A stretch of DNA of 64,000 bases from Microvenator marinus (GCF_007993755.1 NZ_CP042467.1:3434001-3498000); one strand, 5' to 3'; counted from the first letter of the stretch, positions 1 to 64,000 are shown. Notes: generated by a model not told the origin, from the letters alone. Made by a program: numbers and translations.

Positions 1-486
1 AAAAAACTATTCTTAATAATGGCGGCTGCAGGCCTTTGGGCATGCGGCGACGCGCAAGCCCCAGCACAAGACGAGGGCGAGGCGTGTGAAGGACCTTCGG
101 ATGCCCTCATCTGCCAGGCCAGAGGCGCAAATTGCGGAGTGGTGACTCTCGTAGATTTTTGCGGTGTAGAGCGCACCGTAGACTGCGGTTCAGATTGCAG
201 CTGCACCCCTGAGTCTGATGAAGAATTCTGTGCAAGTCATAACCGGTCTTGCGGTGAATATGATGCAAGGGATAACTGCGGTCAGACGAGAGAGGTCGAT
301 TGTGGCTCGTGCACCGGCTCAGATTCTTGCCTCATGCTAAGTGGGTCTAGCCGTTGTTCCGGCCCGAACTCAAGCACAGGATCAACGGCAAGGACTTCCT
401 CGAGTGGCTGTCCTGTGGGCTACGGTGCATCGGGCGGAGGATGCCAGCCCGTGGTCAAGCAACGGGAGAGATACTGGAACAACTGA
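1..486 (+). CDS. Cysteine-rich secreted lipoprotein (5' end cut by window)
   Basis: The reading frame is open from base 1, and the first residues form the end of a lipoprotein signal peptide (KKLFLIMAAAGLWAC), with the lipobox LWAC at bases 34-45. The true start therefore lies just upstream of the window and the in-frame ATG at 19 is internal to the signal. The mature part contains two tandem cysteine units of the pattern C-x6-[NS]CG-x6-8-CG-x3-VDCG, then a Ser/Gly/Thr-rich tail. Such VDCG units are common in secreted proteins of Myxococcota; their function is unknown to me. It is followed by a strong terminator. The secretion call is firm; no biochemical role is proposed. Confidence 0.75.
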   Translation, partial: KKLFLIMAAAGLWACGDAQAPAQDEGEACEGPSDALICQARGANCGVVTLVDFCGVERTVDCGSDCSCTPESDEEFCASHNRSCGEYDARDNCGQTREVDCGSCTGSDSCLMLSGSSRCSGPNSSTGSTARTSSSGCPVGYGASGGGCQPVVKQRERYWNN

Positions 487-517
487 GACCTCGGGCAAGA
501 CTCAAGAAAGACAAAAC

Positions 518-546
518 AAAAGGCCAGTCGCATGACTGGCCTTTTT
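518..546. terminator. Bidirectional intrinsic terminator
   Basis: A perfect stem (AAAGGCCAGTC paired with GACTGGCCTTT) with a 4-base GCAT loop lies between two convergent genes. It has A residues on the left arm and a T-run on the right arm, so it can stop transcription from both sides. Confidence 0.9.
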
Positions 547-571
547 GGTTTCATCCAGAATTTCTAAGAGA

Positions 572-1423
572 TTAGAACTTCATTTGGACGTTGGTACCGA
601 AGCTGATCGCCATGATGTCGGTACCAGGATTCTCAGCGCCTTCAGCAAGGCTTACGAAGCCTGGGAACATCAACTGGAGCGCTACGTCAACGACGTTTCC
701 ACCAGCGAGCAAGGTGTATCCTGCGTGGATACCGAATGGGATTGCGCCAGCGTCGGTTTCAAACTCAGGAAGAACAAGTCCGGTTTCGGCTCCAACAAAA
801 ATCTTTGGAGTGACGCTTTGAGTAAAGCGAACTGGAATCACAAGGCTCTTGCCGAGCTCGTCTCCAAAGTTAAGTGGGAAGAAGAGACCCGTGTCGAGGC
901 GTGAGTTTCCACCAAAACGGAAGAGGAAAGGAACACCAACATTCAAGCCAAAGTCGAGGCCTTCAGAAATTGGCACCGATGCCGTCAGGCGAACACCAGC
1001 GTCGAAGTTTCCGAGGTCCATCGCGTAGGTTGCGAATACAGGAATTGCGGAGATAAGGTCTCCCTCAGCGCCTTCTGGTTGAATAAGCAGAAGAGGAAGC
1101 ATCACACCTGCTTCGAGCTCCGGGGTAATCCCGTAAGCGGCACCGACATTCATCACACCAGTGCTCAAATCGAGCTCGAAGTCTCCCTCACCGAACACAG
1201 CGCGGTTGTAGTTGAAACCCGGGCCATTGCTTCCGAACGCCGAAGCGTTTCCAAGAGCCTGGGTTGAGGTTGGGCCCGCAAGAATGGTCAGGCTTCCCTG
1301 AGCTGCGGTCATGTTACGCGCTGCGTACTTACCACCAAGGCCTTCACGGCGCTCAGCAGATGCATCAGCAGTCATCGCAAGAGTAAGAATTGAAACGGTC
1401 AATACTTGAGCTAATCTCATCAT
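572..1423 (-). CDS. Outer-membrane beta-barrel protein
   Basis: A 283-residue protein with an N-terminal Sec signal (MMRLAQVLTVSILTLAMTADASA), then alternating hydrophobic/polar strands and short Gly/Asn turns, ending in the C-terminal Phe (NVQMKF) typical of barrels recognised by the BAM complex. No catalytic motif is visible. A GAGG ribosome site precedes the ATG pair at 1423/1420. It is transcribed alone, towards the terminator at 518-546. It may be a porin or a transport/adhesion barrel; the substrate cannot be told. Confidence 0.75.
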   Translation of the reverse strand: MMRLAQVLTVSILTLAMTADASAERREGLGGKYAARNMTAAQGSLTILAGPTSTQALGNASAFGSNGPGFNYNRAVFGEGDFELDLSTGVMNVGAAYGITPELEAGVMLPLLLIQPEGAEGDLISAIPVFATYAMDLGNFDAGVRLTASVPISEGLDFGLNVGVPFLFRFGGNSRLDTGLFFPLNFGDELGKSLVIPVRFTQSVTPKIFVGAETGLVLPEFETDAGAIPFGIHAGYTLLAGGNVVDVALQLMFPGFVSLAEGAENPGTDIMAISFGTNVQMKF

Positions 1424-1633
1424 CTACCTCACAGGTTGGGCCTTCAAATGGCCACAGGTTAGAAAAAACTCATCATTTAGTACTTCTCGACCAGCCTGCT
1501 CGCTTGATAACATGTAGTTTGAATCTGTCGATAAAAAAGTTGATCTCATATACAGTTCATGACGCAGGTAGTCATAGGTCTGCCCCCTAGACGAGGCTCG
1601 ACCGCGCTTTATTCACATCGGTAAGAGAGAAAA

Positions 1634-2104
1634 ATGCGATTTTCGATTCAAAAACACGAAGCCATTGACCTCCACTACGTTTTAAGGCTCGAAGTTGGCG
1701 ACCAAATCCGGTCCTGGGCGGTCCCCCGCGGCCCCTCTCCAGACCCGCGCGTCAAGCGCCTCGCCATTCCCGTTGAAGAATCTTGCGCGCTAGATTTCGA
1801 AGGCATCTATCCCCCAGGAAGCACCGATAAAATCATCGTCTGGGATACCGGCGAGTACACCCCTTTTGAACTCGATGGCGAGCCGATGTCGGTGGAGGAA
1901 AGTCTGAGCGAAGGTAAATTAGAGTTCACGCTGCACGGCCAAAAACTCCAAGGTGGCTTCCAACTACTCCGAATCGACGACCCCGACGAGCGCTGGCTCC
2001 TCATGAAAAATAGCGACGAGAAAGCCACGAGCCGACGAAACCCGGTAGTCTCACAACCACTCTCCGTGGTATCCGGGCGCGACGTCAGCGAAGTGAAAGA
2101 ATGA
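1634..2104 (+). CDS. LigD-type 3'-phosphoesterase domain protein, active site degenerate
   Basis: 156 residues align by eye over their whole length with the 3'-phosphoesterase (PE) module of bacterial NHEJ ligase LigD: QKHEAIDLHYVLRLE, SWAVPRGPS, VWDTGEY and a WLLMKNSDE end. The PE module trims 3'-phosphates and ribonucleotides. Two of its histidines (His8, His14) and Arg18 are kept, but the Asp of the LHYD motif is Val16, the metal-binding His of VEDH is Ser50, and a two-residue deletion removes the following Tyr. No ligase or polymerase module is attached. The stop overlaps the start of the methyltransferase gene by 4 bases, so the two are translationally coupled. It is probably inactive as a canonical PE or has a changed role. 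Confidence 0.75.
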   Translation: MRFSIQKHEAIDLHYVLRLEVGDQIRSWAVPRGPSPDPRVKRLAIPVEESCALDFEGIYPPGSTDKIIVWDTGEYTPFELDGEPMSVEESLSEGKLEFTLHGQKLQGGFQLLRIDDPDERWLLMKNSDEKATSRRNPVVSQPLSVVSGRDVSEVKE

Positions 2105-3537
2105 TTGAAATAGAGCGCGGCTTTCGCCAGGGGGACCTCCTCAACGTACAAATCGAAGGACTCGACCGCGATGGAGTAGGTACCGCGCGGCTTCGTGTGC
2201 ACCTCAAGCCCCAGAAGGAAGACCGAAGCTATACCGTCCGAGTCCCGCAATCGGTCCCGGGCGATGAGCTCGCCGTGGAGGTCACCTCGGTCAGGCGGCG
2301 CGACGTCTTCGCTAAGATTAATGCCATTCAGACGCCTTCTGCGCTGCGCGTGAAGCCTCCCTGCCAACATATCTTAGAGACACCGCCCTGCGGAGGCTGC
2401 ACCCTGCAAATGGTGGATTATCGCCACCAACTCATGCTCAAAGAACGCGGCATCAAAGAGGCTATGAGCCGCCACGGCATCGACCCGGGGCTGGTGCTCC
2501 CGCCTCGGCCGTCTCCCCATGAATGGCGTTATCGCAATAAAATGGAGTTCAGCTTTTCGCCTGGCCCAAATCCGCAAATCGGTTTGCGGCCGGCTGGCTA
2601 TAAGTTCGATGTCGTCGACCAAAAGACCTGCCTTCTCTTTGGCGAATGGGCCATGGGCGTGCTCGAGCTGGTCAAGGGTTGGGCTGCCCAACACGGCTTT
2701 GAAGGCTACCATTTTAAGCGGGGTACCGGGCATCTCAGGGCCCTAATGGTCCGGGAGGGAAAGCGGTCGGGCCAAAGGCTCGTGGAGCTTATGGCAGCGA
2801 GTCCACGAGACAAGAATGATGGCATGGAAGAGGCTTTTGAGGCGCTCGCGCACAAGCTCGTTCATGAACATGGAGTCGATGGCGCGCACCTCAGCGAGCA
2901 TTTTGTGCAGCGCGGCTCGCCAAGTGTAGTGACGCCGCTGATTCAAGTTGGGCAGCTTACGTTTCGAGATTCAATGCGTATTGAAGGGCCGAGTACGATG
3001 CGTGAGCTTGAGTTCGATGTGGGACCGCGCGACTTCTTCCAGCCCAATCCAGCGCAGGCGGAGAAGATTTACTCGCACGTGGTGGGCATGGTTCAGAAGT
3101 ACAGCTCTGTGCTGGACCTCTACTGCGGGACTGGGACGATTGGCCTTGCCATGGCGCCCTTTGTCGATCGAGTGCGCGGCATCGAGCTTGTGCCGACTGC
3201 CATCGAGAACGCGCGCAAGAATGCAGAGCTCAACGGCATTGAGAACGCCGAGTTTATGGCGGGCGACGTGGCTGAGATTCTGCCACAATTAGACACCTCC
3301 GATGTGGAATGCATCGTGGTGGACCCCCCGCGTGCTGGCTTGCATCCGGATGCCTTGCGGCTCATCGACTTCAGTCAGGCACGCGCGCTCGTGTACGTCT
3401 CATGTAATCCCGATTCTCTTGGGCGCGATTTGAAAGTCCTCTCGCGTGGCTGGAGCATCGGCGATATCCAGCCTTTCGATATGTTCCCGCATACGAATCA
3501 CGTGGAGAACGTGGTGCTCTGCACACGCGGCGGCTAA
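2101..3537 (+). CDS. RNA (uracil-5-)-methyltransferase, RumA/TrmA family with Fe-S cluster
   Basis: 478 residues: an N-terminal TRAM RNA-binding domain (about 5-75), a 4Fe-4S cysteine set (Cys88, Cys97, Cys100, Cys177), then an S-adenosylmethionine Rossmann fold with DLYCGTGTIGL, VDPPRAGL and the catalytic-cysteine motif VYVSCNPD near 440. The family methylates C5 of uridine in 23S rRNA (RlmD/RlmC) or tRNA (TrmA/TrmFO-like); the TRAM plus Fe-S layout favours an rRNA enzyme, but the exact target cannot be assigned. The ATG overlaps the preceding stop (ATGA). Confidence 0.9.
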   Translation: MIEIERGFRQGDLLNVQIEGLDRDGVGTARLRVHLKPQKEDRSYTVRVPQSVPGDELAVEVTSVRRRDVFAKINAIQTPSALRVKPPCQHILETPPCGGCTLQMVDYRHQLMLKERGIKEAMSRHGIDPGLVLPPRPSPHEWRYRNKMEFSFSPGPNPQIGLRPAGYKFDVVDQKTCLLFGEWAMGVLELVKGWAAQHGFEGYHFKRGTGHLRALMVREGKRSGQRLVELMAASPRDKNDGMEEAFEALAHKLVHEHGVDGAHLSEHFVQRGSPSVVTPLIQVGQLTFRDSMRIEGPSTMRELEFDVGPRDFFQPNPAQAEKIYSHVVGMVQKYSSVLDLYCGTGTIGLAMAPFVDRVRGIELVPTAIENARKNAELNGIENAEFMAGDVAEILPQLDTSDVECIVVDPPRAGLHPDALRLIDFSQARALVYVSCNPDSLGRDLKVLSRGWSIGDIQPFDMFPHTNHVENVVLCTRGG

Positions 3538-3842
3538 GCCCGCACCCCCCACCTAAAATTTTGTGCACCTACGCTCTCGGATGTATTTTCGAGGCCGAGC
3601 TGGTTTGTTCGGCTGGAGTAGGTTTGCCGCACTTGGAGTATAAATTGTCCACTTGTTGGATAGAGAAGTTGCCGATCGTGGTGGCTAAGTGCTTAGAATT
3701 CCGACTCACGGGTCTTTGCGGGCATGGAATGACTATTGCACAACTGTGCGGCGCAAGGGTGTATTGACACTCATAAAGTGGTGTGCCACCTTCCCCGCCC
3801 GCTGTTCAGGCGGTGGAAGCTGGTCACAAAGGAAGTTGATAG
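3538..3842. other. Intergenic region upstream of hisC
   Basis: 305 bases without a convincing gene. A 68-codon frame at 3561-3767 has no ribosome site and no recognisable family. A TTGACA box at 3764-3769 lacks a matching -10. A small hairpin (CCGCC...GGCGG, about 3797-3815) lies in the presumed hisC leader, and AAAGGAAG before 3843 is the likely ribosome site. Confidence 0.5.
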
Positions 3843-4988
3843 ATGGGTAAACGAGAAGTTGTTCTTCGGATTGTGTCCGACACGCCTCCTCCAAGAGGCG
3901 TAGTCGCCGCCGGTCCTGTTCGCGAGCTGGTACCGTACGAAGCTGTATCAAGCCAGCGAACCATTGAGGCATTGCAGGGCTCTTCGCCCATCTTCAAGCT
4001 GGACTGGAATGAATCCACGATTCCTCCAAGCCCAAAGGTCCAACAGTCGATCGTGCATCACGTCACGAACGGCCCGGGACTTAACTGGTATCCGGAGCTG
4101 AGCTCACGCAGCCTGCTCCTTGCGCTCAGCGATTATACCAACGTTCGGCCCGACCAACTCATGGTCACCAATGGCTCGGACGACGCGCTCCACCTGATTT
4201 GCTCCACGTTCCTCGACCACGACGACGAAGTTGTGGTTCCTGTGCCGACCTACAACCACTTTGTAGTCTTCGCACAGAGCAAGGGAGCCAAAATCGTTCC
4301 GGTTCAAACCGAGAACCTCTTTGCATCGAATATCGAGGCGATCCGCGACGCAATGACGCATAAGACGCGGCTCCTCTACCTCGTGAGCCCGAACAACCCA
4401 ACCGGTGTCGTCGCGCACCCAGAAATGATCGAGGAGCTCTGCCAGGACTTCCCGAATACGCTCATCGTCTTGGACGAAGCATATTTCGAGTTCTCGCAGG
4501 TCACCGGCATTGGGCTCGTGCAGCGTTTCCCGAACCTGATCGTCACACGAACCTTCTCCAAGGCCTTCGGACTCGCCGGCCTTCGCGTGGGTTATCTTGC
4601 GGCGCATCCAGACATTCTGGAAAACCTCAGCCGAATCTACAATCCTAAGAGCGTCAACACACTCGCGCAGATCGGCGCGCTCGCCGCTCTCTCCGATCTC
4701 GACTACCTCAACGAGTATCTCGACGAGGTGATCGAGTCCAAGCGGATGCTTCGTGAATTCTTCGCTCAGCGCCAAGGCGTAGAAGCATGGATCACGGCCG
4801 CAAACTTCGTGGTTCTGCGGGTTTCCGACGTCAAAGACACCCTTCGCCAGCTCGAAGGGCTCGGTGTCTACGTGCGTGACCGCTCATCCTACCAGGGCAT
4901 GGAAGGATGTATCCGAATGACAGTTGGAACAGTTGAACAAACTCAACGACTTATCGACCGTCTTTCAAAAGTCTTCCCAGAGAGATAA
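3843..4988 (+). CDS. hisC: Histidinol-phosphate aminotransferase
   Basis: 381 residues of a fold-type I PLP aminotransferase. Visible motifs: LDWNEST and GPGLNWYPE near the N terminus, TNGSDDALHLI, SPNNPTG, VLDEAYFEF and the PLP-lysine motif TFSKAFGLAGLRVGY (Lys about residue 240). The combination is typical of HisC, which converts imidazole-acetol phosphate and glutamate to histidinol phosphate in histidine synthesis; aromatic aminotransferases of the same clade cannot be fully excluded. The N terminus carries about 25 extra residues compared with compact HisC. The ATG has an AAAGGAAG ribosome site. No other his genes are nearby. Confidence 0.85.
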   Translation: MGKREVVLRIVSDTPPPRGVVAAGPVRELVPYEAVSSQRTIEALQGSSPIFKLDWNESTIPPSPKVQQSIVHHVTNGPGLNWYPELSSRSLLLALSDYTNVRPDQLMVTNGSDDALHLICSTFLDHDDEVVVPVPTYNHFVVFAQSKGAKIVPVQTENLFASNIEAIRDAMTHKTRLLYLVSPNNPTGVVAHPEMIEELCQDFPNTLIVLDEAYFEFSQVTGIGLVQRFPNLIVTRTFSKAFGLAGLRVGYLAAHPDILENLSRIYNPKSVNTLAQIGALAALSDLDYLNEYLDEVIESKRMLREFFAQRQGVEAWITAANFVVLRVSDVKDTLRQLEGLGVYVRDRSSYQGMEGCIRMTVGTVEQTQRLIDRLSKVFPER

Positions 4989-5071
4989 ACCGACGCTTGA
5001 GCCTTTGGGTTTGGGTTGCTAAGGTGCCCACCCGAGCTGACAGCCCGGACCAATTCTCCGAGTCTCAGTGA

Positions 5072-6748
<1,677 letters not shown>

Positions 6749-6840
6749 ACCCCTCAAGCCTTGCGTTTGGCGCGTTTTTCGCGGTATCACGCCTCGGATT
6801 GAAAATTTGCGCGAAGACGCGCCGATATCAAGGAAATCAG

Positions 6841-7602
6841 ATGAAAAATCTCCAGGTCCTTTTGATAGTCCTTTGCAGCCTGACTCTGAGCTCGGTAGCC
6901 AGTGCTCAGGACCCGTTTTCGTTGTCGATGGGTGTGGGATTGAAGGGTGGCATCAACGGTAACGGCTACACCGGTGTGGCTGAAGGTGATTCGCTGCCCC
7001 TAAACAACCAACAAGTCACGGGCGATCCTGAGATCTATCCCGCTGGTGGAGTCGGTGGTGCTATCGGCCTGCACTTGGATGTGCGAGCTTTTGACCTTGT
7101 GGGGCTTGAGACCGGGCTTCATCTCTCTTACGACAATGCCGATGGCTATGAGGACAAGAACGTCAACGGTGTAGCCGCGGGAAGGGATAATCAGACCCAG
7201 CGGACCACCGCTTTGCACGTACCTTTGCTGCTCAAGTTTTGGGTACCTGGCTTGATGGTGCGACCGGTGTTCGGATTGGGCGCTCAGTTTGTGTTTCAGC
7301 AGGATTCCACCCTTGAGCATGACAATGCGGGTGGGCGCTTCATCACGAATCCTCGGACCATTGAGACCAGCAACTACGTGCTCGGCATGTTGACGGCGGG
7401 CCTTGAGATTAACGTGCTTTACGTGCGCATCCCCATTGAACTTCGCCTCGGCTACAACCTTGGCTTTGGCAGCGCGGCATCAGACCGTGTGCGCCTTGAA
7501 GGCAACAACCCTGGCACAGCTACGGTGGTGTACGACGGCGCCTACCAATTCCACGCCGCCCTCTTCACTGGCATCATCTACGAATACGACTTTTTGTTTT
7601 AG
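6841..7602 (+). CDS. Outer-membrane beta-barrel protein
   Basis: 253 residues starting at ATG 6841, which has an AAGGA ribosome site and gives a clean signal peptide (MKNLQVLLIVLCSLTLSSVASA, cleavage before QD). The mature part is Gly-rich with alternating strands and ends in EYDFLF, an aromatic C-terminal residue as in OmpW/PorT-like eight-stranded barrels. An upstream in-frame ATG at 6799 would bury the signal. The role is unknown; it may be a lineage-specific small barrel. Confidence 0.7.
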   Translation: MKNLQVLLIVLCSLTLSSVASAQDPFSLSMGVGLKGGINGNGYTGVAEGDSLPLNNQQVTGDPEIYPAGGVGGAIGLHLDVRAFDLVGLETGLHLSYDNADGYEDKNVNGVAAGRDNQTQRTTALHVPLLLKFWVPGLMVRPVFGLGAQFVFQQDSTLEHDNAGGRFITNPRTIETSNYVLGMLTAGLEINVLYVRIPIELRLGYNLGFGSAASDRVRLEGNNPGTATVVYDGAYQFHAALFTGIIYEYDFLF

Positions 7603-7619
7603 TGTCCCTACCCGTCCGT

Positions 7620-7643
7620 CTAGCGACGGAGCCCGCGTTGACA
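7620..7643 (+). repeat. Dispersed intergenic repeat, copy 1
   Basis: Contains GAGCCCGCGTTGACA (7629-7643), identical over 15 bases to copy 2 at 51661-51675. The left arm is diverged here. It lies 5 bases before the start of the exopolyphosphatase gene. Confidence 0.5.
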
Positions 7644-7647
7644 AAAT

Positions 7648-9150
7648 ATGGCCTACAAAAGACTCACGACCCCCGAAATCATGGCGGCTGTCGACTTAGG
7701 TTCGAATAGCTTTCACATGGTGATTGCCCGGTTCACGAACGGCGAACTGGTCGTGGTGGATAGAATTAAGGAGATGGTTCGGCTCGCGGAGGGGCTTGGG
7801 CCCGACAACGTCCTTACCCTCGACTCACAAGAGCGCGCGCTCGAGACGCTCGCCCGCTTTGGCGATCGCGTCAAAGGCATGCCCAAAGGCAGTGTGCTCG
7901 CCGTAGGCACCAACACGCTACGCAAGGCCGCCAACACCCGTGGGTTTCTAAGAAAGGCCGAAGAGGCACTCGGCCACGACATCTCGGTGGTCTCCGGTGC
8001 TGAAGAAGCCCGTCTTATTTACCTCGGAGTGGCCCAAACCATCGGGGCGAGCGAGCAGCCTCGCCTGGTCATGGACATTGGGGGCGGTAGCACCGAGTTC
8101 ATCATCGGCCGCTCCTACGAACCCGTGATCCGCGAAAGCAAGTACATGGGATGTGTGTCGTTCTCCAAGAAGTACTTCCCTGACGGAGCCCTAACAAAGC
8201 GCGCATTCGACCGCGCAGTCATCGCCGCACAACAAGAGATTCGGGGCACGGATTCGAGGTTTAAGAAGGTTGGCTGGGAACAAGCTGTAGGCTCGTCCGG
8301 TACGATTCGTGCCGTGTACGATATCCTCGTAGCTAACGGTACGGAGCGTGCCATCACCTACCGCGGACTCAAGGCGCTGCGCACCCTGATGATTGAAGCG
8401 GGACGCGTTGAAAAGCTGGATTCCATCAAGGGTCTTCCGGTAGGCCGAGCCCCAGTATTGGCCGGAGGTGTGGCTATATTGTTGGCGGCTTTCAAGTCGC
8501 TCGGCATCGAGTCCATGTCGGTCTCAGACGGCGCCCTTCGTGAAGGTCTACTTTATGACCTCCTTGGCCGATACAGTGACGCTGATATCCGCGACGAGAC
8601 CATCGAAATCTTGGCTACAAAAAATCAGGTGGATACGGACCACGCGAACCGCGTTGCGCAAGTCGCCATGCAGCTCTACGAAGCCGTTGCTGACACCTGG
8701 GAGCTCAGAAATAACGAGTGCGATCGGTTCCTCGCCTGGGCTGCTGAGATTCACGAAATTGGAATGTCCATTTCCTACAGCCGTTATCACAAGCACGGCT
8801 CGTATCTGGTGCAAAACTCGGAATTGCCAGGCTTCTCGCGTGAAGACCAAAAGCTCCTTTGGGCCATCATTCGAAGCCACCGGCGCTCGTTTAAGGCACA
8901 CCGTTTTGTGGACCTTCACCTGCCCTTTGACCGGCTCGGGCCGCGGCTCACGGTGCTTTTGAGGCTCGCTGTGGTACTTGCACGCTCGCGCACAGACGAC
9001 CTTCCGCTCCCCAAAATCAAGATTAAGGAGCCACATCAGGTGCGCCTCAAATTTGAGGATGACCTCTTGGACTCTTCCCCACTCTTGCTCGCTGATCTAA
9101 ATGAAGAGGCGAGTTTCCTTGCACCGGCGTTCGAACTCAAGTTCAAATGA
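7648..9150 (+). CDS. ppx: Ppx/GppA-family exopolyphosphatase
   Basis: 500 residues with the actin-like ATPase fold of Ppx/GppA phosphatases: phosphate-1 motif AAVDLGSNSFHMVIA, VVSGAEEARLIYLGV, phosphate-2 motif VMDIGGGSTEFII, and GSSGTIRAV; the second half is a helical HD-like domain (AAEIHEIGM near 370). It hydrolyses polyphosphate or pppGpp; the two activities cannot be separated by eye. The gene is 6 bases upstream of nadC and probably cotranscribed with it. The product should be cytoplasmic. ATG 7648 and the internal ATG at 7681 are both possible starts; the longer is kept because no ribosome site is clear. Confidence 0.85.
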   Translation: MAYKRLTTPEIMAAVDLGSNSFHMVIARFTNGELVVVDRIKEMVRLAEGLGPDNVLTLDSQERALETLARFGDRVKGMPKGSVLAVGTNTLRKAANTRGFLRKAEEALGHDISVVSGAEEARLIYLGVAQTIGASEQPRLVMDIGGGSTEFIIGRSYEPVIRESKYMGCVSFSKKYFPDGALTKRAFDRAVIAAQQEIRGTDSRFKKVGWEQAVGSSGTIRAVYDILVANGTERAITYRGLKALRTLMIEAGRVEKLDSIKGLPVGRAPVLAGGVAILLAAFKSLGIESMSVSDGALREGLLYDLLGRYSDADIRDETIEILATKNQVDTDHANRVAQVAMQLYEAVADTWELRNNECDRFLAWAAEIHEIGMSISYSRYHKHGSYLVQNSELPGFSREDQKLLWAIIRSHRRSFKAHRFVDLHLPFDRLGPRLTVLLRLAVVLARSRTDDLPLPKIKIKEPHQVRLKFEDDLLDSSPLLLADLNEEASFLAPAFELKFK

Positions 9151-9156
9151 GGCACC

Positions 9157-10002
9157 ATGAGATTGACCATCACCCCGCATATTCAGCGCCTGATCGACCT
9201 CGCCCTAGACGAGGATGATATCGCCTTTGACGTGACCTCCAACATCTTCTTTGAATCCGACACCCACGCACGACTTGTGGCCAAGGAAGACCTCGTGCTC
9301 GCGGGGCAAGACGTGTTCAAAGAAGTTTTCAGGCGCGTGGACCCCAAGATCCAGTGGGAGTTTTTGGACACCGATGGTGCTCGTATTACTCGCGGCACCG
9401 TCTTCGCCAATGGACACGGTGATGCCGGCAACCTGCTTCGCGCAGAGCGAACCGCGCTGAACTTCCTACAGAGAATGTGCGGCGTAGCCACGTTGACTCG
9501 CCAGTTTGTGGACGCCCTCGGTCCCGGCGAGACGCGCATTTGCGACACACGAAAGACCATGCCGGGTTGGCGGGTGCTCGATAAGTACTCGGTGAGCCGC
9601 GGAGGTGGCGCCACGCATCGCCTGACGCTCTCTGGCGGCGTGATGCTCAAGGACAACCACCTTGCGGCCGCAGGGGGCGTTGAGCGCGCCATGGAGCTCG
9701 TTCGAGACCACGCGCCGCACACGCTGCGCGTAGAAGTTGAGGTTGAGAGCCGCGAGCAGACTCAGGCGGCCCTGGACGCGGGGGCTGAGATCATCATGTT
9801 GGATAATATGAGCCAGGATGCCATGCGTGAGGCCGTCGCCCTTATCCGCGCACAGTCGGACACGGTGCTCATTGAGGCCAGCGGCAACATGACGCTTGAG
9901 CGCCTCGGCGGCCTCCAGGGACTTGGGCTGGACTTCATCTCGGTGGGCGCACTCACCCACTCGGTCAAGGCCGCCGATATATCAATGAAGCTCGCTACCT
10001 AG
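9157..10002 (+). CDS. nadC: Nicotinate-nucleotide pyrophosphorylase (quinolinate phosphoribosyltransferase)
   Basis: 281 residues matching NadC along its length: EDDIAFDVTSN, the long helix with RAERTALNFLQRMCGVAT, CDTRKTMPGWRVLDKYSV, GGGATHR, MLKDNH, and the C-terminal barrel strands EVEVESREQ, IIMLDNM and ISVGALTHS. It makes nicotinate mononucleotide from quinolinate and PRPP in NAD synthesis. It follows ppx by 6 bases. Its 3' end meets the convergent TIGR04255 gene with a 4-base overlap. Confidence 0.95.
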   Translation: MRLTITPHIQRLIDLALDEDDIAFDVTSNIFFESDTHARLVAKEDLVLAGQDVFKEVFRRVDPKIQWEFLDTDGARITRGTVFANGHGDAGNLLRAERTALNFLQRMCGVATLTRQFVDALGPGETRICDTRKTMPGWRVLDKYSVSRGGGATHRLTLSGGVMLKDNHLAAAGGVERAMELVRDHAPHTLRVEVEVESREQTQAALDAGAEIIMLDNMSQDAMREAVALIRAQSDTVLIEASGNMTLERLGGLQGLGLDFISVGALTHSVKAADISMKLAT

Positions 10003-10805
10003 ACTGGCTCAACCGAGCTGTACTTCGCCACAAAAGCGTCAGTTACCGACCAGAGCAAAAATACGTGGAGTCGTTCGCAAAAATCGCGCACCTCATCCAC
10101 CACACTCTCTACGTCCAGTGCGCGTGATTCCAACGCGTACCCGTCTAAGTCCAGGAGCCAGGTGGGGGCACCAATCGGTGGAATGGCGGCAGGATCTAGG
10201 GTTCCTCCGGGAGGGATCACGCCCCAGCGCGCGCGAAGCCGGCCGTGTTGGTCGGGCAGCTCAAACTCGTGCTCTGACATCGAAAGGCGAATCTGTTCCG
10301 AGAAGTTGGTCAAGTAGATGGGCGTCAGGTCCGGGCGAACAAGGGTGGTGAGTTCTTCTAAATCCTCGGCACCTAGCCGCCAGACGTATCGCACGCCGAT
10401 TCGGTCTACACTCGACGCGCCGATATGCCGCTGAAACATCCCGAGGAGCGATTCGAGACGTTCTAAAAAGTCCTCTTGGCCCTCATAGGCTTGTGTCTCA
10501 AGAGCGATGAACTCGCGCGCGAGCGTGACCGTCCACGAATCGTCCGGCGTCATGAAGCGCCACGACGTGTCCACGCGAGTCTCAATAGGCCCCTGAGGCC
10601 CAATCACCACGCCCTTATTCTGCACGGGCTTGACCACGGGATAGGTGGCCTGAAGGAGTTCTCCAAACGGCCGCACGAAATCCTGATCGCTAATGGAATC
10701 CTGTGCCGGAAACCGAATCTGAGCGATGACGCGGGAGAGTGGCCCCTTTTGGAAAACGAGCTCTTCGCTGGCCGGATGTGTGAGGGGATCTTTGATAAAA
10801 TCCAT
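9999..10805 (-). CDS. TIGR04255-family protein
   Basis: 268 residues from ATG 10805, which follows a perfect AAGGAGG ribosome site; the longer frame to 10877 would run into the divergent gene. The N-terminal pattern (PLSRVIAQIRFP, then a predicted DFVRPFGELLQATYP) and the C-terminal ending about a long helix before VTDAFVAKY resemble the sporadically distributed TIGR04255 family, whose function is unknown and which is often seen in accessory islands. It is convergent with nadC and divergent from the ATP-grasp gene, 58 bases away. Confidence 0.6.
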   Translation of the reverse strand: MDFIKDPLTHPASEELVFQKGPLSRVIAQIRFPAQDSISDQDFVRPFGELLQATYPVVKPVQNKGVVIGPQGPIETRVDTSWRFMTPDDSWTVTLAREFIALETQAYEGQEDFLERLESLLGMFQRHIGASSVDRIGVRYVWRLGAEDLEELTTLVRPDLTPIYLTNFSEQIRLSMSEHEFELPDQHGRLRARWGVIPPGGTLDPAAIPPIGAPTWLLDLDGYALESRALDVESVVDEVRDFCERLHVFLLWSVTDAFVAKYSSVEPV

Positions 10806-10863
10806 CGTTGAACCTCCTTTCTTTCCTGCTACAAGAGGAGGCTTGTAAAGAGAAGGAGAAAGA

Positions 10864-11784
10864 GTGAACGCGCACATACTTTATGAAAATCCAGATTGGT
10901 TGCCGCCCCTGGTGGCAGGGCTCGAAGCCGAGGGCTTTAACGTGGTGCTTCACGAGGTCTGGCAGGGCGCCATTCGCCTGGACGAGCCGCCCCCCGAAGG
11001 CGTCTGGATCAACCGCATGAGTCCGTCGTCGCACACGCGCGGCCATACGCAGAGCGTGGCGCTGATGCGCGAGATTTTGGCGTGGCTCGAAGGGTGGGGC
11101 GCCACCGTCATCAACGGCAGTGCGGCGTTCCGGCTCGAGGTCAGCAAGCTTCAGCAAGACCTGGTGCTCAGAAAGCACGGCATCCGAACACCACGCACCG
11201 TAGGCGGCGTTGGCAAAGAAGCCCTGCTCGAGCTCGCCAAGACCTTTGAGGGACCCTTCATCACCAAGCATAATCAGGGTGGGAAGGGGCTCGGTATCGA
11301 ACTCTTTGACCAGATGGACGCGTTTGTAGCCCATCTTGAAAGCCCAGAATTTGACCCCGGGCCCGACCACGTCACGGTGCTCCAGGAGTATATTCGGCCA
11401 GCCGAAGGCTTCATCACGCGCGTCGAAATCGTAGCCGGCAAGTTCCTCTACGCCATGCGCAGCCAGACCGACGAAGGCTTCGAACTCTGCCCTTCAGATG
11501 CTTGCCAGATTCCGAAGCTCACCGAGTCTTGCCCGGTAGACGGCAGCTCCAAATTCAGCCTTTCGCCGCTGGTCGCAGAAGATGAACTCGTCCAAAAGTA
11601 CATCGCTCTTTGTGAGGACATGGGCCTAACCTTGGCAGGAATCGAGTTCGTGGAAAATGAGGCGGGCGAGCGATATACCTACGATATCAACGGCACCACG
11701 AACTATAATTCTGCGGTCGCCCGTGAGGCCGGCAAAGACGGTATGCGCGAGCTCGCTAGGTTTTTGAAGGCTAGTCTGCGCTAG
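10864..11784 (+). CDS. RimK-like ATP-grasp ligase
   Basis: 306 residues, GTG start with AAGGAG 7 bases upstream. It shows the ATP-grasp layout: an N-terminal pre-ATP domain ending in VWINRMSPSS, then LRKHGIRTPRTV, the glycine-rich loop FITKHNQGGKGLGI, LQEYIRP, and the metal-binding acid/Asn residues in GERYTYDINGTTNYN. RimK-type enzymes join a carboxylate to an amine via an acyl-phosphate, for example in peptide tailing or glutathione-like synthesis; the substrate here is unknown. It stands alone and its 3' end overlaps the convergent lipase gene by 14 bases. Confidence 0.8.
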   Translation: MNAHILYENPDWLPPLVAGLEAEGFNVVLHEVWQGAIRLDEPPPEGVWINRMSPSSHTRGHTQSVALMREILAWLEGWGATVINGSAAFRLEVSKLQQDLVLRKHGIRTPRTVGGVGKEALLELAKTFEGPFITKHNQGGKGLGIELFDQMDAFVAHLESPEFDPGPDHVTVLQEYIRPAEGFITRVEIVAGKFLYAMRSQTDEGFELCPSDACQIPKLTESCPVDGSSKFSLSPLVAEDELVQKYIALCEDMGLTLAGIEFVENEAGERYTYDINGTTNYNSAVAREAGKDGMRELARFLKASLR

Positions 11785-12907
11785 TGATCAAGACGTCGGC
11801 CACATCTTCCCAGAGCCACTGGAAGTCATCGCGGTCAAACTTGGCACCGGAGCCGAACCAGTCAGCCCCGTTTTCCTCATCAAATGGACCGCGCAGATAG
11901 TGGCCAATCACGTCCAAGTGGTCCGCGCGGACCACGCCCCTGAACTCACCCCAGATTTGAGAGAGCGTAGGCACCACGCCGTCCGACGTGGTGTCCGTGA
12001 TGGTGAAAGGCAAGGGGCGTCTTGTGATGAGCTCGTCGGAACGAATGGCCGGATGGTAGGGATAGCCCGCGTGTGGCCGCGCTGTCAGGGTCCAGAGCAG
12101 TCCGTAGAGCACCTTGTTTAGAGGCGTCAGCAGATGCTTGATTCGAATGCGTTTGATGACTTCGACCGGCGGAGGCGCCGCCGTTGCGTAAGAAACGTAG
12201 CGCACGTTTGGGTTGTCGGGGGTGGTGGCATTAAAGATGTCCATGCCTTCCGGAGTGGCCTGAATGATGGCGCCCTGGTCCTCCAAAATCGACCTTAAGA
12301 ACTGCCGTACCTCGGCCTGTGCTGCGGGGTTAAAGTCTCTGAGGAGTTCGTTCGTAATCTGGCGTACCAGGGTTTCGTCCAAGCCCAGCAGGTCGTTGAC
12401 TTTCCCAACCACGCTCATGAACCCGCCGAGGAGCGTAATAGGGCGCCGCCAGAGCCCCACGATGATCAGCAGCGTGACCACGTAGAGTAGATTTTTGCCG
12501 TACATGGTGGTGAAGAAGTTTGCGAGCGGCGTGCCGTAATGCGGGCCTGAGACACTGACCACCGTCTTCAAATTGGCGCTCAACTTCTCCCGGATATCTT
12601 CCATGTCCAGAAGGGAGTTCGGGCAAGCTACGAGCCGCGCATCCAGTGCGCCGAGCGAATGCGCCACTAGGTGCACGTGAACGCCTTCATCAAGGCCGCC
12701 GGTCTCAGCAATCGTTCGCAACACGCGGCGCGCGCGGTGGCGCACTGAGGCCGTAGGAAGCGCCTTGACGTCGATGATCTCAACCTCGTGGCCGCGCCTG
12801 GCAAAGACGTCGGCCAACGACTCACGCACGCGGCGGAAATAGCCGATGCCCCCGAGTGAGGCGAACCCGAAAATCCCAGGGATTAAGTAGATTTTGTGTT
12901 GGGTCAC
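11771..12907 (-). CDS. Lipase-like alpha/beta hydrolase
   Basis: 378 residues from GTG 12907, which overlaps the stop of the upstream phosphatase gene (GTGA) and is preceded by GGAAAGGAAG. The N-terminal strand YLIPGIFGFASLGGIGYF is the usual oxyanion-side strand of PGAP1/LipA-like lipases, and VAHSLGALDAR is the nucleophile elbow (Ser about 96). A hydrophobic stretch LLYVVTLLIIVGLW (about 135-150) may sit in a membrane or form a lid. The likely triad Asp/His are in the TSDGVVP and RADHLDVIGH segments near the end. It probably cleaves a lipid or ester; last gene of the operon running from 17149. Confidence 0.75.
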   Translation of the reverse strand: MTQHKIYLIPGIFGFASLGGIGYFRRVRESLADVFARRGHEVEIIDVKALPTASVRHRARRVLRTIAETGGLDEGVHVHLVAHSLGALDARLVACPNSLLDMEDIREKLSANLKTVVSVSGPHYGTPLANFFTTMYGKNLLYVVTLLIIVGLWRRPITLLGGFMSVVGKVNDLLGLDETLVRQITNELLRDFNPAAQAEVRQFLRSILEDQGAIIQATPEGMDIFNATTPDNPNVRYVSYATAAPPPVEVIKRIRIKHLLTPLNKVLYGLLWTLTARPHAGYPYHPAIRSDELITRRPLPFTITDTTSDGVVPTLSQIWGEFRGVVRADHLDVIGHYLRGPFDEENGADWFGSGAKFDRDDFQWLWEDVADVLITSAD

Positions 12908-14118
12908 GGACTTCCTTTCCTCAGCACGCGAATATCTTCGGCCATCATTCTGAGGAGGTTCCAGAGGAGTTTGTTGCCGACCACGGAGTCGTCTTCCACG
13001 ATCTCCTTGAACTTCGCGCCAGGCACCACTAGCACCATCGCCTGCCCTTTGGCTATCGCGCTCGACTCGCGAATCTCTTCGGATACCAGAGCCAACGCTC
13101 CGAAGTGCTGGCCCTCTTTGAGGGTTCGAGGAGTTTGACCCGGACTCGTCAACTCCACGCGCCCACCGGCTACCACGTACATACAATCGGCCGGCTCGCC
13201 GGGCGTCATAATCATCTGGCCGTCCGTGTAGTTTCGCTCATAAACGATGCGCAAAACCTTGATGAGGTCGCGCAGGCCGAGCCCCTCGAAGAGCTCGATC
13301 TTGCCCAGGATATCGGCCTGCCTCAGCGTGTCGAAGCTCTGGTCTCGGATGGTGTTCTCTTGCCTCGAGTCTACGATCTCGACCAAAAGCGCCGTGATAT
13401 TATCCGCACCGCCCCTATCCTTGGCCTCGCGAATCAGGAATTTCAAGAGCTCTTCGCCGTCCTTTTGGTTCGAAAACTCAAGGAGGTCCGAGCCCGAGAG
13501 ATAGTCCGTAACGCCGTCCGAGCACATGAGAACGCGGTCGCCGGGCTGCAAGTCGATGAAGAGCGCGTCGATCTCAACCTGTGGCTTGCCACCGATGCTT
13601 CGGGTCAACACGTTTCGGAACCGCTCCAGAATCCGCTCGTCAGCAACAGCTTCACGCTTGAGCTGTTCTGCAAAGGTATGGTCCTCGGTGATCCGGAAAA
13701 TCTGGCCGGCTCTAAAGAGGTAGACGCGGCTATCCCCAACGTGCGCGATGAACGCGCAGTTGTTGGACATGACCATGGCGTCACACGTGGTGGCGGACGG
13801 CAATGTGGGGTTGATTTCCTTGCCTATGCCATAGACTTCCGAGTTGATCTCGTGGATATGGTCGAGCAAAACCTGAAAGACTTTTTCGCGCGCCTCTCGG
13901 TCCAAAGCCGGGTCCTTAGCGCGCGCAAGTTCGCCGACTTCCTCAGCGATATCGCCAATGCGTTTGCAGAGGTGTTCGCTCGCGACTTCGCCGGCCTGGC
14001 TTCCGCCCACGCCGTCAGCCACTACGAACACGCCGTTTACGAGGTCCAAGAGATGGCTGTCCTCGTTGTTCTCGCGTACATTTCCAACGTCGGTTAGCGC
14101 CCAGGCTTTGTATTCCAT
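12904..14118 (-). CDS. PP2C protein phosphatase fused to a cyclic-nucleotide-binding domain
   Basis: 404 residues. The first about 245 form a bacterial PP2C Ser/Thr phosphatase: TDVGNVRENNEDS, VVADGVGGSQAGE, HVGDSRVYLFR, LMCSDGVTDYL and GGADNIT, with all metal-binding aspartates present. After a linker, residues about 275-400 form a cNMP-binding beta-roll (GQMIMTPGEPADCMYVVAGG and HFGALALVSEE). The fusion suggests dephosphorylation controlled by a nucleotide ligand, although the roll lacks an evident intact phosphate-binding cassette arginine. It would counter Ser/Thr kinases such as the one at 54340. It lies 4 bases after the small helical gene and is coupled to the lipase gene. Confidence 0.92.
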   Translation of the reverse strand: MEYKAWALTDVGNVRENNEDSHLLDLVNGVFVVADGVGGSQAGEVASEHLCKRIGDIAEEVGELARAKDPALDREAREKVFQVLLDHIHEINSEVYGIGKEINPTLPSATTCDAMVMSNNCAFIAHVGDSRVYLFRAGQIFRITEDHTFAEQLKREAVADERILERFRNVLTRSIGGKPQVEIDALFIDLQPGDRVLMCSDGVTDYLSGSDLLEFSNQKDGEELLKFLIREAKDRGGADNITALLVEIVDSRQENTIRDQSFDTLRQADILGKIELFEGLGLRDLIKVLRIVYERNYTDGQMIMTPGEPADCMYVVAGGRVELTSPGQTPRTLKEGQHFGALALVSEEIRESSAIAKGQAMVLVVPGAKFKEIVEDDSVVGNKLLWNLLRMMAEDIRVLRKGSP

Positions 14119-14122
14119 CGTC

Positions 14123-14593
14123 CTACCCTAAGATGGCTTCGATTTGCGCGATGAGCGCATGCGTCTTTGGATCTTCTGCCGCGAGACTCAAGGTGGTCAA
14201 TCTGTTTTTGAGCGGCGCAGGCTTTTTCCACGCCTTTCGTTCCAGAATCGGTACGATATGCTCCAGAGTCTTGATGGTGATGGACTCCGATGGGTGGTCC
14301 AAAAACCGCACCAGGAGTTCTTCATCGTTCGGAAGCTTCTTACCCGCGCGCACAAACGCGGTGGCGTCTTTGACGAACCCTCGAAAATCAGCCTTGCGAA
14401 GGCCTTCTAGCTCGGCGAGCCACTCGGCTTCGGCCGACCCTTCCTCGGGCTTTAGCTCGTCTTTGAGGTTTGCCAGCCGTCCCGACACTTCCTGGCCACT
14501 AAAGAACTTTTCTAGCTCTTTTTTGTAGGCAGCACTGGCGGATGCTTGGTTCTGAGCGCGTCTTTCACTCGCGCTCTTCTTTCTCTCGGTCAT
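14123..14593 (-). CDS. Unknown helical protein in PP2C operon
   Basis: 156 residues that I do not recognise. The start is Lys/Arg/Ala-rich and cytoplasmic in character (MTERKKSASERRAQNQ), and the rest reads as amphipathic helices with a HEAT-like rhythm (LLVRFLDHPSESITIKTLEH). The start lies 29 bases inside the preceding lipoprotein gene and the stop is 4 bases before the PP2C gene, so it belongs to the operon. It might be an adaptor for the phosphatase, which is inference from position only. Confidence 0.7.
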   Translation of the reverse strand: MTERKKSASERRAQNQASASAAYKKELEKFFSGQEVSGRLANLKDELKPEEGSAEAEWLAELEGLRKADFRGFVKDATAFVRAGKKLPNDEELLVRFLDHPSESITIKTLEHIVPILERKAWKKPAPLKNRLTTLSLAAEDPKTHALIAQIEAILG

Positions 14594-15746
14594 CGGCTTC
14601 TCCTCTCCACCAATCCGGGACGTCAGGTATCCTCGCGACCGGTGTCTCAGGCATTAAGATACCCTCAATTTCCATGCGTTCAAAGACGCGATTCTGCAAT
14701 CTGCCTCTTAGAGCGGGGCTCAAGACCAGATCGTTGAGGGTCATTTGTAGACGCCATTGTTTTTGGGAGTCTCGAGTTAGCACGATTTTGGCTTTGCCTT
14801 CCAGGATGCTCGATTCCTTGAGCAGGCCGAGATTCTTAGTCCGGGCTTCGTCCTCGGGTGCCACTGGCAAGACCTGCAGCGCCTTGGCGATGAAACCGGC
14901 GGGGCGATGACCACGGCGATGAGCTTCAGATAAGTCCAGCTCGATGGCTTCCTTGAATTCTATATTGTCTTCTGGAGGAATAATCAGGAATTGCAGGGTC
15001 TCGTAAGGCGATAGAACCACGGACACAAACGGGGCGCCGGATTCCTTGACGTCTATGATATTGACGTAGCCTTGAACGTCTTCGTCGCCGGACCACGCCC
15101 GGAAGTGTCCGGAAGGGGTACACCGAGGATAAAACGGCAGGTCCTTTTTACCCCGCATCTTAGGCGGAATCTGCGCCAAAAACGGCTTCGTATCCACACT
15201 CAGTCGAAGGTACGTGCCCTGGCGCTGGCCGAGGTCGTACGCCACTTCGAGAGTGCCCTTGAGCCTCTCCGGCGAGTCTTCTTCGAAGTTGGCTGTGATT
15301 CGGAATGGGCCGTCTGCGTACTCGATGCCTGGCGTCCTGAGATGGCCGACCTCGAGCCGCGTCGGAATGCCCACTTGGAGTTGGCCGGCTTCGCGATAGA
15401 TCGGCTGGATCATCACGCCTTCGCCACAGCTCACACGAGCCACGCCCACAAGGGTTGCGTCTTTGAACGATTCACCTTCGAGCTCACCAACGGGTGTTTT
15501 GAGTGCTTCGAGTTCACTCAGAGTCGGAGGAGCTTGAACGAGCTGGGGTTGGAGGGGGGCGAGTGGTTCTGGCTCAGGTTCGGGCTCCAATTCTGGTTCT
15601 GGTTCTGGCTCGGGCTCTGGCGTTTGCTCGGCAAGAGCTGCATCGGGCGTTGTGGTTTCCGAGGTTTCCACAGGTTCTTTCGAGGTGTCGCATGACACGA
15701 GCGTCAGAAGTCCGAATGCGCATAACTTATAGAGAAATGAATTCAT
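14565..15746 (-). CDS. Lipoprotein with proline-glutamate spacer
   Basis: 393 residues with a lipoprotein signal (FGLLTLVSC, Cys at about 19). Residues about 42-62 are a PE-repeat spacer, of the kind that spans periplasm or peptidoglycan. The rest is beta-rich with no domain I can name; a VARVSCGEGV segment and a Trp-rich end (DVPDWWRGE) stand out. The ATG overlaps the stop of the globin gene by 4 bases, so it is coupled. The PE run is encoded by short near-identical triplets at about 15560-15622 and may vary in length between strains. Confidence 0.7.
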   Translation of the reverse strand: MNSFLYKLCAFGLLTLVSCDTSKEPVETSETTTPDAALAEQTPEPEPEPEPELEPEPEPEPLAPLQPQLVQAPPTLSELEALKTPVGELEGESFKDATLVGVARVSCGEGVMIQPIYREAGQLQVGIPTRLEVGHLRTPGIEYADGPFRITANFEEDSPERLKGTLEVAYDLGQRQGTYLRLSVDTKPFLAQIPPKMRGKKDLPFYPRCTPSGHFRAWSGDEDVQGYVNIIDVKESGAPFVSVVLSPYETLQFLIIPPEDNIEFKEAIELDLSEAHRRGHRPAGFIAKALQVLPVAPEDEARTKNLGLLKESSILEGKAKIVLTRDSQKQWRLQMTLNDLVLSPALRGRLQNRVFERMEIEGILMPETPVARIPDVPDWWRGEADDREKEERE

Positions 15747-16129
15747 CCTAAAAGCTCATCGCGCACCCGCGCCCCGCCTTTAATCACATTGTCTCGAAGC
15801 GCAAGATCCAAGTCTAGCCACGCCTTTCGGACATGTGCGGGGACTGCATATTCTTCCAGAACATCCTTCAAAATTTGATGCCGGCGGTCAAAATGGCCGG
15901 GGAGAATCGGCATGGTCTGGTGAATCTTTCGTATGGATGAGCCGCGATATTTCTGCTCGGAACGCCCGATATGGGTATCCATATAGTGAATCAAATTGAC
16001 GACCTGCTCAGGGATATTTGAGTCATCAAAAAAGAAACCGATCATCATGTCTTGAGACGCACGCGTATAAAACGCCGTCACCAACTCAATCAGTCTCTCC
16101 TCGCCCACTTCTTCTATTAAATTCCACAC
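15743..16129 (-). CDS. Truncated hemoglobin-like protein
   Basis: 128 residues with the short globin plan: helix-rich start, VTAFYTRASQDMMIGFFFDD (the usual FYxRxxxDxxxxxFF pattern), and a proximal-His region GHFDRRHQIL near 85, followed by W in a terminal helix. Truncated globins bind oxygen or nitric oxide through haem. The start is GTG at 16129; TAAGGACC supplies a ribosome site that overlaps the stop of the upstream gene. A signalling or NO-detoxifying role within the operon is possible. Confidence 0.75.
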   Translation of the reverse strand: MWNLIEEVGEERLIELVTAFYTRASQDMMIGFFFDDSNIPEQVVNLIHYMDTHIGRSEQKYRGSSIRKIHQTMPILPGHFDRRHQILKDVLEEYAVPAHVRKAWLDLDLALRDNVIKGGARVRDELLG

Positions 16130-16141
16130 GATTTGGGGTCC

Positions 16142-17149
16142 TTATTTGGTCTGCGGCTTGAGGAAGGCTTTGCCGTCTTTGACCACCACCTTAAAGTCCA
16201 CGTCCTTTGCGCCGCGCGACTCTTTGAGCTGCTGCGTCTGCGCATCGATCGACTTCTTCACCGTCTCGTACGAGAGCCCAGCCGTGGATTCATTGAGCTT
16301 CTTCTTGGTCTCGATGAGCTCGTTGTAGACGCGCTTTGCCTTATCCTCTGACGGATCCGTGCTTGGGCGCTCTATTACTCGCTGAGTGGGGCGTTCAATC
16401 ACACGATGCGGGCCAGATGGCGGTGTGCTTTGCGGCACGGGCTGTGCCCGGTTTTGCGTGCCGAGTCGCGACTTAAGACGTGCCAATTTAGCGGCACGTT
16501 CGTCCATCTCTTCGGCGGGTTCCGCCTGAGGCTGCGCGCGTTGAGGAGCAGGCGTGGGAGCCGGTGCAGGTGCATCGCCATCACCGCCCATCAATTGCGC
16601 CCGAAGCTCGGCGAGCTTTCGGCGTTTGATCGCTTCCTTCTCTTCGTCACTCATTTCGGCCGGCTTCGGCATCTGCGGCTCGCGCGGGCTGCGCTTGACG
16701 TGCGAGTCAAAGGCGCCAGCAGCATCGAGCTCGTCCATTTCCGCCTGAATCTCTTCGAGGTCCACGTCCATCTCGAGATCGAGCTCAAGCACAGGCAGAC
16801 CGTTCTCCTCCGCCTGAGGGCGTTGGCGCATCTGCCGGCGGTTTGCGCGGTTGATATCGCGCTGGTAGGTGCCTTCCTCGATCTGGCGCTCCACGCGCCC
16901 CCAGTATGATTTGTACGAGTTGAAGCGCTGAACCAAAGAGCGCAGGCGAAATTTCTGGGCGGTGTTGCGGATGTACACGTTTTCCATACGCTGCACGATC
17001 CGGAAAACCTCTTTCCTGAGCGTTGTTGGCGGCGTGCGTTCAATGCCCATAAAGTATTGCTCGTACACGGTCCGAAGCCTATTCATCTTGGTTTCGAGCT
17101 CGTTGAGGAGCGTTTCGATTTCCCCTTGATTTAGCGCTTCTTTTGCCAT
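16142..17149 (-). CDS. MXAN_5187 C-terminal-domain-like protein
   Basis: 335 residues from ATG 17149 (MAKEALNQGE); the frame extends to 17239, but that part has no family look and runs into the divergent gene. Residues 10-110 carry the conserved block LRTVYEQYFMGIERTPP, IRNTAQKFRLRSLVQRFN and YWGRVERQIEEGTYQRD, which I recall from the Myxococcus MXAN_5187 C-terminal family. The middle is Pro/Ala/Gln-rich and disordered, with repeated RVIERP, and the end is a Lys-rich helix plus a KVVVKDGKAFLK strand. The function is unknown; lineage-specific. First gene of the minus-strand operon. Confidence 0.65.
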   Translation of the reverse strand: MAKEALNQGEIETLLNELETKMNRLRTVYEQYFMGIERTPPTTLRKEVFRIVQRMENVYIRNTAQKFRLRSLVQRFNSYKSYWGRVERQIEEGTYQRDINRANRRQMRQRPQAEENGLPVLELDLEMDVDLEEIQAEMDELDAAGAFDSHVKRSPREPQMPKPAEMSDEEKEAIKRRKLAELRAQLMGGDGDAPAPAPTPAPQRAQPQAEPAEEMDERAAKLARLKSRLGTQNRAQPVPQSTPPSGPHRVIERPTQRVIERPSTDPSEDKAKRVYNELIETKKKLNESTAGLSYETVKKSIDAQTQQLKESRGAKDVDFKVVVKDGKAFLKPQTK

Positions 17150-17226
17150 CGACCACCTGACCGTCAATTGCGAGGCACGCCCAGAGCGTGCTAGTTCACC
17201 ACGCGACCCGTTATTGAGTTGACCCA

Positions 17227-18129
17227 GTGTATCAGTCAAACGCCAGATTCACAATTTGCATACAGATGGCAATTCTTGCGCTCTTCTGCCTCCTTTCAGG
17301 GTGTGAATCAAAGACCAAAACCGCGCCCGAGCCCGGAATCATTGCGGCGAGCGCTGAACTTCCTGACAAGCCGCTGAGGATCGTCTCGCTCGCCCCCAAT
17401 ATCACTGAGATTCTCTTTGCACTTGGGGCCGGAGAGCGTGTGGTTGCGGTGACCCGTTTTTGCGACTTTCCCACAGAGGTCAAGGAGCTCCCGAAAATTG
17501 GAGGCGTGGTGGACCCTGACGTCGAGAATATCGCCGCCCAGCGCCCCGACCTCGTGATTGGCGTGACTTCAGGCGGGGATCCGGGCGTGACCCGCGCCTT
17601 GGATACTCTTGAGATTCCCTATGCGTTCCTCAAGATGGAGACGCTCGAGGAGACCTTTCAAGGCATTCTGACGATCTCAAAACTGGTTGGCGCCGAGGCC
17701 AGCGGCAAGAGCCTCCACGACGATATGCGCGCGCGGATCGAAAAGATCACCGCGCGAAAAAGCCCGCATCAACACAAGACCCTGGTTGTGTTTGGGCACA
17801 AACCCATCGTCGGAGCTGGGCCCGGCACCTTTGCCCACGATTTGATCGAGCTCGCGGGCGGCCAAAATGTGCTCGCGGATTATCCGCAGGCGTATCCCAC
17901 GCTCGACATCGAAACCGTCATCAAGCTCAATCCCGACAGAATCTTGGATATCACCATGCAAGAGGAGGGGAGCGCCGACTTTTGGGCGCCCTTTGAAAAA
18001 ATTGAAGCGGTGCATTCGGGAAATGTTTACAGGTCTGCTGACCCAGCGCTCATGCGCCCGGGCCCGCGGCTTGTGGAAAGTTTGCAGATTTTCGGCATGG
18101 CGATTCACGGAAAACACACCGCACACTAG
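17227..18129 (+). CDS. BtuF-like periplasmic cobalamin/siderophore-binding lipoprotein
   Basis: 300 residues. A signal with lipobox LLSGC is followed by the class III binding-protein pattern RIVSLAPNITEILFALGAG, FCDFPTEVKELPKIGG and RPDLVIGV, with a second lobe PTLDIETVIKLNPDRIL. These resemble BtuF, the B12-binding protein, more than ferric-siderophore binders, but the ligand is not certain. GTG 17227 gives a positively charged signal start; ATG 17266 would leave none, although neither has a good ribosome site. It leads the transporter operon; no cobalamin riboswitch fits in the short divergent gap. Confidence 0.8.
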   Translation: MYQSNARFTICIQMAILALFCLLSGCESKTKTAPEPGIIAASAELPDKPLRIVSLAPNITEILFALGAGERVVAVTRFCDFPTEVKELPKIGGVVDPDVENIAAQRPDLVIGVTSGGDPGVTRALDTLEIPYAFLKMETLEETFQGILTISKLVGAEASGKSLHDDMRARIEKITARKSPHQHKTLVVFGHKPIVGAGPGTFAHDLIELAGGQNVLADYPQAYPTLDIETVIKLNPDRILDITMQEEGSADFWAPFEKIEAVHSGNVYRSADPALMRPGPRLVESLQIFGMAIHGKHTAH

Positions 18130-18138
18130 GACGTCTAG

Positions 18139-19143
18139 ATGGCCGAGCATCTCACAGCCTCGCGTCTGACCAAGGCGCTCCTGATCGGCACCGGCCTCCT
18201 CGTGATTTCCGCATGGGCAGGGCTTAGCTTGGGGTCTACGCGCCTGAGCTTCGCCGAGCTGATCGAGATGGATATCCTGCTTCTGGCGCGGCTTCCGCGC
18301 GTGGTCTTCGCGGGTATCGTCGGGGCTGCTTTGGCCTGTGCGGGTGCGGTGTTTCAGGCTGTCTTAAGAAACCCGTTGGCCGACCCCTATATCCTCGGGA
18401 TTTCTGGTGGGGCCGCCCTCGGCGGGTCCTTGATGGTGGCGCTCGGGATCATGTCCGCACTTGGCACTCCGGCTGCGGCATTTGCGGGAGGTTTGGGTGC
18501 CCTGGCGGTGATCCTTCTCGCGGCACGCATCATGCCAAACTCAAGCACCCTTTCGACCTATGTTCTTCTACTGACAGGCGTGATCTTCAATGCATTTGCG
18601 TCTGCGGTCATCATGTTCCTCAAAAGTGTGTTGAGCGCTCAAAAAGCGCAGGAACTGCTCTTCTACTTGATGGGCAGTCTTTCTGTGGAAGGCATCGGGT
18701 TGACCCATACCTTAGGCGTCGTGCTTGTCGTTGGCCTGCTCTTGGGTGGGCAATTGGCCTACGCGCGCTCGCTCAACGCCCTGACTCTCGGTGATGAGAG
18801 TGCCCAGGCGCTGGGGGTAGACGCGCGCCGAACGCGAATGGTGACGGTGGTCTTGGCGAGCCTGGCGGTGGCTGTGGCGGTAGCGTACACAGGGTTGATT
18901 GGTTTCGTTGGACTTGTGGTGCCACACGCGATGCGCCTCGCCTTTGGCTCGGATCACCGCGTGCTCCTCCCCATGTGTATCCTCGGCGGCGCAAGCTTCT
19001 TAATACTCGCCGATACCATTGCGCGGGTGAGCTTTATGGCCATCAGCACCACTCTTCCTGTAGGCGTGATTACGGCTTTCCTTGGGGCTCCGATCTTCTT
19101 CTACTTCCTGCGTCGAAATCTTCTGAAGACCCGAATCATCTGA
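18139..19143 (+). CDS. FecCD/BtuC-type ABC transporter permease
   Basis: 334 residues with about ten membrane segments. Conserved family patterns: RLPRVVFAGIVGAALACAGAVFQ, RNPLADPYILGISGGAALG, LGVDARRTRM (the coupling loop to the ATPase) and GLIGFVGLVVPHAMRL. It is the inner-membrane channel for B12 or Fe-siderophore uptake. It lies 9 bases after the binding-protein gene and 8 bases before the ATPase gene. Confidence 0.93.
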   Translation: MAEHLTASRLTKALLIGTGLLVISAWAGLSLGSTRLSFAELIEMDILLLARLPRVVFAGIVGAALACAGAVFQAVLRNPLADPYILGISGGAALGGSLMVALGIMSALGTPAAAFAGGLGALAVILLAARIMPNSSTLSTYVLLLTGVIFNAFASAVIMFLKSVLSAQKAQELLFYLMGSLSVEGIGLTHTLGVVLVVGLLLGGQLAYARSLNALTLGDESAQALGVDARRTRMVTVVLASLAVAVAVAYTGLIGFVGLVVPHAMRLAFGSDHRVLLPMCILGGASFLILADTIARVSFMAISTTLPVGVITAFLGAPIFFYFLRRNLLKTRII

Positions 19144-19151
19144 GGCTCCTT

Positions 19152-19901
19152 ATGATTTCACTCCAAGAGGTTTCGGTGAGTTTTGGCCAGAAACCCTGCA
19201 TTCAAGGCGTTTCTCTGGAGCTTGAGGAGACTGGGGCGATTGCGCTCATCGGTCCGAACGGCGCGGGAAAGACCACCTTGTTGCGCGCCATTGCCGGACT
19301 TCAAGAGGCTGAGGGGCGAGTCGTCTTAGACGGGGCAGCCGTGTCCGGATTGAGCGTGAAAGAACGCGCTCAAAAGCTCACGTATCTTGGAAACTCTGAA
19401 GAAGTCGTCTTCGATTTTTCCGCCCTTGAATGCGTCTTGATGGCCGTTGCGGCCGGGCGTGGATTTTTTGAACTCGAATCCGAGGCAGACGTAGCAAAAG
19501 CGCGGCAGGCTCTGGAGGTCCTCGGAGTGGCCCACGTGGCCGATCAAGCCCTCAATACCTTGAGCAGCGGGGAGCGACAACGCGTTTGGATTGCCCGGAC
19601 GTTGCTCAAGAATGCGCCGGTTTGGCTGCTCGACGAGCCTACCTCGAACCTGGATATTAAGTACCAGCGGCGAGTCCTTGAGTTCTTTAAGGAAGAGTCA
19701 AAGGAGAGGTTGGTGGTAGCCGTGATGCACGACCTAAACGCCTTGGACGGCTTTTTTGAACGCGTCGTGTTGATGCACGAGGGCCGCATTGTGGCTGATG
19801 GTCCGCCCTCAGATGTGTTGGAGCCGGCCATTTTGGAGCCGGTCTATGGAACGCGGATTCAGCGGTTGCAAGCCGACGGAAGACTTGCCATCTTGTGGTA
19901 G
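19152..19901 (+). CDS. ABC transporter ATPase, BtuD/FhuC type
   Basis: 249 residues from ATG 19152; a longer frame from 18975 lies inside the permease gene. Walker A GPNGAGKTT, Q-loop region YLGNSEEVVFDFSALE, signature LSSGERQR, Walker B VWLLDEPTSNLD and the H-loop AVMHDLN are all intact. It powers the permease in the previous entry. The length and order (binding protein, permease, ATPase) match complete BtuFCD-type importers. Confidence 0.93.
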   Translation: MISLQEVSVSFGQKPCIQGVSLELEETGAIALIGPNGAGKTTLLRAIAGLQEAEGRVVLDGAAVSGLSVKERAQKLTYLGNSEEVVFDFSALECVLMAVAAGRGFFELESEADVAKARQALEVLGVAHVADQALNTLSSGERQRVWIARTLLKNAPVWLLDEPTSNLDIKYQRRVLEFFKEESKERLVVAVMHDLNALDGFFERVVLMHEGRIVADGPPSDVLEPAILEPVYGTRIQRLQADGRLAILW

Positions 19902-19941
19902 GGTCCGCTTTAACAAATCTGTATGCAAAGTAGAGCAAGTC

Positions 19942-20241
19942 ATGCCCATCTACATCTACGAAGTCCAAGACGAGAACGGCGAAGGCGAGGTCTTTGAGGT
20001 GCTTCAGCGCATGGGCGAGCCCGCCTTGACGCACCACCCCGAGACCGGCGCCCCTGTGCGCCAAATCATCACGGCACCAAACCTCGTGCTGCGCCACAGC
20101 AGTCGTGCCGACGCTCAGATCATGAGTGACGCAAACCTAAAACGCACTGGCTTTACCAGATATGAAAAGTCCGGCGACGGCTCCACCTACGTGCGAACCG
20201 GTGGCGACAAGGGACCGGAAACATTTAAGAAGCCCACGTGA
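19942..20241 (+). CDS. FmdB-family protein lacking the zinc-ribbon cysteines
   Basis: 99 residues. MPIYIYEV, FEVLQRMGEPAL, HPETGAPVRQII and APNLVLR follow the FmdB/putative regulatory zinc-ribbon family, in which the same positions read MPxYEYRCxxCG and CPxCG. All four cysteines are replaced here and there is no Cys at all, so no zinc can be held in the usual way. The start at ATG 19942 is set by the family N terminus. It lies 40 bases after the ABC ATPase gene and its stop overlaps the next start (GTGA). The function of the family is unclear. Confidence 0.7.
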   Translation: MPIYIYEVQDENGEGEVFEVLQRMGEPALTHHPETGAPVRQIITAPNLVLRHSSRADAQIMSDANLKRTGFTRYEKSGDGSTYVRTGGDKGPETFKKPT

Positions 20242-21929
20242 AAGTATCCGAAGGCTTCTTCACAAAGCTCGCTATCGCTATCCGAGCCGTGATCCTCGGC
20301 GTCGCGCTACTCGGCATCGAGTCCGTCTGGTTTCAGTCAGGATTCTGGCGAGATATGTTTGTTCAAGGGGATTACTGGCAGGTCTTCAACCCCATTCTTG
20401 TGGCGACCATAGTCCTCGGGGCAATGTTTCGCCACCGATTCTCGCCCTGGTTTTTGCTAGGGCTCGGAGTGCTCGCTTTCGTCCTCAATCCAGGGGTCGA
20501 TGCCGGAATCATCACATTCTGCGCGGGTGTCCTCGTGTTGCCAAAACTCCGAGGGCATTTCTCGGGCCCCGAATCGCTTACCGAACGGGTCTTGGTGACA
20601 GGCAAGTTTCTCTTTCTGGCGCTCTTTGGCGTCAGCCTTCTAACCTATCTCTTCTACGAACTTCCGGCGCTCAGGGATTCGCTCAAGGACACGCGACACG
20701 AGCGCCGATGCAAGGAGACCAAAGAGGCCGAGCCCTGTGGTCAACATGCCCTCTATTTGCTCCGGTCTTCGCGCAACAAGAAGGAATACGATCAGGGGAT
20801 CAAACTCCTGGACGCTGTGTGCAAACGCGGCAACAAGTCGGCGTGTCGTCACGCGGCGGAGTGGGGAGCCCCGTGGTATCCGAACACCCCGACGTGGGAC
20901 GATATGTACCGGCGGGTCACGGCGATGTGTGACGAAGGCAATGTTGAGGCGTGTTGGGTGGTGGCGGACTTTGCCGAAGGCTTCCCGCGCATCGGTTTTC
21001 ATCGTGTCATCGAGGTCACCAAAGGGGCTTGCGAAGACGGCAACAAGGTCGCTTGTCTGGCGCGTTTCAGGGCCGAGCGGCAGCTCGGCATTCAGGGCGT
21101 GCCGCCGGCTCCCACGGGGCTCTGCAAAAAGGACGGTCGGGAGTGTTGTGAGCTTGCGGTTTCGGCCCGGGAGCCCGGCAGTCCTGGGTGTTGGCGAGCG
21201 GGTGACGACAAGGTCGCGGAATACCTGAGCAAGAAAGTCTATCTTGGGATCATGTCGGCCAGTCGCCCCTCCGAGGCGGAAAGAGTTGATCGGAACCGTG
21301 AACAATTCGAAGGCCCGTGCGAAGACGGCGACCCACTTGCCTGTGTGGCGCTTTTGACCTCTCAGGAGGCCGTGCAAAAGATAGATGAGCCCTACAATAT
21401 TCCGGCGGATTTGGAAGAGAAGCTGCTCAAACATTGTGACGAGGGCCGGCACATAACGTGCCTCGCGCTCGCCTTGCGATACCTCGACAAGCCCATCGAT
21501 GAAGAGCCCGACCCGAGGGCTGAGGAGCTCGTGAACAAGGCTTGTGACGGCGGCAGCGCCGAGGCTTGTTGGTGGAACGAGGTGTTTTTTGAAACCTCGC
21601 CAAGACTCTATGAACTCGCCCTTGAACGCTGCATTCAAAGCTCTCAGAGCGATTCGTTCCCCTGTTGGACCGCACAATCACTCGTCTTGGAGAGGCTTGG
21701 CCTCGCCTATTGGAGGGCGGGGCTCGCCGAGCAAATTCGCACGCGAGAAGCTCAATGTCAGGCGGGCGACCAAGTCTCGTGTGATAACTTTGCCAGAGTC
21801 TTCGACGTCAAAGGGCGAAATCGCCCGCCATTGCTCCGGCGTTCCTATTCTGCCGCCGACAAAGGGTGCAAAATGAAGCGTCGACGCGCTTGCAACACCG
21901 TCAAAGAGCTCAAAGGGTACAAACCATGA
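20238..21929 (+). CDS. Membrane protein with Sel1-like cysteine repeats
   Basis: 563 residues, GTG start overlapping the preceding stop. The first about 150 residues hold four or five membrane segments; the rest is a run of Sel1-like helical pairs with the CDxGxxxAC spacing (CDEGNVEACWV, CEDGNKVACLA, CEDGDPLACVA, CDEGRHITCLA, CDGGSAEACWW, CQAGDQVSCDN). Each pair carries a disulphide-type cysteine pair as in Hcp-like Sel1 proteins, so this part is probably periplasmic. Sel1 repeats serve as protein-binding scaffolds. Its stop overlaps the next start (ATGA). Confidence 0.75.
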   Translation: MKVSEGFFTKLAIAIRAVILGVALLGIESVWFQSGFWRDMFVQGDYWQVFNPILVATIVLGAMFRHRFSPWFLLGLGVLAFVLNPGVDAGIITFCAGVLVLPKLRGHFSGPESLTERVLVTGKFLFLALFGVSLLTYLFYELPALRDSLKDTRHERRCKETKEAEPCGQHALYLLRSSRNKKEYDQGIKLLDAVCKRGNKSACRHAAEWGAPWYPNTPTWDDMYRRVTAMCDEGNVEACWVVADFAEGFPRIGFHRVIEVTKGACEDGNKVACLARFRAERQLGIQGVPPAPTGLCKKDGRECCELAVSAREPGSPGCWRAGDDKVAEYLSKKVYLGIMSASRPSEAERVDRNREQFEGPCEDGDPLACVALLTSQEAVQKIDEPYNIPADLEEKLLKHCDEGRHITCLALALRYLDKPIDEEPDPRAEELVNKACDGGSAEACWWNEVFFETSPRLYELALERCIQSSQSDSFPCWTAQSLVLERLGLAYWRAGLAEQIRTREAQCQAGDQVSCDNFARVFDVKGRNRPPLLRRSYSAADKGCKMKRRRACNTVKELKGYKP

Positions 21930-22564
21930 AACGAACCAAGGTAGACATCGAACATTCGCCCAGAAAGTCTCATTTCGAGTTCTTTTCGGGGTTCGGTTGG
22001 CCCTTCTTAGATGTGTGTGCGCGTGTGGATGTCACCGCGGCCCTAAAGAATAGGCCACCATCGGTAGGTGTGTTTGCGATCTGCCTTCATCGTATCATGG
22101 CAGCCGTGCACCAGGTTCCCGAGCTCATGCAGCGCATCGAGCCAGACGGGGTCTGGCAATACGACTCGGTCACGCCCTCGTTTACGGTGATGGGGGAGAA
22201 CGGGGTCTTTAACTACGCGGTGGCAGAATGGGACGCTGAGCTTGAGTCGTTTTCCGCGCGTGTGAAGGCGGCGGCCGAGTACTCCAACACCAAGGATGAA
22301 CTTAACCTCGAAGACGATCACCGGGCAGACCTCGTGTTCGTGACGTGTTTGCCGTGGTTGGATTTCACGTCCATCGCGCATCCGAGGCCCATGGGACCTG
22401 CCCCCAGCCCGGCTGATGCCTCGGTGCCGAGGATTGCCTGGGGCAAGATCACTGAGCACGAGTCCCGCAAGTCTATGTCTGTGGCCTTGTCTGCCCATCA
22501 TGGTTTGGTTGACGGCGCGCATCTCGCGCGATTTTACGAAGCCCTCGCCGATGAGTTCGCGTAG
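21926..22564 (+). CDS. Chloramphenicol-acetyltransferase-fold acyltransferase
   Basis: 212 residues from ATG 21926 (overlap ATGA with the upstream gene). The end carries the CAT catalytic signature SAHHGLVDGAH (HHxxxDG, His about 190), preceded by LPWLDFTSIAHP, as in CAT where this segment forms the substrate pocket; the middle YDSVTPSFTVM also fits. The enzyme transfers an acyl group from acyl-CoA to a hydroxyl. CAT-like genes outside resistance islands often act on other alcohols, so resistance should not be assumed. Confidence 0.8.
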   Translation: MKRTKVDIEHSPRKSHFEFFSGFGWPFLDVCARVDVTAALKNRPPSVGVFAICLHRIMAAVHQVPELMQRIEPDGVWQYDSVTPSFTVMGENGVFNYAVAEWDAELESFSARVKAAAEYSNTKDELNLEDDHRADLVFVTCLPWLDFTSIAHPRPMGPAPSPADASVPRIAWGKITEHESRKSMSVALSAHHGLVDGAHLARFYEALADEFA

Positions 22565-22618
22565 ACGTGCGCCGCTTCTCTGGGTAGTCTTCCGGGAGTT
22601 TTTACGCCGAGAGATTAA

Positions 22619-23209
22619 ATGTCTGCAGTCGAATCTATTGTTGCTCTGGTCAAGGCTGACCCCATCGATATCAACGCGCTCGCCGAGGCGCTCAATGCCG
22701 CGTCACATCAGGAGCGGGTGGACGCTTCGAGGCATTTTACGCCGGCTATCCAACGCCGACTCTACGATGCCGCTGAGGGCCGCCCTGTGACCTTGGAAGA
22801 CATGGTTCCTACGAAAGAGGGGCTCAAAGAGGTGATTCACTGGGGCACGAACACGCTGCCGGCATTCAGACAGTTTCAAAAGCGGTTCTGCCGTCCATCG
22901 GAAGCCCACGCCCGCGAGGGTCACGCATGGGGCTACAATCATAACTGGTACTGGTGGGCCACGGCGCCCGGCTATTACGTCTCGCATCAAGATCCTGAGT
23001 CCGGCCAGTTCATTGTGTCGTACTTGGAGCTGCCGCCAGAAAAGGTAGAGAGCTGGCCTCCAATCTGGAGCAATAACGCGGGGCTCGGCTTCTTGGTCTG
23101 GCGCGGCATGGTGGACAAACTCTGGAAGGTCTCAGACCACGTGACTATTGGTCGTGCTTACAAAGGAAAGCCCATGCCCGCTTGGTTTACGCTAGTCCGC
23201 GAAGACTGA
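22619..23209 (+). CDS. Unknown aromatic-rich protein
   Basis: 196 residues with no signal peptide and no family I recognise. The centre is unusually rich in Trp, Tyr and His (WGYNHNWYWWATAPGYYVSH), and a second aromatic patch (WPPIWSNNAGLGFLVWRG) follows. The first 60 residues look helical (ALAEALNAASHQERVD). It follows the CAT-like gene by 54 bases and may end that operon. The gene has normal codon use for the region. Confidence 0.65.
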   Translation: MSAVESIVALVKADPIDINALAEALNAASHQERVDASRHFTPAIQRRLYDAAEGRPVTLEDMVPTKEGLKEVIHWGTNTLPAFRQFQKRFCRPSEAHAREGHAWGYNHNWYWWATAPGYYVSHQDPESGQFIVSYLELPPEKVESWPPIWSNNAGLGFLVWRGMVDKLWKVSDHVTIGRAYKGKPMPAWFTLVRED

Positions 23210-23321
23210 TTCTCGCCGAGTTTCGTCTCGATTTGTAAATCTTCCCCAAAACATGTAAGCACACTCCCTACAAGGACCTACATGTGCGGACCGAACCCGC
23301 GCGACCTTGAGGGAGACGACG

Positions 23322-24506
23322 ATGAACTGGTTAATCTTGGCAATAGGCGCGGCGCTCTTGGCCAGTGGCTGTGCGGACGAAACGGTAGTTGAACCGGAGT
23401 CTGACACGCTCATCATCGGTGACTCTCCAGCAGACTCTCTCGAGCAAATCAGGGTACGTGCAGACGGTATGACGGTGTGGGCGAGCCCTCGTGTGCTCAG
23501 CGCCAACGACTGGCTTTTTGAGGCCCGCGTCAGCCACTCCCTTTCCAAGATTTCGGCCAGTATCGCGGGCCAAGCTGTAGATGTGTCTTTGGTCAGCGCC
23601 CGAAAGTTTGAAGTTTCGGTTCCTGCCCAACTTATGGAGCAGAACCTCGCTGAGGAACCGCTCCTAGTGGCCATGGAGACCACCACAGGACGCGAGTTTA
23701 CGGCCATGTTTGTTGCGCGTGCTCGATTTGTAGAGACCACCGGGTCTTCTAAGATCTACCCGTGGCGAAACATCGAGCCGATTGTAGTTGAGCGAAAGCG
23801 CGTGTTCCGGGCGAGGATGACCGCGCCTGAGAATTTTGTGGACCTGGTTGGCTCCAACGATGACGACTCGGAGCCGGTTGTGACTCGCGAATCCGAGAAA
23901 TACTGGCTCTTTGACTGGTACCCAGGTGCGCTCGTTTGGGCGGCCCATCCGACCGAAGACGCGCTCATGATTCGCGGCGAAGACGCGGATGGAAACGTCT
24001 ATACGCGGCGCGCACCCATCCACATGGAGCTGATGAAAATCGGCGTGACGAACTCGGACCCTGCGGCCGCCTGGCCTGCTCCTGAGTGCGCTGCTGAGGT
24101 TGCGGCGTGTGTGGCTCAGACCGATGCACAAACCGCGGACCTTGAGCATTGTGGGACCTATCGCGAGGTGTGGCCTTGCGTTGTGGACCTTCCGGTGAAC
24201 GATACACCAGAATGGGTCAAGCGTTACGCGGACGACCTTCGGCGCGCCATCATCAACCACTACACCGTTCATGGCGAAGATATCGTGAACTCGGGCGGAA
24301 ACACGCGCCCACAAGCTCTACTTTCTGTGGACACCCGCAAAATCGAAGAAGTCTCGGATCCCGAGTACGTGCCTTCAGGCCACGACCTTGAGACACACCG
24401 CGTGTTTACCCATCCCGACGTGATGTTCCCGGGCTCGGACATCGTGTGGTTTGGCGTCTATGAACGAGCGTCTGGGAGTTTGGTGGAAGTCTACGAGTTT
24501 AATTAG
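23322..24506 (+). CDS. Unknown lipoprotein
   Basis: 394 residues from ATG 23322, preceded by GAGGGAG. The signal (MNWLILAIGAALLASGC) ends in a lipobox. The mature part looks beta-rich for about 220 residues (two possible Ig-like modules, each opening with a strand pair around ARVSHSLSK and ARFVETTGS), then has a four-cysteine patch (CAAEVAAC ... CGTYREVWPC) and a mixed end. I cannot name a family. It is convergent with the VIT-vWA gene, 8 bases apart. Confidence 0.65.
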   Translation: MNWLILAIGAALLASGCADETVVEPESDTLIIGDSPADSLEQIRVRADGMTVWASPRVLSANDWLFEARVSHSLSKISASIAGQAVDVSLVSARKFEVSVPAQLMEQNLAEEPLLVAMETTTGREFTAMFVARARFVETTGSSKIYPWRNIEPIVVERKRVFRARMTAPENFVDLVGSNDDDSEPVVTRESEKYWLFDWYPGALVWAAHPTEDALMIRGEDADGNVYTRRAPIHMELMKIGVTNSDPAAAWPAPECAAEVAACVAQTDAQTADLEHCGTYREVWPCVVDLPVNDTPEWVKRYADDLRRAIINHYTVHGEDIVNSGGNTRPQALLSVDTRKIEEVSDPEYVPSGHDLETHRVFTHPDVMFPGSDIVWFGVYERASGSLVEVYEFN

Positions 24507-24514
24507 TCTACGGG

Positions 24515-26401
24515 TCACAGTCGATAGACCGCGTAAGTCTCAACGGCAGATGTGGGAAGCCGAGTAGCCCAGACATCTTCCGAAACGCATTGGGTGTACT
24601 GATTCTCAGGGCTCTGGACGATGACGTCCACAATCTCATGAATCGTCGTGTGGACCTCGATCTTGCCGTTCTCGCCAGGAAATGCCGCCGCACAGCTGCC
24701 TACAATTTTGCTGAAAAAGTCCGGCCGTTCGTGTGTGGAACTCCGGCCAATCGCTAAACCACTGCTCCCATAACCCACGCCAGACGCACCAAAACCACCC
24801 ATTCCCATGCCACGGTCAATGCCTTGCTTTGACGGGCGAACTCCAGGCTCGATGGCCAGATAGGACGTATGCGGCGAAACCACGCCAGCCGCGAACGCGA
24901 GCCTAATCTGCTCCTTTTCGCTCAGGTGATGATACTCGTCGTGAGAGAACATCCATCCGGCCGTGGCGCGGTCCAAGTCCACATGACGGCGCGGGCTGAG
25001 CTTGACCTCATCGTGCCATAACTTTGCACTCAGAATACCCGTCACGGGCGTGTCGAGCCGCCCAAAGAACCTGTGTGACTCGCCCTCCATCAGAATGTTC
25101 GTCTCCATCGGGATGTCCTCGATATTCACATCTTCAAGCATAATCGGGCGAACCAAATGCTCGGCATAGGTCTCAGCATCGGCCACACTTCCCATCCCAA
25201 CCAGAATGCCTCCAGTTGCCTTGGAAACTTGGGCGAGTCGATGCTCGTCCTGCCTTCCCCACGACTCGCCGATGAGCAGAATCTGTGTGGTGATCTCGGA
25301 CTTCACCGGAAGCTTCTCGGTGTTGATCGCGCGCTTGAGGTAGTCGTCGGTGAACGCAAAAATATAGGCCGGCGATTCGTCCTTGAGCGCAAAACGCGCG
25401 TACTCGAGCCCGAGGTCGAGGTTCGACCCGTTCGTCAGATCTGCGGTCCACGTGGCCAAGAGTTCCTGCAGCTCTGGAAGCGAGTAGTAGGTCTGAGTCA
25501 CGTCGTAAATCTCGCGACCCACCTCGACGAGCTTAAAGAGGCCATCAGGCATGTGCGACGCGATACTGAGAATCCACTCAATTTGCGTTTGGATCCCGCG
25601 CGCACCCACCGAATAAGAAGCGTCCACCAAAAAGACGACCTTCGGCGCCACCGGCGAGTCCGAGAGCCGTTTCGGAACAGCTACCTGGTGGTAGGCATGT
25701 GTCGCACTTAGTGCCGCAAATCGTGTGGTTCCGAAGTACATGGCGAGTTCGTTCGGCGGCGTTATCCTGATCTGGCGTTCAGCCTCTGGGCCGTGGCCTA
25801 ACGCGGTTGGACCAAAGGCTCCAACCAAACGTCCTTCCACCTCAACACTGCATTTCTCACACTCCACACTCAGAGTAATGGGTGCCAGATTTTCGGCGTC
25901 GTCAGATGGTGCATAGTCGATCAACCACTCCCCATCATCCCATTTCGCCGGCGCAACAAGTGTGTACTCCAAGGTCGCTGTACCCATTGCGGGTACCGGA
26001 AAAACATGAAGTTCCAACGTGTCCGTGGAGCTCCAGGCCAGTAGGGCCGGGTCCCTCAGGTCCGCCACACCCATTCCCGTAAGCTCCTCATAGCGTCGTG
26101 CGGCTACATCGCGTTTGAGCAACTCACCTTCGTACCAAACCTTGCCAGCCCGGATACGAAGACCGCTCGCCGCTGCCCCCTCCGGGAGATTCACAAGCAT
26201 TACTGCCTCATCGGGAATCTCACCCGTATTCGCGAAAGTCCGCTGAACTTTGTAGGTTGCGATGCCCTCATTAAGGCTCAGCGTAACGTGGTGAGAGGCC
26301 TCATGTACCGGTTGACCCAGCGTCGAATCGAGCCAATCGGCCTGAGCGAAAGGTGGATACAAGAGAGCGGCGAATAGGACGATAAAAGTGATCGGATGCA
26401 T
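24515..26401 (-). CDS. VIT and von Willebrand factor A domain protein
   Basis: 628 residues from ATG 26401, which gives a signal peptide (MHPITFIVLFAALLYPPFAQA). A VIT domain (about 20-170; VQRTFANTGEIPDEAVMLV, YEELTGMGVADLRDPALL) is followed by a vWA domain (about 255-430) with the MIDAS motif DASYS, and a C-terminal part with a Gly-rich segment (MGMGGFGASGVGYGSSG). This is the layout of inter-alpha-trypsin-inhibitor-like bacterial proteins, thought to mediate periplasmic or surface protein contacts. The start lies 41 bases from the divergent coiled-coil gene. Confidence 0.85.
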   Translation of the reverse strand: MHPITFIVLFAALLYPPFAQADWLDSTLGQPVHEASHHVTLSLNEGIATYKVQRTFANTGEIPDEAVMLVNLPEGAAASGLRIRAGKVWYEGELLKRDVAARRYEELTGMGVADLRDPALLAWSSTDTLELHVFPVPAMGTATLEYTLVAPAKWDDGEWLIDYAPSDDAENLAPITLSVECEKCSVEVEGRLVGAFGPTALGHGPEAERQIRITPPNELAMYFGTTRFAALSATHAYHQVAVPKRLSDSPVAPKVVFLVDASYSVGARGIQTQIEWILSIASHMPDGLFKLVEVGREIYDVTQTYYSLPELQELLATWTADLTNGSNLDLGLEYARFALKDESPAYIFAFTDDYLKRAINTEKLPVKSEITTQILLIGESWGRQDEHRLAQVSKATGGILVGMGSVADAETYAEHLVRPIMLEDVNIEDIPMETNILMEGESHRFFGRLDTPVTGILSAKLWHDEVKLSPRRHVDLDRATAGWMFSHDEYHHLSEKEQIRLAFAAGVVSPHTSYLAIEPGVRPSKQGIDRGMGMGGFGASGVGYGSSGLAIGRSSTHERPDFFSKIVGSCAAAFPGENGKIEVHTTIHEIVDVIVQSPENQYTQCVSEDVWATRLPTSAVETYAVYRL

Positions 26402-26442
26402 ATCTGGATCGACAACCCGTCCGGTCTGAAGTTCCAGAAAAA

Positions 26443-27015
26443 ATGCGCTCTGAACACCTTTCGAAAAAATTCCGCAACACCTCGGACCTTTTTGAGCGGA
26501 CTTCGACGCTTGGAATCTACAGGAGTGGATCACTGGAGTTTGCCCCCATTTTGCTCATTGTCACCACCGAATTGCCAAGAGTTCCGCGGTACGAGTGGCT
26601 GCGCCGATCTGCGCGCATCCCAAGTAGCGGCGAGGATTTTATTGATTCGTTGGAGTTGCTATTAGAGACCAAAAACCTTAAAGTTGAAGCCAAGAAGCGG
26701 CTAATGGAGGATATGATGAAAATCGGAGAAAATGACACGAGCGTGGACAAAATGCGCGCCTTCAGCCTCGTTCAGGCGATGCGTGAAGAGTTCGCCGATA
26801 TTGACGCCGAACGTGAGGCTCACCGGCGCACCAAGGCTGAGTTGGCGGCGACCAAGGCAGAGTTGGCGGCGACCAAGGCAGAGTTGGCGGCGACCAAGGC
26901 AGAGTTGGCGGCGACCAAACAGAAGTTGGCTGCAACAGAACGAGAGCTTGCCGCAACAAAGGCAGATCTCGCCAAACTGTGGGAAGAGTTTCGTCGGTTC
27001 AAGAATGAATCGTAG
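26443..27015 (+). CDS. Unknown protein with a heptad-repeat coiled-coil tail
   Basis: 190 residues. The first about 110 are globular (ILLIVTTELPRVPRYEWLRR, a possible strand-turn before a helix; KRLMEDMMKIGENDTSVDKMRAF); I recognise no family. Residues about 125-180 are six copies of a seven-residue unit of the type AELAATK, then KLWEEFRRFKN, which should form a long coiled coil. The start is uncertain: ATG 26443 has no strong ribosome site and lies 41 bases from the divergent gene, so an N-terminally truncated remnant of a larger gene cannot be ruled out. Confidence 0.55.
   Translation: MRSEHLSKKFRNTSDLFERTSTLGIYRSGSLEFAPILLIVTTELPRVPRYEWLRRSARIPSSGEDFIDSLELLLETKNLKVEAKKRLMEDMMKIGENDTSVDKMRAFSLVQAMREEFADIDAEREAHRRTKAELAATKAELAATKAELAATKAELAATKQKLAATERELAATKADLAKLWEEFRRFKNES
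26836..26961 (+). repeat. 21-bp in-frame tandem repeat (six units)
   Basis: Units of the type GCAGAGTTGGCGGCGACCAA(G): four nearly identical copies (26836-26919), then two diverged ones (26920-26961). Each codes one heptad of the coiled coil. Copy number could change by slippage without frame loss. Confidence 0.9.
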
Positions 27016-27026
27016 AAATGGTTGAA

Positions 27027-29783
27027 CTACTTCCTGACGCCTTCAAGCCAGAGTTCGCATAGCTCGTCGGTGAGACGATGTCTCAACGAAAATGTGACAT
27101 TCATCGGCGCGTTACCTTCTACCGATTCAACATCTACTTTACCCAGATAATGTGGAGAGGAGTGGGACTTTGTTTGCACAAATAGGTGCAAACTTGCGCC
27201 ATCTTCCTTGTGGTCCAGAATGGCTCGTCCTGACCGATTTTCCTGAGTCTGTCGGTTCTGACTTTGCCACAAGAAACGCTGCGGGCCGTCGAATTGATTG
27301 ACGTAATGAAACTCAGACTTCGCACCGCTGGTGTCCAATTTGGTGATCATCACGATGTGTGACTCCGCGCCGACCTCAAAGGTGATGACGCCAGCATTGT
27401 GCAAGGCTGGGTCGTATTGCTGCCGGAAATGATTCACGATCTCCTGTCGCGTATACGCTCGATGGACAACAAGCTCCGCCGGTGTGCGAAGCACTCCACC
27501 GTGGCGAAGTCTGAAATCCGCTTCAAGGGTGTACTGTAGTCTCAATTCCACGTGCTCTAAGAGTGCGGAGCTCGGAATCTGATCAAAAACCTCGGCATTG
27601 AGCGCCTTTCCATCCAGAAGTCTACCAAGCTTCTTCTCCAAAGTTTGCCAGGCGTTCGTAGACTCAGCTGGCGCATACTCAGCCCTCCACCGTGGGTACC
27701 TTTCAAAAAACTCCTCATAGCCTTCCTTCGGTGTTCTGGGCGCTGCGCAAAGCCCCCAGAGCAGCGCGTATGCGTATACCCTCGGCTGCTGCCAATTCTT
27801 CTCGCACTGTGCCAAGAGCTCCCAGCCCAGATGGTCCTTCTCCAGCGCCATTTCCCACGGGTCCGCATCGTAAAAGGTCTTTCGGCAATCAAGCCATGAA
27901 CCGTAAACAGCCCTAAAGTCGCCGAGGCTTGGGGCATCGGCACGACCAATCAGGTCCACAGGGAACGGAGGCTTCCCCTTTTCGTCGCGCAGGCTTCGAT
28001 ACGTCTCCTCGCACCAATCGCTCTTTCGGCGCGTGAACCGGCGGACCTTGAGCAAGATCTCGCGCGTCACGTCATCGAGCAAGATTTCGCATTGCTTCGG
28101 CGGAGTGAGATCGAACTCGGGCAGGGTCGAGGCATTCGGCGCCGCCGCAGCGTCCCTCAAAACCTCCATATTCAGCCACGCGTTACGATGATGCCCCACA
28201 AAGTCCAATACCGTCAAAACCTCACAATCCGGACTCAATCTCAATCCGCGACCAAGTTGTTGAATGAAGATCGTGGCCGAGTCCGTGGGCCGAAGGAAAA
28301 GCAAGGAGTTGATGCCCGGAATATCCACTCCCTCATTCAAGAGGTCAGCCACAAAAAGCCACTCGAGCGCATGCTCGGGGTTCTCCAGATTTGCGTACGT
28401 TTCCTCGCGTTCTTCCAGCGAGTTTTCTCCCGTCAGATAGGTCGCGCAAAGCCCTCGTTCATTGAGCTTCTCACTCATGAATTTGGCATGTCGTCTCCCA
28501 GCACAAAAGCCCACACACGCGCGCCGCGCCCCGTCAAAACCCTTTTCCAGCGCGTGCTCCAAGATATGAGCGACCCTGGTCTCGAGCATCAGAGCGGTCT
28601 CAACTTGCTCGAGATTGAGTCGGGCACTGCGCCAAATCGACTCCGAGTAATCCACCGTCTCGTCTGCAATCCCAAAATAGTGAAAAGGGACCAGCCAAGA
28701 GCGATTGATGGCCTCGATCAATCGAGCCTCGTAAGCGATGTTGAAGTCGCATAGGGACAGAACATCATGGCCATCTTGCCGCTCTGGTGTCGCAGTAAGA
28801 CCCAGCAAAAATTGTGGTTTAATCTTGGAAAGAAGCGCCCGGTATGTGGGAGCAGCGGCGTGATGAAACTCGTCCACAACCACGTAATCGAACGCGGTGC
28901 TCTCAAGCGCATTCGCCGATTGTACTGTGCTGAACACAAACTCCGCCTGTGTTTGTTTGAGTTCCCCGTAGACAAGTCCCGTGGTACGCCGCGTGCCAAA
29001 CACCTGCTCGAACGTCTTCTTTGCCTGCGTCAAATGCTCGAGGCGATGCGAGAGAAACAAAACCCGTTCGGCACCAGCGGCCTCGGCATCAAAGGCCGCA
29101 AGGAATGTTTTTCCAACACCGGGCGCTGCGATAACAACTGCCCGGGTTTCCCCAAGTTCACGAAGCCGCGCCAGATTCACCAGAGCCTCGGCCTGTGCAC
29201 TATTCGGCTGGACCCGGACTCTCGGCTCCGGCACCAGGACTTGCGATACGGCCATCCGCTGCGTCGCGGATTGAAGCAGCGCCAGCGCATATTGGTCCGT
29301 CAATTCATCCGAAAGTCGCCAAACATCCGGGTGCTCCCAAATCATCTCAAAGGCCGAGAGCGCCTCTTCGAGGGCCTGTTCCGAATCGTGTCTCAGGTTC
29401 GCTTCAACGTTTGAGGTTAGGCCTCCCTTCGAGATATTCGAGGAGCCTACCCAACACTCCGTCTGAGCGCCCTGAAACACAAAAAACTTGGGATGAAAGC
29501 CCTGAAGTGGATTCTTGGCCAGGTGAACACGAACCTCAGCACCTTTGATGGTGGCCAGCACTCGCAAGGCCTCGGGTTGAGTGATGCCGAGATAGGTGGA
29601 GGTCAAGAGCCGCACTCGCCCACCACGCGCCGTGAATCGCTTCAGGTCGTCAACCAAGAGTTGCAGTCCACTAAAGCGCAGAAAAGACACCGAAATCGCC
29701 ACATCATCAGCGCTCTTGAGCGCACGGCGAATCACGTCGAGCATCCGGAGTTGCCCGGGTAAATTGGTTGCGAGGAGTTCCAT
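27027..29783 (-). CDS. PLD nuclease - SF2 helicase - DUF3427-like protein
   Basis: 918 residues from ATG 29783 (a GTG frame opens at 29825; neither has a clear ribosome site). Residues about 1-150 form a phospholipase-D-like nuclease with a single HxK motif (HPKFFVF, then WVGSSNISKGGL). Residues about 200-560 form an SF2 helicase: AAPGVGKTFLA, VVVDEFHHA, GLTATPERQDG, and the C-lobe IQQLGRGLRL. The last about 350 residues resemble the DUF3427 tail of such helicases. PLD-helicase-DUF3427 proteins occur sporadically and are candidate DNA-processing or antiphage enzymes; that role is inference. It is convergent with the coiled-coil gene, 11 bases apart. Confidence 0.8.
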   Translation of the reverse strand: MELLATNLPGQLRMLDVIRRALKSADDVAISVSFLRFSGLQLLVDDLKRFTARGGRVRLLTSTYLGITQPEALRVLATIKGAEVRVHLAKNPLQGFHPKFFVFQGAQTECWVGSSNISKGGLTSNVEANLRHDSEQALEEALSAFEMIWEHPDVWRLSDELTDQYALALLQSATQRMAVSQVLVPEPRVRVQPNSAQAEALVNLARLRELGETRAVVIAAPGVGKTFLAAFDAEAAGAERVLFLSHRLEHLTQAKKTFEQVFGTRRTTGLVYGELKQTQAEFVFSTVQSANALESTAFDYVVVDEFHHAAAPTYRALLSKIKPQFLLGLTATPERQDGHDVLSLCDFNIAYEARLIEAINRSWLVPFHYFGIADETVDYSESIWRSARLNLEQVETALMLETRVAHILEHALEKGFDGARRACVGFCAGRRHAKFMSEKLNERGLCATYLTGENSLEEREETYANLENPEHALEWLFVADLLNEGVDIPGINSLLFLRPTDSATIFIQQLGRGLRLSPDCEVLTVLDFVGHHRNAWLNMEVLRDAAAAPNASTLPEFDLTPPKQCEILLDDVTREILLKVRRFTRRKSDWCEETYRSLRDEKGKPPFPVDLIGRADAPSLGDFRAVYGSWLDCRKTFYDADPWEMALEKDHLGWELLAQCEKNWQQPRVYAYALLWGLCAAPRTPKEGYEEFFERYPRWRAEYAPAESTNAWQTLEKKLGRLLDGKALNAEVFDQIPSSALLEHVELRLQYTLEADFRLRHGGVLRTPAELVVHRAYTRQEIVNHFRQQYDPALHNAGVITFEVGAESHIVMITKLDTSGAKSEFHYVNQFDGPQRFLWQSQNRQTQENRSGRAILDHKEDGASLHLFVQTKSHSSPHYLGKVDVESVEGNAPMNVTFSLRHRLTDELCELWLEGVRK

Positions 29784-29927
29784 GGCCGCCAGGATGCCAG
29801 GCTTGCACACCCTTGCGCAACTCACGAAGTGCCACTAAACTTCGATCTTCATAACAACACGCACCGACACTCGTCTCAGTGTCTGAAGTAGTGCGGGGGG
29901 CTTCGGCCACAAAACAAGGAGATCGAG

Positions 29928-30413
29928 ATGTCAGGACGTAGTCATTTAATTGCTTCAGGTTTAATGGGGATTCTGGTCGGAACGCTCGCCGCGATTCCGG
30001 GCCTCAATGTTTCCTTCTACTGTTGTTGTTTACCGTTGGTCGTAGGCGTTGCAGGCGCGATCTTCATGACCTTGAAGACCAATGATAACGCGCCGATGTC
30101 TAACAATCGCGCGATGGCGATCGGTCTCTTGACCGCAATTGTAGCCACCGTCGTCTACTTCATCGTCGGGACGGGGCTTCAGCTTCTCACGATTGCACTG
30201 ATACCCCAATACCAAGAGATTTTTACTAGGCCAGAGTTCCAGGAAAAACTTATGGAAAACATTGGCATCACTGGTGGGGTCTTTTTCTTCACGATTATTT
30301 CCCAAGTCGTTTGGACCATCGTTTTCGGCATTATCTTCTGTGCGATTGCGCCAATTGTAGGGGTAGCCACGCTCAATTTCGTCTTTCCTAAGCGTCTTGA
30401 GGGTGCGGAGTGA
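29928..30413 (+). CDS. Unknown four-helix membrane protein
   Basis: 161 residues, ATG with AAGGAGATCGAG upstream. Four hydrophobic segments are visible (about 8-27, 30-50, 63-95 and 115-150), the second opening with a YCCCLP cysteine cluster at the membrane face. No family recognised. The stop overlaps the next start (GTGA), so it is in an operon with the DUF2085 gene. Confidence 0.7.
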   Translation: MSGRSHLIASGLMGILVGTLAAIPGLNVSFYCCCLPLVVGVAGAIFMTLKTNDNAPMSNNRAMAIGLLTAIVATVVYFIVGTGLQLLTIALIPQYQEIFTRPEFQEKLMENIGITGGVFFFTIISQVVWTIVFGIIFCAIAPIVGVATLNFVFPKRLEGAE

Positions 30414-30883
30414 AGCCGGCGAGCACCTGGCCGGTGTGGCTGCTCATGGGCGGAATCTTGTTCGTGGGTCTTCTGCCATGGCTCATCGCCCTTTTAGACC
30501 TAAATGTCTTACACGCGGCCTTCCGTCCATTCTGCCACCAGGAGCCTGAGCGCTCCCTCTTCTTTGACGGAAATCAAATGGTGGTCTGTAGTCGATGTGC
30601 CGGAATCTATGCCGGGCTTGTTTTGGGCGTGTTTTTCGCACTCCCATCGCAAAGGTTTCCATGGTTTAGGCAGCTCATGTTTATGGCTCTCTTTCTGATG
30701 GGCCTCGACGTGCTCACTCAGGATTTGGGACTTAGACCACCGTGGCACGCCACACGCATAACCACCGGACTCCTCTTAGGCTTTGTGCTGGCCGCGTGGC
30801 CAATCACCCTGCTTTTCAAAGACCTCAAACGCACACGAGTTCTGACGCAACCTGCCGTTGCTATAGTGAAAAAGCCCAAGTAG
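30410..30883 (+). CDS. DUF2085 membrane protein
   Basis: 157 residues, GTG start, with the DUF2085 hallmark CHQEPERSLFF followed by VCSRCAGIYAGL and four membrane segments. The CHQxxERS and CxRCxGxY motifs probably bind a metal at the membrane face. The function of the family is unknown. Coupled to the previous gene. Confidence 0.85.
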   Translation: MKPASTWPVWLLMGGILFVGLLPWLIALLDLNVLHAAFRPFCHQEPERSLFFDGNQMVVCSRCAGIYAGLVLGVFFALPSQRFPWFRQLMFMALFLMGLDVLTQDLGLRPPWHATRITTGLLLGFVLAAWPITLLFKDLKRTRVLTQPAVAIVKKPK

Positions 30884-30907
30884 AGTAGTGGTTTACGAGA
30901 GAAAACT

Positions 30908-31195
30908 ATGGACAATCTACCGAGTCAAAACTCGTCTTCAAAGACGCTCATCATCGTCATCATCACGGTCGTAGTCCTCTTCGGACTCGCCGGTGCCGGC
31001 TGCTTTTGCCTCTTCGGCTCAGCCATTTTCGGGGGCCTTGGAATGGCGGGAGCCTCTGAAAAGACCTACTATCCAGAGTGTGAAATGGTGGGTAGCAGTG
31101 AGGAATGTAAGACCTGCTGTTCGATGCGAGGACACTCCGGTCAAGCGTACGGCAACCTTATCAACGACGACGGCAAGACCTGCGGCTGTTTCTGA
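30908..31195 (+). CDS. Small membrane-anchored six-cysteine protein
   Basis: 95 residues: one membrane segment (about 13-38, LIIVIITVVVLFGLAGAG) and a short exported tail with the spacing C-x8-C-x2-C-C-x20-C-x-C. The same spacing, with 18 instead of 20 in the long gap, follows a membrane anchor in the TlpA-like protein at 49160-49867. An in-frame ATG at 30908 has GAGAGAAAACT upstream. It is 24 bases after the DUF2085 gene. The tail may be disulphide-bonded or metal-binding; the function is unknown. Confidence 0.75.
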   Translation: MDNLPSQNSSSKTLIIVIITVVVLFGLAGAGCFCLFGSAIFGGLGMAGASEKTYYPECEMVGSSEECKTCCSMRGHSGQAYGNLINDDGKTCGCF

Positions 31196-31425
31196 GGCAA
31201 TGTTCAATTGTACTCATCTCTGACGCTTGGACCCTTCGATTTAGTTTTCAAAACTCGAAATTGTGAAGGGCGCGATTAGACCACCAACAGGTGTTGACAG
31301 ATTAACGCTCTCTGGAGAGACTGTCGTAGCGCATTCACTTGCGTTTAATCGACATCTTGAGGACTCTTTATGGCTTCGCCCTGCGGAAACGCTCAGGCTC
31401 GAACATACGGATAGAGCCTGACACT
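31196..31425 (+). promoter_or_regulatory. Leader/promoter region of the aryl-polyene operon
   Basis: 230 bases before the first cluster gene. A TTGACA box (31294-31299) is present but no fitting -10 at normal spacing. A small inverted repeat CTCTC-TG-GAGAG lies just after it at about 31308-31319. The promoter of the whole 16-kb operon should be here, but I cannot place it precisely. Confidence 0.35.
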
Positions 31426-32187
31426 ATGGCCGCGTTTCTTCAATCCCTTCTGGGTTTCATTCTGTTCTATTTCGGGGGCGTTGCACTTGGCTGGATCGTG
31501 TTGCCCCTTGTTCGCGTCTTTTCGGCAAACGAAGCTGTAGGTAAGCAGCGGTGCCAAAGAATTGTTGCCTCATGCTTCAAGCTCTTTTTGTGGTGGTTAT
31601 CAATCAGACTCTATAACTTCGGTTTCTTTTCTCAGTCTGGCGAGCCGCTCAACGCAACGTATTTCACCAAGCCAGGGGTCGTCATCGCAAACCATCCATC
31701 GCTTCTCGATATTGTACTGATCGTGGCAACGATTGGTCATGGAACCATCATTGTACACAAACGCTTCTACTTTAATCCGCTTCTTGGGCCGCTTGCGTGG
31801 TGTTGTGGGTATATCTGGGCGGATCTCTCAATAGGTCGAGGTGCAAAGGTGGTTCATGATGCGGTGTCTTGCATCAAGGCAGGTGGAACAGTCGTCATGT
31901 TCCCTGAAGGTACACGGTCTGAAGCTGACAACTTGATGAAGTTTCGTCGTGGTGCCTTTCAGATTGCCCAGATGGCCAACGTTCCGCTCATACCTCTTTG
32001 GCTGAATTGCGAACCGCGCTATATGGGGCGCAATCAGGGCTTTCGCGGATATCCAAAACGAGGTAAGGTATCCCTATATCTGTTTCCATTTGTGGCGGAC
32101 CAATCCGAATTTCTTGTAGAAGATGCACGCGGCGCTGCGAAATTTTGGGAAGAAAGATATCTTAAGAAATTAAATTCATTTGGATGA
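31426..32187 (+). CDS. Phospholipid/glycerol-type acyltransferase (PlsC fold)
   Basis: 253 residues from ATG 31426; a longer frame starting with TTG at 31339 is less likely. One membrane segment precedes the acyltransferase core with NHPSLLDI (the HX4D catalytic motif) and FPEGTRS, the substrate-binding block of PlsC-like enzymes. In APE clusters an acyltransferase of this class is thought to help attach the polyene to its lipid carrier. First gene of the cluster; its stop precedes the ACP start by 8 bases. Confidence 0.85.
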   Translation: MAAFLQSLLGFILFYFGGVALGWIVLPLVRVFSANEAVGKQRCQRIVASCFKLFLWWLSIRLYNFGFFSQSGEPLNATYFTKPGVVIANHPSLLDIVLIVATIGHGTIIVHKRFYFNPLLGPLAWCCGYIWADLSIGRGAKVVHDAVSCIKAGGTVVMFPEGTRSEADNLMKFRRGAFQIAQMANVPLIPLWLNCEPRYMGRNQGFRGYPKRGKVSLYLFPFVADQSEFLVEDARGAAKFWEERYLKKLNSFG

Positions 32188-32195
32188 GGAATCGA

Positions 32196-32726
32196 ATGAA
32201 AGCGTTTGAACGAGAGATTGCGGCGCTCACCATCGAAAAGCTTATGCTTACAGGTGTTACACCCGACACAATGGATGCGGATGGTTCGCTGGTCGAAGAT
32301 TATGGGCTCGATAGTGTCGATTTGTTGGAATTGGCGATGGCTATTGGCAGACGATATGGCATTGAGTTTCAAGATGGAAGCGAAGAGAATGCTTTGGTTT
32401 TTCGCTCGATTCGAACGCTCGCCGCGCATGTCGAAGCAAACCACGTTCCAGCTGAAGATCCCCAGCTGACCTTTGAACAACTGGCTTTTCAAGAGATTGT
32501 CAACGGTCTGTCTGATATGTTTGGGTTTCCTCCGGAGACCTTGTCTCGACACACTCAATTGGTCGAGGAGCTCGACCTTGATTCCCTTGACGCCCTTGAT
32601 CTGATCGTTCGTCTGCAAGACAAGTTGGGTGCCCGGATTCCCGACAGCCGATTGATGGAATTGCGTACCATTGGTGATGTGGTCGATATCGTCGTCGAAC
32701 TCAATGAGTCTGCAAAAGCGTCATGA
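32196..32726 (+). CDS. Tandem (two-domain) acyl carrier protein
   Basis: 176 residues from ATG 32196, preceded by GAGGAA; an ATGA-overlapping ATG at 32184 is the alternative. Two ACP domains are fused: the first has its phosphopantetheine Ser in DYGLDSVDLLEL and the second in ELDLDSLDALDLI. In described APE clusters these are two separate proteins (ApeE and ApeF). The chain and starter would be carried on these arms. Stop overlaps the ketosynthase start (ATGA). Confidence 0.92.
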   Translation: MKAFEREIAALTIEKLMLTGVTPDTMDADGSLVEDYGLDSVDLLELAMAIGRRYGIEFQDGSEENALVFRSIRTLAAHVEANHVPAEDPQLTFEQLAFQEIVNGLSDMFGFPPETLSRHTQLVEELDLDSLDALDLIVRLQDKLGARIPDSRLMELRTIGDVVDIVVELNESAKAS

Positions 32727-33868
32727 AGGTCTCTGTCGTTGATTATGCTCTAAGCTGTGCCTCTGGCGGGTCGACCGAAGAAGCGATGAACTCCATTTTT
32801 GGCGGAAAGTCAGGCATCGCGGAGGAGAGCGGAAGGTTTATCGGTCGAGTTTCGGCCTCACTTGGCTCGCTACCGGGCCAGTTTCTAGAGTTCGATACCC
32901 GACAAGCTCGACTCGCAGTGCACGTTGTTAAAATGATCGCCCCTTCCATCTTTAGAGCCCGTGAAAAGTGGGGGCCCAAGCGTGTTGCTGTGTTACTCGG
33001 TACGAGCACGGGTGGGATCGAATGGGTCGAGGCAAACTATACCCCCGGAACACGAGACGTCGTATCTTCGCTAGATGGAGGTGCGTGTAACAAGCAGGCA
33101 TTTGGCGCGGCGTCTTATGTCGTCCAAAACATGTTCGAGCTAGAAGGCCCGGCCTACGCGATCTCAACCGCATGCAGTTCTAGCTCGCACGTCTTTGGCG
33201 CTGCAAAGAGACTGATACACAGCGACAGGGTCGATGCAGTTGTCGTGCTGGGCGTGGATACGCTTTGTCATGTCACGATTGAAGGGTTTCTCGGACTGGG
33301 ACTGCTCGCAAGTTCCTTATGTCGTCCTTTCGACGTCGCAAGGGACGGCATCAATATTGGTGAAGCAGGTGCTGCATTCTTGCTGGAAAGGGATTTGGAC
33401 GCGGAGTTTCACCTTTGTGGTTTTGGAGCATCATCTGATGGCTATCACAGCACGCGCCCTCCTCCCGATGGTGCAGGCGCTGCCTTGTGCATGCAAGCGG
33501 CTCTCGAGGACGCCGGGCTTTTGCCTCAAAACGTCGTTGGTGTTCACACCCATGGAACGGGCACGGTTGAAAACGATCGCGCTGAAGGAAGGGCAATTAC
33601 AGGGGTGTTTGGCGCTGGGATGTCCGTCGTGTCGACCAAAGGTGCCACGGGGCATACCCTTGGCGCCTGCGGAGCACTGAACGCAGCCATCGCCCTGGAG
33701 AGCCTTAGGAGGCAATGCCTACCAGGAACACATGGCTTGGAGGTCATCGATCCGGTCCTCTCGGTGAACGCCGATAGCGCACCACGGCCTGTCACAGGCG
33801 ACTATGTGGCATCGAACAGTTTCGCCTTCGGTGGAAATAACGTCACGCTCATTTTGGGTAGGTCCTAA
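32723..33868 (+). CDS. Beta-ketoacyl-ACP synthase (ApeO/ApeR-like)
   Basis: 381 residues of a FabF-type ketosynthase with a complete Cys-His-His set: nucleophile STACSSSS, HTHGTGTVEND and KGATGHTLGA, and the end SNSFAFGGNNV. It condenses malonyl units onto the aryl chain. It lies next to the chain-length-factor-like gene (33868), which favours a KS-CLF pair (ApeO-ApeC-like). Confidence 0.88.
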   Translation: MKVSVVDYALSCASGGSTEEAMNSIFGGKSGIAEESGRFIGRVSASLGSLPGQFLEFDTRQARLAVHVVKMIAPSIFRAREKWGPKRVAVLLGTSTGGIEWVEANYTPGTRDVVSSLDGGACNKQAFGAASYVVQNMFELEGPAYAISTACSSSSHVFGAAKRLIHSDRVDAVVVLGVDTLCHVTIEGFLGLGLLASSLCRPFDVARDGINIGEAGAAFLLERDLDAEFHLCGFGASSDGYHSTRPPPDGAGAALCMQAALEDAGLLPQNVVGVHTHGTGTVENDRAEGRAITGVFGAGMSVVSTKGATGHTLGACGALNAAIALESLRRQCLPGTHGLEVIDPVLSVNADSAPRPVTGDYVASNSFAFGGNNVTLILGRS

Positions 33869-34548
33869 TGGCGTGGATTGAAGCAACAAGTTCATGGTGG
33901 CCGGGACGCGGTAAGTTGCCTGCATCGCAGCTTCTTGCGGGCTCCGCTTCGCGAAGAGCTGGAGACCTTACCCGTGCCTGCGCTCACGTCATCGACGAGT
34001 TAGGACCCTTTTCGAAAACAGTCCCTATCGTATTCGGCTCGAGTTTAGGGTGTGTGTCGGTGCTCTTTTCCCTTCTCGACGAAATCAAGCGTGATGAGTT
34101 GGGACTTTCGCCAATCGCCTTTTCGTCATCAGTGCATCATTCTCCCGTCGCGGCCGTAGGTGTATCCAATCAACATATCGGACTCTTAACTGCCGTGTCT
34201 GCAAACGAAGATCTGGCTGCGATGCTGATCATCGAGGCTTTAGGCTTGTCTTTGGAGTTTGATCGCGTGCTCGTGATCGGAGCAGAGGAGCCTTGGCCCA
34301 AAGCCTATGGTCACGAAGAATTCGAGTTGTACGCTGGTGCCTTTATGATGGCCCACGATTCAGAGCGGCAACTCATTGTCGAGACGAGCACCGAGCCGTT
34401 CAAGAACACACTATCCGGGCTGCTTCGATACAACCCCGCTGCGGGTCTTGAGAAGTTCTTAGAGTGGAGTCGAGAAGCAAAACCAGGTGATGAACTCATC
34501 ATTTCACCCAATCGTTCAGGGGGCTCATGGAAAGCGAGATGCCAGTAG
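33868..34548 (+). CDS. Ketosynthase-like chain-length factor
   Basis: 226 residues matching the short beta-ketoacyl-synthase-like proteins of APE clusters (ApeC type): FGSSLGCVSVLFSLL, then AFSSSVHHSPVAAVGV where a ketosynthase would place its Cys, and no HxHGTGT block. It lacks a catalytic Cys and His, so it is a non-catalytic partner that probably sets chain length with the ketosynthase before it. Start and stop overlap neighbours (1 and 22 bases). Confidence 0.8.
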   Translation: MAWIEATSSWWPGRGKLPASQLLAGSASRRAGDLTRACAHVIDELGPFSKTVPIVFGSSLGCVSVLFSLLDEIKRDELGLSPIAFSSSVHHSPVAAVGVSNQHIGLLTAVSANEDLAAMLIIEALGLSLEFDRVLVIGAEEPWPKAYGHEEFELYAGAFMMAHDSERQLIVETSTEPFKNTLSGLLRYNPAAGLEKFLEWSREAKPGDELIISPNRSGGSWKARCQ

Positions 34549-34979
34549 AGGTCTCGATCGAGGAGCTTATCCCACACTCCGGTCAGAGCGTGCTCTTGGA
34601 CCGAGTGATAGCCGTAAGCGAGACGCAGATACACTGCGAAGTCATGGTGAAGCCTGGTGGCCTCTACATTAAAGAAGGCGGTGTTGGGGCAAGTATCTGC
34701 ATTGAATGGATGGCGCAGGCGATTGCAGCATATGCCGGGTTTCATCGTCGTGAGAACTCAGAGCCGATTCAAGTCGGATTCTTGGTGAGTTGTCGCTGTG
34801 CTGAATTGCTCATTCCGTGGCTGGAAGTCAACCAAATGTTTACTGTTCGAGCAAAGGTTTTGCGTGATGGGGGAATGCAAATGGGATCCTTTAAATGTGA
34901 GGTCCTCGCGGGCGACGCGGTCGTCGCGAGGGCGACTCTGAATGTCTACCAGGGACCGTTAAGTCAGGGGGCTGTATGA
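34527..34979 (+). CDS. 3-hydroxyacyl-ACP dehydratase, hotdog fold (ApeP-like)
   Basis: 150 residues with IPHSGQSVLLDRV (catalytic His in the FabA/FabZ position) and IEWMAQAIAAYAG (helix with the catalytic acid). It removes water from the 3-hydroxyacyl chain to make trans double bonds. In described systems it acts as a heterodimer with an ApeI-type dehydratase, here found fused to the ligase (37507). ATG 34527 and ATG 34539 are both possible. Confidence 0.85.
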   Translation: MESEMPVEVSIEELIPHSGQSVLLDRVIAVSETQIHCEVMVKPGGLYIKEGGVGASICIEWMAQAIAAYAGFHRRENSEPIQVGFLVSCRCAELLIPWLEVNQMFTVRAKVLRDGGMQMGSFKCEVLAGDAVVARATLNVYQGPLSQGAV

Positions 34980-35692
34980 GAATGTTAATAACTGGAGCGA
35001 GTCGCGGGATAGGTGCAGCTATTGCGGTCGAGTTGGCAAAGACCCACGGTGGCCACATCACGCTCAACTATCGTTCGGATGATGTCGCGGCTGAACTCGT
35101 TGCTACGCAAGTTCGCGCTCTCGGGGCAGAAGTCGCGCTGGCCAAATTCGACGTCGCCGATAGAGAAGCCACAGAGGATGCGATCGCAGATATCCTCAGA
35201 GATGGGCCGATTTCGATCCTGGTCAACAACGCTGGCATCTCCAACGATGGCGTGTTCCCGTCGATGCAGCCAGAGGCCTGGGATAGCGTCATTCAGACTT
35301 CCCTAAACGGTTTTTACAACGTCACCAGGCAATTGGTCATGCCGATGGTGCAACAACGTAAAGGTCGCATCGTTACAATCTCTTCAATCTCTGGTGAAAT
35401 CGGGAATCGCGGCCAGGTAAACTACTCGGCCGCAAAAGCAGGACTTATCGGCGCGACAAAGGCTCTGGCAAAAGAAGTTGCCCGGCGCGGCGTTACGGTG
35501 AATGCGGTGACACCCGGACTTATCGAAACTGAGATGACCGCATCTGTGCCTCGCGACCGAGTCCTCCCAATGATACCGATGCAGAGGTTTGGAACTCCTG
35601 AAGAAGTCGCAAAGGTTGTAGCATTTCTGTGTAGTGACGGGGCTAGCTATGTCACCGGCCAGGTGATTGGGGTTAATGGGGGTATGGCATGA
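34976..35692 (+). CDS. 3-oxoacyl-ACP reductase, FabG-like (ApeQ-like)
   Basis: 238 residues, short-chain dehydrogenase: TGASRGIGAAIA (NADPH site), LVNNAGISNDG, catalytic Ser in TISSISG and the YSAAKAG motif (Tyr-x3-Lys). It reduces the 3-oxo group before dehydration. The ATG overlaps the previous stop (ATGA) and its own stop overlaps the next start. Confidence 0.93.
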   Translation: MRMLITGASRGIGAAIAVELAKTHGGHITLNYRSDDVAAELVATQVRALGAEVALAKFDVADREATEDAIADILRDGPISILVNNAGISNDGVFPSMQPEAWDSVIQTSLNGFYNVTRQLVMPMVQQRKGRIVTISSISGEIGNRGQVNYSAAKAGLIGATKALAKEVARRGVTVNAVTPGLIETEMTASVPRDRVLPMIPMQRFGTPEEVAKVVAFLCSDGASYVTGQVIGVNGGMA

Positions 35693-36912
35693 CACGACGG
35701 GTTGCCGTGACAGGTGTGGGAGTTATCTCACCGATTGGTTCTACGCTTAAGGATGTAGCAGAGTCGCTGACAAAGGGGCGGTCAGGGGTCCATGTTCAGG
35801 AAGCTTGGCGCTCAATCAATGGGCTCAACACGTTCTTGGGTGCCCCTGTCGACCAAGATCTCTCTGGGTTCACGAAGAAGGAAACTCGTACAATGGGCCG
35901 TGTCGGGCAATTGGCCGTCAGCGCCACTCAAGTGGCTCTCAAAGACGCCGGGATGTCAGAAAGTGACTGGCAGTCCATTCGTTGCGGAATTGCCTACGGA
36001 TCGACTCAGGGCTCGTCACAGGCACTTATCGAATTTGCCACCCAGATTATGAATTCCGGAGGGGGGCTTAACGGGGTGCGTCCCACAAACTATATCAAGT
36101 TCATGTCGCACACCTGTGCGGCAAATTTAGGGACGTTTTTTGGCGTACGTGGCCGTATCGTTACGACGTGTTCTGCGTGCACCAGCGGCTCTCAAGGTGT
36201 CGGCTTTGGCTATGAATCCATAAAGTACGGAATGCAGGATATCATGATTGCTGGAGGCGCCGAGGAGCTTCACTACACACATGCTGGCGTTTTCGACCTC
36301 TTGCGCGCAACCTCCACTCTGTACAACGACCGTCCTGATGCTACACCAAGACCGTTTGACAAAGATAGGGACGGATTGGTTGTCGCCGAAGGTGCCGCAA
36401 CACTCATCTTGGAGGAGTGGGAGCATGCAAAGAAACGTGATGCCACGATCTATGCCGAAGTGCTGGGCTATGGCACGACCTGCGATGGAGCGCACATGAC
36501 ATCGCCACAAAAGGACGGAATGGCTTCGGCTATGGCCGTCGCACTTGCGGACGCTAGAATTCCAGCAACTCAAATCGACTACATCAACGCTCATGCCACT
36601 GGTACCCAGATCGGTGACTATACCGAAAGCCACGCGACACTCTCTGCAATTGGTGACAAGACGCCCATCAGCTCGACAAAAGGAATTACTGGACACGCGT
36701 TGGGGGCTGCGGGTTCGTTGGAATCTGTGATTTCGATCCTCGCCCTGCGGGAGCAATTCTTACCCAAGAATTACAATCTGGAAACGCTAGACCCCGAATG
36801 TGCGAAGCTAAATTACGTTCTAGAAACAGAGTCAAGGAAACTTAAAACAGTCATGAACAATAACTTCGCATTCGGTGGTGTGAATACTTCGCTCATTTTT
36901 GGTCTGCCGTGA
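35689..36912 (+). CDS. Beta-ketoacyl-ACP synthase (second, FabF-like)
   Basis: 407 residues with an intact ketosynthase set: TTCSACTSGSQG (Cys), NAHATGTQIGD (His), KGITGHALGA (His) and the closing NNFAFGGVNTSL. The full length and the position after the reductase match the second, separate ketosynthase of APE clusters (ApeR). It may start or extend the chain. ATGA overlap with its upstream gene. Confidence 0.9.
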   Translation: MTRRVAVTGVGVISPIGSTLKDVAESLTKGRSGVHVQEAWRSINGLNTFLGAPVDQDLSGFTKKETRTMGRVGQLAVSATQVALKDAGMSESDWQSIRCGIAYGSTQGSSQALIEFATQIMNSGGGLNGVRPTNYIKFMSHTCAANLGTFFGVRGRIVTTCSACTSGSQGVGFGYESIKYGMQDIMIAGGAEELHYTHAGVFDLLRATSTLYNDRPDATPRPFDKDRDGLVVAEGAATLILEEWEHAKKRDATIYAEVLGYGTTCDGAHMTSPQKDGMASAMAVALADARIPATQIDYINAHATGTQIGDYTESHATLSAIGDKTPISSTKGITGHALGAAGSLESVISILALREQFLPKNYNLETLDPECAKLNYVLETESRKLKTVMNNNFAFGGVNTSLIFGLP

Positions 36913-37520
36913 GTCGGTCTGCCGTTCTCATCACCTCCACGGTCGTGTTCAGCATTTCGTATCCGCTGCTCGTTTTCGCTGGTCACGCCTACTTCTCGGT
37001 CCGAGACATCGCTTTGGGGCTCCTTGGACTGCTCTGTTTACGGCTCGCTTTCAGCATCCGTCGCCCAAGAGAGCTCGCGATTGCATCCGTCGCGCTTGTC
37101 CCAGTCGCCTATGCTGCTTTGTTTAGCGACGAGGTTGGTTTGCGCTTGATACCAGTCATGATCAATCTCGGCATGTTGGTGCTTTTTGGGAGCACTCTAA
37201 GAACAATTCCCGTCATTGAGCGATTTGCGCGCCTGGTTGATCCTGAGCTCAGTCAGGCGCAAGTGGCTCATTGTCGACAGTTTACACTCATTTGGTGTGT
37301 GTTTTTTGGCGCCAATGCCCTAGTTGCATTCGCCCTAAGCTGGGCGCCTTCAGCAATCTGGGCGATTTATACCGGGCCAGTGAACTACTGCTTGATGGGA
37401 CTGCTGCTCTTTGCCGAGTTCGTCGTCCGTCGATACCGTTTTAGAACGTACTCGGACAAACTCTACGATCGTGTCTTGCGCCGCGTGATTCCTCAACAGG
37501 TTGGCAATGTCTCAGATTAA
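36909..37520 (+). CDS. COG4648-type membrane protein (ApeG-like)
   Basis: 203 residues, GTG start overlapping the previous stop. About five membrane segments; the family feature is a hydrophobic protein with the block LTLRTIPVIERFARL-like region (here STLRTIPVIERFARLVDP) and CRQFTLIWCVFFGANAL. It is constantly found in APE clusters between the ketosynthase and ligase; its role is unknown, probably in membrane steps of assembly. Confidence 0.85.
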   Translation: MSRSAVLITSTVVFSISYPLLVFAGHAYFSVRDIALGLLGLLCLRLAFSIRRPRELAIASVALVPVAYAALFSDEVGLRLIPVMINLGMLVLFGSTLRTIPVIERFARLVDPELSQAQVAHCRQFTLIWCVFFGANALVAFALSWAPSAIWAIYTGPVNYCLMGLLLFAEFVVRRYRFRTYSDKLYDRVLRRVIPQQVGNVSD

Positions 37521-39048
37521 GTTTGTCCAAACCGATCAGCGCTTCACGTCCCAAGTAGCGGAGCTGCGTGGTGTGATTTGCCAACAAGCAGGTGACGTTT
37601 TAGCGACCTGCACTGATCCGAAAGTCACGGCGATTCTTGCTCACGCAGCTTGGGCAGAAAAACGCCGCATCATCTTCGCTCCTACGAATCAACCGGAAGC
37701 GGTGGAAGAGATCGTTCGAACTCGAAAGGTTTTCGTGCTTTCTGGTGAAGAAAGAAGCGCTACCCAGGTCAACGAGCCCATCAGGACTCCAGAAGATTCA
37801 GACATACTTGCCGAGTTCTACACCTCCGGCAGCACCGGAACCCCCATCAGTGTGACCAAAACGGCGCGGCAACTCTTCTCGGAGGCGTCCTACCTGACGG
37901 AGCATTTTCGGATCGAGCCTCACGATGTGTTGATGTCGGGTATCCCCGCGAGGCACCTCTATGGATTCTTGTTTTCGGTTATGATCCCAGCCGTCAGCGG
38001 TTGTTGGGTCGTCGAAGCTCAACCCGTCTATCCGGCATCAATTCGGCAGACCTGTGAAAGAAATGGAGTGACACTTTTCGTCAGCACTCCTGCACAGCTA
38101 AGAACTTTGGCACGCGTTGAAAACAAGCTGATGGCCAGAATTCTGTTTTCTTCCGGTTCGGCACTTGATCCCAATACTCGCCAAGCCCTGGAACAGACCG
38201 GACTTCGGGTGGTCGAAATCTTTGGCTCAACTGAAACAGGAGGCATTGCCACTCGTGAAGATAGCGGTATATGGCTTCCTTTTGCCACGAACGAGATCAA
38301 ACAGGGATCCGATGGAAACCTGCATGTCAGGTCGCCCTTCCTCCAGAATCCTGCCGAATTCTTCGCCTGCCAAGATTGCGTCCGAATCGTACCAGAGGGC
38401 TTCCAATCGCTCGGGCGGTCTGACGATATCGTCAAAGTAGGTGGAAAGCGTGTTTCCCTCGACTTCATCAAAAACGCCATCTTGACCCAGCCGGGCATCA
38501 TGGATTGCGCAATCTTTGTTCAAGACGACTTCCGTGTGCGACTTCATGCCTTTGTGGTTGCAAGCAAGAACACCAAGACGTCAACCCTTCGGGCTACGCT
38601 TTTGAAGCAGCTCGATCCGGTCACACTCCCACGCATTCATTTGGTAAGTGAGTTGCCCAAAACCGAGCTAGGCAAGGTGTCAAAGAGCGATTTGGAAAAA
38701 TTGTTGGAGAGGAGCGAGCGCGAAATTGACGTAGTCTCATCCGAGTCGTCTGCCGACCAAGTGGTCATCTGTTTCACCGTTCATGAAGACTGCAGATTCT
38801 TTGAAGGACATTTTGACGACTTTCCGATTCTATCCGGAATTGCGCAAATCAAATTTGTCGAGCACCAGATCGACCTGGCGTGGGCTGACTTGGGACACCC
38901 AATTCGGTATGAGCGGCTGAAATTTCGCAAACCGATTCTTCCCAACACCAGCGGCAAAATGACGCTCGCGCGAAGCGGAAGCCGGTTCTCTTTTCGCTTT
39001 GAATCCGAGCAAGGCATTCATACAAGTGGAGACGTGATTTATGCCTGA
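37507..39048 (+). CDS. AMP-dependent acyl ligase fused to a hotdog dehydratase
   Basis: 513 residues from ATG 37507 (an upstream TTG at 37501 is possible). The ligase part has the phosphate loop FYTSGSTGTP, IFGSTETGG and the hinge SDDIVKVGGKR, typical of ANL enzymes that activate the aryl acid (ApeH-like). After about residue 410 comes a hotdog domain with CRFFEGHFDDFPILSGIAQIKF, the signature of the ApeI dehydratase (His and acid in the same helix). In the described systems these are separate proteins. The C terminus overlaps the next gene by 8 bases. Confidence 0.88.
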   Translation: MSQIKFVQTDQRFTSQVAELRGVICQQAGDVLATCTDPKVTAILAHAAWAEKRRIIFAPTNQPEAVEEIVRTRKVFVLSGEERSATQVNEPIRTPEDSDILAEFYTSGSTGTPISVTKTARQLFSEASYLTEHFRIEPHDVLMSGIPARHLYGFLFSVMIPAVSGCWVVEAQPVYPASIRQTCERNGVTLFVSTPAQLRTLARVENKLMARILFSSGSALDPNTRQALEQTGLRVVEIFGSTETGGIATREDSGIWLPFATNEIKQGSDGNLHVRSPFLQNPAEFFACQDCVRIVPEGFQSLGRSDDIVKVGGKRVSLDFIKNAILTQPGIMDCAIFVQDDFRVRLHAFVVASKNTKTSTLRATLLKQLDPVTLPRIHLVSELPKTELGKVSKSDLEKLLERSEREIDVVSSESSADQVVICFTVHEDCRFFEGHFDDFPILSGIAQIKFVEHQIDLAWADLGHPIRYERLKFRKPILPNTSGKMTLARSGSRFSFRFESEQGIHTSGDVIYA

Positions 39049-39790
39049 TCCAACCTATCGTATCTGCTGCATTATCCCCTGCTACAACAACGTCGCCACG
39101 ATTGCGCAAGTCGCGAAACGTGCTCGGAGAGAAGTGGAGGACGTCTTTATCGTAGACGATGCCAGCAACCCTCAAACGCGCCAAGTGATCGAACGTCTGG
39201 GTGCGGAAGGCTTTCATGTCATAACCCGAGAAGAAAACGGCGGTAAAGGTGCAGCCGTTAAGTCTGGTTTCGCCGCAGCAGTCGCAAAAAGCTTCACACA
39301 TGCGATTCAGGTGGATGCCGATGGTCAACATGATTTGGATCAAATTGGCCCGTTCATTGAGTATAGCCGTCGGGCGCCTCAGGCGTTGATTCTGGCCCAC
39401 CCCATTTTCGATGAAACCGCACCGCTGGGGCGGCGACTCGGCCGCAAAATTACCCTGTTTTGGACACATATTGAGACCCTGGGTAAGAAGATCGTTGACC
39501 CAATGTGCGGGTTCCGAGTCTACCCGCTTCAAGCCGCCATAGCCGCGGATGCCCGTGGTAACCGGATGGACTTTGATATTGAAATCGCGGTCAAGTTGGT
39601 TCGACTTGGGGTGCCTGTTCTCAACTTTCCCATCAAGGTCCGATACCTCACTGCCGACGAAGGTGGCCTCTCAAGCTTTCGATTGTTTTGGGACAATGTC
39701 GCGATCTCGATGATCCATACACGACTCGTGTTCTCGCTGATTCCCTGGGCACTTAGCCCCAAACGCCCGCTCGGACTCATCCATGAATGA
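39041..39790 (+). CDS. Family 2 glycosyltransferase
   Basis: 249 residues of a GT-A enzyme: CCIIPCYNNVATI, VFIVDDASN, NGGKGAAVKSGF, QVDADGQHD (DxD metal site) and PMCGFRVYP. It transfers a sugar, probably to a lipid or to the polyene anchor. In E. coli APE clusters a glycosyltransferase is fused to an LpxL-type acyltransferase; here the two are separate, adjacent and overlapping (8 bases). Confidence 0.88.
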   Translation: MPDPTYRICCIIPCYNNVATIAQVAKRARREVEDVFIVDDASNPQTRQVIERLGAEGFHVITREENGGKGAAVKSGFAAAVAKSFTHAIQVDADGQHDLDQIGPFIEYSRRAPQALILAHPIFDETAPLGRRLGRKITLFWTHIETLGKKIVDPMCGFRVYPLQAAIAADARGNRMDFDIEIAVKLVRLGVPVLNFPIKVRYLTADEGGLSSFRLFWDNVAISMIHTRLVFSLIPWALSPKRPLGLIHE

Positions 39791-40739
39791 AGAACACGTG
39801 GTGACTCCTACTGAACCTGACGACTGGCTCAGCATACCAGAACGTGGTGGTGCGTTTGGTATCTACTTCTTAGCATGGACCGCGACCCGTGCTGGACGGT
39901 GGGTGCCTCGCCTAATGCTAGGGCCAATTGCAGCGTACTACTATCTGATGAGTGGTACCTCGCGACGAGCCATCACCGAGTTTTATCAGCGTCTAAACGG
40001 TAGTCGACCTCGGAGGCGTGATGTCTTTCGAAACATCCACCGCTTTTCGCAAGTTGCTTTGGATCGAGTGTTCTTTTTTGTCGGGAAAACCAGCGCATTC
40101 GAATTCAAGAGAACGGGGTCTCATCATTTGGCGGAGCAAAGCGCAAAGGGCACAGGTGGGGTGCTCATAGGCGCGCACCTCGGGTCATTTGCGGCAATGA
40201 GCGGTGCCGGTGAAACCAAGAATTATCGCATCAACGCAGTGATGTACAACGCCAACTCGAAGGTTTTAAACAGCGTGTTGCAGCGCTTTGGAGGCAAAGA
40301 TGCAATTCGGACCATCGACATCTCCACCGACCGAGTTTCAGCCGTCCTCACTATGAAGAAGCGTATTGAGGAAGGGGAGTTTGTTGCACTCCTTGCAGAC
40401 CGCGTCGTGCCGGGTTCGCAATCGAGCCGAGTTGATTTTTTGGGAGGTTCGGCGAAGATATCGACGGGTGGATTTGTCCTGGCATCGGTACTAAAATGCC
40501 CGGTTTTTTTGGTTTTTGGTCTCTACCGTGGCGGGAATAAATATGACGTGTATTGCGAACCATTTGAAGAACTGATTCGTTTGCCGCGAGGAAAGGAGAA
40601 GCAGGAGGTTTTAGACCAACTCGCACAAAAATATGCCGACCGTTTGGCCTATTATGCGGCAAAAGCACCCGATAATTGGTTCAATTTCTATAGTTTCTGG
40701 GAACCCGACACAACGGGAACTTTGGAGGGAGAAAAATGA
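39783..40739 (+). CDS. LpxL-like acyltransferase with altered catalytic motif
   Basis: 318 residues of the lipid A/lauroyl acyltransferase fold: a membrane-near start, GTGGVLIGAHLGSFAAMSG, LADRVVPGSQSSRVDFLGG and a polar end. The HX4E catalytic dyad of this fold should read HLGSxE, but the acid is Ala here. Some family members tolerate changes, yet this one may use another acid or be inactive. It would attach an acyl or polyenoyl group to a glycolipid. Coupled to the next gene (ATGA). Confidence 0.8.
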   Translation: MNEEHVVTPTEPDDWLSIPERGGAFGIYFLAWTATRAGRWVPRLMLGPIAAYYYLMSGTSRRAITEFYQRLNGSRPRRRDVFRNIHRFSQVALDRVFFFVGKTSAFEFKRTGSHHLAEQSAKGTGGVLIGAHLGSFAAMSGAGETKNYRINAVMYNANSKVLNSVLQRFGGKDAIRTIDISTDRVSAVLTMKKRIEEGEFVALLADRVVPGSQSSRVDFLGGSAKISTGGFVLASVLKCPVFLVFGLYRGGNKYDVYCEPFEELIRLPRGKEKQEVLDQLAQKYADRLAYYAAKAPDNWFNFYSFWEPDTTGTLEGEK

Positions 40740-42277
40740 AGTCAGTCGTATTCGGTTCGACCCCGTTGACAGTTGAGGACATCGTCGGTGTAGCGCAAGG
40801 GCGTTTTACGCCGAAGCTCAATGTCGACCCATCGTTTCGCAAAGAGATCGATCATAGCCGAAGAAAGTTTGAGGGGTTGGTTGGTCAAGACGCACGAGTT
40901 TACGGCGTCACCACAGGGTTTGGCGAAAACATACGCATGACTATTGGTTCGTCCGAGGCGTCAAATCTCGCCCAAAATCTAATTCGCTTTCATGGCTGTG
41001 GAACCGGAGATATCTTCGGTGAGCACGAAGCTGCAGCGATTACAGCCTGTCGGCTGCAGTCTCTATGCTCGCCTTATTCTGCTGTGCGTTGGGAGCTTCT
41101 GGAGCAAGTACTTTGGATGCTTCAGAACCGAGTGCTTCCAGCAATTCCCGTGGAAGGCTCTGTTGGGGCAAGTGGCGATCTCACACCACTTTCTTACCTT
41201 GCAGCCAGTGTTGCTGGCACCCGAGAGGTCCTTTGGAAGTCTGCACTGCATCCGACCGAAGAGGTCTTTGCTGAGTTGGGGCGCACTCCGCTCGATATCG
41301 GCCCTAAAGAAAGTCTCGCGATTATGAACGGCACCAGCGCCATGACGGGCGTCGCCACATTGGTGATCCACCGAGCGCGGCGACTCAGCGAATTGGCTGC
41401 ATATTTGTCGGCCGTTCTCAGTGATGTCACCGACGCGAACTCGGCGCACTTTGATCCTAGACTGCATTCTAGCAAGCCACATGCTGGCCAGATTTTGGCG
41501 GCAGAGCGCATGGCAAGATGGCTGTGCTACGATCCCGGCCGTCATGTCGATCCCGAACAGCTGCAAAGCGTCTATTCGATTCGCTGCGCGCCACACGTCA
41601 TTGGCGTGCTTTCAGACACGCTCAAGCCGGCAACTCTCTGGGTTGAAACCGAATTGAATGGCTCAAGCGATAATCCATTGTTTGACGCGGAAATGGGAGT
41701 CGTTCTTCACGGCGGAAATTTCTATGGAGGGCATGTAGCAATGGCGATGGATATGTTGAAGACGAGCATTGCCAGCGTGGCCGATCTCATGGATCGGCAA
41801 ATGCAGTTGCTTTGTGGACCAGTCGTGGCCAACGGATCGCATCTTCCTCGCAACCTGGTGCCGCCGGATCATCATGAAGGCGGAGACGCACGCCATGGAT
41901 TCAAAGCCATGTCGATTGCGACTTCTGCGTTGGCGGCTGAAGCCTTGAAGTTGACGATGCCTGCGACGGCGTTTAGCCGCAGCACAGAAAGCCATAATCA
42001 GGACAAAGTCAGTATGGGCACCATTGCTGCACGCGATGCGTCAAGGGTGATGCAGCTGACAGAACGAGTCGCTGCCATTCTGATTATCGCGCTCGCCCAA
42101 GCGGTTGACCTGAGACCGCCAGCAGCCACCCAGAAAGCATCCCGAGCCTTCCGTGATTTAATCCGTGAGGATATCGACTTCGCCGACAACGATCGCCGCT
42201 TCGACGGTGATATTCGCACCGTCGTCGGTCGGTTGGAAGCCTCCCTTGTCGAAGACTTGCGCAGGCTCGAAAGATGA
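40736..42277 (+). CDS. MIO-dependent aromatic amino acid ammonia-lyase (HAL/PAL/TAL family)
   Basis: 513 residues. The MIO precursor Ala-Ser-Gly is at 145-147 in GSVGASGDLTPLSY; Tyr56 in YGVTTGFG is the catalytic base region, and SSDNPLF and NGSHLPRN-type active-site loops are present. The substrate-selecting dyad is Phe85-His86 (in NLIRFHGCGTG), unlike the Ser-His of histidine lyases or the His-Leu of characterised tyrosine lyases. Because it lies in an aryl-polyene operon, production of a cinnamate-type starter from tyrosine or phenylalanine is the best guess. Overlaps the next gene (ATGA). Confidence 0.9.
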   Translation: MKSVVFGSTPLTVEDIVGVAQGRFTPKLNVDPSFRKEIDHSRRKFEGLVGQDARVYGVTTGFGENIRMTIGSSEASNLAQNLIRFHGCGTGDIFGEHEAAAITACRLQSLCSPYSAVRWELLEQVLWMLQNRVLPAIPVEGSVGASGDLTPLSYLAASVAGTREVLWKSALHPTEEVFAELGRTPLDIGPKESLAIMNGTSAMTGVATLVIHRARRLSELAAYLSAVLSDVTDANSAHFDPRLHSSKPHAGQILAAERMARWLCYDPGRHVDPEQLQSVYSIRCAPHVIGVLSDTLKPATLWVETELNGSSDNPLFDAEMGVVLHGGNFYGGHVAMAMDMLKTSIASVADLMDRQMQLLCGPVVANGSHLPRNLVPPDHHEGGDARHGFKAMSIATSALAAEALKLTMPATAFSRSTESHNQDKVSMGTIAARDASRVMQLTERVAAILIIALAQAVDLRPPAATQKASRAFRDLIREDIDFADNDRRFDGDIRTVVGRLEASLVEDLRRLER

Positions 42278-42687
42278 CAACTCGAACACCCATTTATGTT
42301 CACTTCGAGGTACCTTTTCATGATGTCGACCGCGCCAATATCGTCTGGCATGGTCACTATCTAAGGTACTTTGAGTTCGCAAGAACGGCGCTCATGCGTG
42401 CGCATCGTTTAGATGTCGATGATTTCATCGATTTAGGACTCGGACTCGTTGTTTCAGAATCGAGATGTCGCCATGTGTCACCCGCACGATATGCGGACGT
42501 CCTGCGAATTGAGGCTCGCTTTGAAGCAGTGACTCACCAGATTGTTGTCGGGTATTTGATTGTGAATGAAACAAGTGGGAAAGTAGTCGCTCGCGGACGT
42601 ACAAGTATGGTTTGTGTCAATTTTGATTTGGACCTCCTGCCAAAAGTGCCTGCTGAAATCCTTGATCGAATTGGTAAGTTGCCATGA
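42274..42687 (+). CDS. Hotdog thioesterase, 4-hydroxybenzoyl-CoA type
   Basis: 137 residues with the YbgC/4HBT pattern FHDVDRANIVWHGHYLRYFE (Asp at position 17) and a central helix, as in APE-cluster thioesterases. It would release a wrongly loaded or finished acyl chain from CoA or ACP. It overlaps the ammonia-lyase by 4 bases and the next gene by 4. Confidence 0.88.
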   Translation: MTTRTPIYVHFEVPFHDVDRANIVWHGHYLRYFEFARTALMRAHRLDVDDFIDLGLGLVVSESRCRHVSPARYADVLRIEARFEAVTHQIVVGYLIVNETSGKVVARGRTSMVCVNFDLDLLPKVPAEILDRIGKLP

Positions 42688-43307
42688 GAATAGTACTAAT
42701 CTTTTTGTGTGCGTGGTTGTGTTGGACACCTTCGCTTGGTGCGCAAGGTGCTCCTGATGAGGCCACCCCTTCAGCAGAATTTCTCTTAAAGACATTGCGG
42801 TCGAAACAGGTGATTCGAGTTGAATTTCAGGAAGAAGTTCGCCTGCCTTTCCTTAAACAACCGTTGAAATCGAGTGGGTATCTGGTTATCCATCCTGATA
42901 AAGGATTCATTCGTAAGGTCCTCTCACCAGCCGAGTCCGCGGCCGCATTTGATGGCAACCGAATTACCGTAACAGACGCGTCTGGGACTTTTTCGGTCGA
43001 CAAGGAAACTGCCCCACAGGTGGTGTCTGCGATGTTGTTGTGGAGAACTCTCGTCACTGAGTCCGAACCCTTAGATAGGAATTACGACGTCTCGGTCAAA
43101 ACGAACGATGGGGAGTGGTCGGTCACCTTAAAGAGCCGAGACAAAGGTGCGATTTTTGAAAAGTGCGTCATTCGAGGCAAAGACAACGTCGTTATGACGC
43201 TAGACCTGGACGAATCGGATGAGGTCAAGCGATTCATTCGTTTTGGAGTGCCTCAACCTGCGTCCAAATTGTCCAACGAAGAATCCGCGATGTTGGAGAG
43301 TCTGTGA
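42684..43307 (+). CDS. LolA-like outer-membrane carrier protein
   Basis: 207 residues with a signal peptide (FLCAWLCWTPSLGAQG) and the beta-strand pattern of LolA-like carriers: RVEFQEEVRLPFLKQPLKSSGYLVI, FIRKVLSP, DGNRITVTD. In APE systems this protein is thought to move the polyene lipid across the periplasm. It precedes the MMPL exporter gene with a 4-base overlap. Confidence 0.85.
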   Translation: MRIVLIFLCAWLCWTPSLGAQGAPDEATPSAEFLLKTLRSKQVIRVEFQEEVRLPFLKQPLKSSGYLVIHPDKGFIRKVLSPAESAAAFDGNRITVTDASGTFSVDKETAPQVVSAMLLWRTLVTESEPLDRNYDVSVKTNDGEWSVTLKSRDKGAIFEKCVIRGKDNVVMTLDLDESDEVKRFIRFGVPQPASKLSNEESAMLESL

Positions 43308-45613
43308 GGGGTTTTGTCGGGGCACTCTTCGTCATCATCCTTGGTGGTCTTTTGACGTTTGTTTTCACGCAAAGACAGCCCCGCTTCCCGTCAGATATCG
43401 TGGAGTTTTTGCCGGTCGGAGATGACTCGTCCAGTGCAGCTAAAGAGCTTGCGCGATCTGGATTGTCACAGAGAGTCGTCCTTTTGATCGAGGGTGTTCC
43501 CCATGAACAACGCCGAGAGTTTGTTGGTAAGTTCGTTGAAGATATGAAGGGTTCGGGACTTTTTCGTGAGGTTTCAGGCGGCCCTCCAAACACCATGTCG
43601 CAAGTTCATGACGTGTACTTTCCCCATCGCTATAGTCACCTCGCTTCCACTTCCGAGGAGTTGGAGCAGCTCAATACAGCCGCTGCAATGCAGGACAAGG
43701 CCGAAAGCTTTTTGGCGGCTCTCAATGGTCGCTATTCGATGTTCTTGCAACGAGCTGGCCCAAAGGATCCACTCCTCGCTTACATAGGTATGGTGGAGCG
43801 CCTATCAACCCTCATGCGTCCAACGATGCACGTTGTTGATGGATTCTATCAAACCTCGTCGGGCGAATCCGTCATCTTTGCAGAGCTCAGTGTCTCCCCG
43901 TTTGATTCTAAATCGGCGGTTCAAGTCCATGACTTCATTCACACGAGTTTCGACCAACACAATGTTTTCGAAGCTAAGTTGATGATCAGCGGCGTTTATC
44001 GATACACAAAGTCGATTTCAACGACCATTAAGAATGATATTCAGCGAATCACCGTCGTGAGCCTGTTCGGGATCCTCTTCATTTTCGGATTTGGGTTTGG
44101 TAAGCTTCGGTTTGCGTTGCTTCCGATTCTTTCGATTGGCGTGGGTGTTCTGGCCGCCATACTTTTTACGTCAATTGTGCTCAGTGAAATTCATCTGATT
44201 GCGTTGGCTTTTGGAGCCTCACTAATAGGAGTTTGTGTCGACTTTTCGATTCACTTCTTGAATCTTTCGACGCACTCAAAGAGGTCGGTTTGGCCACCAA
44301 TTTGGCTCGGTGCCCTCACAACAATTGGGGGATTTTCTGTGCTCTTGACATCGACGGTTCCCGCACTCAAGCAAATCGCTGTGTTCTCAACCATTGGGGT
44401 CGTGACCTCGGTTGGAACCACGTGGCTACTCGCTCGCCACTTCTTCTTGACGGAAAAGGCACCACGTCATCAACGAGCCGTCGTGGCAGTGAATCAAATG
44501 TTCGATCTTCTGCGTACCAGACCCCTTTGGGCGCTGAGCCTTGGAGTCCCGACACTTTTGATTCCGATGCTGGGCTTGCCTTCGCTACACATCGAAAAGG
44601 ACATGAGGTCGCTTCGTGACCCTTTGCCGGCACTAAGAATCGAAGATGAATTGGTACAAGCCAAGATCTCAGGAGAGAGAAGCTCAAGTGTGATCATTGT
44701 GCGGGGCAACGATGCCCAAACCGCACTTGATCGAAACGACAGCCTCGCAGTTCAATTGGAACACGCTATCGCGAACCGAGAGCTTGAAGGTTACTCGTCG
44801 ATGCACCACCTTCTGTGGTCAGGGAAAACCCAGGCCATGAATCGTGAATTTCTCCAAGAGAATAGAAATTCGCTATTGAGCAAAATGTCCAAGGCCTATG
44901 ACGAGGCTGGGGTGGACTCAGCCACTCTTGAGCCAATCAAGGAACAGAATTTTTTTGCTCCGAAGGAGTTTCTAACGCTGAGTGACCTCAGAGGGAGCGC
45001 CCTGTCGTCGTTGGTCGACCTCTTTGATGCCAGAAAGGATGGGACCGTGCTTCTGACGTTTTTGGAACGTGTGGATAAGCCTCAAGCGCTTGCCGACCGT
45101 GTTGCTGCCGTACCAGGTGCGTTCATGTTTAACCAAGAGGATTCGTTGAATTCAGCGTGGCAGGAACTCGGTCACGAAATCACTCGGGCCGCCTTGTACG
45201 GACTAGCTTTGATCGCGTTCATTGTCGTCCTTGGGTTCCGAAAGGTTAGGTCGATATTGGTAGCCATGGTGCCACCCTTTGCGGGATGTTTCGCGAGCCT
45301 CGGGGTGTTTGGACTAATGGAAGTACCTGTCGGTCCCATCCATGGTCTGGGGCTCATGTTGGTGATTGCATTGGCGGCTGACTATGGAGTGATGTTGGCT
45401 TCCCACCACCGTGACATCGGGCCTGCGGCGCTGAGTATCTTCATGGCCTATGGCTCGACGATGTTTTCGTTCGGGGCACTGGGGTTATCAGAACATCCAC
45501 TTCTAAGGAGTTTTGGACTCACTATTGCTATGGGTGCAACATTTGCGCTGCTCTTGTTGCCATTTTCAGCAGTCCTACTCCAACGCAAGAAAGATACCGT
45601 ATGCGAATCGTAG
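43304..45613 (+). CDS. MMPL/RND-superfamily exporter
   Basis: 769 residues, GTG start overlapping the LolA-like stop. Two repeated halves each with one N-terminal helix, a periplasmic domain (about 35-240; about 425-610) and a bundle of five helices; FGASLIGVCVDFSIHFLNL and ALAADYGVMLASHH are the usual MMPL transmembrane motifs with an acidic residue. It probably lifts the polyene-lipid out of the inner membrane. Its end overlaps the DUF3261 gene by 13 bases. Confidence 0.9.
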   Translation: MRGFVGALFVIILGGLLTFVFTQRQPRFPSDIVEFLPVGDDSSSAAKELARSGLSQRVVLLIEGVPHEQRREFVGKFVEDMKGSGLFREVSGGPPNTMSQVHDVYFPHRYSHLASTSEELEQLNTAAAMQDKAESFLAALNGRYSMFLQRAGPKDPLLAYIGMVERLSTLMRPTMHVVDGFYQTSSGESVIFAELSVSPFDSKSAVQVHDFIHTSFDQHNVFEAKLMISGVYRYTKSISTTIKNDIQRITVVSLFGILFIFGFGFGKLRFALLPILSIGVGVLAAILFTSIVLSEIHLIALAFGASLIGVCVDFSIHFLNLSTHSKRSVWPPIWLGALTTIGGFSVLLTSTVPALKQIAVFSTIGVVTSVGTTWLLARHFFLTEKAPRHQRAVVAVNQMFDLLRTRPLWALSLGVPTLLIPMLGLPSLHIEKDMRSLRDPLPALRIEDELVQAKISGERSSSVIIVRGNDAQTALDRNDSLAVQLEHAIANRELEGYSSMHHLLWSGKTQAMNREFLQENRNSLLSKMSKAYDEAGVDSATLEPIKEQNFFAPKEFLTLSDLRGSALSSLVDLFDARKDGTVLLTFLERVDKPQALADRVAAVPGAFMFNQEDSLNSAWQELGHEITRAALYGLALIAFIVVLGFRKVRSILVAMVPPFAGCFASLGVFGLMEVPVGPIHGLGLMLVIALAADYGVMLASHHRDIGPAALSIFMAYGSTMFSFGALGLSEHPLLRSFGLTIAMGATFALLLLPFSAVLLQRKKDTVCES

Positions 45614-46191
45614 CAATAACTATTCTATTTCTCGTTGGAGCGGGGTGTGCAGGAACGGAGAAGAAAAATTCGCCTGAAGCCAATCTTTCACTCGTTGCCG
45701 TGTCACCGGATATCGCTCCCTTTTTCATCCGCCAAAGGGTCGAGATCTCATATGGCGAGGACACCCATCTACTTGACGCCGTGATTGAGTTCGACGGAAC
45801 CACTGTGCGAACTGTTTTTCTGGACCCCGCTTCACGCCCCGCCATTGTCATGGAGCAGGCGGGGAACGAATTCAAAGCGTTCGGACCACAAGTAGACGCA
45901 CTCCCTTTCGACCCCCGATGGATTATGCAGGTCATCGGATCGGCGCTTTTAATGAGCCCACTCCATCAATTGGAATTCGAACAGGAAGTGAGGCCTTCCG
46001 CTCTTGGCGTCGTGCGAGACACCGCTGTTGACGGGCGCCTTACAACTCGATTCGTTGAGAGTCACCATACGCAGATCGAGTACTCTTGGGACGGACACGC
46101 ATGCCCAACCTCAATCAAAATCGAAAACAGTAAACAGCTCTATTCGTTGAATATTACTACTTTGCAGTGTGGAGAAGACTTAAATGAGTGA
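45601..46191 (+). CDS. DUF3261 lipoprotein (ApeN-like)
   Basis: 196 residues with a lipobox (LVGAGC, Cys about 16) and the DUF3261 order of blocks: LLDAVIEFDG, AIVMEQAGNEFKAFGPQ, DPRWIMQVIGSALL, LNITTLQC. This family travels with LolA-like and MMPL genes in aryl-polyene clusters and is an outer-membrane lipoprotein of unknown exact role. It overlaps both neighbours. Confidence 0.85.
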   Translation: MRIVAITILFLVGAGCAGTEKKNSPEANLSLVAVSPDIAPFFIRQRVEISYGEDTHLLDAVIEFDGTTVRTVFLDPASRPAIVMEQAGNEFKAFGPQVDALPFDPRWIMQVIGSALLMSPLHQLEFEQEVRPSALGVVRDTAVDGRLTTRFVESHHTQIEYSWDGHACPTSIKIENSKQLYSLNITTLQCGEDLNE

Positions 46192-47431
46192 CTTACCAGT
46201 TGTAGTCATCGGTAGTGGGCCTGGAGGTGTAGTTTGTGCTGCGGCACTCAAGCAGATGGGCATCGACGTAGTTATCATCGAACGAGGCAGGTTCCCACGA
46301 TTTACGATTGGAGAATCGCTTCTACCCATAACCATGTCTCATCTGAAGGAAGTGGGTCTTTTGGAGGCGGTTGAAAGTGCCGGGTTTCAAAAAAAAGAGG
46401 GTGCGGTTTTCGCGAATGACACCTGTTCAACGAGAATCGACTTTTCAAAGTCTTGGAATCCAAGCGCTCCACATGCGTACAGTCTTCAACGTGCGCACTT
46501 TGACCACCTACTGGCCCAGCAGGCCGAAAGGCGTGGAATCGAAATTCAATGGAATTCGACGATTGAATCCGCCGAATACAACGGCATTCAATGGACACTC
46601 CGAGTTCGAGGGCCCGCGGGGCCATATACGGTTCTAGCAAGCTTTGTGGTCGACTCCTCCGGCAGCGATATCCTGCAGCAAAGACCCACCGCGTCTTCAA
46701 CAGACAATCCCGTTTTCTCCGCAGTCTTCTGCCATATGAAAGATCCCAATCGACCCGCTGGATTTGAGGAAGGTGCCACTTGGATTCTCTCGAATGATTC
46801 AACTACTTGGGGTTGGATGATTCCGTTTAGCGACGGAACCTGTTCTGTGGGATTTGTAGGCCCAGACGCCGAAGTACGAGGCATCGCGGAAACCGATACT
46901 GAGCGCTTCTACACCCACCTACATGCATATTCGGCCTCAAGTCAGCGCTTTTCCAACTGCGAAGAGGTGCGTATCAAACCGACATCAGTAACCAATTTTA
47001 GACGAGAGTTCGTCAAGCCCTCGGGGCCAGGATATTGTTTGGTAGGCAACAGCTTGGGGTTCCTCGACCCGATCTTTTCATCGGGCCTTGCGATTGCAAC
47101 GGAGTCCGGGCTCCGTGCGGCCAAAGTAATACACCACACTCGAGAAAATCCGGATTTCAGCTGGAGTCAAAACTACGACAAGCCGTTGTCTCGTGGCCTA
47201 CGTGTTATGTCAGACTGCGTTAGTGCCTGGTATGATGGAGTACTGCGAGACCTGATCTACTCAAACACGACCAACAGATACTCAGCTCATTTTGAAAAAC
47301 GTATCACGGGCCTCCTCGCCGGAGGGGTTTGGGACGAAACAAATTCTCTCACCGAAGACACCGCTTGGAACCTGCGATTTCTCCAACAGAGAATTCAAAA
47401 GAAGGAGGTTTCACAGCGCCCAGAGGAATGA
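46184..47431 (+). CDS. FAD-dependent oxidoreductase with halogenase hallmarks
   Basis: 415 residues. The Rossmann GSGPGG (10-15) binds FAD and GESLLP (43-48) is typical of the PltA/CmlS-like group. The family hallmarks of flavin-dependent halogenases all occur: candidate catalytic Lys71 in GFQKKEGAVF, W-x-W-x-I-P at 209-214 (WGWMIP), and F-x2-P-x2-S-x-G at 293-301 (FLDPIFSSG). Known relatives sharing these motifs also include non-halogenating oxidoreductases, so activity is inferred. Xanthomonadin clusters have such a halogenase. It is the last gene of the operon. Confidence 0.75.
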   Translation: MSDLPVVVIGSGPGGVVCAAALKQMGIDVVIIERGRFPRFTIGESLLPITMSHLKEVGLLEAVESAGFQKKEGAVFANDTCSTRIDFSKSWNPSAPHAYSLQRAHFDHLLAQQAERRGIEIQWNSTIESAEYNGIQWTLRVRGPAGPYTVLASFVVDSSGSDILQQRPTASSTDNPVFSAVFCHMKDPNRPAGFEEGATWILSNDSTTWGWMIPFSDGTCSVGFVGPDAEVRGIAETDTERFYTHLHAYSASSQRFSNCEEVRIKPTSVTNFRREFVKPSGPGYCLVGNSLGFLDPIFSSGLAIATESGLRAAKVIHHTRENPDFSWSQNYDKPLSRGLRVMSDCVSAWYDGVLRDLIYSNTTNRYSAHFEKRITGLLAGGVWDETNSLTEDTAWNLRFLQQRIQKKEVSQRPEE

Positions 47432-47446
47432 GTGCGTGGGCTTTCT

Positions 47447-47466
47447 CGGGGTTGTTTCCCCGTTTT
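47447..47466 (+). terminator. Possible intrinsic terminator of the aryl-polyene operon
   Basis: CGGGG / CCCCG stem (5 bp) with a TTGTTT loop, followed by TTTT, 15 bases after the last stop. The stem is short, so it may be only partly efficient. Confidence 0.55.
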
Positions 47467-47628
47467 GATCCTGAGTGGAGTATCTCTGCCGAATCTCTTT
47501 GGGGTAGATGACTACCAATCTTCATCTTGAGTTAGAGAGATTGTTTCTTGGGGGAAGATCTTACGAAAGAGCTGATCGCCTATATTTTGAGCGGGCAACG
47601 CCCCAGCCGTGTCTGGCTACAATTTGGC

Positions 47629-47644
47629 TGGCACACGCCGTGCA
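47629..47644 (+). promoter_or_regulatory. Candidate sigma-54 (-24/-12) promoter
   Basis: TGGCACACGCCGTGCA has GG and GC 12 bases apart (first bases) as in TGGCAC-N5-TTGCA, with one mismatch in the -12 box (GTGC for TTGC). It lies 45 bases before the vWA lipoprotein start, a fitting position. A sigma-54 activator gene is at 51691. Confidence 0.4.
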
Positions 47645-47688
47645 ATCTCCAGAAAACGTCCGCAGACGACTTCAAATGGAGATGAATG

Positions 47689-49158
47689 ATGAAAGCGACC
47701 AAAACACTGATGTTCCCCCTCTTGCTAACCGTGGCTGCCTGTGGCTACAGCGACGAAGCTCTCTACGGCGACACCTACGAAGGAGCTCCTGTAGAAAGGG
47801 CCAACGACCACGAAGACCACGGCGTAAATCCCTGGATTGAAACCTCAGAGGAGGCCACCTCGAGCTTCTCTATGGACGTCAACACAGCCTCCTACACCAT
47901 GGCACGCCGCGCGATTCTAGAAGACGGGCTGCCAGTTGCGGAGAGTGTTCGCACCGAGGAATTCCTGAACTATTTTCGATTCGAGTACCCTCAACCCACC
48001 GATTCTACCTTCGCCATCAACATGGAGGTCGCGCCTAGCTACTTTGGGAGCACCGCTGAAGAACAAAAACACCTATTGAGAATTGGTGTGCGCGGAAAGA
48101 GCATCCCGCTCGACGAGATGCGACCCGCCAATATCGTACTTCTTATCGACGTCTCAGGCTCCATGGCCTCCGCGGATAGACTCGGTTTGGTCAAAGAGTC
48201 CATCAACGGACTCTTGGAGCACCTTCGGCCTACCGACACCATCGCGATCCAAACCTACGCGAGCGGCTCAACGACCGTGCTTGAGCCTACCGCCGTGGCA
48301 GAACGCGGCACGATTCAGGCCGCAGTGGATAACCTCCATGCCGGAGGTGGAACAAATGGCGAAGGTGGCATCGTCGCGGCCTACGACCTGGCCGACAAAG
48401 GCTATCTGGAAGAAGGCATCAATCGCGTCATGATCTTCACGGACGGCGACTTCAACATTGGAAAAACCGGCGACGACTTAGTCGAGCTCGTAAAAAGCTA
48501 TCGCGACCGGCAAATCTTTCTCTCCACCGTGGGCTTCGGCAATGGCGGCTACGGTGACCGCACCATGGAGCAGCTCGCCCGATACGCACAAGGCACCTAC
48601 TTCTACATAGACTCTTCGCCTGAAGCACAACGAATCTTCGGCACCGAGCTACCCTCGACGCTCGAGGTCATCGCACAAGACGCACGTATCCAGGTGGAGT
48701 TTTCCGAGGACGCCGTGCTTCGCTACCGCCTCATCGGATATGAAAAACGCGTCATGAGCAATGAGGACTTCGACAAAGAAGAAACCGATGCCGCTGAGAT
48801 TGGGCCGGACCACACCGTTACCGCCCTCTACGAGATGGTGCTCAACCCCGAGGCCGACACCTCAAGCCTGCTCTCCACCGTACGGATCCGTCATCGCGAA
48901 GGCTTCGATGAAGCCACGATTCTCACCGAGACATTCATCAAACGCTCGCAAATCTTGGCGAGTTTCGACGAGGCGAGCAAGGCCACCAGGTTTGCCGCAT
49001 CGGTGGTGCACTTTGCAGAAATCTTGCGGAGCGTCAGCCGAGATCTCCGGTTCGACGAAATCGTAGAAATCGCGGATGCCGCGCGTTACACCGACAATGA
49101 CGACCAGGAGGAGTTCGTCGACCTGGTTCGCAAAGTTAAGAGTCGCTACAACGACTGA
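47689..49158 (+). CDS. vWA-domain lipoprotein, YfbK type
   Basis: 489 residues from ATG 47689 (another ATG at 47686). A lipobox (LLTVAAC) gives an anchored protein; VIT-like N-terminal block SFSMDVNTASYTMARRAIL and EFLNYFRFEYP belongs to the YfbK-type family, followed by the vWA domain with the MIDAS DVSGSMASADR and FTDGDFNIGKTGDDL, and a C-terminal DUF3520-like part. The family is thought to bind other proteins in the periplasm. A possible sigma-54 promoter lies upstream. Confidence 0.88.
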   Translation: MKATKTLMFPLLLTVAACGYSDEALYGDTYEGAPVERANDHEDHGVNPWIETSEEATSSFSMDVNTASYTMARRAILEDGLPVAESVRTEEFLNYFRFEYPQPTDSTFAINMEVAPSYFGSTAEEQKHLLRIGVRGKSIPLDEMRPANIVLLIDVSGSMASADRLGLVKESINGLLEHLRPTDTIAIQTYASGSTTVLEPTAVAERGTIQAAVDNLHAGGGTNGEGGIVAAYDLADKGYLEEGINRVMIFTDGDFNIGKTGDDLVELVKSYRDRQIFLSTVGFGNGGYGDRTMEQLARYAQGTYFYIDSSPEAQRIFGTELPSTLEVIAQDARIQVEFSEDAVLRYRLIGYEKRVMSNEDFDKEETDAAEIGPDHTVTALYEMVLNPEADTSSLLSTVRIRHREGFDEATILTETFIKRSQILASFDEASKATRFAASVVHFAEILRSVSRDLRFDEIVEIADAARYTDNDDQEEFVDLVRKVKSRYND

Positions 49159-49159
49159 T

Positions 49160-49867
49160 CTAGCCTCCTTCTATCTCCTTGAGCAGTTCTTCCAAAAGTG
49201 CTGATCCTGCCCAGTTCTTTTGGACTCGCCCATCCGCCCCAACCAGCACAATCGTGGGATAGGAATTGATTCGGAATGCCTCAGAGACCTCCTCATTGCC
49301 CTGGAGAATCATATAACGAAGCCCCCGGCTCGCGGCGTAATCTTGGAGTTCTTTGGTGCTATCGTAGTCCAAGGCAATCGCGGCGATATTGACACCAGTG
49401 TCCATGGCCGAGAGCTCCCTCATGATGCGATGTTGGTCGGCACAAGGGCCGCAACATGGCGCCCAGAGCATCAGAAGGGCAGGCTTACCCTGTAGCTCAT
49501 CGCTGCTGCGCACCGTGCCGCTCAGGTCAGCCAACTCAAAACTCGGAATCGGTTCTCCCGGTTGGATCAGGTGGTCAGTCGGGTAGACCGGCCGTTCCCC
49601 AGGTTCATCCACAATGCACCGACAATCGGCCTCGCCCGGCAAGAGGCCGGGCATTCCGTCAGCATAGCCGGCACCAAAACAGCATCGCTCACACGCAGTG
49701 ATATCTTCTAGATTGGCGCATTCCGCAACCTCTTCGAGCTCCATTTCACTTAGCCCAAAGCCTATCAGTCCGACAATCCCGAGGGCCGCCGCCAGAATCC
49801 CGCCAACGACCAATGCGATGCAGCCTACGGCCAAGAGTGGGCCTTTTTGAATAGATTTTGACCCCAA
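49160..49867 (-). CDS. Membrane-anchored TlpA-like thioredoxin with six-Cys domain
   Basis: 235 residues. One N-terminal anchor (about 10-38), then a six-cysteine stretch C-x8-C-x2-C-C-x18-C-x-C (about 49-85) that matches the small protein at 30908. The second half is a thioredoxin-like domain of the TlpA/AhpC type with GKPALLMLWAPCCGPCADQ, where the redox motif reads C-G-P-C preceded by an extra Cys in place of Trp. It probably reduces or reshuffles periplasmic disulphides. It is convergent with the vWA gene, 1 base apart. Confidence 0.85.
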   Translation of the reverse strand: MGSKSIQKGPLLAVGCIALVVGGILAAALGIVGLIGFGLSEMELEEVAECANLEDITACERCCFGAGYADGMPGLLPGEADCRCIVDEPGERPVYPTDHLIQPGEPIPSFELADLSGTVRSSDELQGKPALLMLWAPCCGPCADQHRIMRELSAMDTGVNIAAIALDYDSTKELQDYAASRGLRYMILQGNEEVSEAFRINSYPTIVLVGADGRVQKNWAGSALLEELLKEIEGG

Positions 49868-50081
49868 GACTTCCTCCAGAAAAACGTGTTGCTGACGTCC
49901 TCTAGGCTGGTCTATCGCGCGTTCAATTTCAAGCAGAATGGACTTCTTGGTCGTGGTCAGTTTCCAAAGGCTATCGGTTCAACGAAGAAACTGTTAAATA
50001 AATCCCCGTTCTTTAGGTCTAAGGCACACAATTTCCGGCCACGCGCGAAGTGGTCCAAAAACTTTTGATATTGGAGAGGTC

Positions 50082-50936
50082 ATGAGCAAGTTGAAGATGG
50101 TGTTGGGTGGTTTGGCTCTTTTTGGCCTGGCAGCGTGTGCAGGGATGCAGATGCCGGCGGGCGGTGTCTGGGGCCCCGGCTACCAGGACGAAGGCGGCTC
50201 AAGCTCCGCCGGCTCAGGCGTTGCCGTTCCTGGGCCGAACGCACAAGCCATGTCATACGGTGAGTTCGAGCAGCTCAAGGTTTATGTGGAAGAGGCGACC
50301 ATGTCTAACCAGAAGATCGACGTGATCGTGAATGCCTCTCAGAGCGCCTATTTCTCTGCGGCACAGGTCGGTGAACTGGTCGTCATGTTGGACATGAAGA
50401 ACGACCGCGTTCGCGTCGTGGAGGCCGTTGCTGAGCGTATTTTGGACCTCAACAACCCGAATCCGATCGTCACCAAACTCACCTTTGCAGACGAGAAGTC
50501 CGACGTTCAAAACATCATGTCGGAGGCTCTGGCGGCGCGTCAGGCAGAAGAGGCGCGTCTTGCAGAAGAGGCGCGTGTTGCAGAGCAAAGACGTGCGGAA
50601 GAAGAGGCCCAGCGGGCCGAAGAAGCTCGTATTGCTGAGCAAGAGCGTCAGCAGCAGGCAGCCCAGCAACCGGACAACTCGGGATCAAGCTCGACTTCCT
50701 CAAGTTCGTCCAGTTCGTCTAGTTCCAGTTCGTCCTCAGCCTACTGTTGTCTCGGCGACAAGTATAACGAGTGTGATAGTGGGGCGGCTGCCGGCGCTTG
50801 TATGGGTTTTGGAAAGTGTATCTTCGATTGTATGGTCGCGGGTGGGTCGAGCTGCGATAGCAAGTGTGCGGACGAGTACCCGCTCATTCAGCAATGTCGT
50901 GCGGTTGCTGCAAATGACCATATGTGTCGGAACTGA
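50082..50936 (+). CDS. Lipoprotein with DUF4476, Glu/Ala helix, poly-Ser linker and Cys-rich end
   Basis: 284 residues, ATG with TTGGAGAGG upstream; lipobox LFGLAAC (Cys about 19). A DUF4476-like helical domain (about 58-150; FEQLKVYVEEATMSNQKI) is followed by an Ala/Glu/Arg helix (QAEEARLAEEARVAEQRR), a run of over a dozen serines (residues about 202-221), and a ten-plus cysteine end (SAYCCLG ... CDSKCADEYP). The Ser run should be a flexible spacer to the Cys domain. It overlaps the convergent gene by 53 bases. Confidence 0.75.
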   Translation: MSKLKMVLGGLALFGLAACAGMQMPAGGVWGPGYQDEGGSSSAGSGVAVPGPNAQAMSYGEFEQLKVYVEEATMSNQKIDVIVNASQSAYFSAAQVGELVVMLDMKNDRVRVVEAVAERILDLNNPNPIVTKLTFADEKSDVQNIMSEALAARQAEEARLAEEARVAEQRRAEEEAQRAEEARIAEQERQQQAAQQPDNSGSSSTSSSSSSSSSSSSSSAYCCLGDKYNECDSGAAAGACMGFGKCIFDCMVAGGSSCDSKCADEYPLIQQCRAVAANDHMCRN

Positions 50937-51396
50937 GGATACTCGCGTCCTCGTCTAGCCCGTTCGCCATATCCTCATTCTTCGGATTTGGCGGCTGCAC
51001 CACCACCGGGATCACCACATTGGTAGGGAGTTGAGGCACGGCCGGGTTCGGCAATGACTCAAATTTGATCTCGGTCTTGTGCTCAATAAGTTGAGCCGCA
51101 GCGCCTCGGCGCACAATCACTCTCACACGTTTTGATTCACCGGCGGCGAGTTTAACTTGCCCTTCGGAAAGCTGGCGATTGTCCGCGAAAAGGCTGACCC
51201 TCAAGTCTTGTGTGGACCCAATGCTGACGCGGTAGACGATGGCCTGTTCACTCTCATTTTTGAGCGTGATGGTGGCACTTCGGCTTCCGTCTTCGAGCGT
51301 GATTTGCTGGGGCAAAATGCTGACTTCTTGTGCGGCGGCCGTGCCTGCAACAAGGAGTGAAATCATGGCGAACAATGTAATCTTGAGGGTAGACAT
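50884..51396 (-). CDS. Secreted PapD-like (pilus-chaperone-fold) protein
   Basis: 170 residues from ATG 51396 (MSTLKITLFAM, signal to about AAA|QE); an upstream GTG frame to 51420 is possible. The body SILPQQITLEDGSRSATITLKNESEQAIVYRVSI is the N-terminal immunoglobulin-type strand pattern of fimbrial chaperones, also used in other surface systems. Only one Ig domain is present, where true chaperones have two, so this is not a standard usher chaperone. It is convergent with and overlaps the DUF4476 gene. Confidence 0.6.
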   Translation of the reverse strand: MSTLKITLFAMISLLVAGTAAAQEVSILPQQITLEDGSRSATITLKNESEQAIVYRVSIGSTQDLRVSLFADNRQLSEGQVKLAAGESKRVRVIVRRGAAAQLIEHKTEIKFESLPNPAVPQLPTNVVIPVVVQPPNPKNEDMANGLDEDASILSSDTYGHLQQPHDIAE

Positions 51397-51507
51397 CTTT
51401 GCCTCCTGGGTCCGAGTCATCTACTCCTTAGTATTAGAGCAATCGGCGTGCCATGCCGCGGAGCCAGGCGATCCGTGAGGGGTTGAGTGCGACCCGGAAT
51501 TGAGTGC

Positions 51508-51522
51508 CGGCAAATTTTGCCG
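51508..51522. promoter_or_regulatory. Palindromic operator candidate
   Basis: CGGCAAATTTTGCCG, a 7-bp perfect dyad around a central base, lies in the 294-base gap between the divergent PapD-like gene and the sigma-54 activator gene. Its symmetry suits binding by a dimeric regulator. Confidence 0.4.
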
Positions 51523-51648
51523 AGTCGGAAAAAACAGTCTAGAGGGCTCTGTCCTCGTAGGATGAACGTTGGAAAGAGCAGAAAAATAAGTTCTGATCTC
51601 AGAGGTTCTTAAAAAACTAAGGTTGTGTTTTACTTCTACGCGACGCAT

Positions 51649-51675
51649 CTAACGCGGGCAGAGCCCGCGTTGACA
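51649..51675 (+). repeat. Dispersed intergenic repeat, copy 2 (hairpin)
   Basis: ACGCGGGC-AGA-GCCCGCGT forms a perfect 8-bp stem with a 3-base loop and is followed by TGACA. It shares 15 identical bases with copy 1 (7629-7643) and, on the opposite strand, about 20 similar bases with copy 3 (54212). A weaker relative, GAGGGCTCTGTCCTC, lies at 51542-51556. Confidence 0.6.
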
Positions 51676-51690
51676 GGTGAAAGGAACGGC

Positions 51691-52779
51691 ATGTCCGACG
51701 AAAAGGAAAATGAGTTTCAGCGAAGCGCGGCCGAAGGAAGCGGACGATATCTAGTTCGCAACCTCCAAACCCTTGAGCTTCCAGCGCTCAAGCCTCGGCA
51801 AGGCGCCCCAAATTTCGTCTTCAAGGACCCCCTTTCCTACAAAGTTCGAGAACTCGCCGAGAGCGTAGCCCCAACGAACTCCACCGTGCTCCTCACTGGC
51901 GAATCGGGTGTAGGCAAGGAGATTTTCGCGCGTTTTATTCACTACGCCTCCAAGCGCTCCCACAAGCCCTTCGAAGCAGTAAACTGCGCGGCTCTCGCCC
52001 CAAGCCTGCTCGAGAGCGAGCTCTTCGGCCATGAAAAAGGCGCATTCAGTGGCGCCGTAGCCCAGCATATAGGCGTGTTCGAACGCGCAAACTCCGGCAC
52101 CCTCTTGCTCGATGAAGTCTCCGAAATGCCGGTCGAATTACAGGCCAAACTCCTGCGTGTGATTCAAGAGAGGGAAGTATCCCGAGTCGGTGGCACCGAA
52201 ACCATTCCCGTGGATATTCGTATCATCGCCACTACGAATCGCGACCTCGAGCAATGTGTACGAGACGGCGAGTTTCGTCAGGATCTCTACTACCGGCTGA
52301 ACGTCTTTCCGCTAAAGATTCCCGCGCTACGCGAGCGGCCCAAAGACATCGCTTCACTCGCTAAATATTACGTCGGGCACCTCTGCGAGAGCCTCGATGT
52401 GCAAGGAAAATCCTTGTCCGAAGCCGCGTTGAAACGCCTTGAGGGGTACGATTATCCAGGCAATATTCGCGAGCTCATCAACGTGCTCGAACGCGCCGTG
52501 ATTCTTAGCCGTGACGCGCGTGTCTTGGACCCTGAGCACATTCATTTTGGTGCCGTAAGTGCCCAGCCCGACGAGTCCGACTTCGGTTTGGACGAGGACA
52601 CCGAAGCCGATGACTTCGAACTCCGGTTTAAGGCAGGGGACGACCAGCTTACGGATATTCGGCGAAAGGTCATACTTGCAACGCTCGAGCGTTATGGCGG
52701 AAATCAGACGCTGACCGCACAGAAGCTCGGTGTGAGCGTGCGGACCATTCATAATAAGCTCAAGAACTACGACCCGTAG
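51691..52779 (+). CDS. Sigma-54-dependent transcriptional activator
   Basis: 362 residues from ATG 51691 with AAAGGAACG upstream. A short N-terminal part without receiver or FHA domain precedes the AAA+ core: LLTGESGVGKE (Walker A), GAFSGA (sigma-54 contact motif, usually GAFTGA, with a Thr to Ser change), LLLDEVSEM (Walker B) and RQDLYYRLNVFP (sensor). The end is a Fis-type helix-turn-helix (YGGNQTLTAQKLGVSVRTIHNKL). Lack of an input domain suggests control by partner proteins. It is 3 bases upstream of the YihY gene and may activate the site at 47629, as inference. Confidence 0.9.
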   Translation: MSDEKENEFQRSAAEGSGRYLVRNLQTLELPALKPRQGAPNFVFKDPLSYKVRELAESVAPTNSTVLLTGESGVGKEIFARFIHYASKRSHKPFEAVNCAALAPSLLESELFGHEKGAFSGAVAQHIGVFERANSGTLLLDEVSEMPVELQAKLLRVIQEREVSRVGGTETIPVDIRIIATTNRDLEQCVRDGEFRQDLYYRLNVFPLKIPALRERPKDIASLAKYYVGHLCESLDVQGKSLSEAALKRLEGYDYPGNIRELINVLERAVILSRDARVLDPEHIHFGAVSAQPDESDFGLDEDTEADDFELRFKAGDDQLTDIRRKVILATLERYGGNQTLTAQKLGVSVRTIHNKLKNYDP

Positions 52780-52782
52780 AGC

Positions 52783-53655
52783 ATGCTCGTGATTTGGAAG
52801 ATTATCAAAGAGACGGTCAAGGCGTGGCTTGACGACGACGCCCCCACCTACGCAGCCGCTGTAGCCTTCTACGCCATGATTTCCCTGGCACCCTTGCTCA
52901 CTATCGTGGTCAAACTCGTCAGTATCTTCTTCAGCGAAGACCTGGCTCAGCAACAACTTCTGGCCGAGGTAGAACGTTTCGCAGGGGTGCACGCAGCCGG
53001 AGTCATCGAATCCATCCTGGGCTCCATGACCATGGGAAGCTCAGGAACCCTCGCCACCATCATCAGCGTGGGCGTGGTCATCTTCGGTGCCACGGGCGTC
53101 TTTGCGCAGCTGCACACCGCTTTCAACCGAATCTGGGGCCTCGAGAAAGAGCCCGGAGGCATCAAGGGGTTTTTGCGGGTGCGTCTTCGCTCGCTCGGCA
53201 TGGTGATGGGGGCGGGCGGACTGCTCATGCTCTCAATCCTGGCCTCCACCCTGATCAGTATCTTCACACCGCTGCTCGCGGGGCTCGTGGGTACAAAATT
53301 TGTGTGGCAAAGCCTCAATTTCGGCCTCTCGTTTGCGGTACTCACGATCCTTTTTGCCATGGTCTATCGCTACCTTCCGAGCACCACCATCGCCTGGAAA
53401 GATGTCTGGACCGGTGGGCTCGTGACCTCGGCCTTGTTTCTTGCGGGTAAGACGCTGATCGGGCTTTATCTGAGCACCAGTGCGCCCGGGTCCGCGTATG
53501 GAGCGGCAGGAAGCCTTGTGGCCTTCCTGGTCTGGATCTTTTACTCAGCGCAAGTTGTCCTCTTTGGCGCCGAGTTCACACAGGTCTGGGCCCAGCTCAA
53601 GGGCAGAGAGATTCTTCGCAAAGGTCTACAATTCAACGGGAATGACGATAGTTGA
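52783..53655 (+). CDS. YihY/BrkB-family membrane protein
   Basis: 290 residues with six membrane segments and the family pattern DDAPTYAAAVAFYAMISLAPL (N-terminal AxxxxFYxxxSLxPLL), IWGLEKEPGGIKGFLRVRL, YRYLPSTTIAWKDVWTGG and SLVAFLVWIFYSAQVVLFGAEFTQVW. The family was once called RNase BN but is now regarded as a membrane protein of unknown role, sometimes linked to virulence or envelope. Coupled to the activator gene. Confidence 0.9.
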   Translation: MLVIWKIIKETVKAWLDDDAPTYAAAVAFYAMISLAPLLTIVVKLVSIFFSEDLAQQQLLAEVERFAGVHAAGVIESILGSMTMGSSGTLATIISVGVVIFGATGVFAQLHTAFNRIWGLEKEPGGIKGFLRVRLRSLGMVMGAGGLLMLSILASTLISIFTPLLAGLVGTKFVWQSLNFGLSFAVLTILFAMVYRYLPSTTIAWKDVWTGGLVTSALFLAGKTLIGLYLSTSAPGSAYGAAGSLVAFLVWIFYSAQVVLFGAEFTQVWAQLKGREILRKGLQFNGNDDS

Positions 53656-53728
53656 GATTTCCGCTGGAATAAGCGGCGCGCGTGCCCACGTTTCATCATG
53701 CACTTGGACGTGAAAAGGAGGTGCATGG

Positions 53729-54211
53729 ATGAGACGCTCGAACAGAAAACCTTTGCTACTAGCCGCGCTTTTAGCTTCGTCGCCAGCGCTGGATTTTAGC
53801 GAGAACGACGGACTGAGTGTACGCGCCAATTTCCCAGACAAAGCACGCGTCAATGATGCTGGCCATCTCTTGACTGATGAAGACTTCAGAGTCGAGCTTG
53901 AGCGCGTGGAATTTGATGCAGAGAGCATCGACTTGCAGGCGAGAAACGAAGAAGACCTCGAGAGGATTCTGACCGTCCCGAATTTTGGGCCCGATCAGAC
54001 CGAACTCGTGATCAGGGGGGCCAAAGTACATGGCCGAATCTTCGATAACCGTGGCACGGGAAGGGTGCCTGACGCGGGTCTCGGTATCTCGGGCCAACTC
54101 CCAGTAGAAGTCGTGGTGCAGAGGGGGACAGACAGCGCCACACCGCTAAATGTGCGCTTTGAGGTCCCCACATTTTTCTTTGAGGGCGTAGACTGGTCTA
54201 AGCCAGTCTAA
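53729..54211 (+). CDS. Unknown exported beta-rich protein
   Basis: 160 residues. An AAGGAGG ribosome site at 53714-53720 with 8-base spacing fixes ATG 53729. A short signal-like start (MRRSNRKPLLLAALLASSPAL) is followed by a beta-rich body (VRANFPDKARVNDAGHLLTDEDFRVELERVEF). I cannot assign a family. The end of the gene forms a hairpin with its own stop region (GACTGG...CCAGTC, 54191-54208). Confidence 0.6.
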   Translation: MRRSNRKPLLLAALLASSPALDFSENDGLSVRANFPDKARVNDAGHLLTDEDFRVELERVEFDAESIDLQARNEEDLERILTVPNFGPDQTELVIRGAKVHGRIFDNRGTGRVPDAGLGISGQLPVEVVVQRGTDSATPLNVRFEVPTFFFEGVDWSKPV

Positions 54212-54237
54212 GTACACGCGGGCTCTGTCCGCGTGGG
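54212..54237 (-). repeat. Dispersed intergenic repeat, copy 3 (inverted)
   Basis: Read on the minus strand it is CCCACGCGGACAGAGCCCGCG(TGTAC), which matches the left and right arms of copy 2 with few changes. It lies downstream of both the convergent gene at 53729 and the kinase gene. Together with the hairpin at 54191 it may end transcription. Confidence 0.6.
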
Positions 54238-54339
54238 TTGGATTGTGTATCCCAGTCCACAACCTCATCTTTTTAGTCACATCTTGATACCGCTATGTTT
54301 CTTAGAAGCTTTGAGAACCCCAATTCTTCTGCGATCAAC

Positions 54340-56247
54340 CTACGAGGAAAGGGCCTTCTGTGACTTGGGTCTGACGGTCCAAACCAGGGCTAAGACTAGG
54401 AAGTAGAGCCCCACGGCGGCCGCCATCGGGTAGAGCTGGTAGGCGGGATAATAGAAGCCGAAGAAACCGGCGGCATAGATGGGGAAGGACGCCACAAGAA
54501 TTCGCCAATCGTCGGTCACCATGCCAACCGCACTGGCGATGAACCCCCACAAGAATATCTCGAGCGCCTGTGCTGAAACGAGGCTGATGTCGGCTTGATA
54601 CGCCACAATACGCATGAACATCACCGCAAAAAGGCCACCCATGATCACCTGAATGATTTGGCGGTTGGCAGTGTTTGCGAAGAGGCGTTTTCGAAAGAAG
54701 AAAATCACCACCGAAGCAATCAAAATACTGCGCGGGGACGAGAGCACATGTTGATACATGGGGTTTTCATAGACTTCGTCATTCACCGCCATCTGGAAGC
54801 TGACATTTGACCAGACAAAAAACGCACCAAGCACCAGCGCCGAGATGCTTCGAGCCGAGGCCCCAGTCCCCAAATCAAATGACGCGCGAAGCTCCTTTAG
54901 GCGTTTGACCTCCTGGCGCTCAGCCTCGCGTCGAGCAGCTAGTTCCTCAACCTGAGCCTGGATCTGGGGTCGAGGCTCAAGGAATTGTTGGACGGCCGCC
55001 GCGGCGCCCACATCGTTTTGAATGGAGATGTAGAAATCCACCAGAGCCTCAAGGACCGTCTGCAGGCCCGCGCGCGCCTCCTTATTCTCGGGCCAAAGCG
55101 AAAGGGCCTCGCGGAATCCGAATCGGCACTCGTTCAGCCTCTCATGAACCAAGAGCTCAGTGGCCTCATCGCGTTTGGTCTCGAGCATATGTTTGGATTC
55201 GAGCCACACCTGGAGCGCCTGAGAGCTCAACTTCAGCGACGCCCGATGCTCTAGATAACTCGCCAACGCACTCTTGAGCTCGGCCACGCTTTGAAACCGC
55301 TCAGCCTTGTCAGCAGCCGTCGCCCGATTTGCGATTTCCCCAAGCTCTTCAGGGATCTCTGAACCGTACTCGAAGGGCTTGGTCATGCGCGCGGCGAACA
55401 TAGCCTGCAGATTGTTGTTCCCAACATTTCGAAACTTTCCGGTCAGAATCAAATGAAGAGTCGCGCCGAGCATGTAGATATCGGTGCGCTCGTCGATATT
55501 GGCCGCCGTGTCGTCGGTCTGCTCCGGCGCCATAAACGCTGGCGTGCCCGCAATTCCGGGCGCGTTCTGCCGGTCGGGCATCATCGCATTGAACTCAGAG
55601 CTCACGCTCACCGCGATGCCCCAGTCCAGAACATAGACCTCGCCGTAGTTCCCGATCATCACGTTCTCGGGCTTGATATCGCGATGGATGATGCCGCGTG
55701 AGTGCGCAAAACGAATCGCGTCGCAGACCTCGAGCAGGATCTGCAAGTGCCACACGAGGTCAGCCTCAACACCAAGCGGCGCCCGGCTCGCGTCCATGAT
55801 CACGTCTTGCCAAGAGGTGCCTTCGATGCGCTTCATGACGATGATCGGCCGCCCCGTCTCGTCTTTGCCCACCGAATAGATCGGAACTACGTTCGGGTGT
55901 TCGACAACGCCGGTGATGTACGCCTCTTGCAGCAACGCAGCCACAGCTGAGGCGGACTCACCATCGTGCGTGGACTTCACGGCCACGAGTCGGTCGAGCG
56001 GCGCTTGCTTCGCCAACATCACCACGCCCATCCCGCCTTCGCCGAGCTTGCCTTGTACGTCGAGGTCCGGGCCCATGGCGCCGGTCTTGCCGAGACTCAT
56101 CCGCGGCAGCGACCGCAAGACCTCCACGGATTTAGCGGTGTGCGGACTTACGCCAAGCGTCGCGCCGATATCCGGGCTCACCAGCGTCTCTTGCGCTACC
56201 CAGGTCTCGGACAGCTCCCCTTTAAATGCCTCCAGCTCGTCTGACAT
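54340..56247 (-). CDS. Membrane-anchored eukaryotic-type Ser/Thr protein kinase
   Basis: 635 residues. Kinase domain about 65-340: glycine loop GEGGMGVV (69-76), VAVK with Lys91, HRDIKPEN (Asp190, Asn195), the DFG motif as DWG (208-210), and GTPAFMAPEQ. A coiled/TPR-like linker (about 350-460) and about six C-terminal membrane segments (about 470-625) follow. The DWG variant keeps the metal-binding Asp, so it should be active. It could be opposed by the PP2C phosphatase at 12904. Divergent from the giant protein gene at 56362. Confidence 0.92.
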   Translation of the reverse strand: MSDELEAFKGELSETWVAQETLVSPDIGATLGVSPHTAKSVEVLRSLPRMSLGKTGAMGPDLDVQGKLGEGGMGVVMLAKQAPLDRLVAVKSTHDGESASAVAALLQEAYITGVVEHPNVVPIYSVGKDETGRPIIVMKRIEGTSWQDVIMDASRAPLGVEADLVWHLQILLEVCDAIRFAHSRGIIHRDIKPENVMIGNYGEVYVLDWGIAVSVSSEFNAMMPDRQNAPGIAGTPAFMAPEQTDDTAANIDERTDIYMLGATLHLILTGKFRNVGNNNLQAMFAARMTKPFEYGSEIPEELGEIANRATAADKAERFQSVAELKSALASYLEHRASLKLSSQALQVWLESKHMLETKRDEATELLVHERLNECRFGFREALSLWPENKEARAGLQTVLEALVDFYISIQNDVGAAAAVQQFLEPRPQIQAQVEELAARREAERQEVKRLKELRASFDLGTGASARSISALVLGAFFVWSNVSFQMAVNDEVYENPMYQHVLSSPRSILIASVVIFFFRKRLFANTANRQIIQVIMGGLFAVMFMRIVAYQADISLVSAQALEIFLWGFIASAVGMVTDDWRILVASFPIYAAGFFGFYYPAYQLYPMAAAVGLYFLVLALVWTVRPKSQKALSS

Positions 56248-56361
56248 GCTCGGACTATACCCCCAAGTGGAACCTTGTCGTATTCAAAAAAGTAACAATC
56301 AGGTAAGGAATTTTTCTGGCATCACGCAGATTGGAGTGTGGGGCTAATTTCAAGAGCGATT

Positions 56362-59300
56362 ATGAAATTCATGACGTATCGAATCCTATTCCTTCTTATT
56401 GCGCTCACGGTTCTCTGGACTGCGCCGGCAACGGCTCAGACCACCAGTGCTCGTGCGGAATTCGAAGCACAAATTGAGCGCGCCGAGAGCTCGACGAATA
56501 CACCTCTCGGACTCGCAGCCGCCCATGCCGCGCGCTCGCTCGCCGGCTATGTGGACCGCGAGGTATTTGAGGCGAAAGTCGAAGAAGCGGCGCTACAGGC
56601 CAAAAACCCGCTCGTAGCCTTCGAGCTTTCACGCATTGCGGCCAACGCCCGATTGGACCTTGGGAAGAACCAAAACGCCGGACATAACGGTGCGCTTGCG
56701 GAGCAAGGCTGCCTTCGCACATGGAGTTTGATCGGGCCCTTTGCAAACGAGAGCATGGAGGGTTTTGCCGCTCGACTTGGGCCGGAGCTCGGAGAACCAG
56801 GGCCGTTCACAGGCAAAACCGTGGAAGTGAGTTGGCGAGCGCTGCCGCAAATCGACCAGGGTTGTGCGTTTGCCTTGGGTCAAGTCGTCACGCCAGACAC
56901 CGCCGCAGTGGTCTATCTGTCCGGTACGATACGTGCCAACTCAAGAGCGAGCTCATTGCTCTATCTGGGCGCCAATGGAGCTTACAAGGTCTGGGTGAAC
57001 GGTGAGCTTGTGGGCCTTAGGGAAGACGATACCGGGCTTGCGCCTGATACCGAGGCGTGGCCAGTTGTGCTCAATCGCGGCGCAAACTCGGTGGTGGTCA
57101 AACTCGCGTCACAATCGAGTCGATCCCTTGGTTTCATCGCCCGACTCACTGACCGGCGCTCGCAACCCCTGAAATTTGGAATGGACCCGAGCGTCCCTGA
57201 GAAAGGAGATGTTCTGGATGCGGGCGACCCATCAAAGCTAAAACAAGACCCAAGCGGCGCGCTAAGTGCCACAAACACGTTCCTGCAAAATGCCAAAGGT
57301 GACGAGGCCATCTGGGGCGCATGGCTGCTGCAAAAACTCGCTTGGAGAGATGCCTCAACGCCCTGGAGAGATATCGCTCAAAAAGAGGTCGAGAGTGGCC
57401 TTAGTCCACGCGTGCTCGCCCTTGCCTCCACGCTCTTTGACGAGGCGTGGATGAGTCGAAATACCCTCGAGCGTGCGGCACGCAGCGCGCCAGACGATCC
57501 CTTTGTCCAGGTTCAGTTCGCAGAAATGCACGAGAACTCGATGACGGAATTGGATCGGCTCAAAGCCCGACCCGTACTTGAGGCAGTCCTTGAAAAGTAC
57601 CCGAGTTTTCTTCCAGCCATCGGCCAACTCACGGATTGGTACCGTTCGCGTTCAAGCTATCAGAAAGCCGAGGCCATTCTTGAGCGTGCAAAAGCGGTAC
57701 AAGACGTTCCAGGAATCCAATTCAGGCGTGTGGCAATCGCTCAGGAATTGGACACGCCCCAAGCCGTGCAGAAGCTAAGAGTCGAGGGTCTGAGAATTGG
57801 CCGAATCTCAAGCTCGTATCTCTGGGATCACGTCCGCGATTTGAGCGTGCTCGGAGACCTAGACGCGGCGATCGAGGAGGTGCGGCACTATCGGGCATCC
57901 TTCCCAGCCTCGGTTTTTGCGGCACAACGCGAAGCCGAACTCCTTCGCGCCAAAGGCGATCTCCAAGGCGCGTTGCAAGTCTGGAACGACCTGCACGAAA
58001 TGAACCCTGGCGAGGCCGAGATTTTGGAGCGTCGCGCTGAATTGCATATGGCGCTAGACCAGCGGGACAAGGCCACACAAGACTTGGAAATGGCCCTACT
58101 GAGGCGCCCGCAAGACCAGACTTTGAGCGAGAAGTTGAGCTTCCTTCTTCCTGCCGAAGATCGCTTTTGGGATCCCTATATTGTTAGCGATATTCGCGAA
58201 CGCATGGTTGCCACCGAAGCCACGCCGTTTTCCTACGACACGCTGGTCTCTCAGAAGGTGACCTATGTGGCGCCGAATGGCCTTTCGCAACAGGTCACGC
58301 AGCGCGTTGACCGCGCCCTGACCGCCGAAGGTGTGGACACCGCAAAAGAGATGAGCGTCGCGTTTTCTATGGGTGATGAGCGCGTGGATATCCTGAGAGT
58401 CCGTGTCTACAAGGCCGACGGCACCATCTCCGAGGATTATTCGCATTGGGAGTCGGGCGGAACTCGAAAGGGCTCTACCACCTACAATGACACTGCGTAC
58501 CTGAATATCCGCGCGAATAACGTGAGTGTGGGTGATGCCGTGGAATTCCAATATCGCGTCTCACAGGTGGCGAACTCGAACTTCCGAGGGGACTACTTTG
58601 GCGACATTATGTACGCCCAATCCAATCGCCCCATCGCCTACCAGCGTTACGTGGTGCTCTACCCCAAAGATTGGGAGCTCTTCTTTAGGCCACCAGCCGT
58701 GGAGCACACCCGAGACGACCAGATTTTGACCGCTCAAAAGGCGACGCTCTTCGAGATGAAATCCGTGCCTCATGTGGTTGCCGACAACGACCAGCCAGGC
58801 GCTACCGACGTTTACGACTATATCCTCGCCAGCAATAAGCAGACCTGGGACGATATCGGCACGTGGTGGTGGCAGCTCATCGCGGAGCAGCTCATCGTGG
58901 ATGACGAGATTCGGTCGAAGGTTCGAGAGCTCACGCGCGGCAAGAAGACCACCAAAGACAAGGTCGAGGTCATCCATAATTACGTGGTCCGAAACACCCG
59001 TTATCTACACGTTGGGCTTGGTATTCACGGCTGGAAGCCTTATCGCACGACCACTGCCTTTAGAAACCGATATGGCGACTGCAAAGACAAGGCGGCGCTC
59101 CTCAAGGTCATGCTCGAGGAAGCTGGTGTGGAAGCGAATATGGTGCTCGTGCGCACGCGGCGCCTTGGCAGCGTGGACGAGTTCCCCGCGTCCATGCACG
59201 TCTTTAACCACGCCATCACCTATGTTCCTGAGCTCGACCTCTACCTCGATGGTACTGCGGAGTTTAACGGCACGACCGAGCTCACCACCATGGACCAAGG

Positions 59301-60006
59301 GGCGCAGGCCCTGATCGTGCGTGACGGTGGAAAGTCCTCGTTTGTGCGGCTTCCGGTAGACAAGTCCAGCGCGAATGTTCTCGAGATGAAACTCGACGTG
59401 GTCGTGAGCAAAGACGGTGTGGAGACTCGCGGCACGATTCATGCCACGGGCACCAACGCTGTCTACTTCCGAAGCATCTTCGAAGACCCCGAGCGGCGCA
59501 AAGAGGAGTTTGAGAGATACCTCGCGTCTACCTACCCGGGAGTCACCATTGAGTCGGTTAAATTCGAGGGGCTTGAGGATTTGGAGAGCCCCACCAAAAT
59601 CGAGTTTGTGGCAAGTGGCGGGCGCCTCGTGAACGAGGACGGTAGCCGCAGATTTGTCTTCCCTATGGGCACTAGGAAAGACCTGCTCGCCGCCTATGCG
59701 AAATCGTCTACGCGCACACAGGCTCTGGATATTCGAGTGCCGTTCACCACGCAGACGCGCGTAAAATACAGGCTCCCAGAAGGCCAGGCGTTCAATCAAG
59801 TCCCGGCCAATGTGGATCTAAAGAGCCCATTCGGCGGCGTCAGCGTCTCGTATAATCGACTCCCTGACGGCGGGCTCGAGACCGAGGTGAACTACCATAT
59901 CGATGTGCAGCGCGTGGCGGTCGAAGATTATGGTGATTTCCGCGAGTTCATGAGCTCGATCAACGATGCCCTGAACAATTCTATCGCGATCGGAGAGGCT
60001 GAATGA
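56362..60006 (+). CDS. Giant secreted protein: jelly-roll, TPR, DUF3857 and transglutaminase-like domains
   Basis: 1214 residues from ATG 56362; a GTG frame opens at 56338. Signal peptide (ILFLLIALTVLWTAPATAQ), then a jelly-roll module (about 105-270: WSLIGPF, GANGAYKVWVNGE), TPR-like helices (about 300-590), a DUF3857 domain (about 610-790: RVDILRVRVYKADGTI) and a transglutaminase-like core with Cys907 in YGDCKDKAALLKVML, FNHAI and LDGT. DUF3857-transglutaminase proteins are periplasmic and often lie near envelope functions; the catalytic Cys-His-Asp are intact. Its stop overlaps the start of its paralogue. Confidence 0.88.
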   Translation: MKFMTYRILFLLIALTVLWTAPATAQTTSARAEFEAQIERAESSTNTPLGLAAAHAARSLAGYVDREVFEAKVEEAALQAKNPLVAFELSRIAANARLDLGKNQNAGHNGALAEQGCLRTWSLIGPFANESMEGFAARLGPELGEPGPFTGKTVEVSWRALPQIDQGCAFALGQVVTPDTAAVVYLSGTIRANSRASSLLYLGANGAYKVWVNGELVGLREDDTGLAPDTEAWPVVLNRGANSVVVKLASQSSRSLGFIARLTDRRSQPLKFGMDPSVPEKGDVLDAGDPSKLKQDPSGALSATNTFLQNAKGDEAIWGAWLLQKLAWRDASTPWRDIAQKEVESGLSPRVLALASTLFDEAWMSRNTLERAARSAPDDPFVQVQFAEMHENSMTELDRLKARPVLEAVLEKYPSFLPAIGQLTDWYRSRSSYQKAEAILERAKAVQDVPGIQFRRVAIAQELDTPQAVQKLRVEGLRIGRISSSYLWDHVRDLSVLGDLDAAIEEVRHYRASFPASVFAAQREAELLRAKGDLQGALQVWNDLHEMNPGEAEILERRAELHMALDQRDKATQDLEMALLRRPQDQTLSEKLSFLLPAEDRFWDPYIVSDIRERMVATEATPFSYDTLVSQKVTYVAPNGLSQQVTQRVDRALTAEGVDTAKEMSVAFSMGDERVDILRVRVYKADGTISEDYSHWESGGTRKGSTTYNDTAYLNIRANNVSVGDAVEFQYRVSQVANSNFRGDYFGDIMYAQSNRPIAYQRYVVLYPKDWELFFRPPAVEHTRDDQILTAQKATLFEMKSVPHVVADNDQPGATDVYDYILASNKQTWDDIGTWWWQLIAEQLIVDDEIRSKVRELTRGKKTTKDKVEVIHNYVVRNTRYLHVGLGIHGWKPYRTTTAFRNRYGDCKDKAALLKVMLEEAGVEANMVLVRTRRLGSVDEFPASMHVFNHAITYVPELDLYLDGTAEFNGTTELTTMDQGAQALIVRDGGKSSFVRLPVDKSSANVLEMKLDVVVSKDGVETRGTIHATGTNAVYFRSIFEDPERRKEEFERYLASTYPGVTIESVKFEGLEDLESPTKIEFVASGGRLVNEDGSRRFVFPMGTRKDLLAAYAKSSTRTQALDIRVPFTTQTRVKYRLPEGQAFNQVPANVDLKSPFGGVSVSYNRLPDGGLETEVNYHIDVQRVAVEDYGDFREFMSSINDALNNSIAIGEAE

Positions 60007-63000
60007 GATTCCTCAAGCTTATAGCGATTCTACTTTGTGTGCTCGCGCAGGCCTGCGCTGGGCCTCAGCCCGTTGTGCGAGATGTGGCCTTCAGCCCGCA
60101 GATCAGCGCTGGGGTTCAATCATGGATGAAGGGTGAGTCCCCTCAGAACTTGGATTGGGAGTCCGACGCGCGCGCGGCGTTTGTGCACGCAGAGGTGCTC
60201 TACCATCAAGGTGATATGGAGGGCGCGTTTGACGCCTACGCGCGGACGCTGAGCACGGATGTGCGCTCAGAAGCGGCGCGCTACGCCGCCGCTCGGCTCT
60301 ACACTATGCGAGATTCGGTGGCTGAGTTTTCGGCACGTATAATGCCAACGATTTCAGATCTCAATGTGAGCAACGTTGCGCCCCTGACGCGTCTCTACCT
60401 CAACATGATCTATCAGGCGGCGTCTTTCAGACTCTGGGACCAGTCAATGGAATACGCGCCCTTTGACGCTGCCGCGGTAAATTTTCCGAAGATGTGGAGC
60501 GTGAGTCCACTCCTTTCGCCATGGCGAATCTACGATTGGGACACGCAATTTGCGCCAGAAACTGAACCTCGTCTAGCGGACACCTACCTTTCTCCCCTCA
60601 TGGCCACCGAGAGTCCGGAGAATCGCGAAGAAACCGAACATTACGTAGCGAATGGGCTTAATCTCGCCCCGTCCTTCGGCGCTGATGGTATCTACTATCT
60701 CGAGACGTTTTTTGAGACACAGCGCCCGATTGACGCTTGGGTCTACACCAATTTTGCCGGCGCTGGCCAGGTTTGGATCGATGGCGCCGAGATCGTCAAT
60801 TACCCAGACCGTGGGTACACGAGCGGCAAGCACCTCACACGCGTTGAGCTTGAGAAAGGTTGGCACCGAGTCCTCGTCAAAATCGGAGTTCAAAGGGGGT
60901 ATCGCGACTGGTTTGACTTCCAGATTTTGCCCGAACAAGCGCGCCTTGGCGAAGTAAAGCTCGATTTCAGAAGTGGGTGTGTTGCGGCACGTATCATGCC
61001 GGAGTGTTTCAGTGGCGAGGCCAATGCAAAGACACGGGTAGCCGATGAGGGCCAGAAGGCGTGGGCGTTTGAGCCCGTCTGGGTTTCGCCAGAGGCCGTC
61101 AGTGGCGCAAATGATATTACGCTCTATTTAACCCTGCTTGGGGCTCATTTTTCTGCCGAGACTCGAGCTTTTGATGCTGCCTGGGACGAATTGATGAAGC
61201 GCCATCCGGCCTTTGCCGCGGCGGAGCTCTTAAAAAGTCTGCAGGTTCAGACGCGCTGGGAATTGCCGTCGCGCTTACGAGACGCGAACGCGATGCAACA
61301 CCTTCGCCGCGCTCACGATTTGCAGCCGGACAACGCGCTCTATGCCTATTTGCTCGGGGCACGCCTGAACTCAAAGTCTCAGGACCGTGAAGTCCGCGAG
61401 CTTCTCGAAAAGGCCTATAACGGCGCCAAAGAAGGTGGTCTCAAGAACCTTAATGCCATCACGACCTGGGCCAGTTATCTGGAAGGGCAGGGCTATCAGG
61501 AGAACTCGGAGGCCGTTTGGCGCGAAGCGCTCACTTTGGCGCCCGAAAATTGTGATGTCGCGCGCAAGGTCCAGACCCTGGAGCAATCCCGACAGGTCTT
61601 CCGTGAGCCGGTTGAAATCACCCCGTTCCACACGAGCTGTCCAGCCCTTCTCGAGGCATGGATCAACGCTAAGCCCGAGCTCGCTGAGCAAAACTTGGAT
61701 ATGATCGAGAAGTACGCCTCGCGTTTTCCCTATCGCGATGAGTCGCAGCGCCGGTGGGCGGACGAGCTCTGGAAGCTCGGTCAGGAAGATAAGGCCCGCG
61801 TGGTTGTGGACGATGCGCTCAAGCGCATGCCTGATTCTCCAGTTCTCTGGAATTGGAAGATCGACCGCGCCTTCGCCGAGAAGGGTCTCGATGCGGCCCT
61901 CAAAGAGATCGATACGTATATGAACACACACGGCTCTCTTGGTTGGCTCATGTGGAAGAGGGCGACTTTGAGCGGCGATGTACCCCTCCTAGACACTATG
62001 CCCAACGGCTACGAGGCGGCGATGAAGGCGGTTCAAGATTCGGCTGATGCTTCGCTTAGCAATGATGACGCCTACTACGTGGTGGATTACGCCGCGCGCG
62101 AGTATTTGCCCGACGGCGCGTCTTTAACACTGACCCACACGGTGGTGCGCGTCATGACCAAAAACGCCATCGACCGTTACGCCGAGACGAGCGTGCCGTC
62201 CGACGCATATTTGCTGCAGATCCGGACCATCAAAGAGAACGGCGAGACCCTGGTCCCCGACGACGATTCGGGCAAAGAGGCCATCAGTATGCCGGGACTT
62301 GCGGAGGGGGATTTTGTTGAAGTTGCCTACCTTCAGTACAGCGGTGCGCCGTTCCCGGGCTCGCATCGGCAGGGCGTGAAGTTCTATTTCAAGATGAAGG
62401 ATATCTCGACGCTTCATTCCGAGTATGTGGTCTGGGGTGATGCCGGCGAACTCATTCAGAAAAACAACGCGCCCAAAGTTGAACGCGTTGAGCGCCAGGG
62501 CAAAACCGGCATGCGTTTCCTGGCCGAGAATAATCCGCGTCCGCGCCAAGAACCTTACTCGGTGCCTATCGACGAGTTCCTCCCGTGGATTCAGACCTGG
62601 CGGCACGCGCTCAGTGTAGACCCTGTAGAGACGTCGAGGCGATCGACCTTCGAGCGAATTCACGACAGCCTACGGCTCAGCGCCGCGCTCGAATCTCAAT
62701 TCGATACGTGGCTTGCGGAAGTCGGCGAGGACGTAAAGACCGCCGAAGGCGCGCGCGCGCTCTTCTACAAGGCTGCAGCGTGGATTCCTGATCCGAGCGC
62801 GGGCCAATTCGGAACCGAGGCCGCCCATGCGCTTCTCACCCGCGAAGGTAGCGCGCATATCGTCTACAAAGCCCTTTTGGACTACGCCGGAATTCCAGCG
62901 GAAATCTACCTTGGACGCAGTGGTCTCGCGAATCCCGAGCCCGACCCCATCAACGAATTTGGGAAATTCTCCATTCCTCTCGTACGGGTTCAGATCGACG

Positions 63001-63794
63001 ACCAAACGTTCTGGACCTCGCCAGACGGCCCAGATGCCTCGTGGAACGCGTTGGGCCCCGTGGTGCAGGGTCAGCCCGCAATTTGTGTTACGTGCAAAAT
63101 GGCGAGCACTGAGACGGTTCCTGAGGCCGCACCGTTGAAGTCCTTTGTTCAGAATATTCACGTCAAGGGTTCCGTAGACGAGCAGGGGAATCTAAACGGC
63201 GAAATTGAGATCACCTTGCCGGGTAATGCCGCGCTGAGTTTCCGTCAGGGCCTCCGCTCCAGAAAAGACGCAGAAAATCGCGACAAACTCATGGGGTCCC
63301 TGGCCGCGAATATCGTGCCGGGAAGCGTAGTCACGGGCTATGAGATCCTCAACGAAACAGCGCCCGAGGCTGACCTTGTGATTCGAATCACCCTGGTACG
63401 TCAGGGATTTGCGCGTGTGGTTCCCGGCGGGCTGATGGTGGAGACTCGCATCTTCCCCGAAGCACTCGCTACTTACTATGGCGCCTTGCCACAACGCACC
63501 ACGCCCATGATCGTGGGCTACAATCGCTACACCAACCAGACCCTAGAACTCAGCTTTCCCGCATCACCCGTGGTTTTGAGCTCAGGCATGGAAGGAAAGT
63601 CCCAATTCGGCGACTATGAGCGACGGGTCCAGGTCGAAGGAAATACGGTGAAACTGGTGGCCAATATCGCGATGCCCGTGCAACGTGTAAGCACACAAGA
63701 CTATCCGGCCTTCCAAAAATGGGTCAGCAAGATCGATGAAACCTCAGTGTTGAAGGTCGCCACGCAGGCGGTCTCCTCCGTGCAAGGGCGCTAA
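60003..63794 (+). CDS. Giant paralogue with DUF3857 and pseudo-transglutaminase
   Basis: 1263 residues, ATGA overlap with the previous gene, so strongly coupled. It repeats the same order: possible lipoprotein signal (LLCVLAQAC), a jelly-roll (about 205-310: FAGAGQVWIDGAEI), TPR helices, DUF3857 (about 660-840: NAIDRYAETSVPSDAYLL) and a transglutaminase-like region. In the last region the GDCKDKA motif is replaced by REGSAHIV, so no cysteine nucleophile can be placed. It is probably a non-catalytic partner of the first paralogue. Confidence 0.85.
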   Translation: MRFLKLIAILLCVLAQACAGPQPVVRDVAFSPQISAGVQSWMKGESPQNLDWESDARAAFVHAEVLYHQGDMEGAFDAYARTLSTDVRSEAARYAAARLYTMRDSVAEFSARIMPTISDLNVSNVAPLTRLYLNMIYQAASFRLWDQSMEYAPFDAAAVNFPKMWSVSPLLSPWRIYDWDTQFAPETEPRLADTYLSPLMATESPENREETEHYVANGLNLAPSFGADGIYYLETFFETQRPIDAWVYTNFAGAGQVWIDGAEIVNYPDRGYTSGKHLTRVELEKGWHRVLVKIGVQRGYRDWFDFQILPEQARLGEVKLDFRSGCVAARIMPECFSGEANAKTRVADEGQKAWAFEPVWVSPEAVSGANDITLYLTLLGAHFSAETRAFDAAWDELMKRHPAFAAAELLKSLQVQTRWELPSRLRDANAMQHLRRAHDLQPDNALYAYLLGARLNSKSQDREVRELLEKAYNGAKEGGLKNLNAITTWASYLEGQGYQENSEAVWREALTLAPENCDVARKVQTLEQSRQVFREPVEITPFHTSCPALLEAWINAKPELAEQNLDMIEKYASRFPYRDESQRRWADELWKLGQEDKARVVVDDALKRMPDSPVLWNWKIDRAFAEKGLDAALKEIDTYMNTHGSLGWLMWKRATLSGDVPLLDTMPNGYEAAMKAVQDSADASLSNDDAYYVVDYAAREYLPDGASLTLTHTVVRVMTKNAIDRYAETSVPSDAYLLQIRTIKENGETLVPDDDSGKEAISMPGLAEGDFVEVAYLQYSGAPFPGSHRQGVKFYFKMKDISTLHSEYVVWGDAGELIQKNNAPKVERVERQGKTGMRFLAENNPRPRQEPYSVPIDEFLPWIQTWRHALSVDPVETSRRSTFERIHDSLRLSAALESQFDTWLAEVGEDVKTAEGARALFYKAAAWIPDPSAGQFGTEAAHALLTREGSAHIVYKALLDYAGIPAEIYLGRSGLANPEPDPINEFGKFSIPLVRVQIDDQTFWTSPDGPDASWNALGPVVQGQPAICVTCKMASTETVPEAAPLKSFVQNIHVKGSVDEQGNLNGEIEITLPGNAALSFRQGLRSRKDAENRDKLMGSLAANIVPGSVVTGYEILNETAPEADLVIRITLVRQGFARVVPGGLMVETRIFPEALATYYGALPQRTTPMIVGYNRYTNQTLELSFPASPVVLSSGMEGKSQFGDYERRVQVEGNTVKLVANIAMPVQRVSTQDYPAFQKWVSKIDETSVLKVATQAVSSVQGR

Positions 63795-63806
63795 CAAAGG
63801 TAAGAA

Positions 63807-64000
63807 ATGGGCAAGAAGAAGAAAGTCAAAGCGGAACCAGGAACACTGGGTGAACTCTTGCTCAAAGCTGCTGAAGCGCGCGCAGAATCGAGAGAAGCCG
63901 CGAAATCGGCAGCCCCTGAACCCACTCCAAGTCCGGCTCCAGAGCCCGCCGAGCCAAGCCCTGAACCACTAAACCCAGAAGATTTGAGCGACGAAGCCCT
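63807..64000 (+). CDS. Start of an unknown Lys-rich and Pro/Glu-rich protein (3' end cut by window)
   Basis: An open frame without stop runs from ATG 63807 to the window end, 12 bases after the giant paralogue gene, with AAGGTAAG upstream. It begins MGKKKKVKAEPGTLGELLL, then an Ala/Glu helix (LKAAEARAESREAAK) and a P-x-P-x-E-rich spacer. A cytoplasmic basic start and a long disordered linker are visible; the domain that follows is not in the window. It probably belongs to the same operon. Confidence 0.6.
   Translation, partial: MGKKKKVKAEPGTLGELLLKAAEARAESREAAKSAAPEPTPSPAPEPAEPSPEPLNPEDLSDEA

Follow-up and report, generated by a model that had tools for sequence, protein, structure and literature searches.

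Two independently translated acyl carrier proteins (ACPs) are characteristic of aryl polyene (APE) clusters, and starter and malonate have been proposed to sit on different carriers of the two (PMC8358021). In PMC8719888 and PMC5851621, an ammonia lyase is used as a characteristic gene of the Vibrio fischeri-type APE. A halogenase gene is described in the xanthomonadin and arcuflavin clusters, and genes for a ketosynthase (KS) and a KS half-protein adjoin each other in Lysobacter (ORF17/16) and Azoarcus (arcK/arcJ) (PMC3691225, PMC3949708). The literature records no functional secondary metabolite among the fermentation products of the Bradymonadia predators (PMC11509652). Microvenator marinus V1718 is a marine predatory bacterium of the Bradymonadia, with a genome of 5,847,748 bp; the genus is now Allomicrovenator and is placed in the Bradymonadales at NCBI. 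The window considered here, meaning the whole 64,000-nucleotide stretch of this genome that was analysed, carries an intact set of APE genes by which APE lipids would be extended to the Bradymonadia.

The set forms a same-strand operon of 17 open reading frames (ORFs) at 31426-47431 (+), in which all 16 gene junctions overlap by 1-22 bp, 4-bp ATGA/GTGA overlaps being the most common. The products were assigned to families by Pfam, NCBIfam and APE HMM searches; for the APE HMMs, APE proteins of E. coli, Acinetobacter and Pseudoalteromonas served as the source, and every Bradymonadales sequence was excluded. The features are as follows, with positions counted from the first letter of the window.

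31426..32187, + strand: gene 1, lysophospholipid acyltransferase, ApeD-type (PF01553 5.2e-25; APE HMM 4.3e-30; HX4D motif NHPSLLD; alternative start TTG at 31339)
32184..32726, + strand: gene 2, fused didomain acyl carrier protein, N-terminal domain ApeE-type and C-terminal domain ApeF-type (two PF00550 stretches; BLAST, tree)
32723..33868, + strand: gene 3, ketosynthase, ApeO-type (best PDB matches A. baumannii 7f28_B, 1.7e-63, and 6qsp)
33868..34548, + strand: gene 4, chain-length-factor-like KS half-protein, ApeC-type (PF13723 3e-19; 7f28_A weak, E 0.0035)
34527..34979, + strand: gene 5, ApeP-like dehydratase (PF22817 2.6e-13; PDB 6qsr_B 3.3e-15)
34976..35692, + strand: gene 6, ketoreductase, ApeQ/FabG-type (PF13561 3.3e-59; APE HMM 5.4e-89)
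35689..36912, + strand: gene 7, second ketosynthase, ApeR-type (PDB 4ewg, 7f27; NF006587 above cut-off)
36909..37520, + strand: gene 8, membrane protein, ApeG-type, COG4648 in E. coli (APE HMM 5.3e-36; no Pfam match)
37501..39048, + strand: gene 9, acyl-ACP ligase (ApeH) fused to an ApeI-like dehydratase (PF00501 1.3e-24; APE HMMs; start possibly ATG at 37507 instead of TTG at 37501)
39041..39790, + strand: gene 10, family 2 glycosyltransferase, equivalent to the N-terminal half of ApeJ (PF00535 4.2e-18; APE HMM 3.6e-63)
39783..40739, + strand: gene 11, LpxL-type acyltransferase, equivalent to the C-terminal half of ApeJ (PF03279 5e-11)
40736..42277, + strand: gene 12, aromatic amino-acid ammonia-lyase, Phe/Tyr type (PF00221 2.3e-139; under the hutH cut-off)
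42274..42687, + strand: gene 13, 4HBT thioesterase, ApeK-type (PF13279 3.4e-17; APE HMM 2.7e-24)
42684..43307, + strand: gene 14, LolA-like carrier, ApeL-type (APE HMM 1.3e-13; no Pfam match)
43304..45613, + strand: gene 15, RND/MMPL exporter, ApeM-type (APE HMM 5.0e-68; PF03176 weak)
45601..46191, + strand: gene 16, DUF3261 lipoprotein, ApeN-type (PF11659 7.5e-07, above cut-off)
46184..47431, + strand: gene 17, tryptophan-halogenase-family flavoprotein (PF04820 2.3e-18; PDB 3nix 1.1e-61, CmlS 2.2e-34)
47447..47462, + strand: terminator-like hairpin, 16 bp 3' of the last stop codon (a pattern match of a kind no commoner than in shuffles)

Products of 16 of the 17 genes are matched by the APE HMMs, including those of genes 8 and 14 that Pfam leaves blank; gene 16 gives no match to its APE HMM, from which Bradymonadales were left out, and scores above the Pfam cut-off. 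Among the enzymes that define APE synthesis, the ApeO-type KS with an ApeC-type chain-length factor (CLF), the ApeR-type KS, ApeH, ApeI, ApeP and ApeQ are all present; both ApeE- and ApeF-type carriers are present as domains of gene 2. The lipid attachment and export set (ApeD, ApeJ, ApeK, ApeL, ApeM and ApeN types) is likewise whole, with an altered motif in the acyltransferase. In the PDB search, gene 3 led to ApeO structures (7f28_B, 6qsp) and gene 7 to ApeR structures (7f27, 4ewg), and the only match of gene 4 was a weak one to 7f28_A, the partner chain of 7f28_B; we infer the identities of 7f28 and 7f27 from PDB titles and PMC8358021. In a search of genome contigs with the ApeR-type KS, most loci among the matches listed lacked the APE gene set and a few were APE. 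No methyltransferase was detected in domain and HMM searches of the 17 products. The GC content of the operon is 0.523, where 20 genomic stretches give 0.544 (sd 0.041); as it is no outlier among these, horizontal acquisition was rejected as far as composition is concerned.

As all 17 genes fall in APE families, a collinear cluster occurs in a second genus, and solved APE enzymes are among the PDB matches of the KS, CLF and dehydratase, the operon very probably constitutes a complete APE lipid gene set of the lyase-containing (Vibrio fischeri/Acinetobacter) type, for both synthesis and export. The ORFs, overlaps and family matches thus bear out the earlier note, made from the sequence alone, in its claim of 17 overlapping genes forming a complete APE cluster; the make-up that it listed is also real, namely a didomain ACP, a ligase-dehydratase ORF, a split glycosyltransferase/acyltransferase (GT/AT), a lyase, a halogenase-family flavoprotein and no detected methyltransferase. 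In gene 9, the APE HMM domains cover residues 11-405 for the ligase (E 1.9e-53) and 412-514 for the dehydratase (E 2.8e-17).

The carriers are where the operon is most distinctive. Gene 2 encodes both in a single 180-aa ORF with no internal stop, and the DSV/DSL serine is present in each domain. In BLAST scores the N-terminal domain sides with the ApeE-type carrier in 22 of 23 clusters and the C-terminal domain with the ApeF-type carrier, likewise in 22 of 23; the tree agrees for both. Independently translated ACPs are therefore not found in this operon; the fusion is what marks the variant, and separate translation is not regarded as something the pathway requires. It was found in three Bradymonadales genomes only: that of the window (G000), one of the same family (G001, 47%) and one of the same order (G022, 45%); its recurrence in all three makes an assembly error unlikely. 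Other clusters with both carriers have them as separate genes (23/23). Searches for the fusion took in Cobetia's class (274 genomes), Thalassospira's class (190) and the window organism's phylum (379), and outside the three Bradymonadales genomes a stop codon always lay between the domains among the matches listed that span both. The order of genes is also particular, as the ApeO-C-P-Q-R block sits mid-operon between the carrier gene and the ApeG gene. Within this block the ApeO and ApeC genes (genes 3 and 4) adjoin, as they do in many Myxococcota clusters, unlike in E. coli and A. baumannii, where they lie apart.

The starter unit is best approached through gene 12. Glutamate at the QED/MED motif is typical of histidine lyases, and glutamine of Phe/Tyr lyases. 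In alignment, gene 12 keeps the ASG triad of the MIO group; its NQD stands against MED in the genome's own HutH, which is encoded 0.36 Mb from the operon. It scores 368 bits against a HutH cut-off of 539, and its identity is 43% with the lyase of the A. baumannii APE cluster and 33% with the genome's HutH; its assignment as a histidine ammonia-lyase was rejected on the score and the NQD motif. The protein also carries RFHGCG, a motif that does not settle Phe versus Tyr preference. A search for UbiC-type chorismate lyase, which covers the UbiC route alone, gave no match in the genome and a match in the E. coli control; a search for XanB2-type chorismatase (PF21168) gave none in the genome, none in the operon, and none in any control either. 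Since the lyase is distinct from the genome's HutH, no UbiC-type enzyme was found, and flexirubin synthesis is a precedent in starting from 4-coumarate derived from Tyr (PMC3992019), the starter here is likely to be cinnamate or coumarate, and the cinnamate-type head suggested by the earlier note is to that degree upheld.

The starter could instead be 4-hydroxybenzoate as in the E. coli APE, with the lyase serving another role. Characterised ApeH enzymes load 4-hydroxybenzoate (PMC8253772), and a flavoprotein occurs without a lyase in 7 of 18 Pseudomonadota clusters, which would fit such an arrangement; the genome's lack of a UbiC-type match, the position of the lyase gene within each of the three Bradymonadales operons and the flexirubin precedent speak against it, and it is considered unlikely. 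More improbable by far is a flexirubin-like pigment, in which the aryl polyene would be esterified with a dialkylresorcinol: the related lyase and flavoprotein in Bacteroidota loci and the 4-coumarate starter of flexirubin are what recommend it, but ORF and domain searches within the operon found no darA/darB-type genes, the ligase, carriers and exporter score as APE-type, and gene 12 falls far under the flexirubin TAL cut-off. A cinnamate- or coumarate-started APE lipid is thus the preferred product.

Gene 17 invites a reading as an FADH2-dependent halogenase whose target would be the aryl head, along the lines proposed for xanthomonadins; the product would then be a halogenated aryl polyene. 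Its halogenase motifs are intact (GxGxxG, Lys71, WGWMIP for WxWxIP and FLDPIFSSG for FxxPxxSxG), several solved halogenases including CmlS match it, and in the literature Xanthomonas has a halogenase gene and brominated pigments and Lysobacter has neither the gene nor bromination (PMC3691225). However, the same motifs are common to nearly all aligned APE flavoproteins and so do not single out gene 17; its best solved relative, matching near full length and ranking ahead of the halogenases, is 3nix, named a flavoprotein/dehydrogenase; and Azoarcus has an annotated halogenase yet a non-brominated pigment (PMC3949708), the published halogenases being likened to gene 17 by description only. A keyword search of the literature for the flavin enzyme of APE clusters returned no description save that of a "probable halogenase" in Acetobacteraceae (PMC8776678). 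An AlphaFold model of gene 17, built on a three-sequence alignment, had a mean pLDDT of 54 and was set aside. Halogenation, raised as a possibility in the earlier note, is thus neither supported nor refuted by the sequence and is a reading of low probability, albeit slightly above that of a 4-hydroxybenzoate starter, and a modification of the aryl head or of the polyene is probably the role of the flavoprotein.

The sequence itself gives the genes, the families they belong to, the key motifs and a conserved neighbourhood, and a pathway can be proposed from the APE steps described in PMC8253772 and PMC8358021; we infer every reaction, the product and a 1:1 ratio of starter to extender on the didomain carrier from what is known of E. 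coli, Xenorhabdus and Acinetobacter. The lyase would convert Phe or Tyr to cinnamate or 4-coumarate, which the ApeH domain of the fused ligase-dehydratase would load on the N-terminal (ApeE-type) carrier domain. ApeO and ApeC would then extend the chain with malonyl units held on the C-terminal (ApeF-type) carrier domain, with reduction by ApeQ and dehydration by ApeI/ApeP in each cycle and with ApeR as a second ketosynthase. The 4HBT thioesterase would release the chain, ApeD, the family 2 glycosyltransferase and the LpxL-like enzyme would attach it to lipid, and the MMPL, LolA-like and DUF3261 proteins would transfer it to the outer membrane. Motif alignment places Ala in gene 11 at the acidic residue of HX4(D/E); as this acyltransferase thus lacks the acid, one lipid-attachment step may differ.

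With ApeE and ApeF fused in nature, it becomes possible to test directly whether starter and malonate are split between the carriers, as proposed, and whether the carriers need to be free. A more ambitious reading would make this a Bradymonadales APE subtype in which a didomain starter/extender carrier beside the KS-CLF pair acts as a tethered type II synthase and, in conjunction with the flavoprotein and the changed motif of the acyltransferase, yields a new, possibly halogenated, cinnamate-headed polyene lipid; taken as a whole, this is a long shot.

The gene content was compared with 18 Pseudomonadota clusters, each having at least 6 of 8 core genes in view. A lyase is present in 10/18, the flavoprotein in 15/18, the ligase fusion in 12/18 and a split GT/AT in 12/17, and an ApeB-like methyltransferase in 2/18, a count made with a single E. 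coli sequence as seed, by which unrelated methyltransferases would be missed. Lyase, flavoprotein, ligase fusion and split GT/AT with no methyltransferase detected occur together in five of the 18: A. baumannii and four gammaproteobacterial clusters (Cobetia's class), one being that of Cobetia itself (L154). Leaving aside the three Bradymonadales genomes, nine Myxococcota clusters were compared, of which six have the lyase and three the whole combination. In the window organism's own family, the flavoprotein reaches E<=1e-25 in 2 of 21 genomes.

The closest relative is the locus of a second genus of the same family (L041 in G001), in which all 17 genes are collinear, ACP fusion included, although the ligase, ACP and flavoprotein are just 43-47% identical. 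A. baumannii CP035931 (L143) shares the fused ligase-dehydratase (552 aa), split GT2/acyltransferase, aromatic lyase, thioesterase, LolA, exporter, flavoprotein, DUF3261, two KS, CLF, dehydratase and reductase, with no annotated methyltransferase; it differs in having two ACP genes, a 5'-terminal CLF, a 3'-terminal KS-DH-KR-KS block and the flavoprotein preceding DUF3261, and identity to the window is 31% for the flavoprotein and 43% for the lyase. Pseudoalteromonas sp. CF6-2 (L144) has the lyase, flavoprotein and split GT/AT and no annotated methyltransferase, but its ligase and dehydratase are separate, as are its ACPs, and its gene order is another one. E. coli CFT073 (L062) shares the carriers, ligase, dehydratases, KS/CLF, reductase, GT/AT, thioesterase, LolA, exporter and DUF3261; it differs by its methyltransferase, fused GT/AT (ApeJ), separate ligase, dehydratase and ACPs, and lack of lyase and flavoprotein. 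By their published descriptions (PMC3691225, PMC3949708), the xanthomonadin and arcuflavin systems share a type II aryl-polyene synthase, a KS that adjoins a KS half-protein, an unfused GT and AT and the halogenase gene, and differ in that a XanB2-type chorismatase supplies the starter and no ammonia-lyase is reported.

The view in the earlier note that the operon departs from described APE clusters for the most part does not hold. The ligase fusion, split GT/AT, lyase, flavin enzyme and absence of an annotated methyltransferase are all found in A. baumannii, with four gammaproteobacterial clusters besides, so that, ACP fusion and gene order apart, a known cluster with the same features exists; those two alone are unusual. 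The operon is otherwise an ordinary member of a very common family of yellow, protective membrane pigments and, judged by sequence comparison, what remains new in it is the lineage-specific carrier fusion together with the gene order.

The LpxL-type acyltransferase of the aryl-polyene (APE) cluster carries HLGSFA at the site where most APE relatives hold the HX4(E/D) motif, as seen in the motif alignment.
39783-40739, plus strand, LpxL-type acyltransferase
31426-47431, plus strand, APE cluster of 17 genes
In the same alignment, alanine also occupies the acid position in L041, the collinear cluster locus from a second genus of the family, and in L049, while isoleucine is found there in L166. 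Judging from sequence, the enzyme may have lost its catalytic acid, and because of this possible loss the attachment step it performs may be different or inactive.

At E<=1e-25 the halogenase-family flavoprotein was present in 2 of the 21 family genomes, solely the window genome and G001, a genome of the second genus. The GC content of the cluster is no outlier within its genome; this notwithstanding, the distribution can be read as patchy gain or loss of the cluster in the family. Among the 20 16-kb stretches sampled across the genome (L172-L191), one had a GC of 0.374 against a mean of 0.544. In G022, a genome of the same order, two copies of the cluster's lower half (L042 and L043) lie on contig C841, shifted relative to each other by a constant 24,829 bp; they differ at 878 of 14,152 ungapped positions, and the repeat may represent either a genuine duplication or an assembly artefact.

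Elsewhere in the window, one ORF was tentatively assigned by eye.
27027-29825, minus strand, 932-aa ORF, putative fusion of a phospholipase D-like N terminus with a helicase
Outside the cluster, the window genome also encodes a separate histidine ammonia-lyase (L192, contig C1, ~3.116 Mb), which scores above the hutH cut-off. Its neighbours are an ORF resembling HD-domain proteins and a lipoprotein resembling peptidyl-prolyl isomerases. An aromatic lyase is included in the APE-like gene sets of two metagenome-assembled genomes (MAGs), a Fibrobacter (L064) and a Desulfobacterium (L095).
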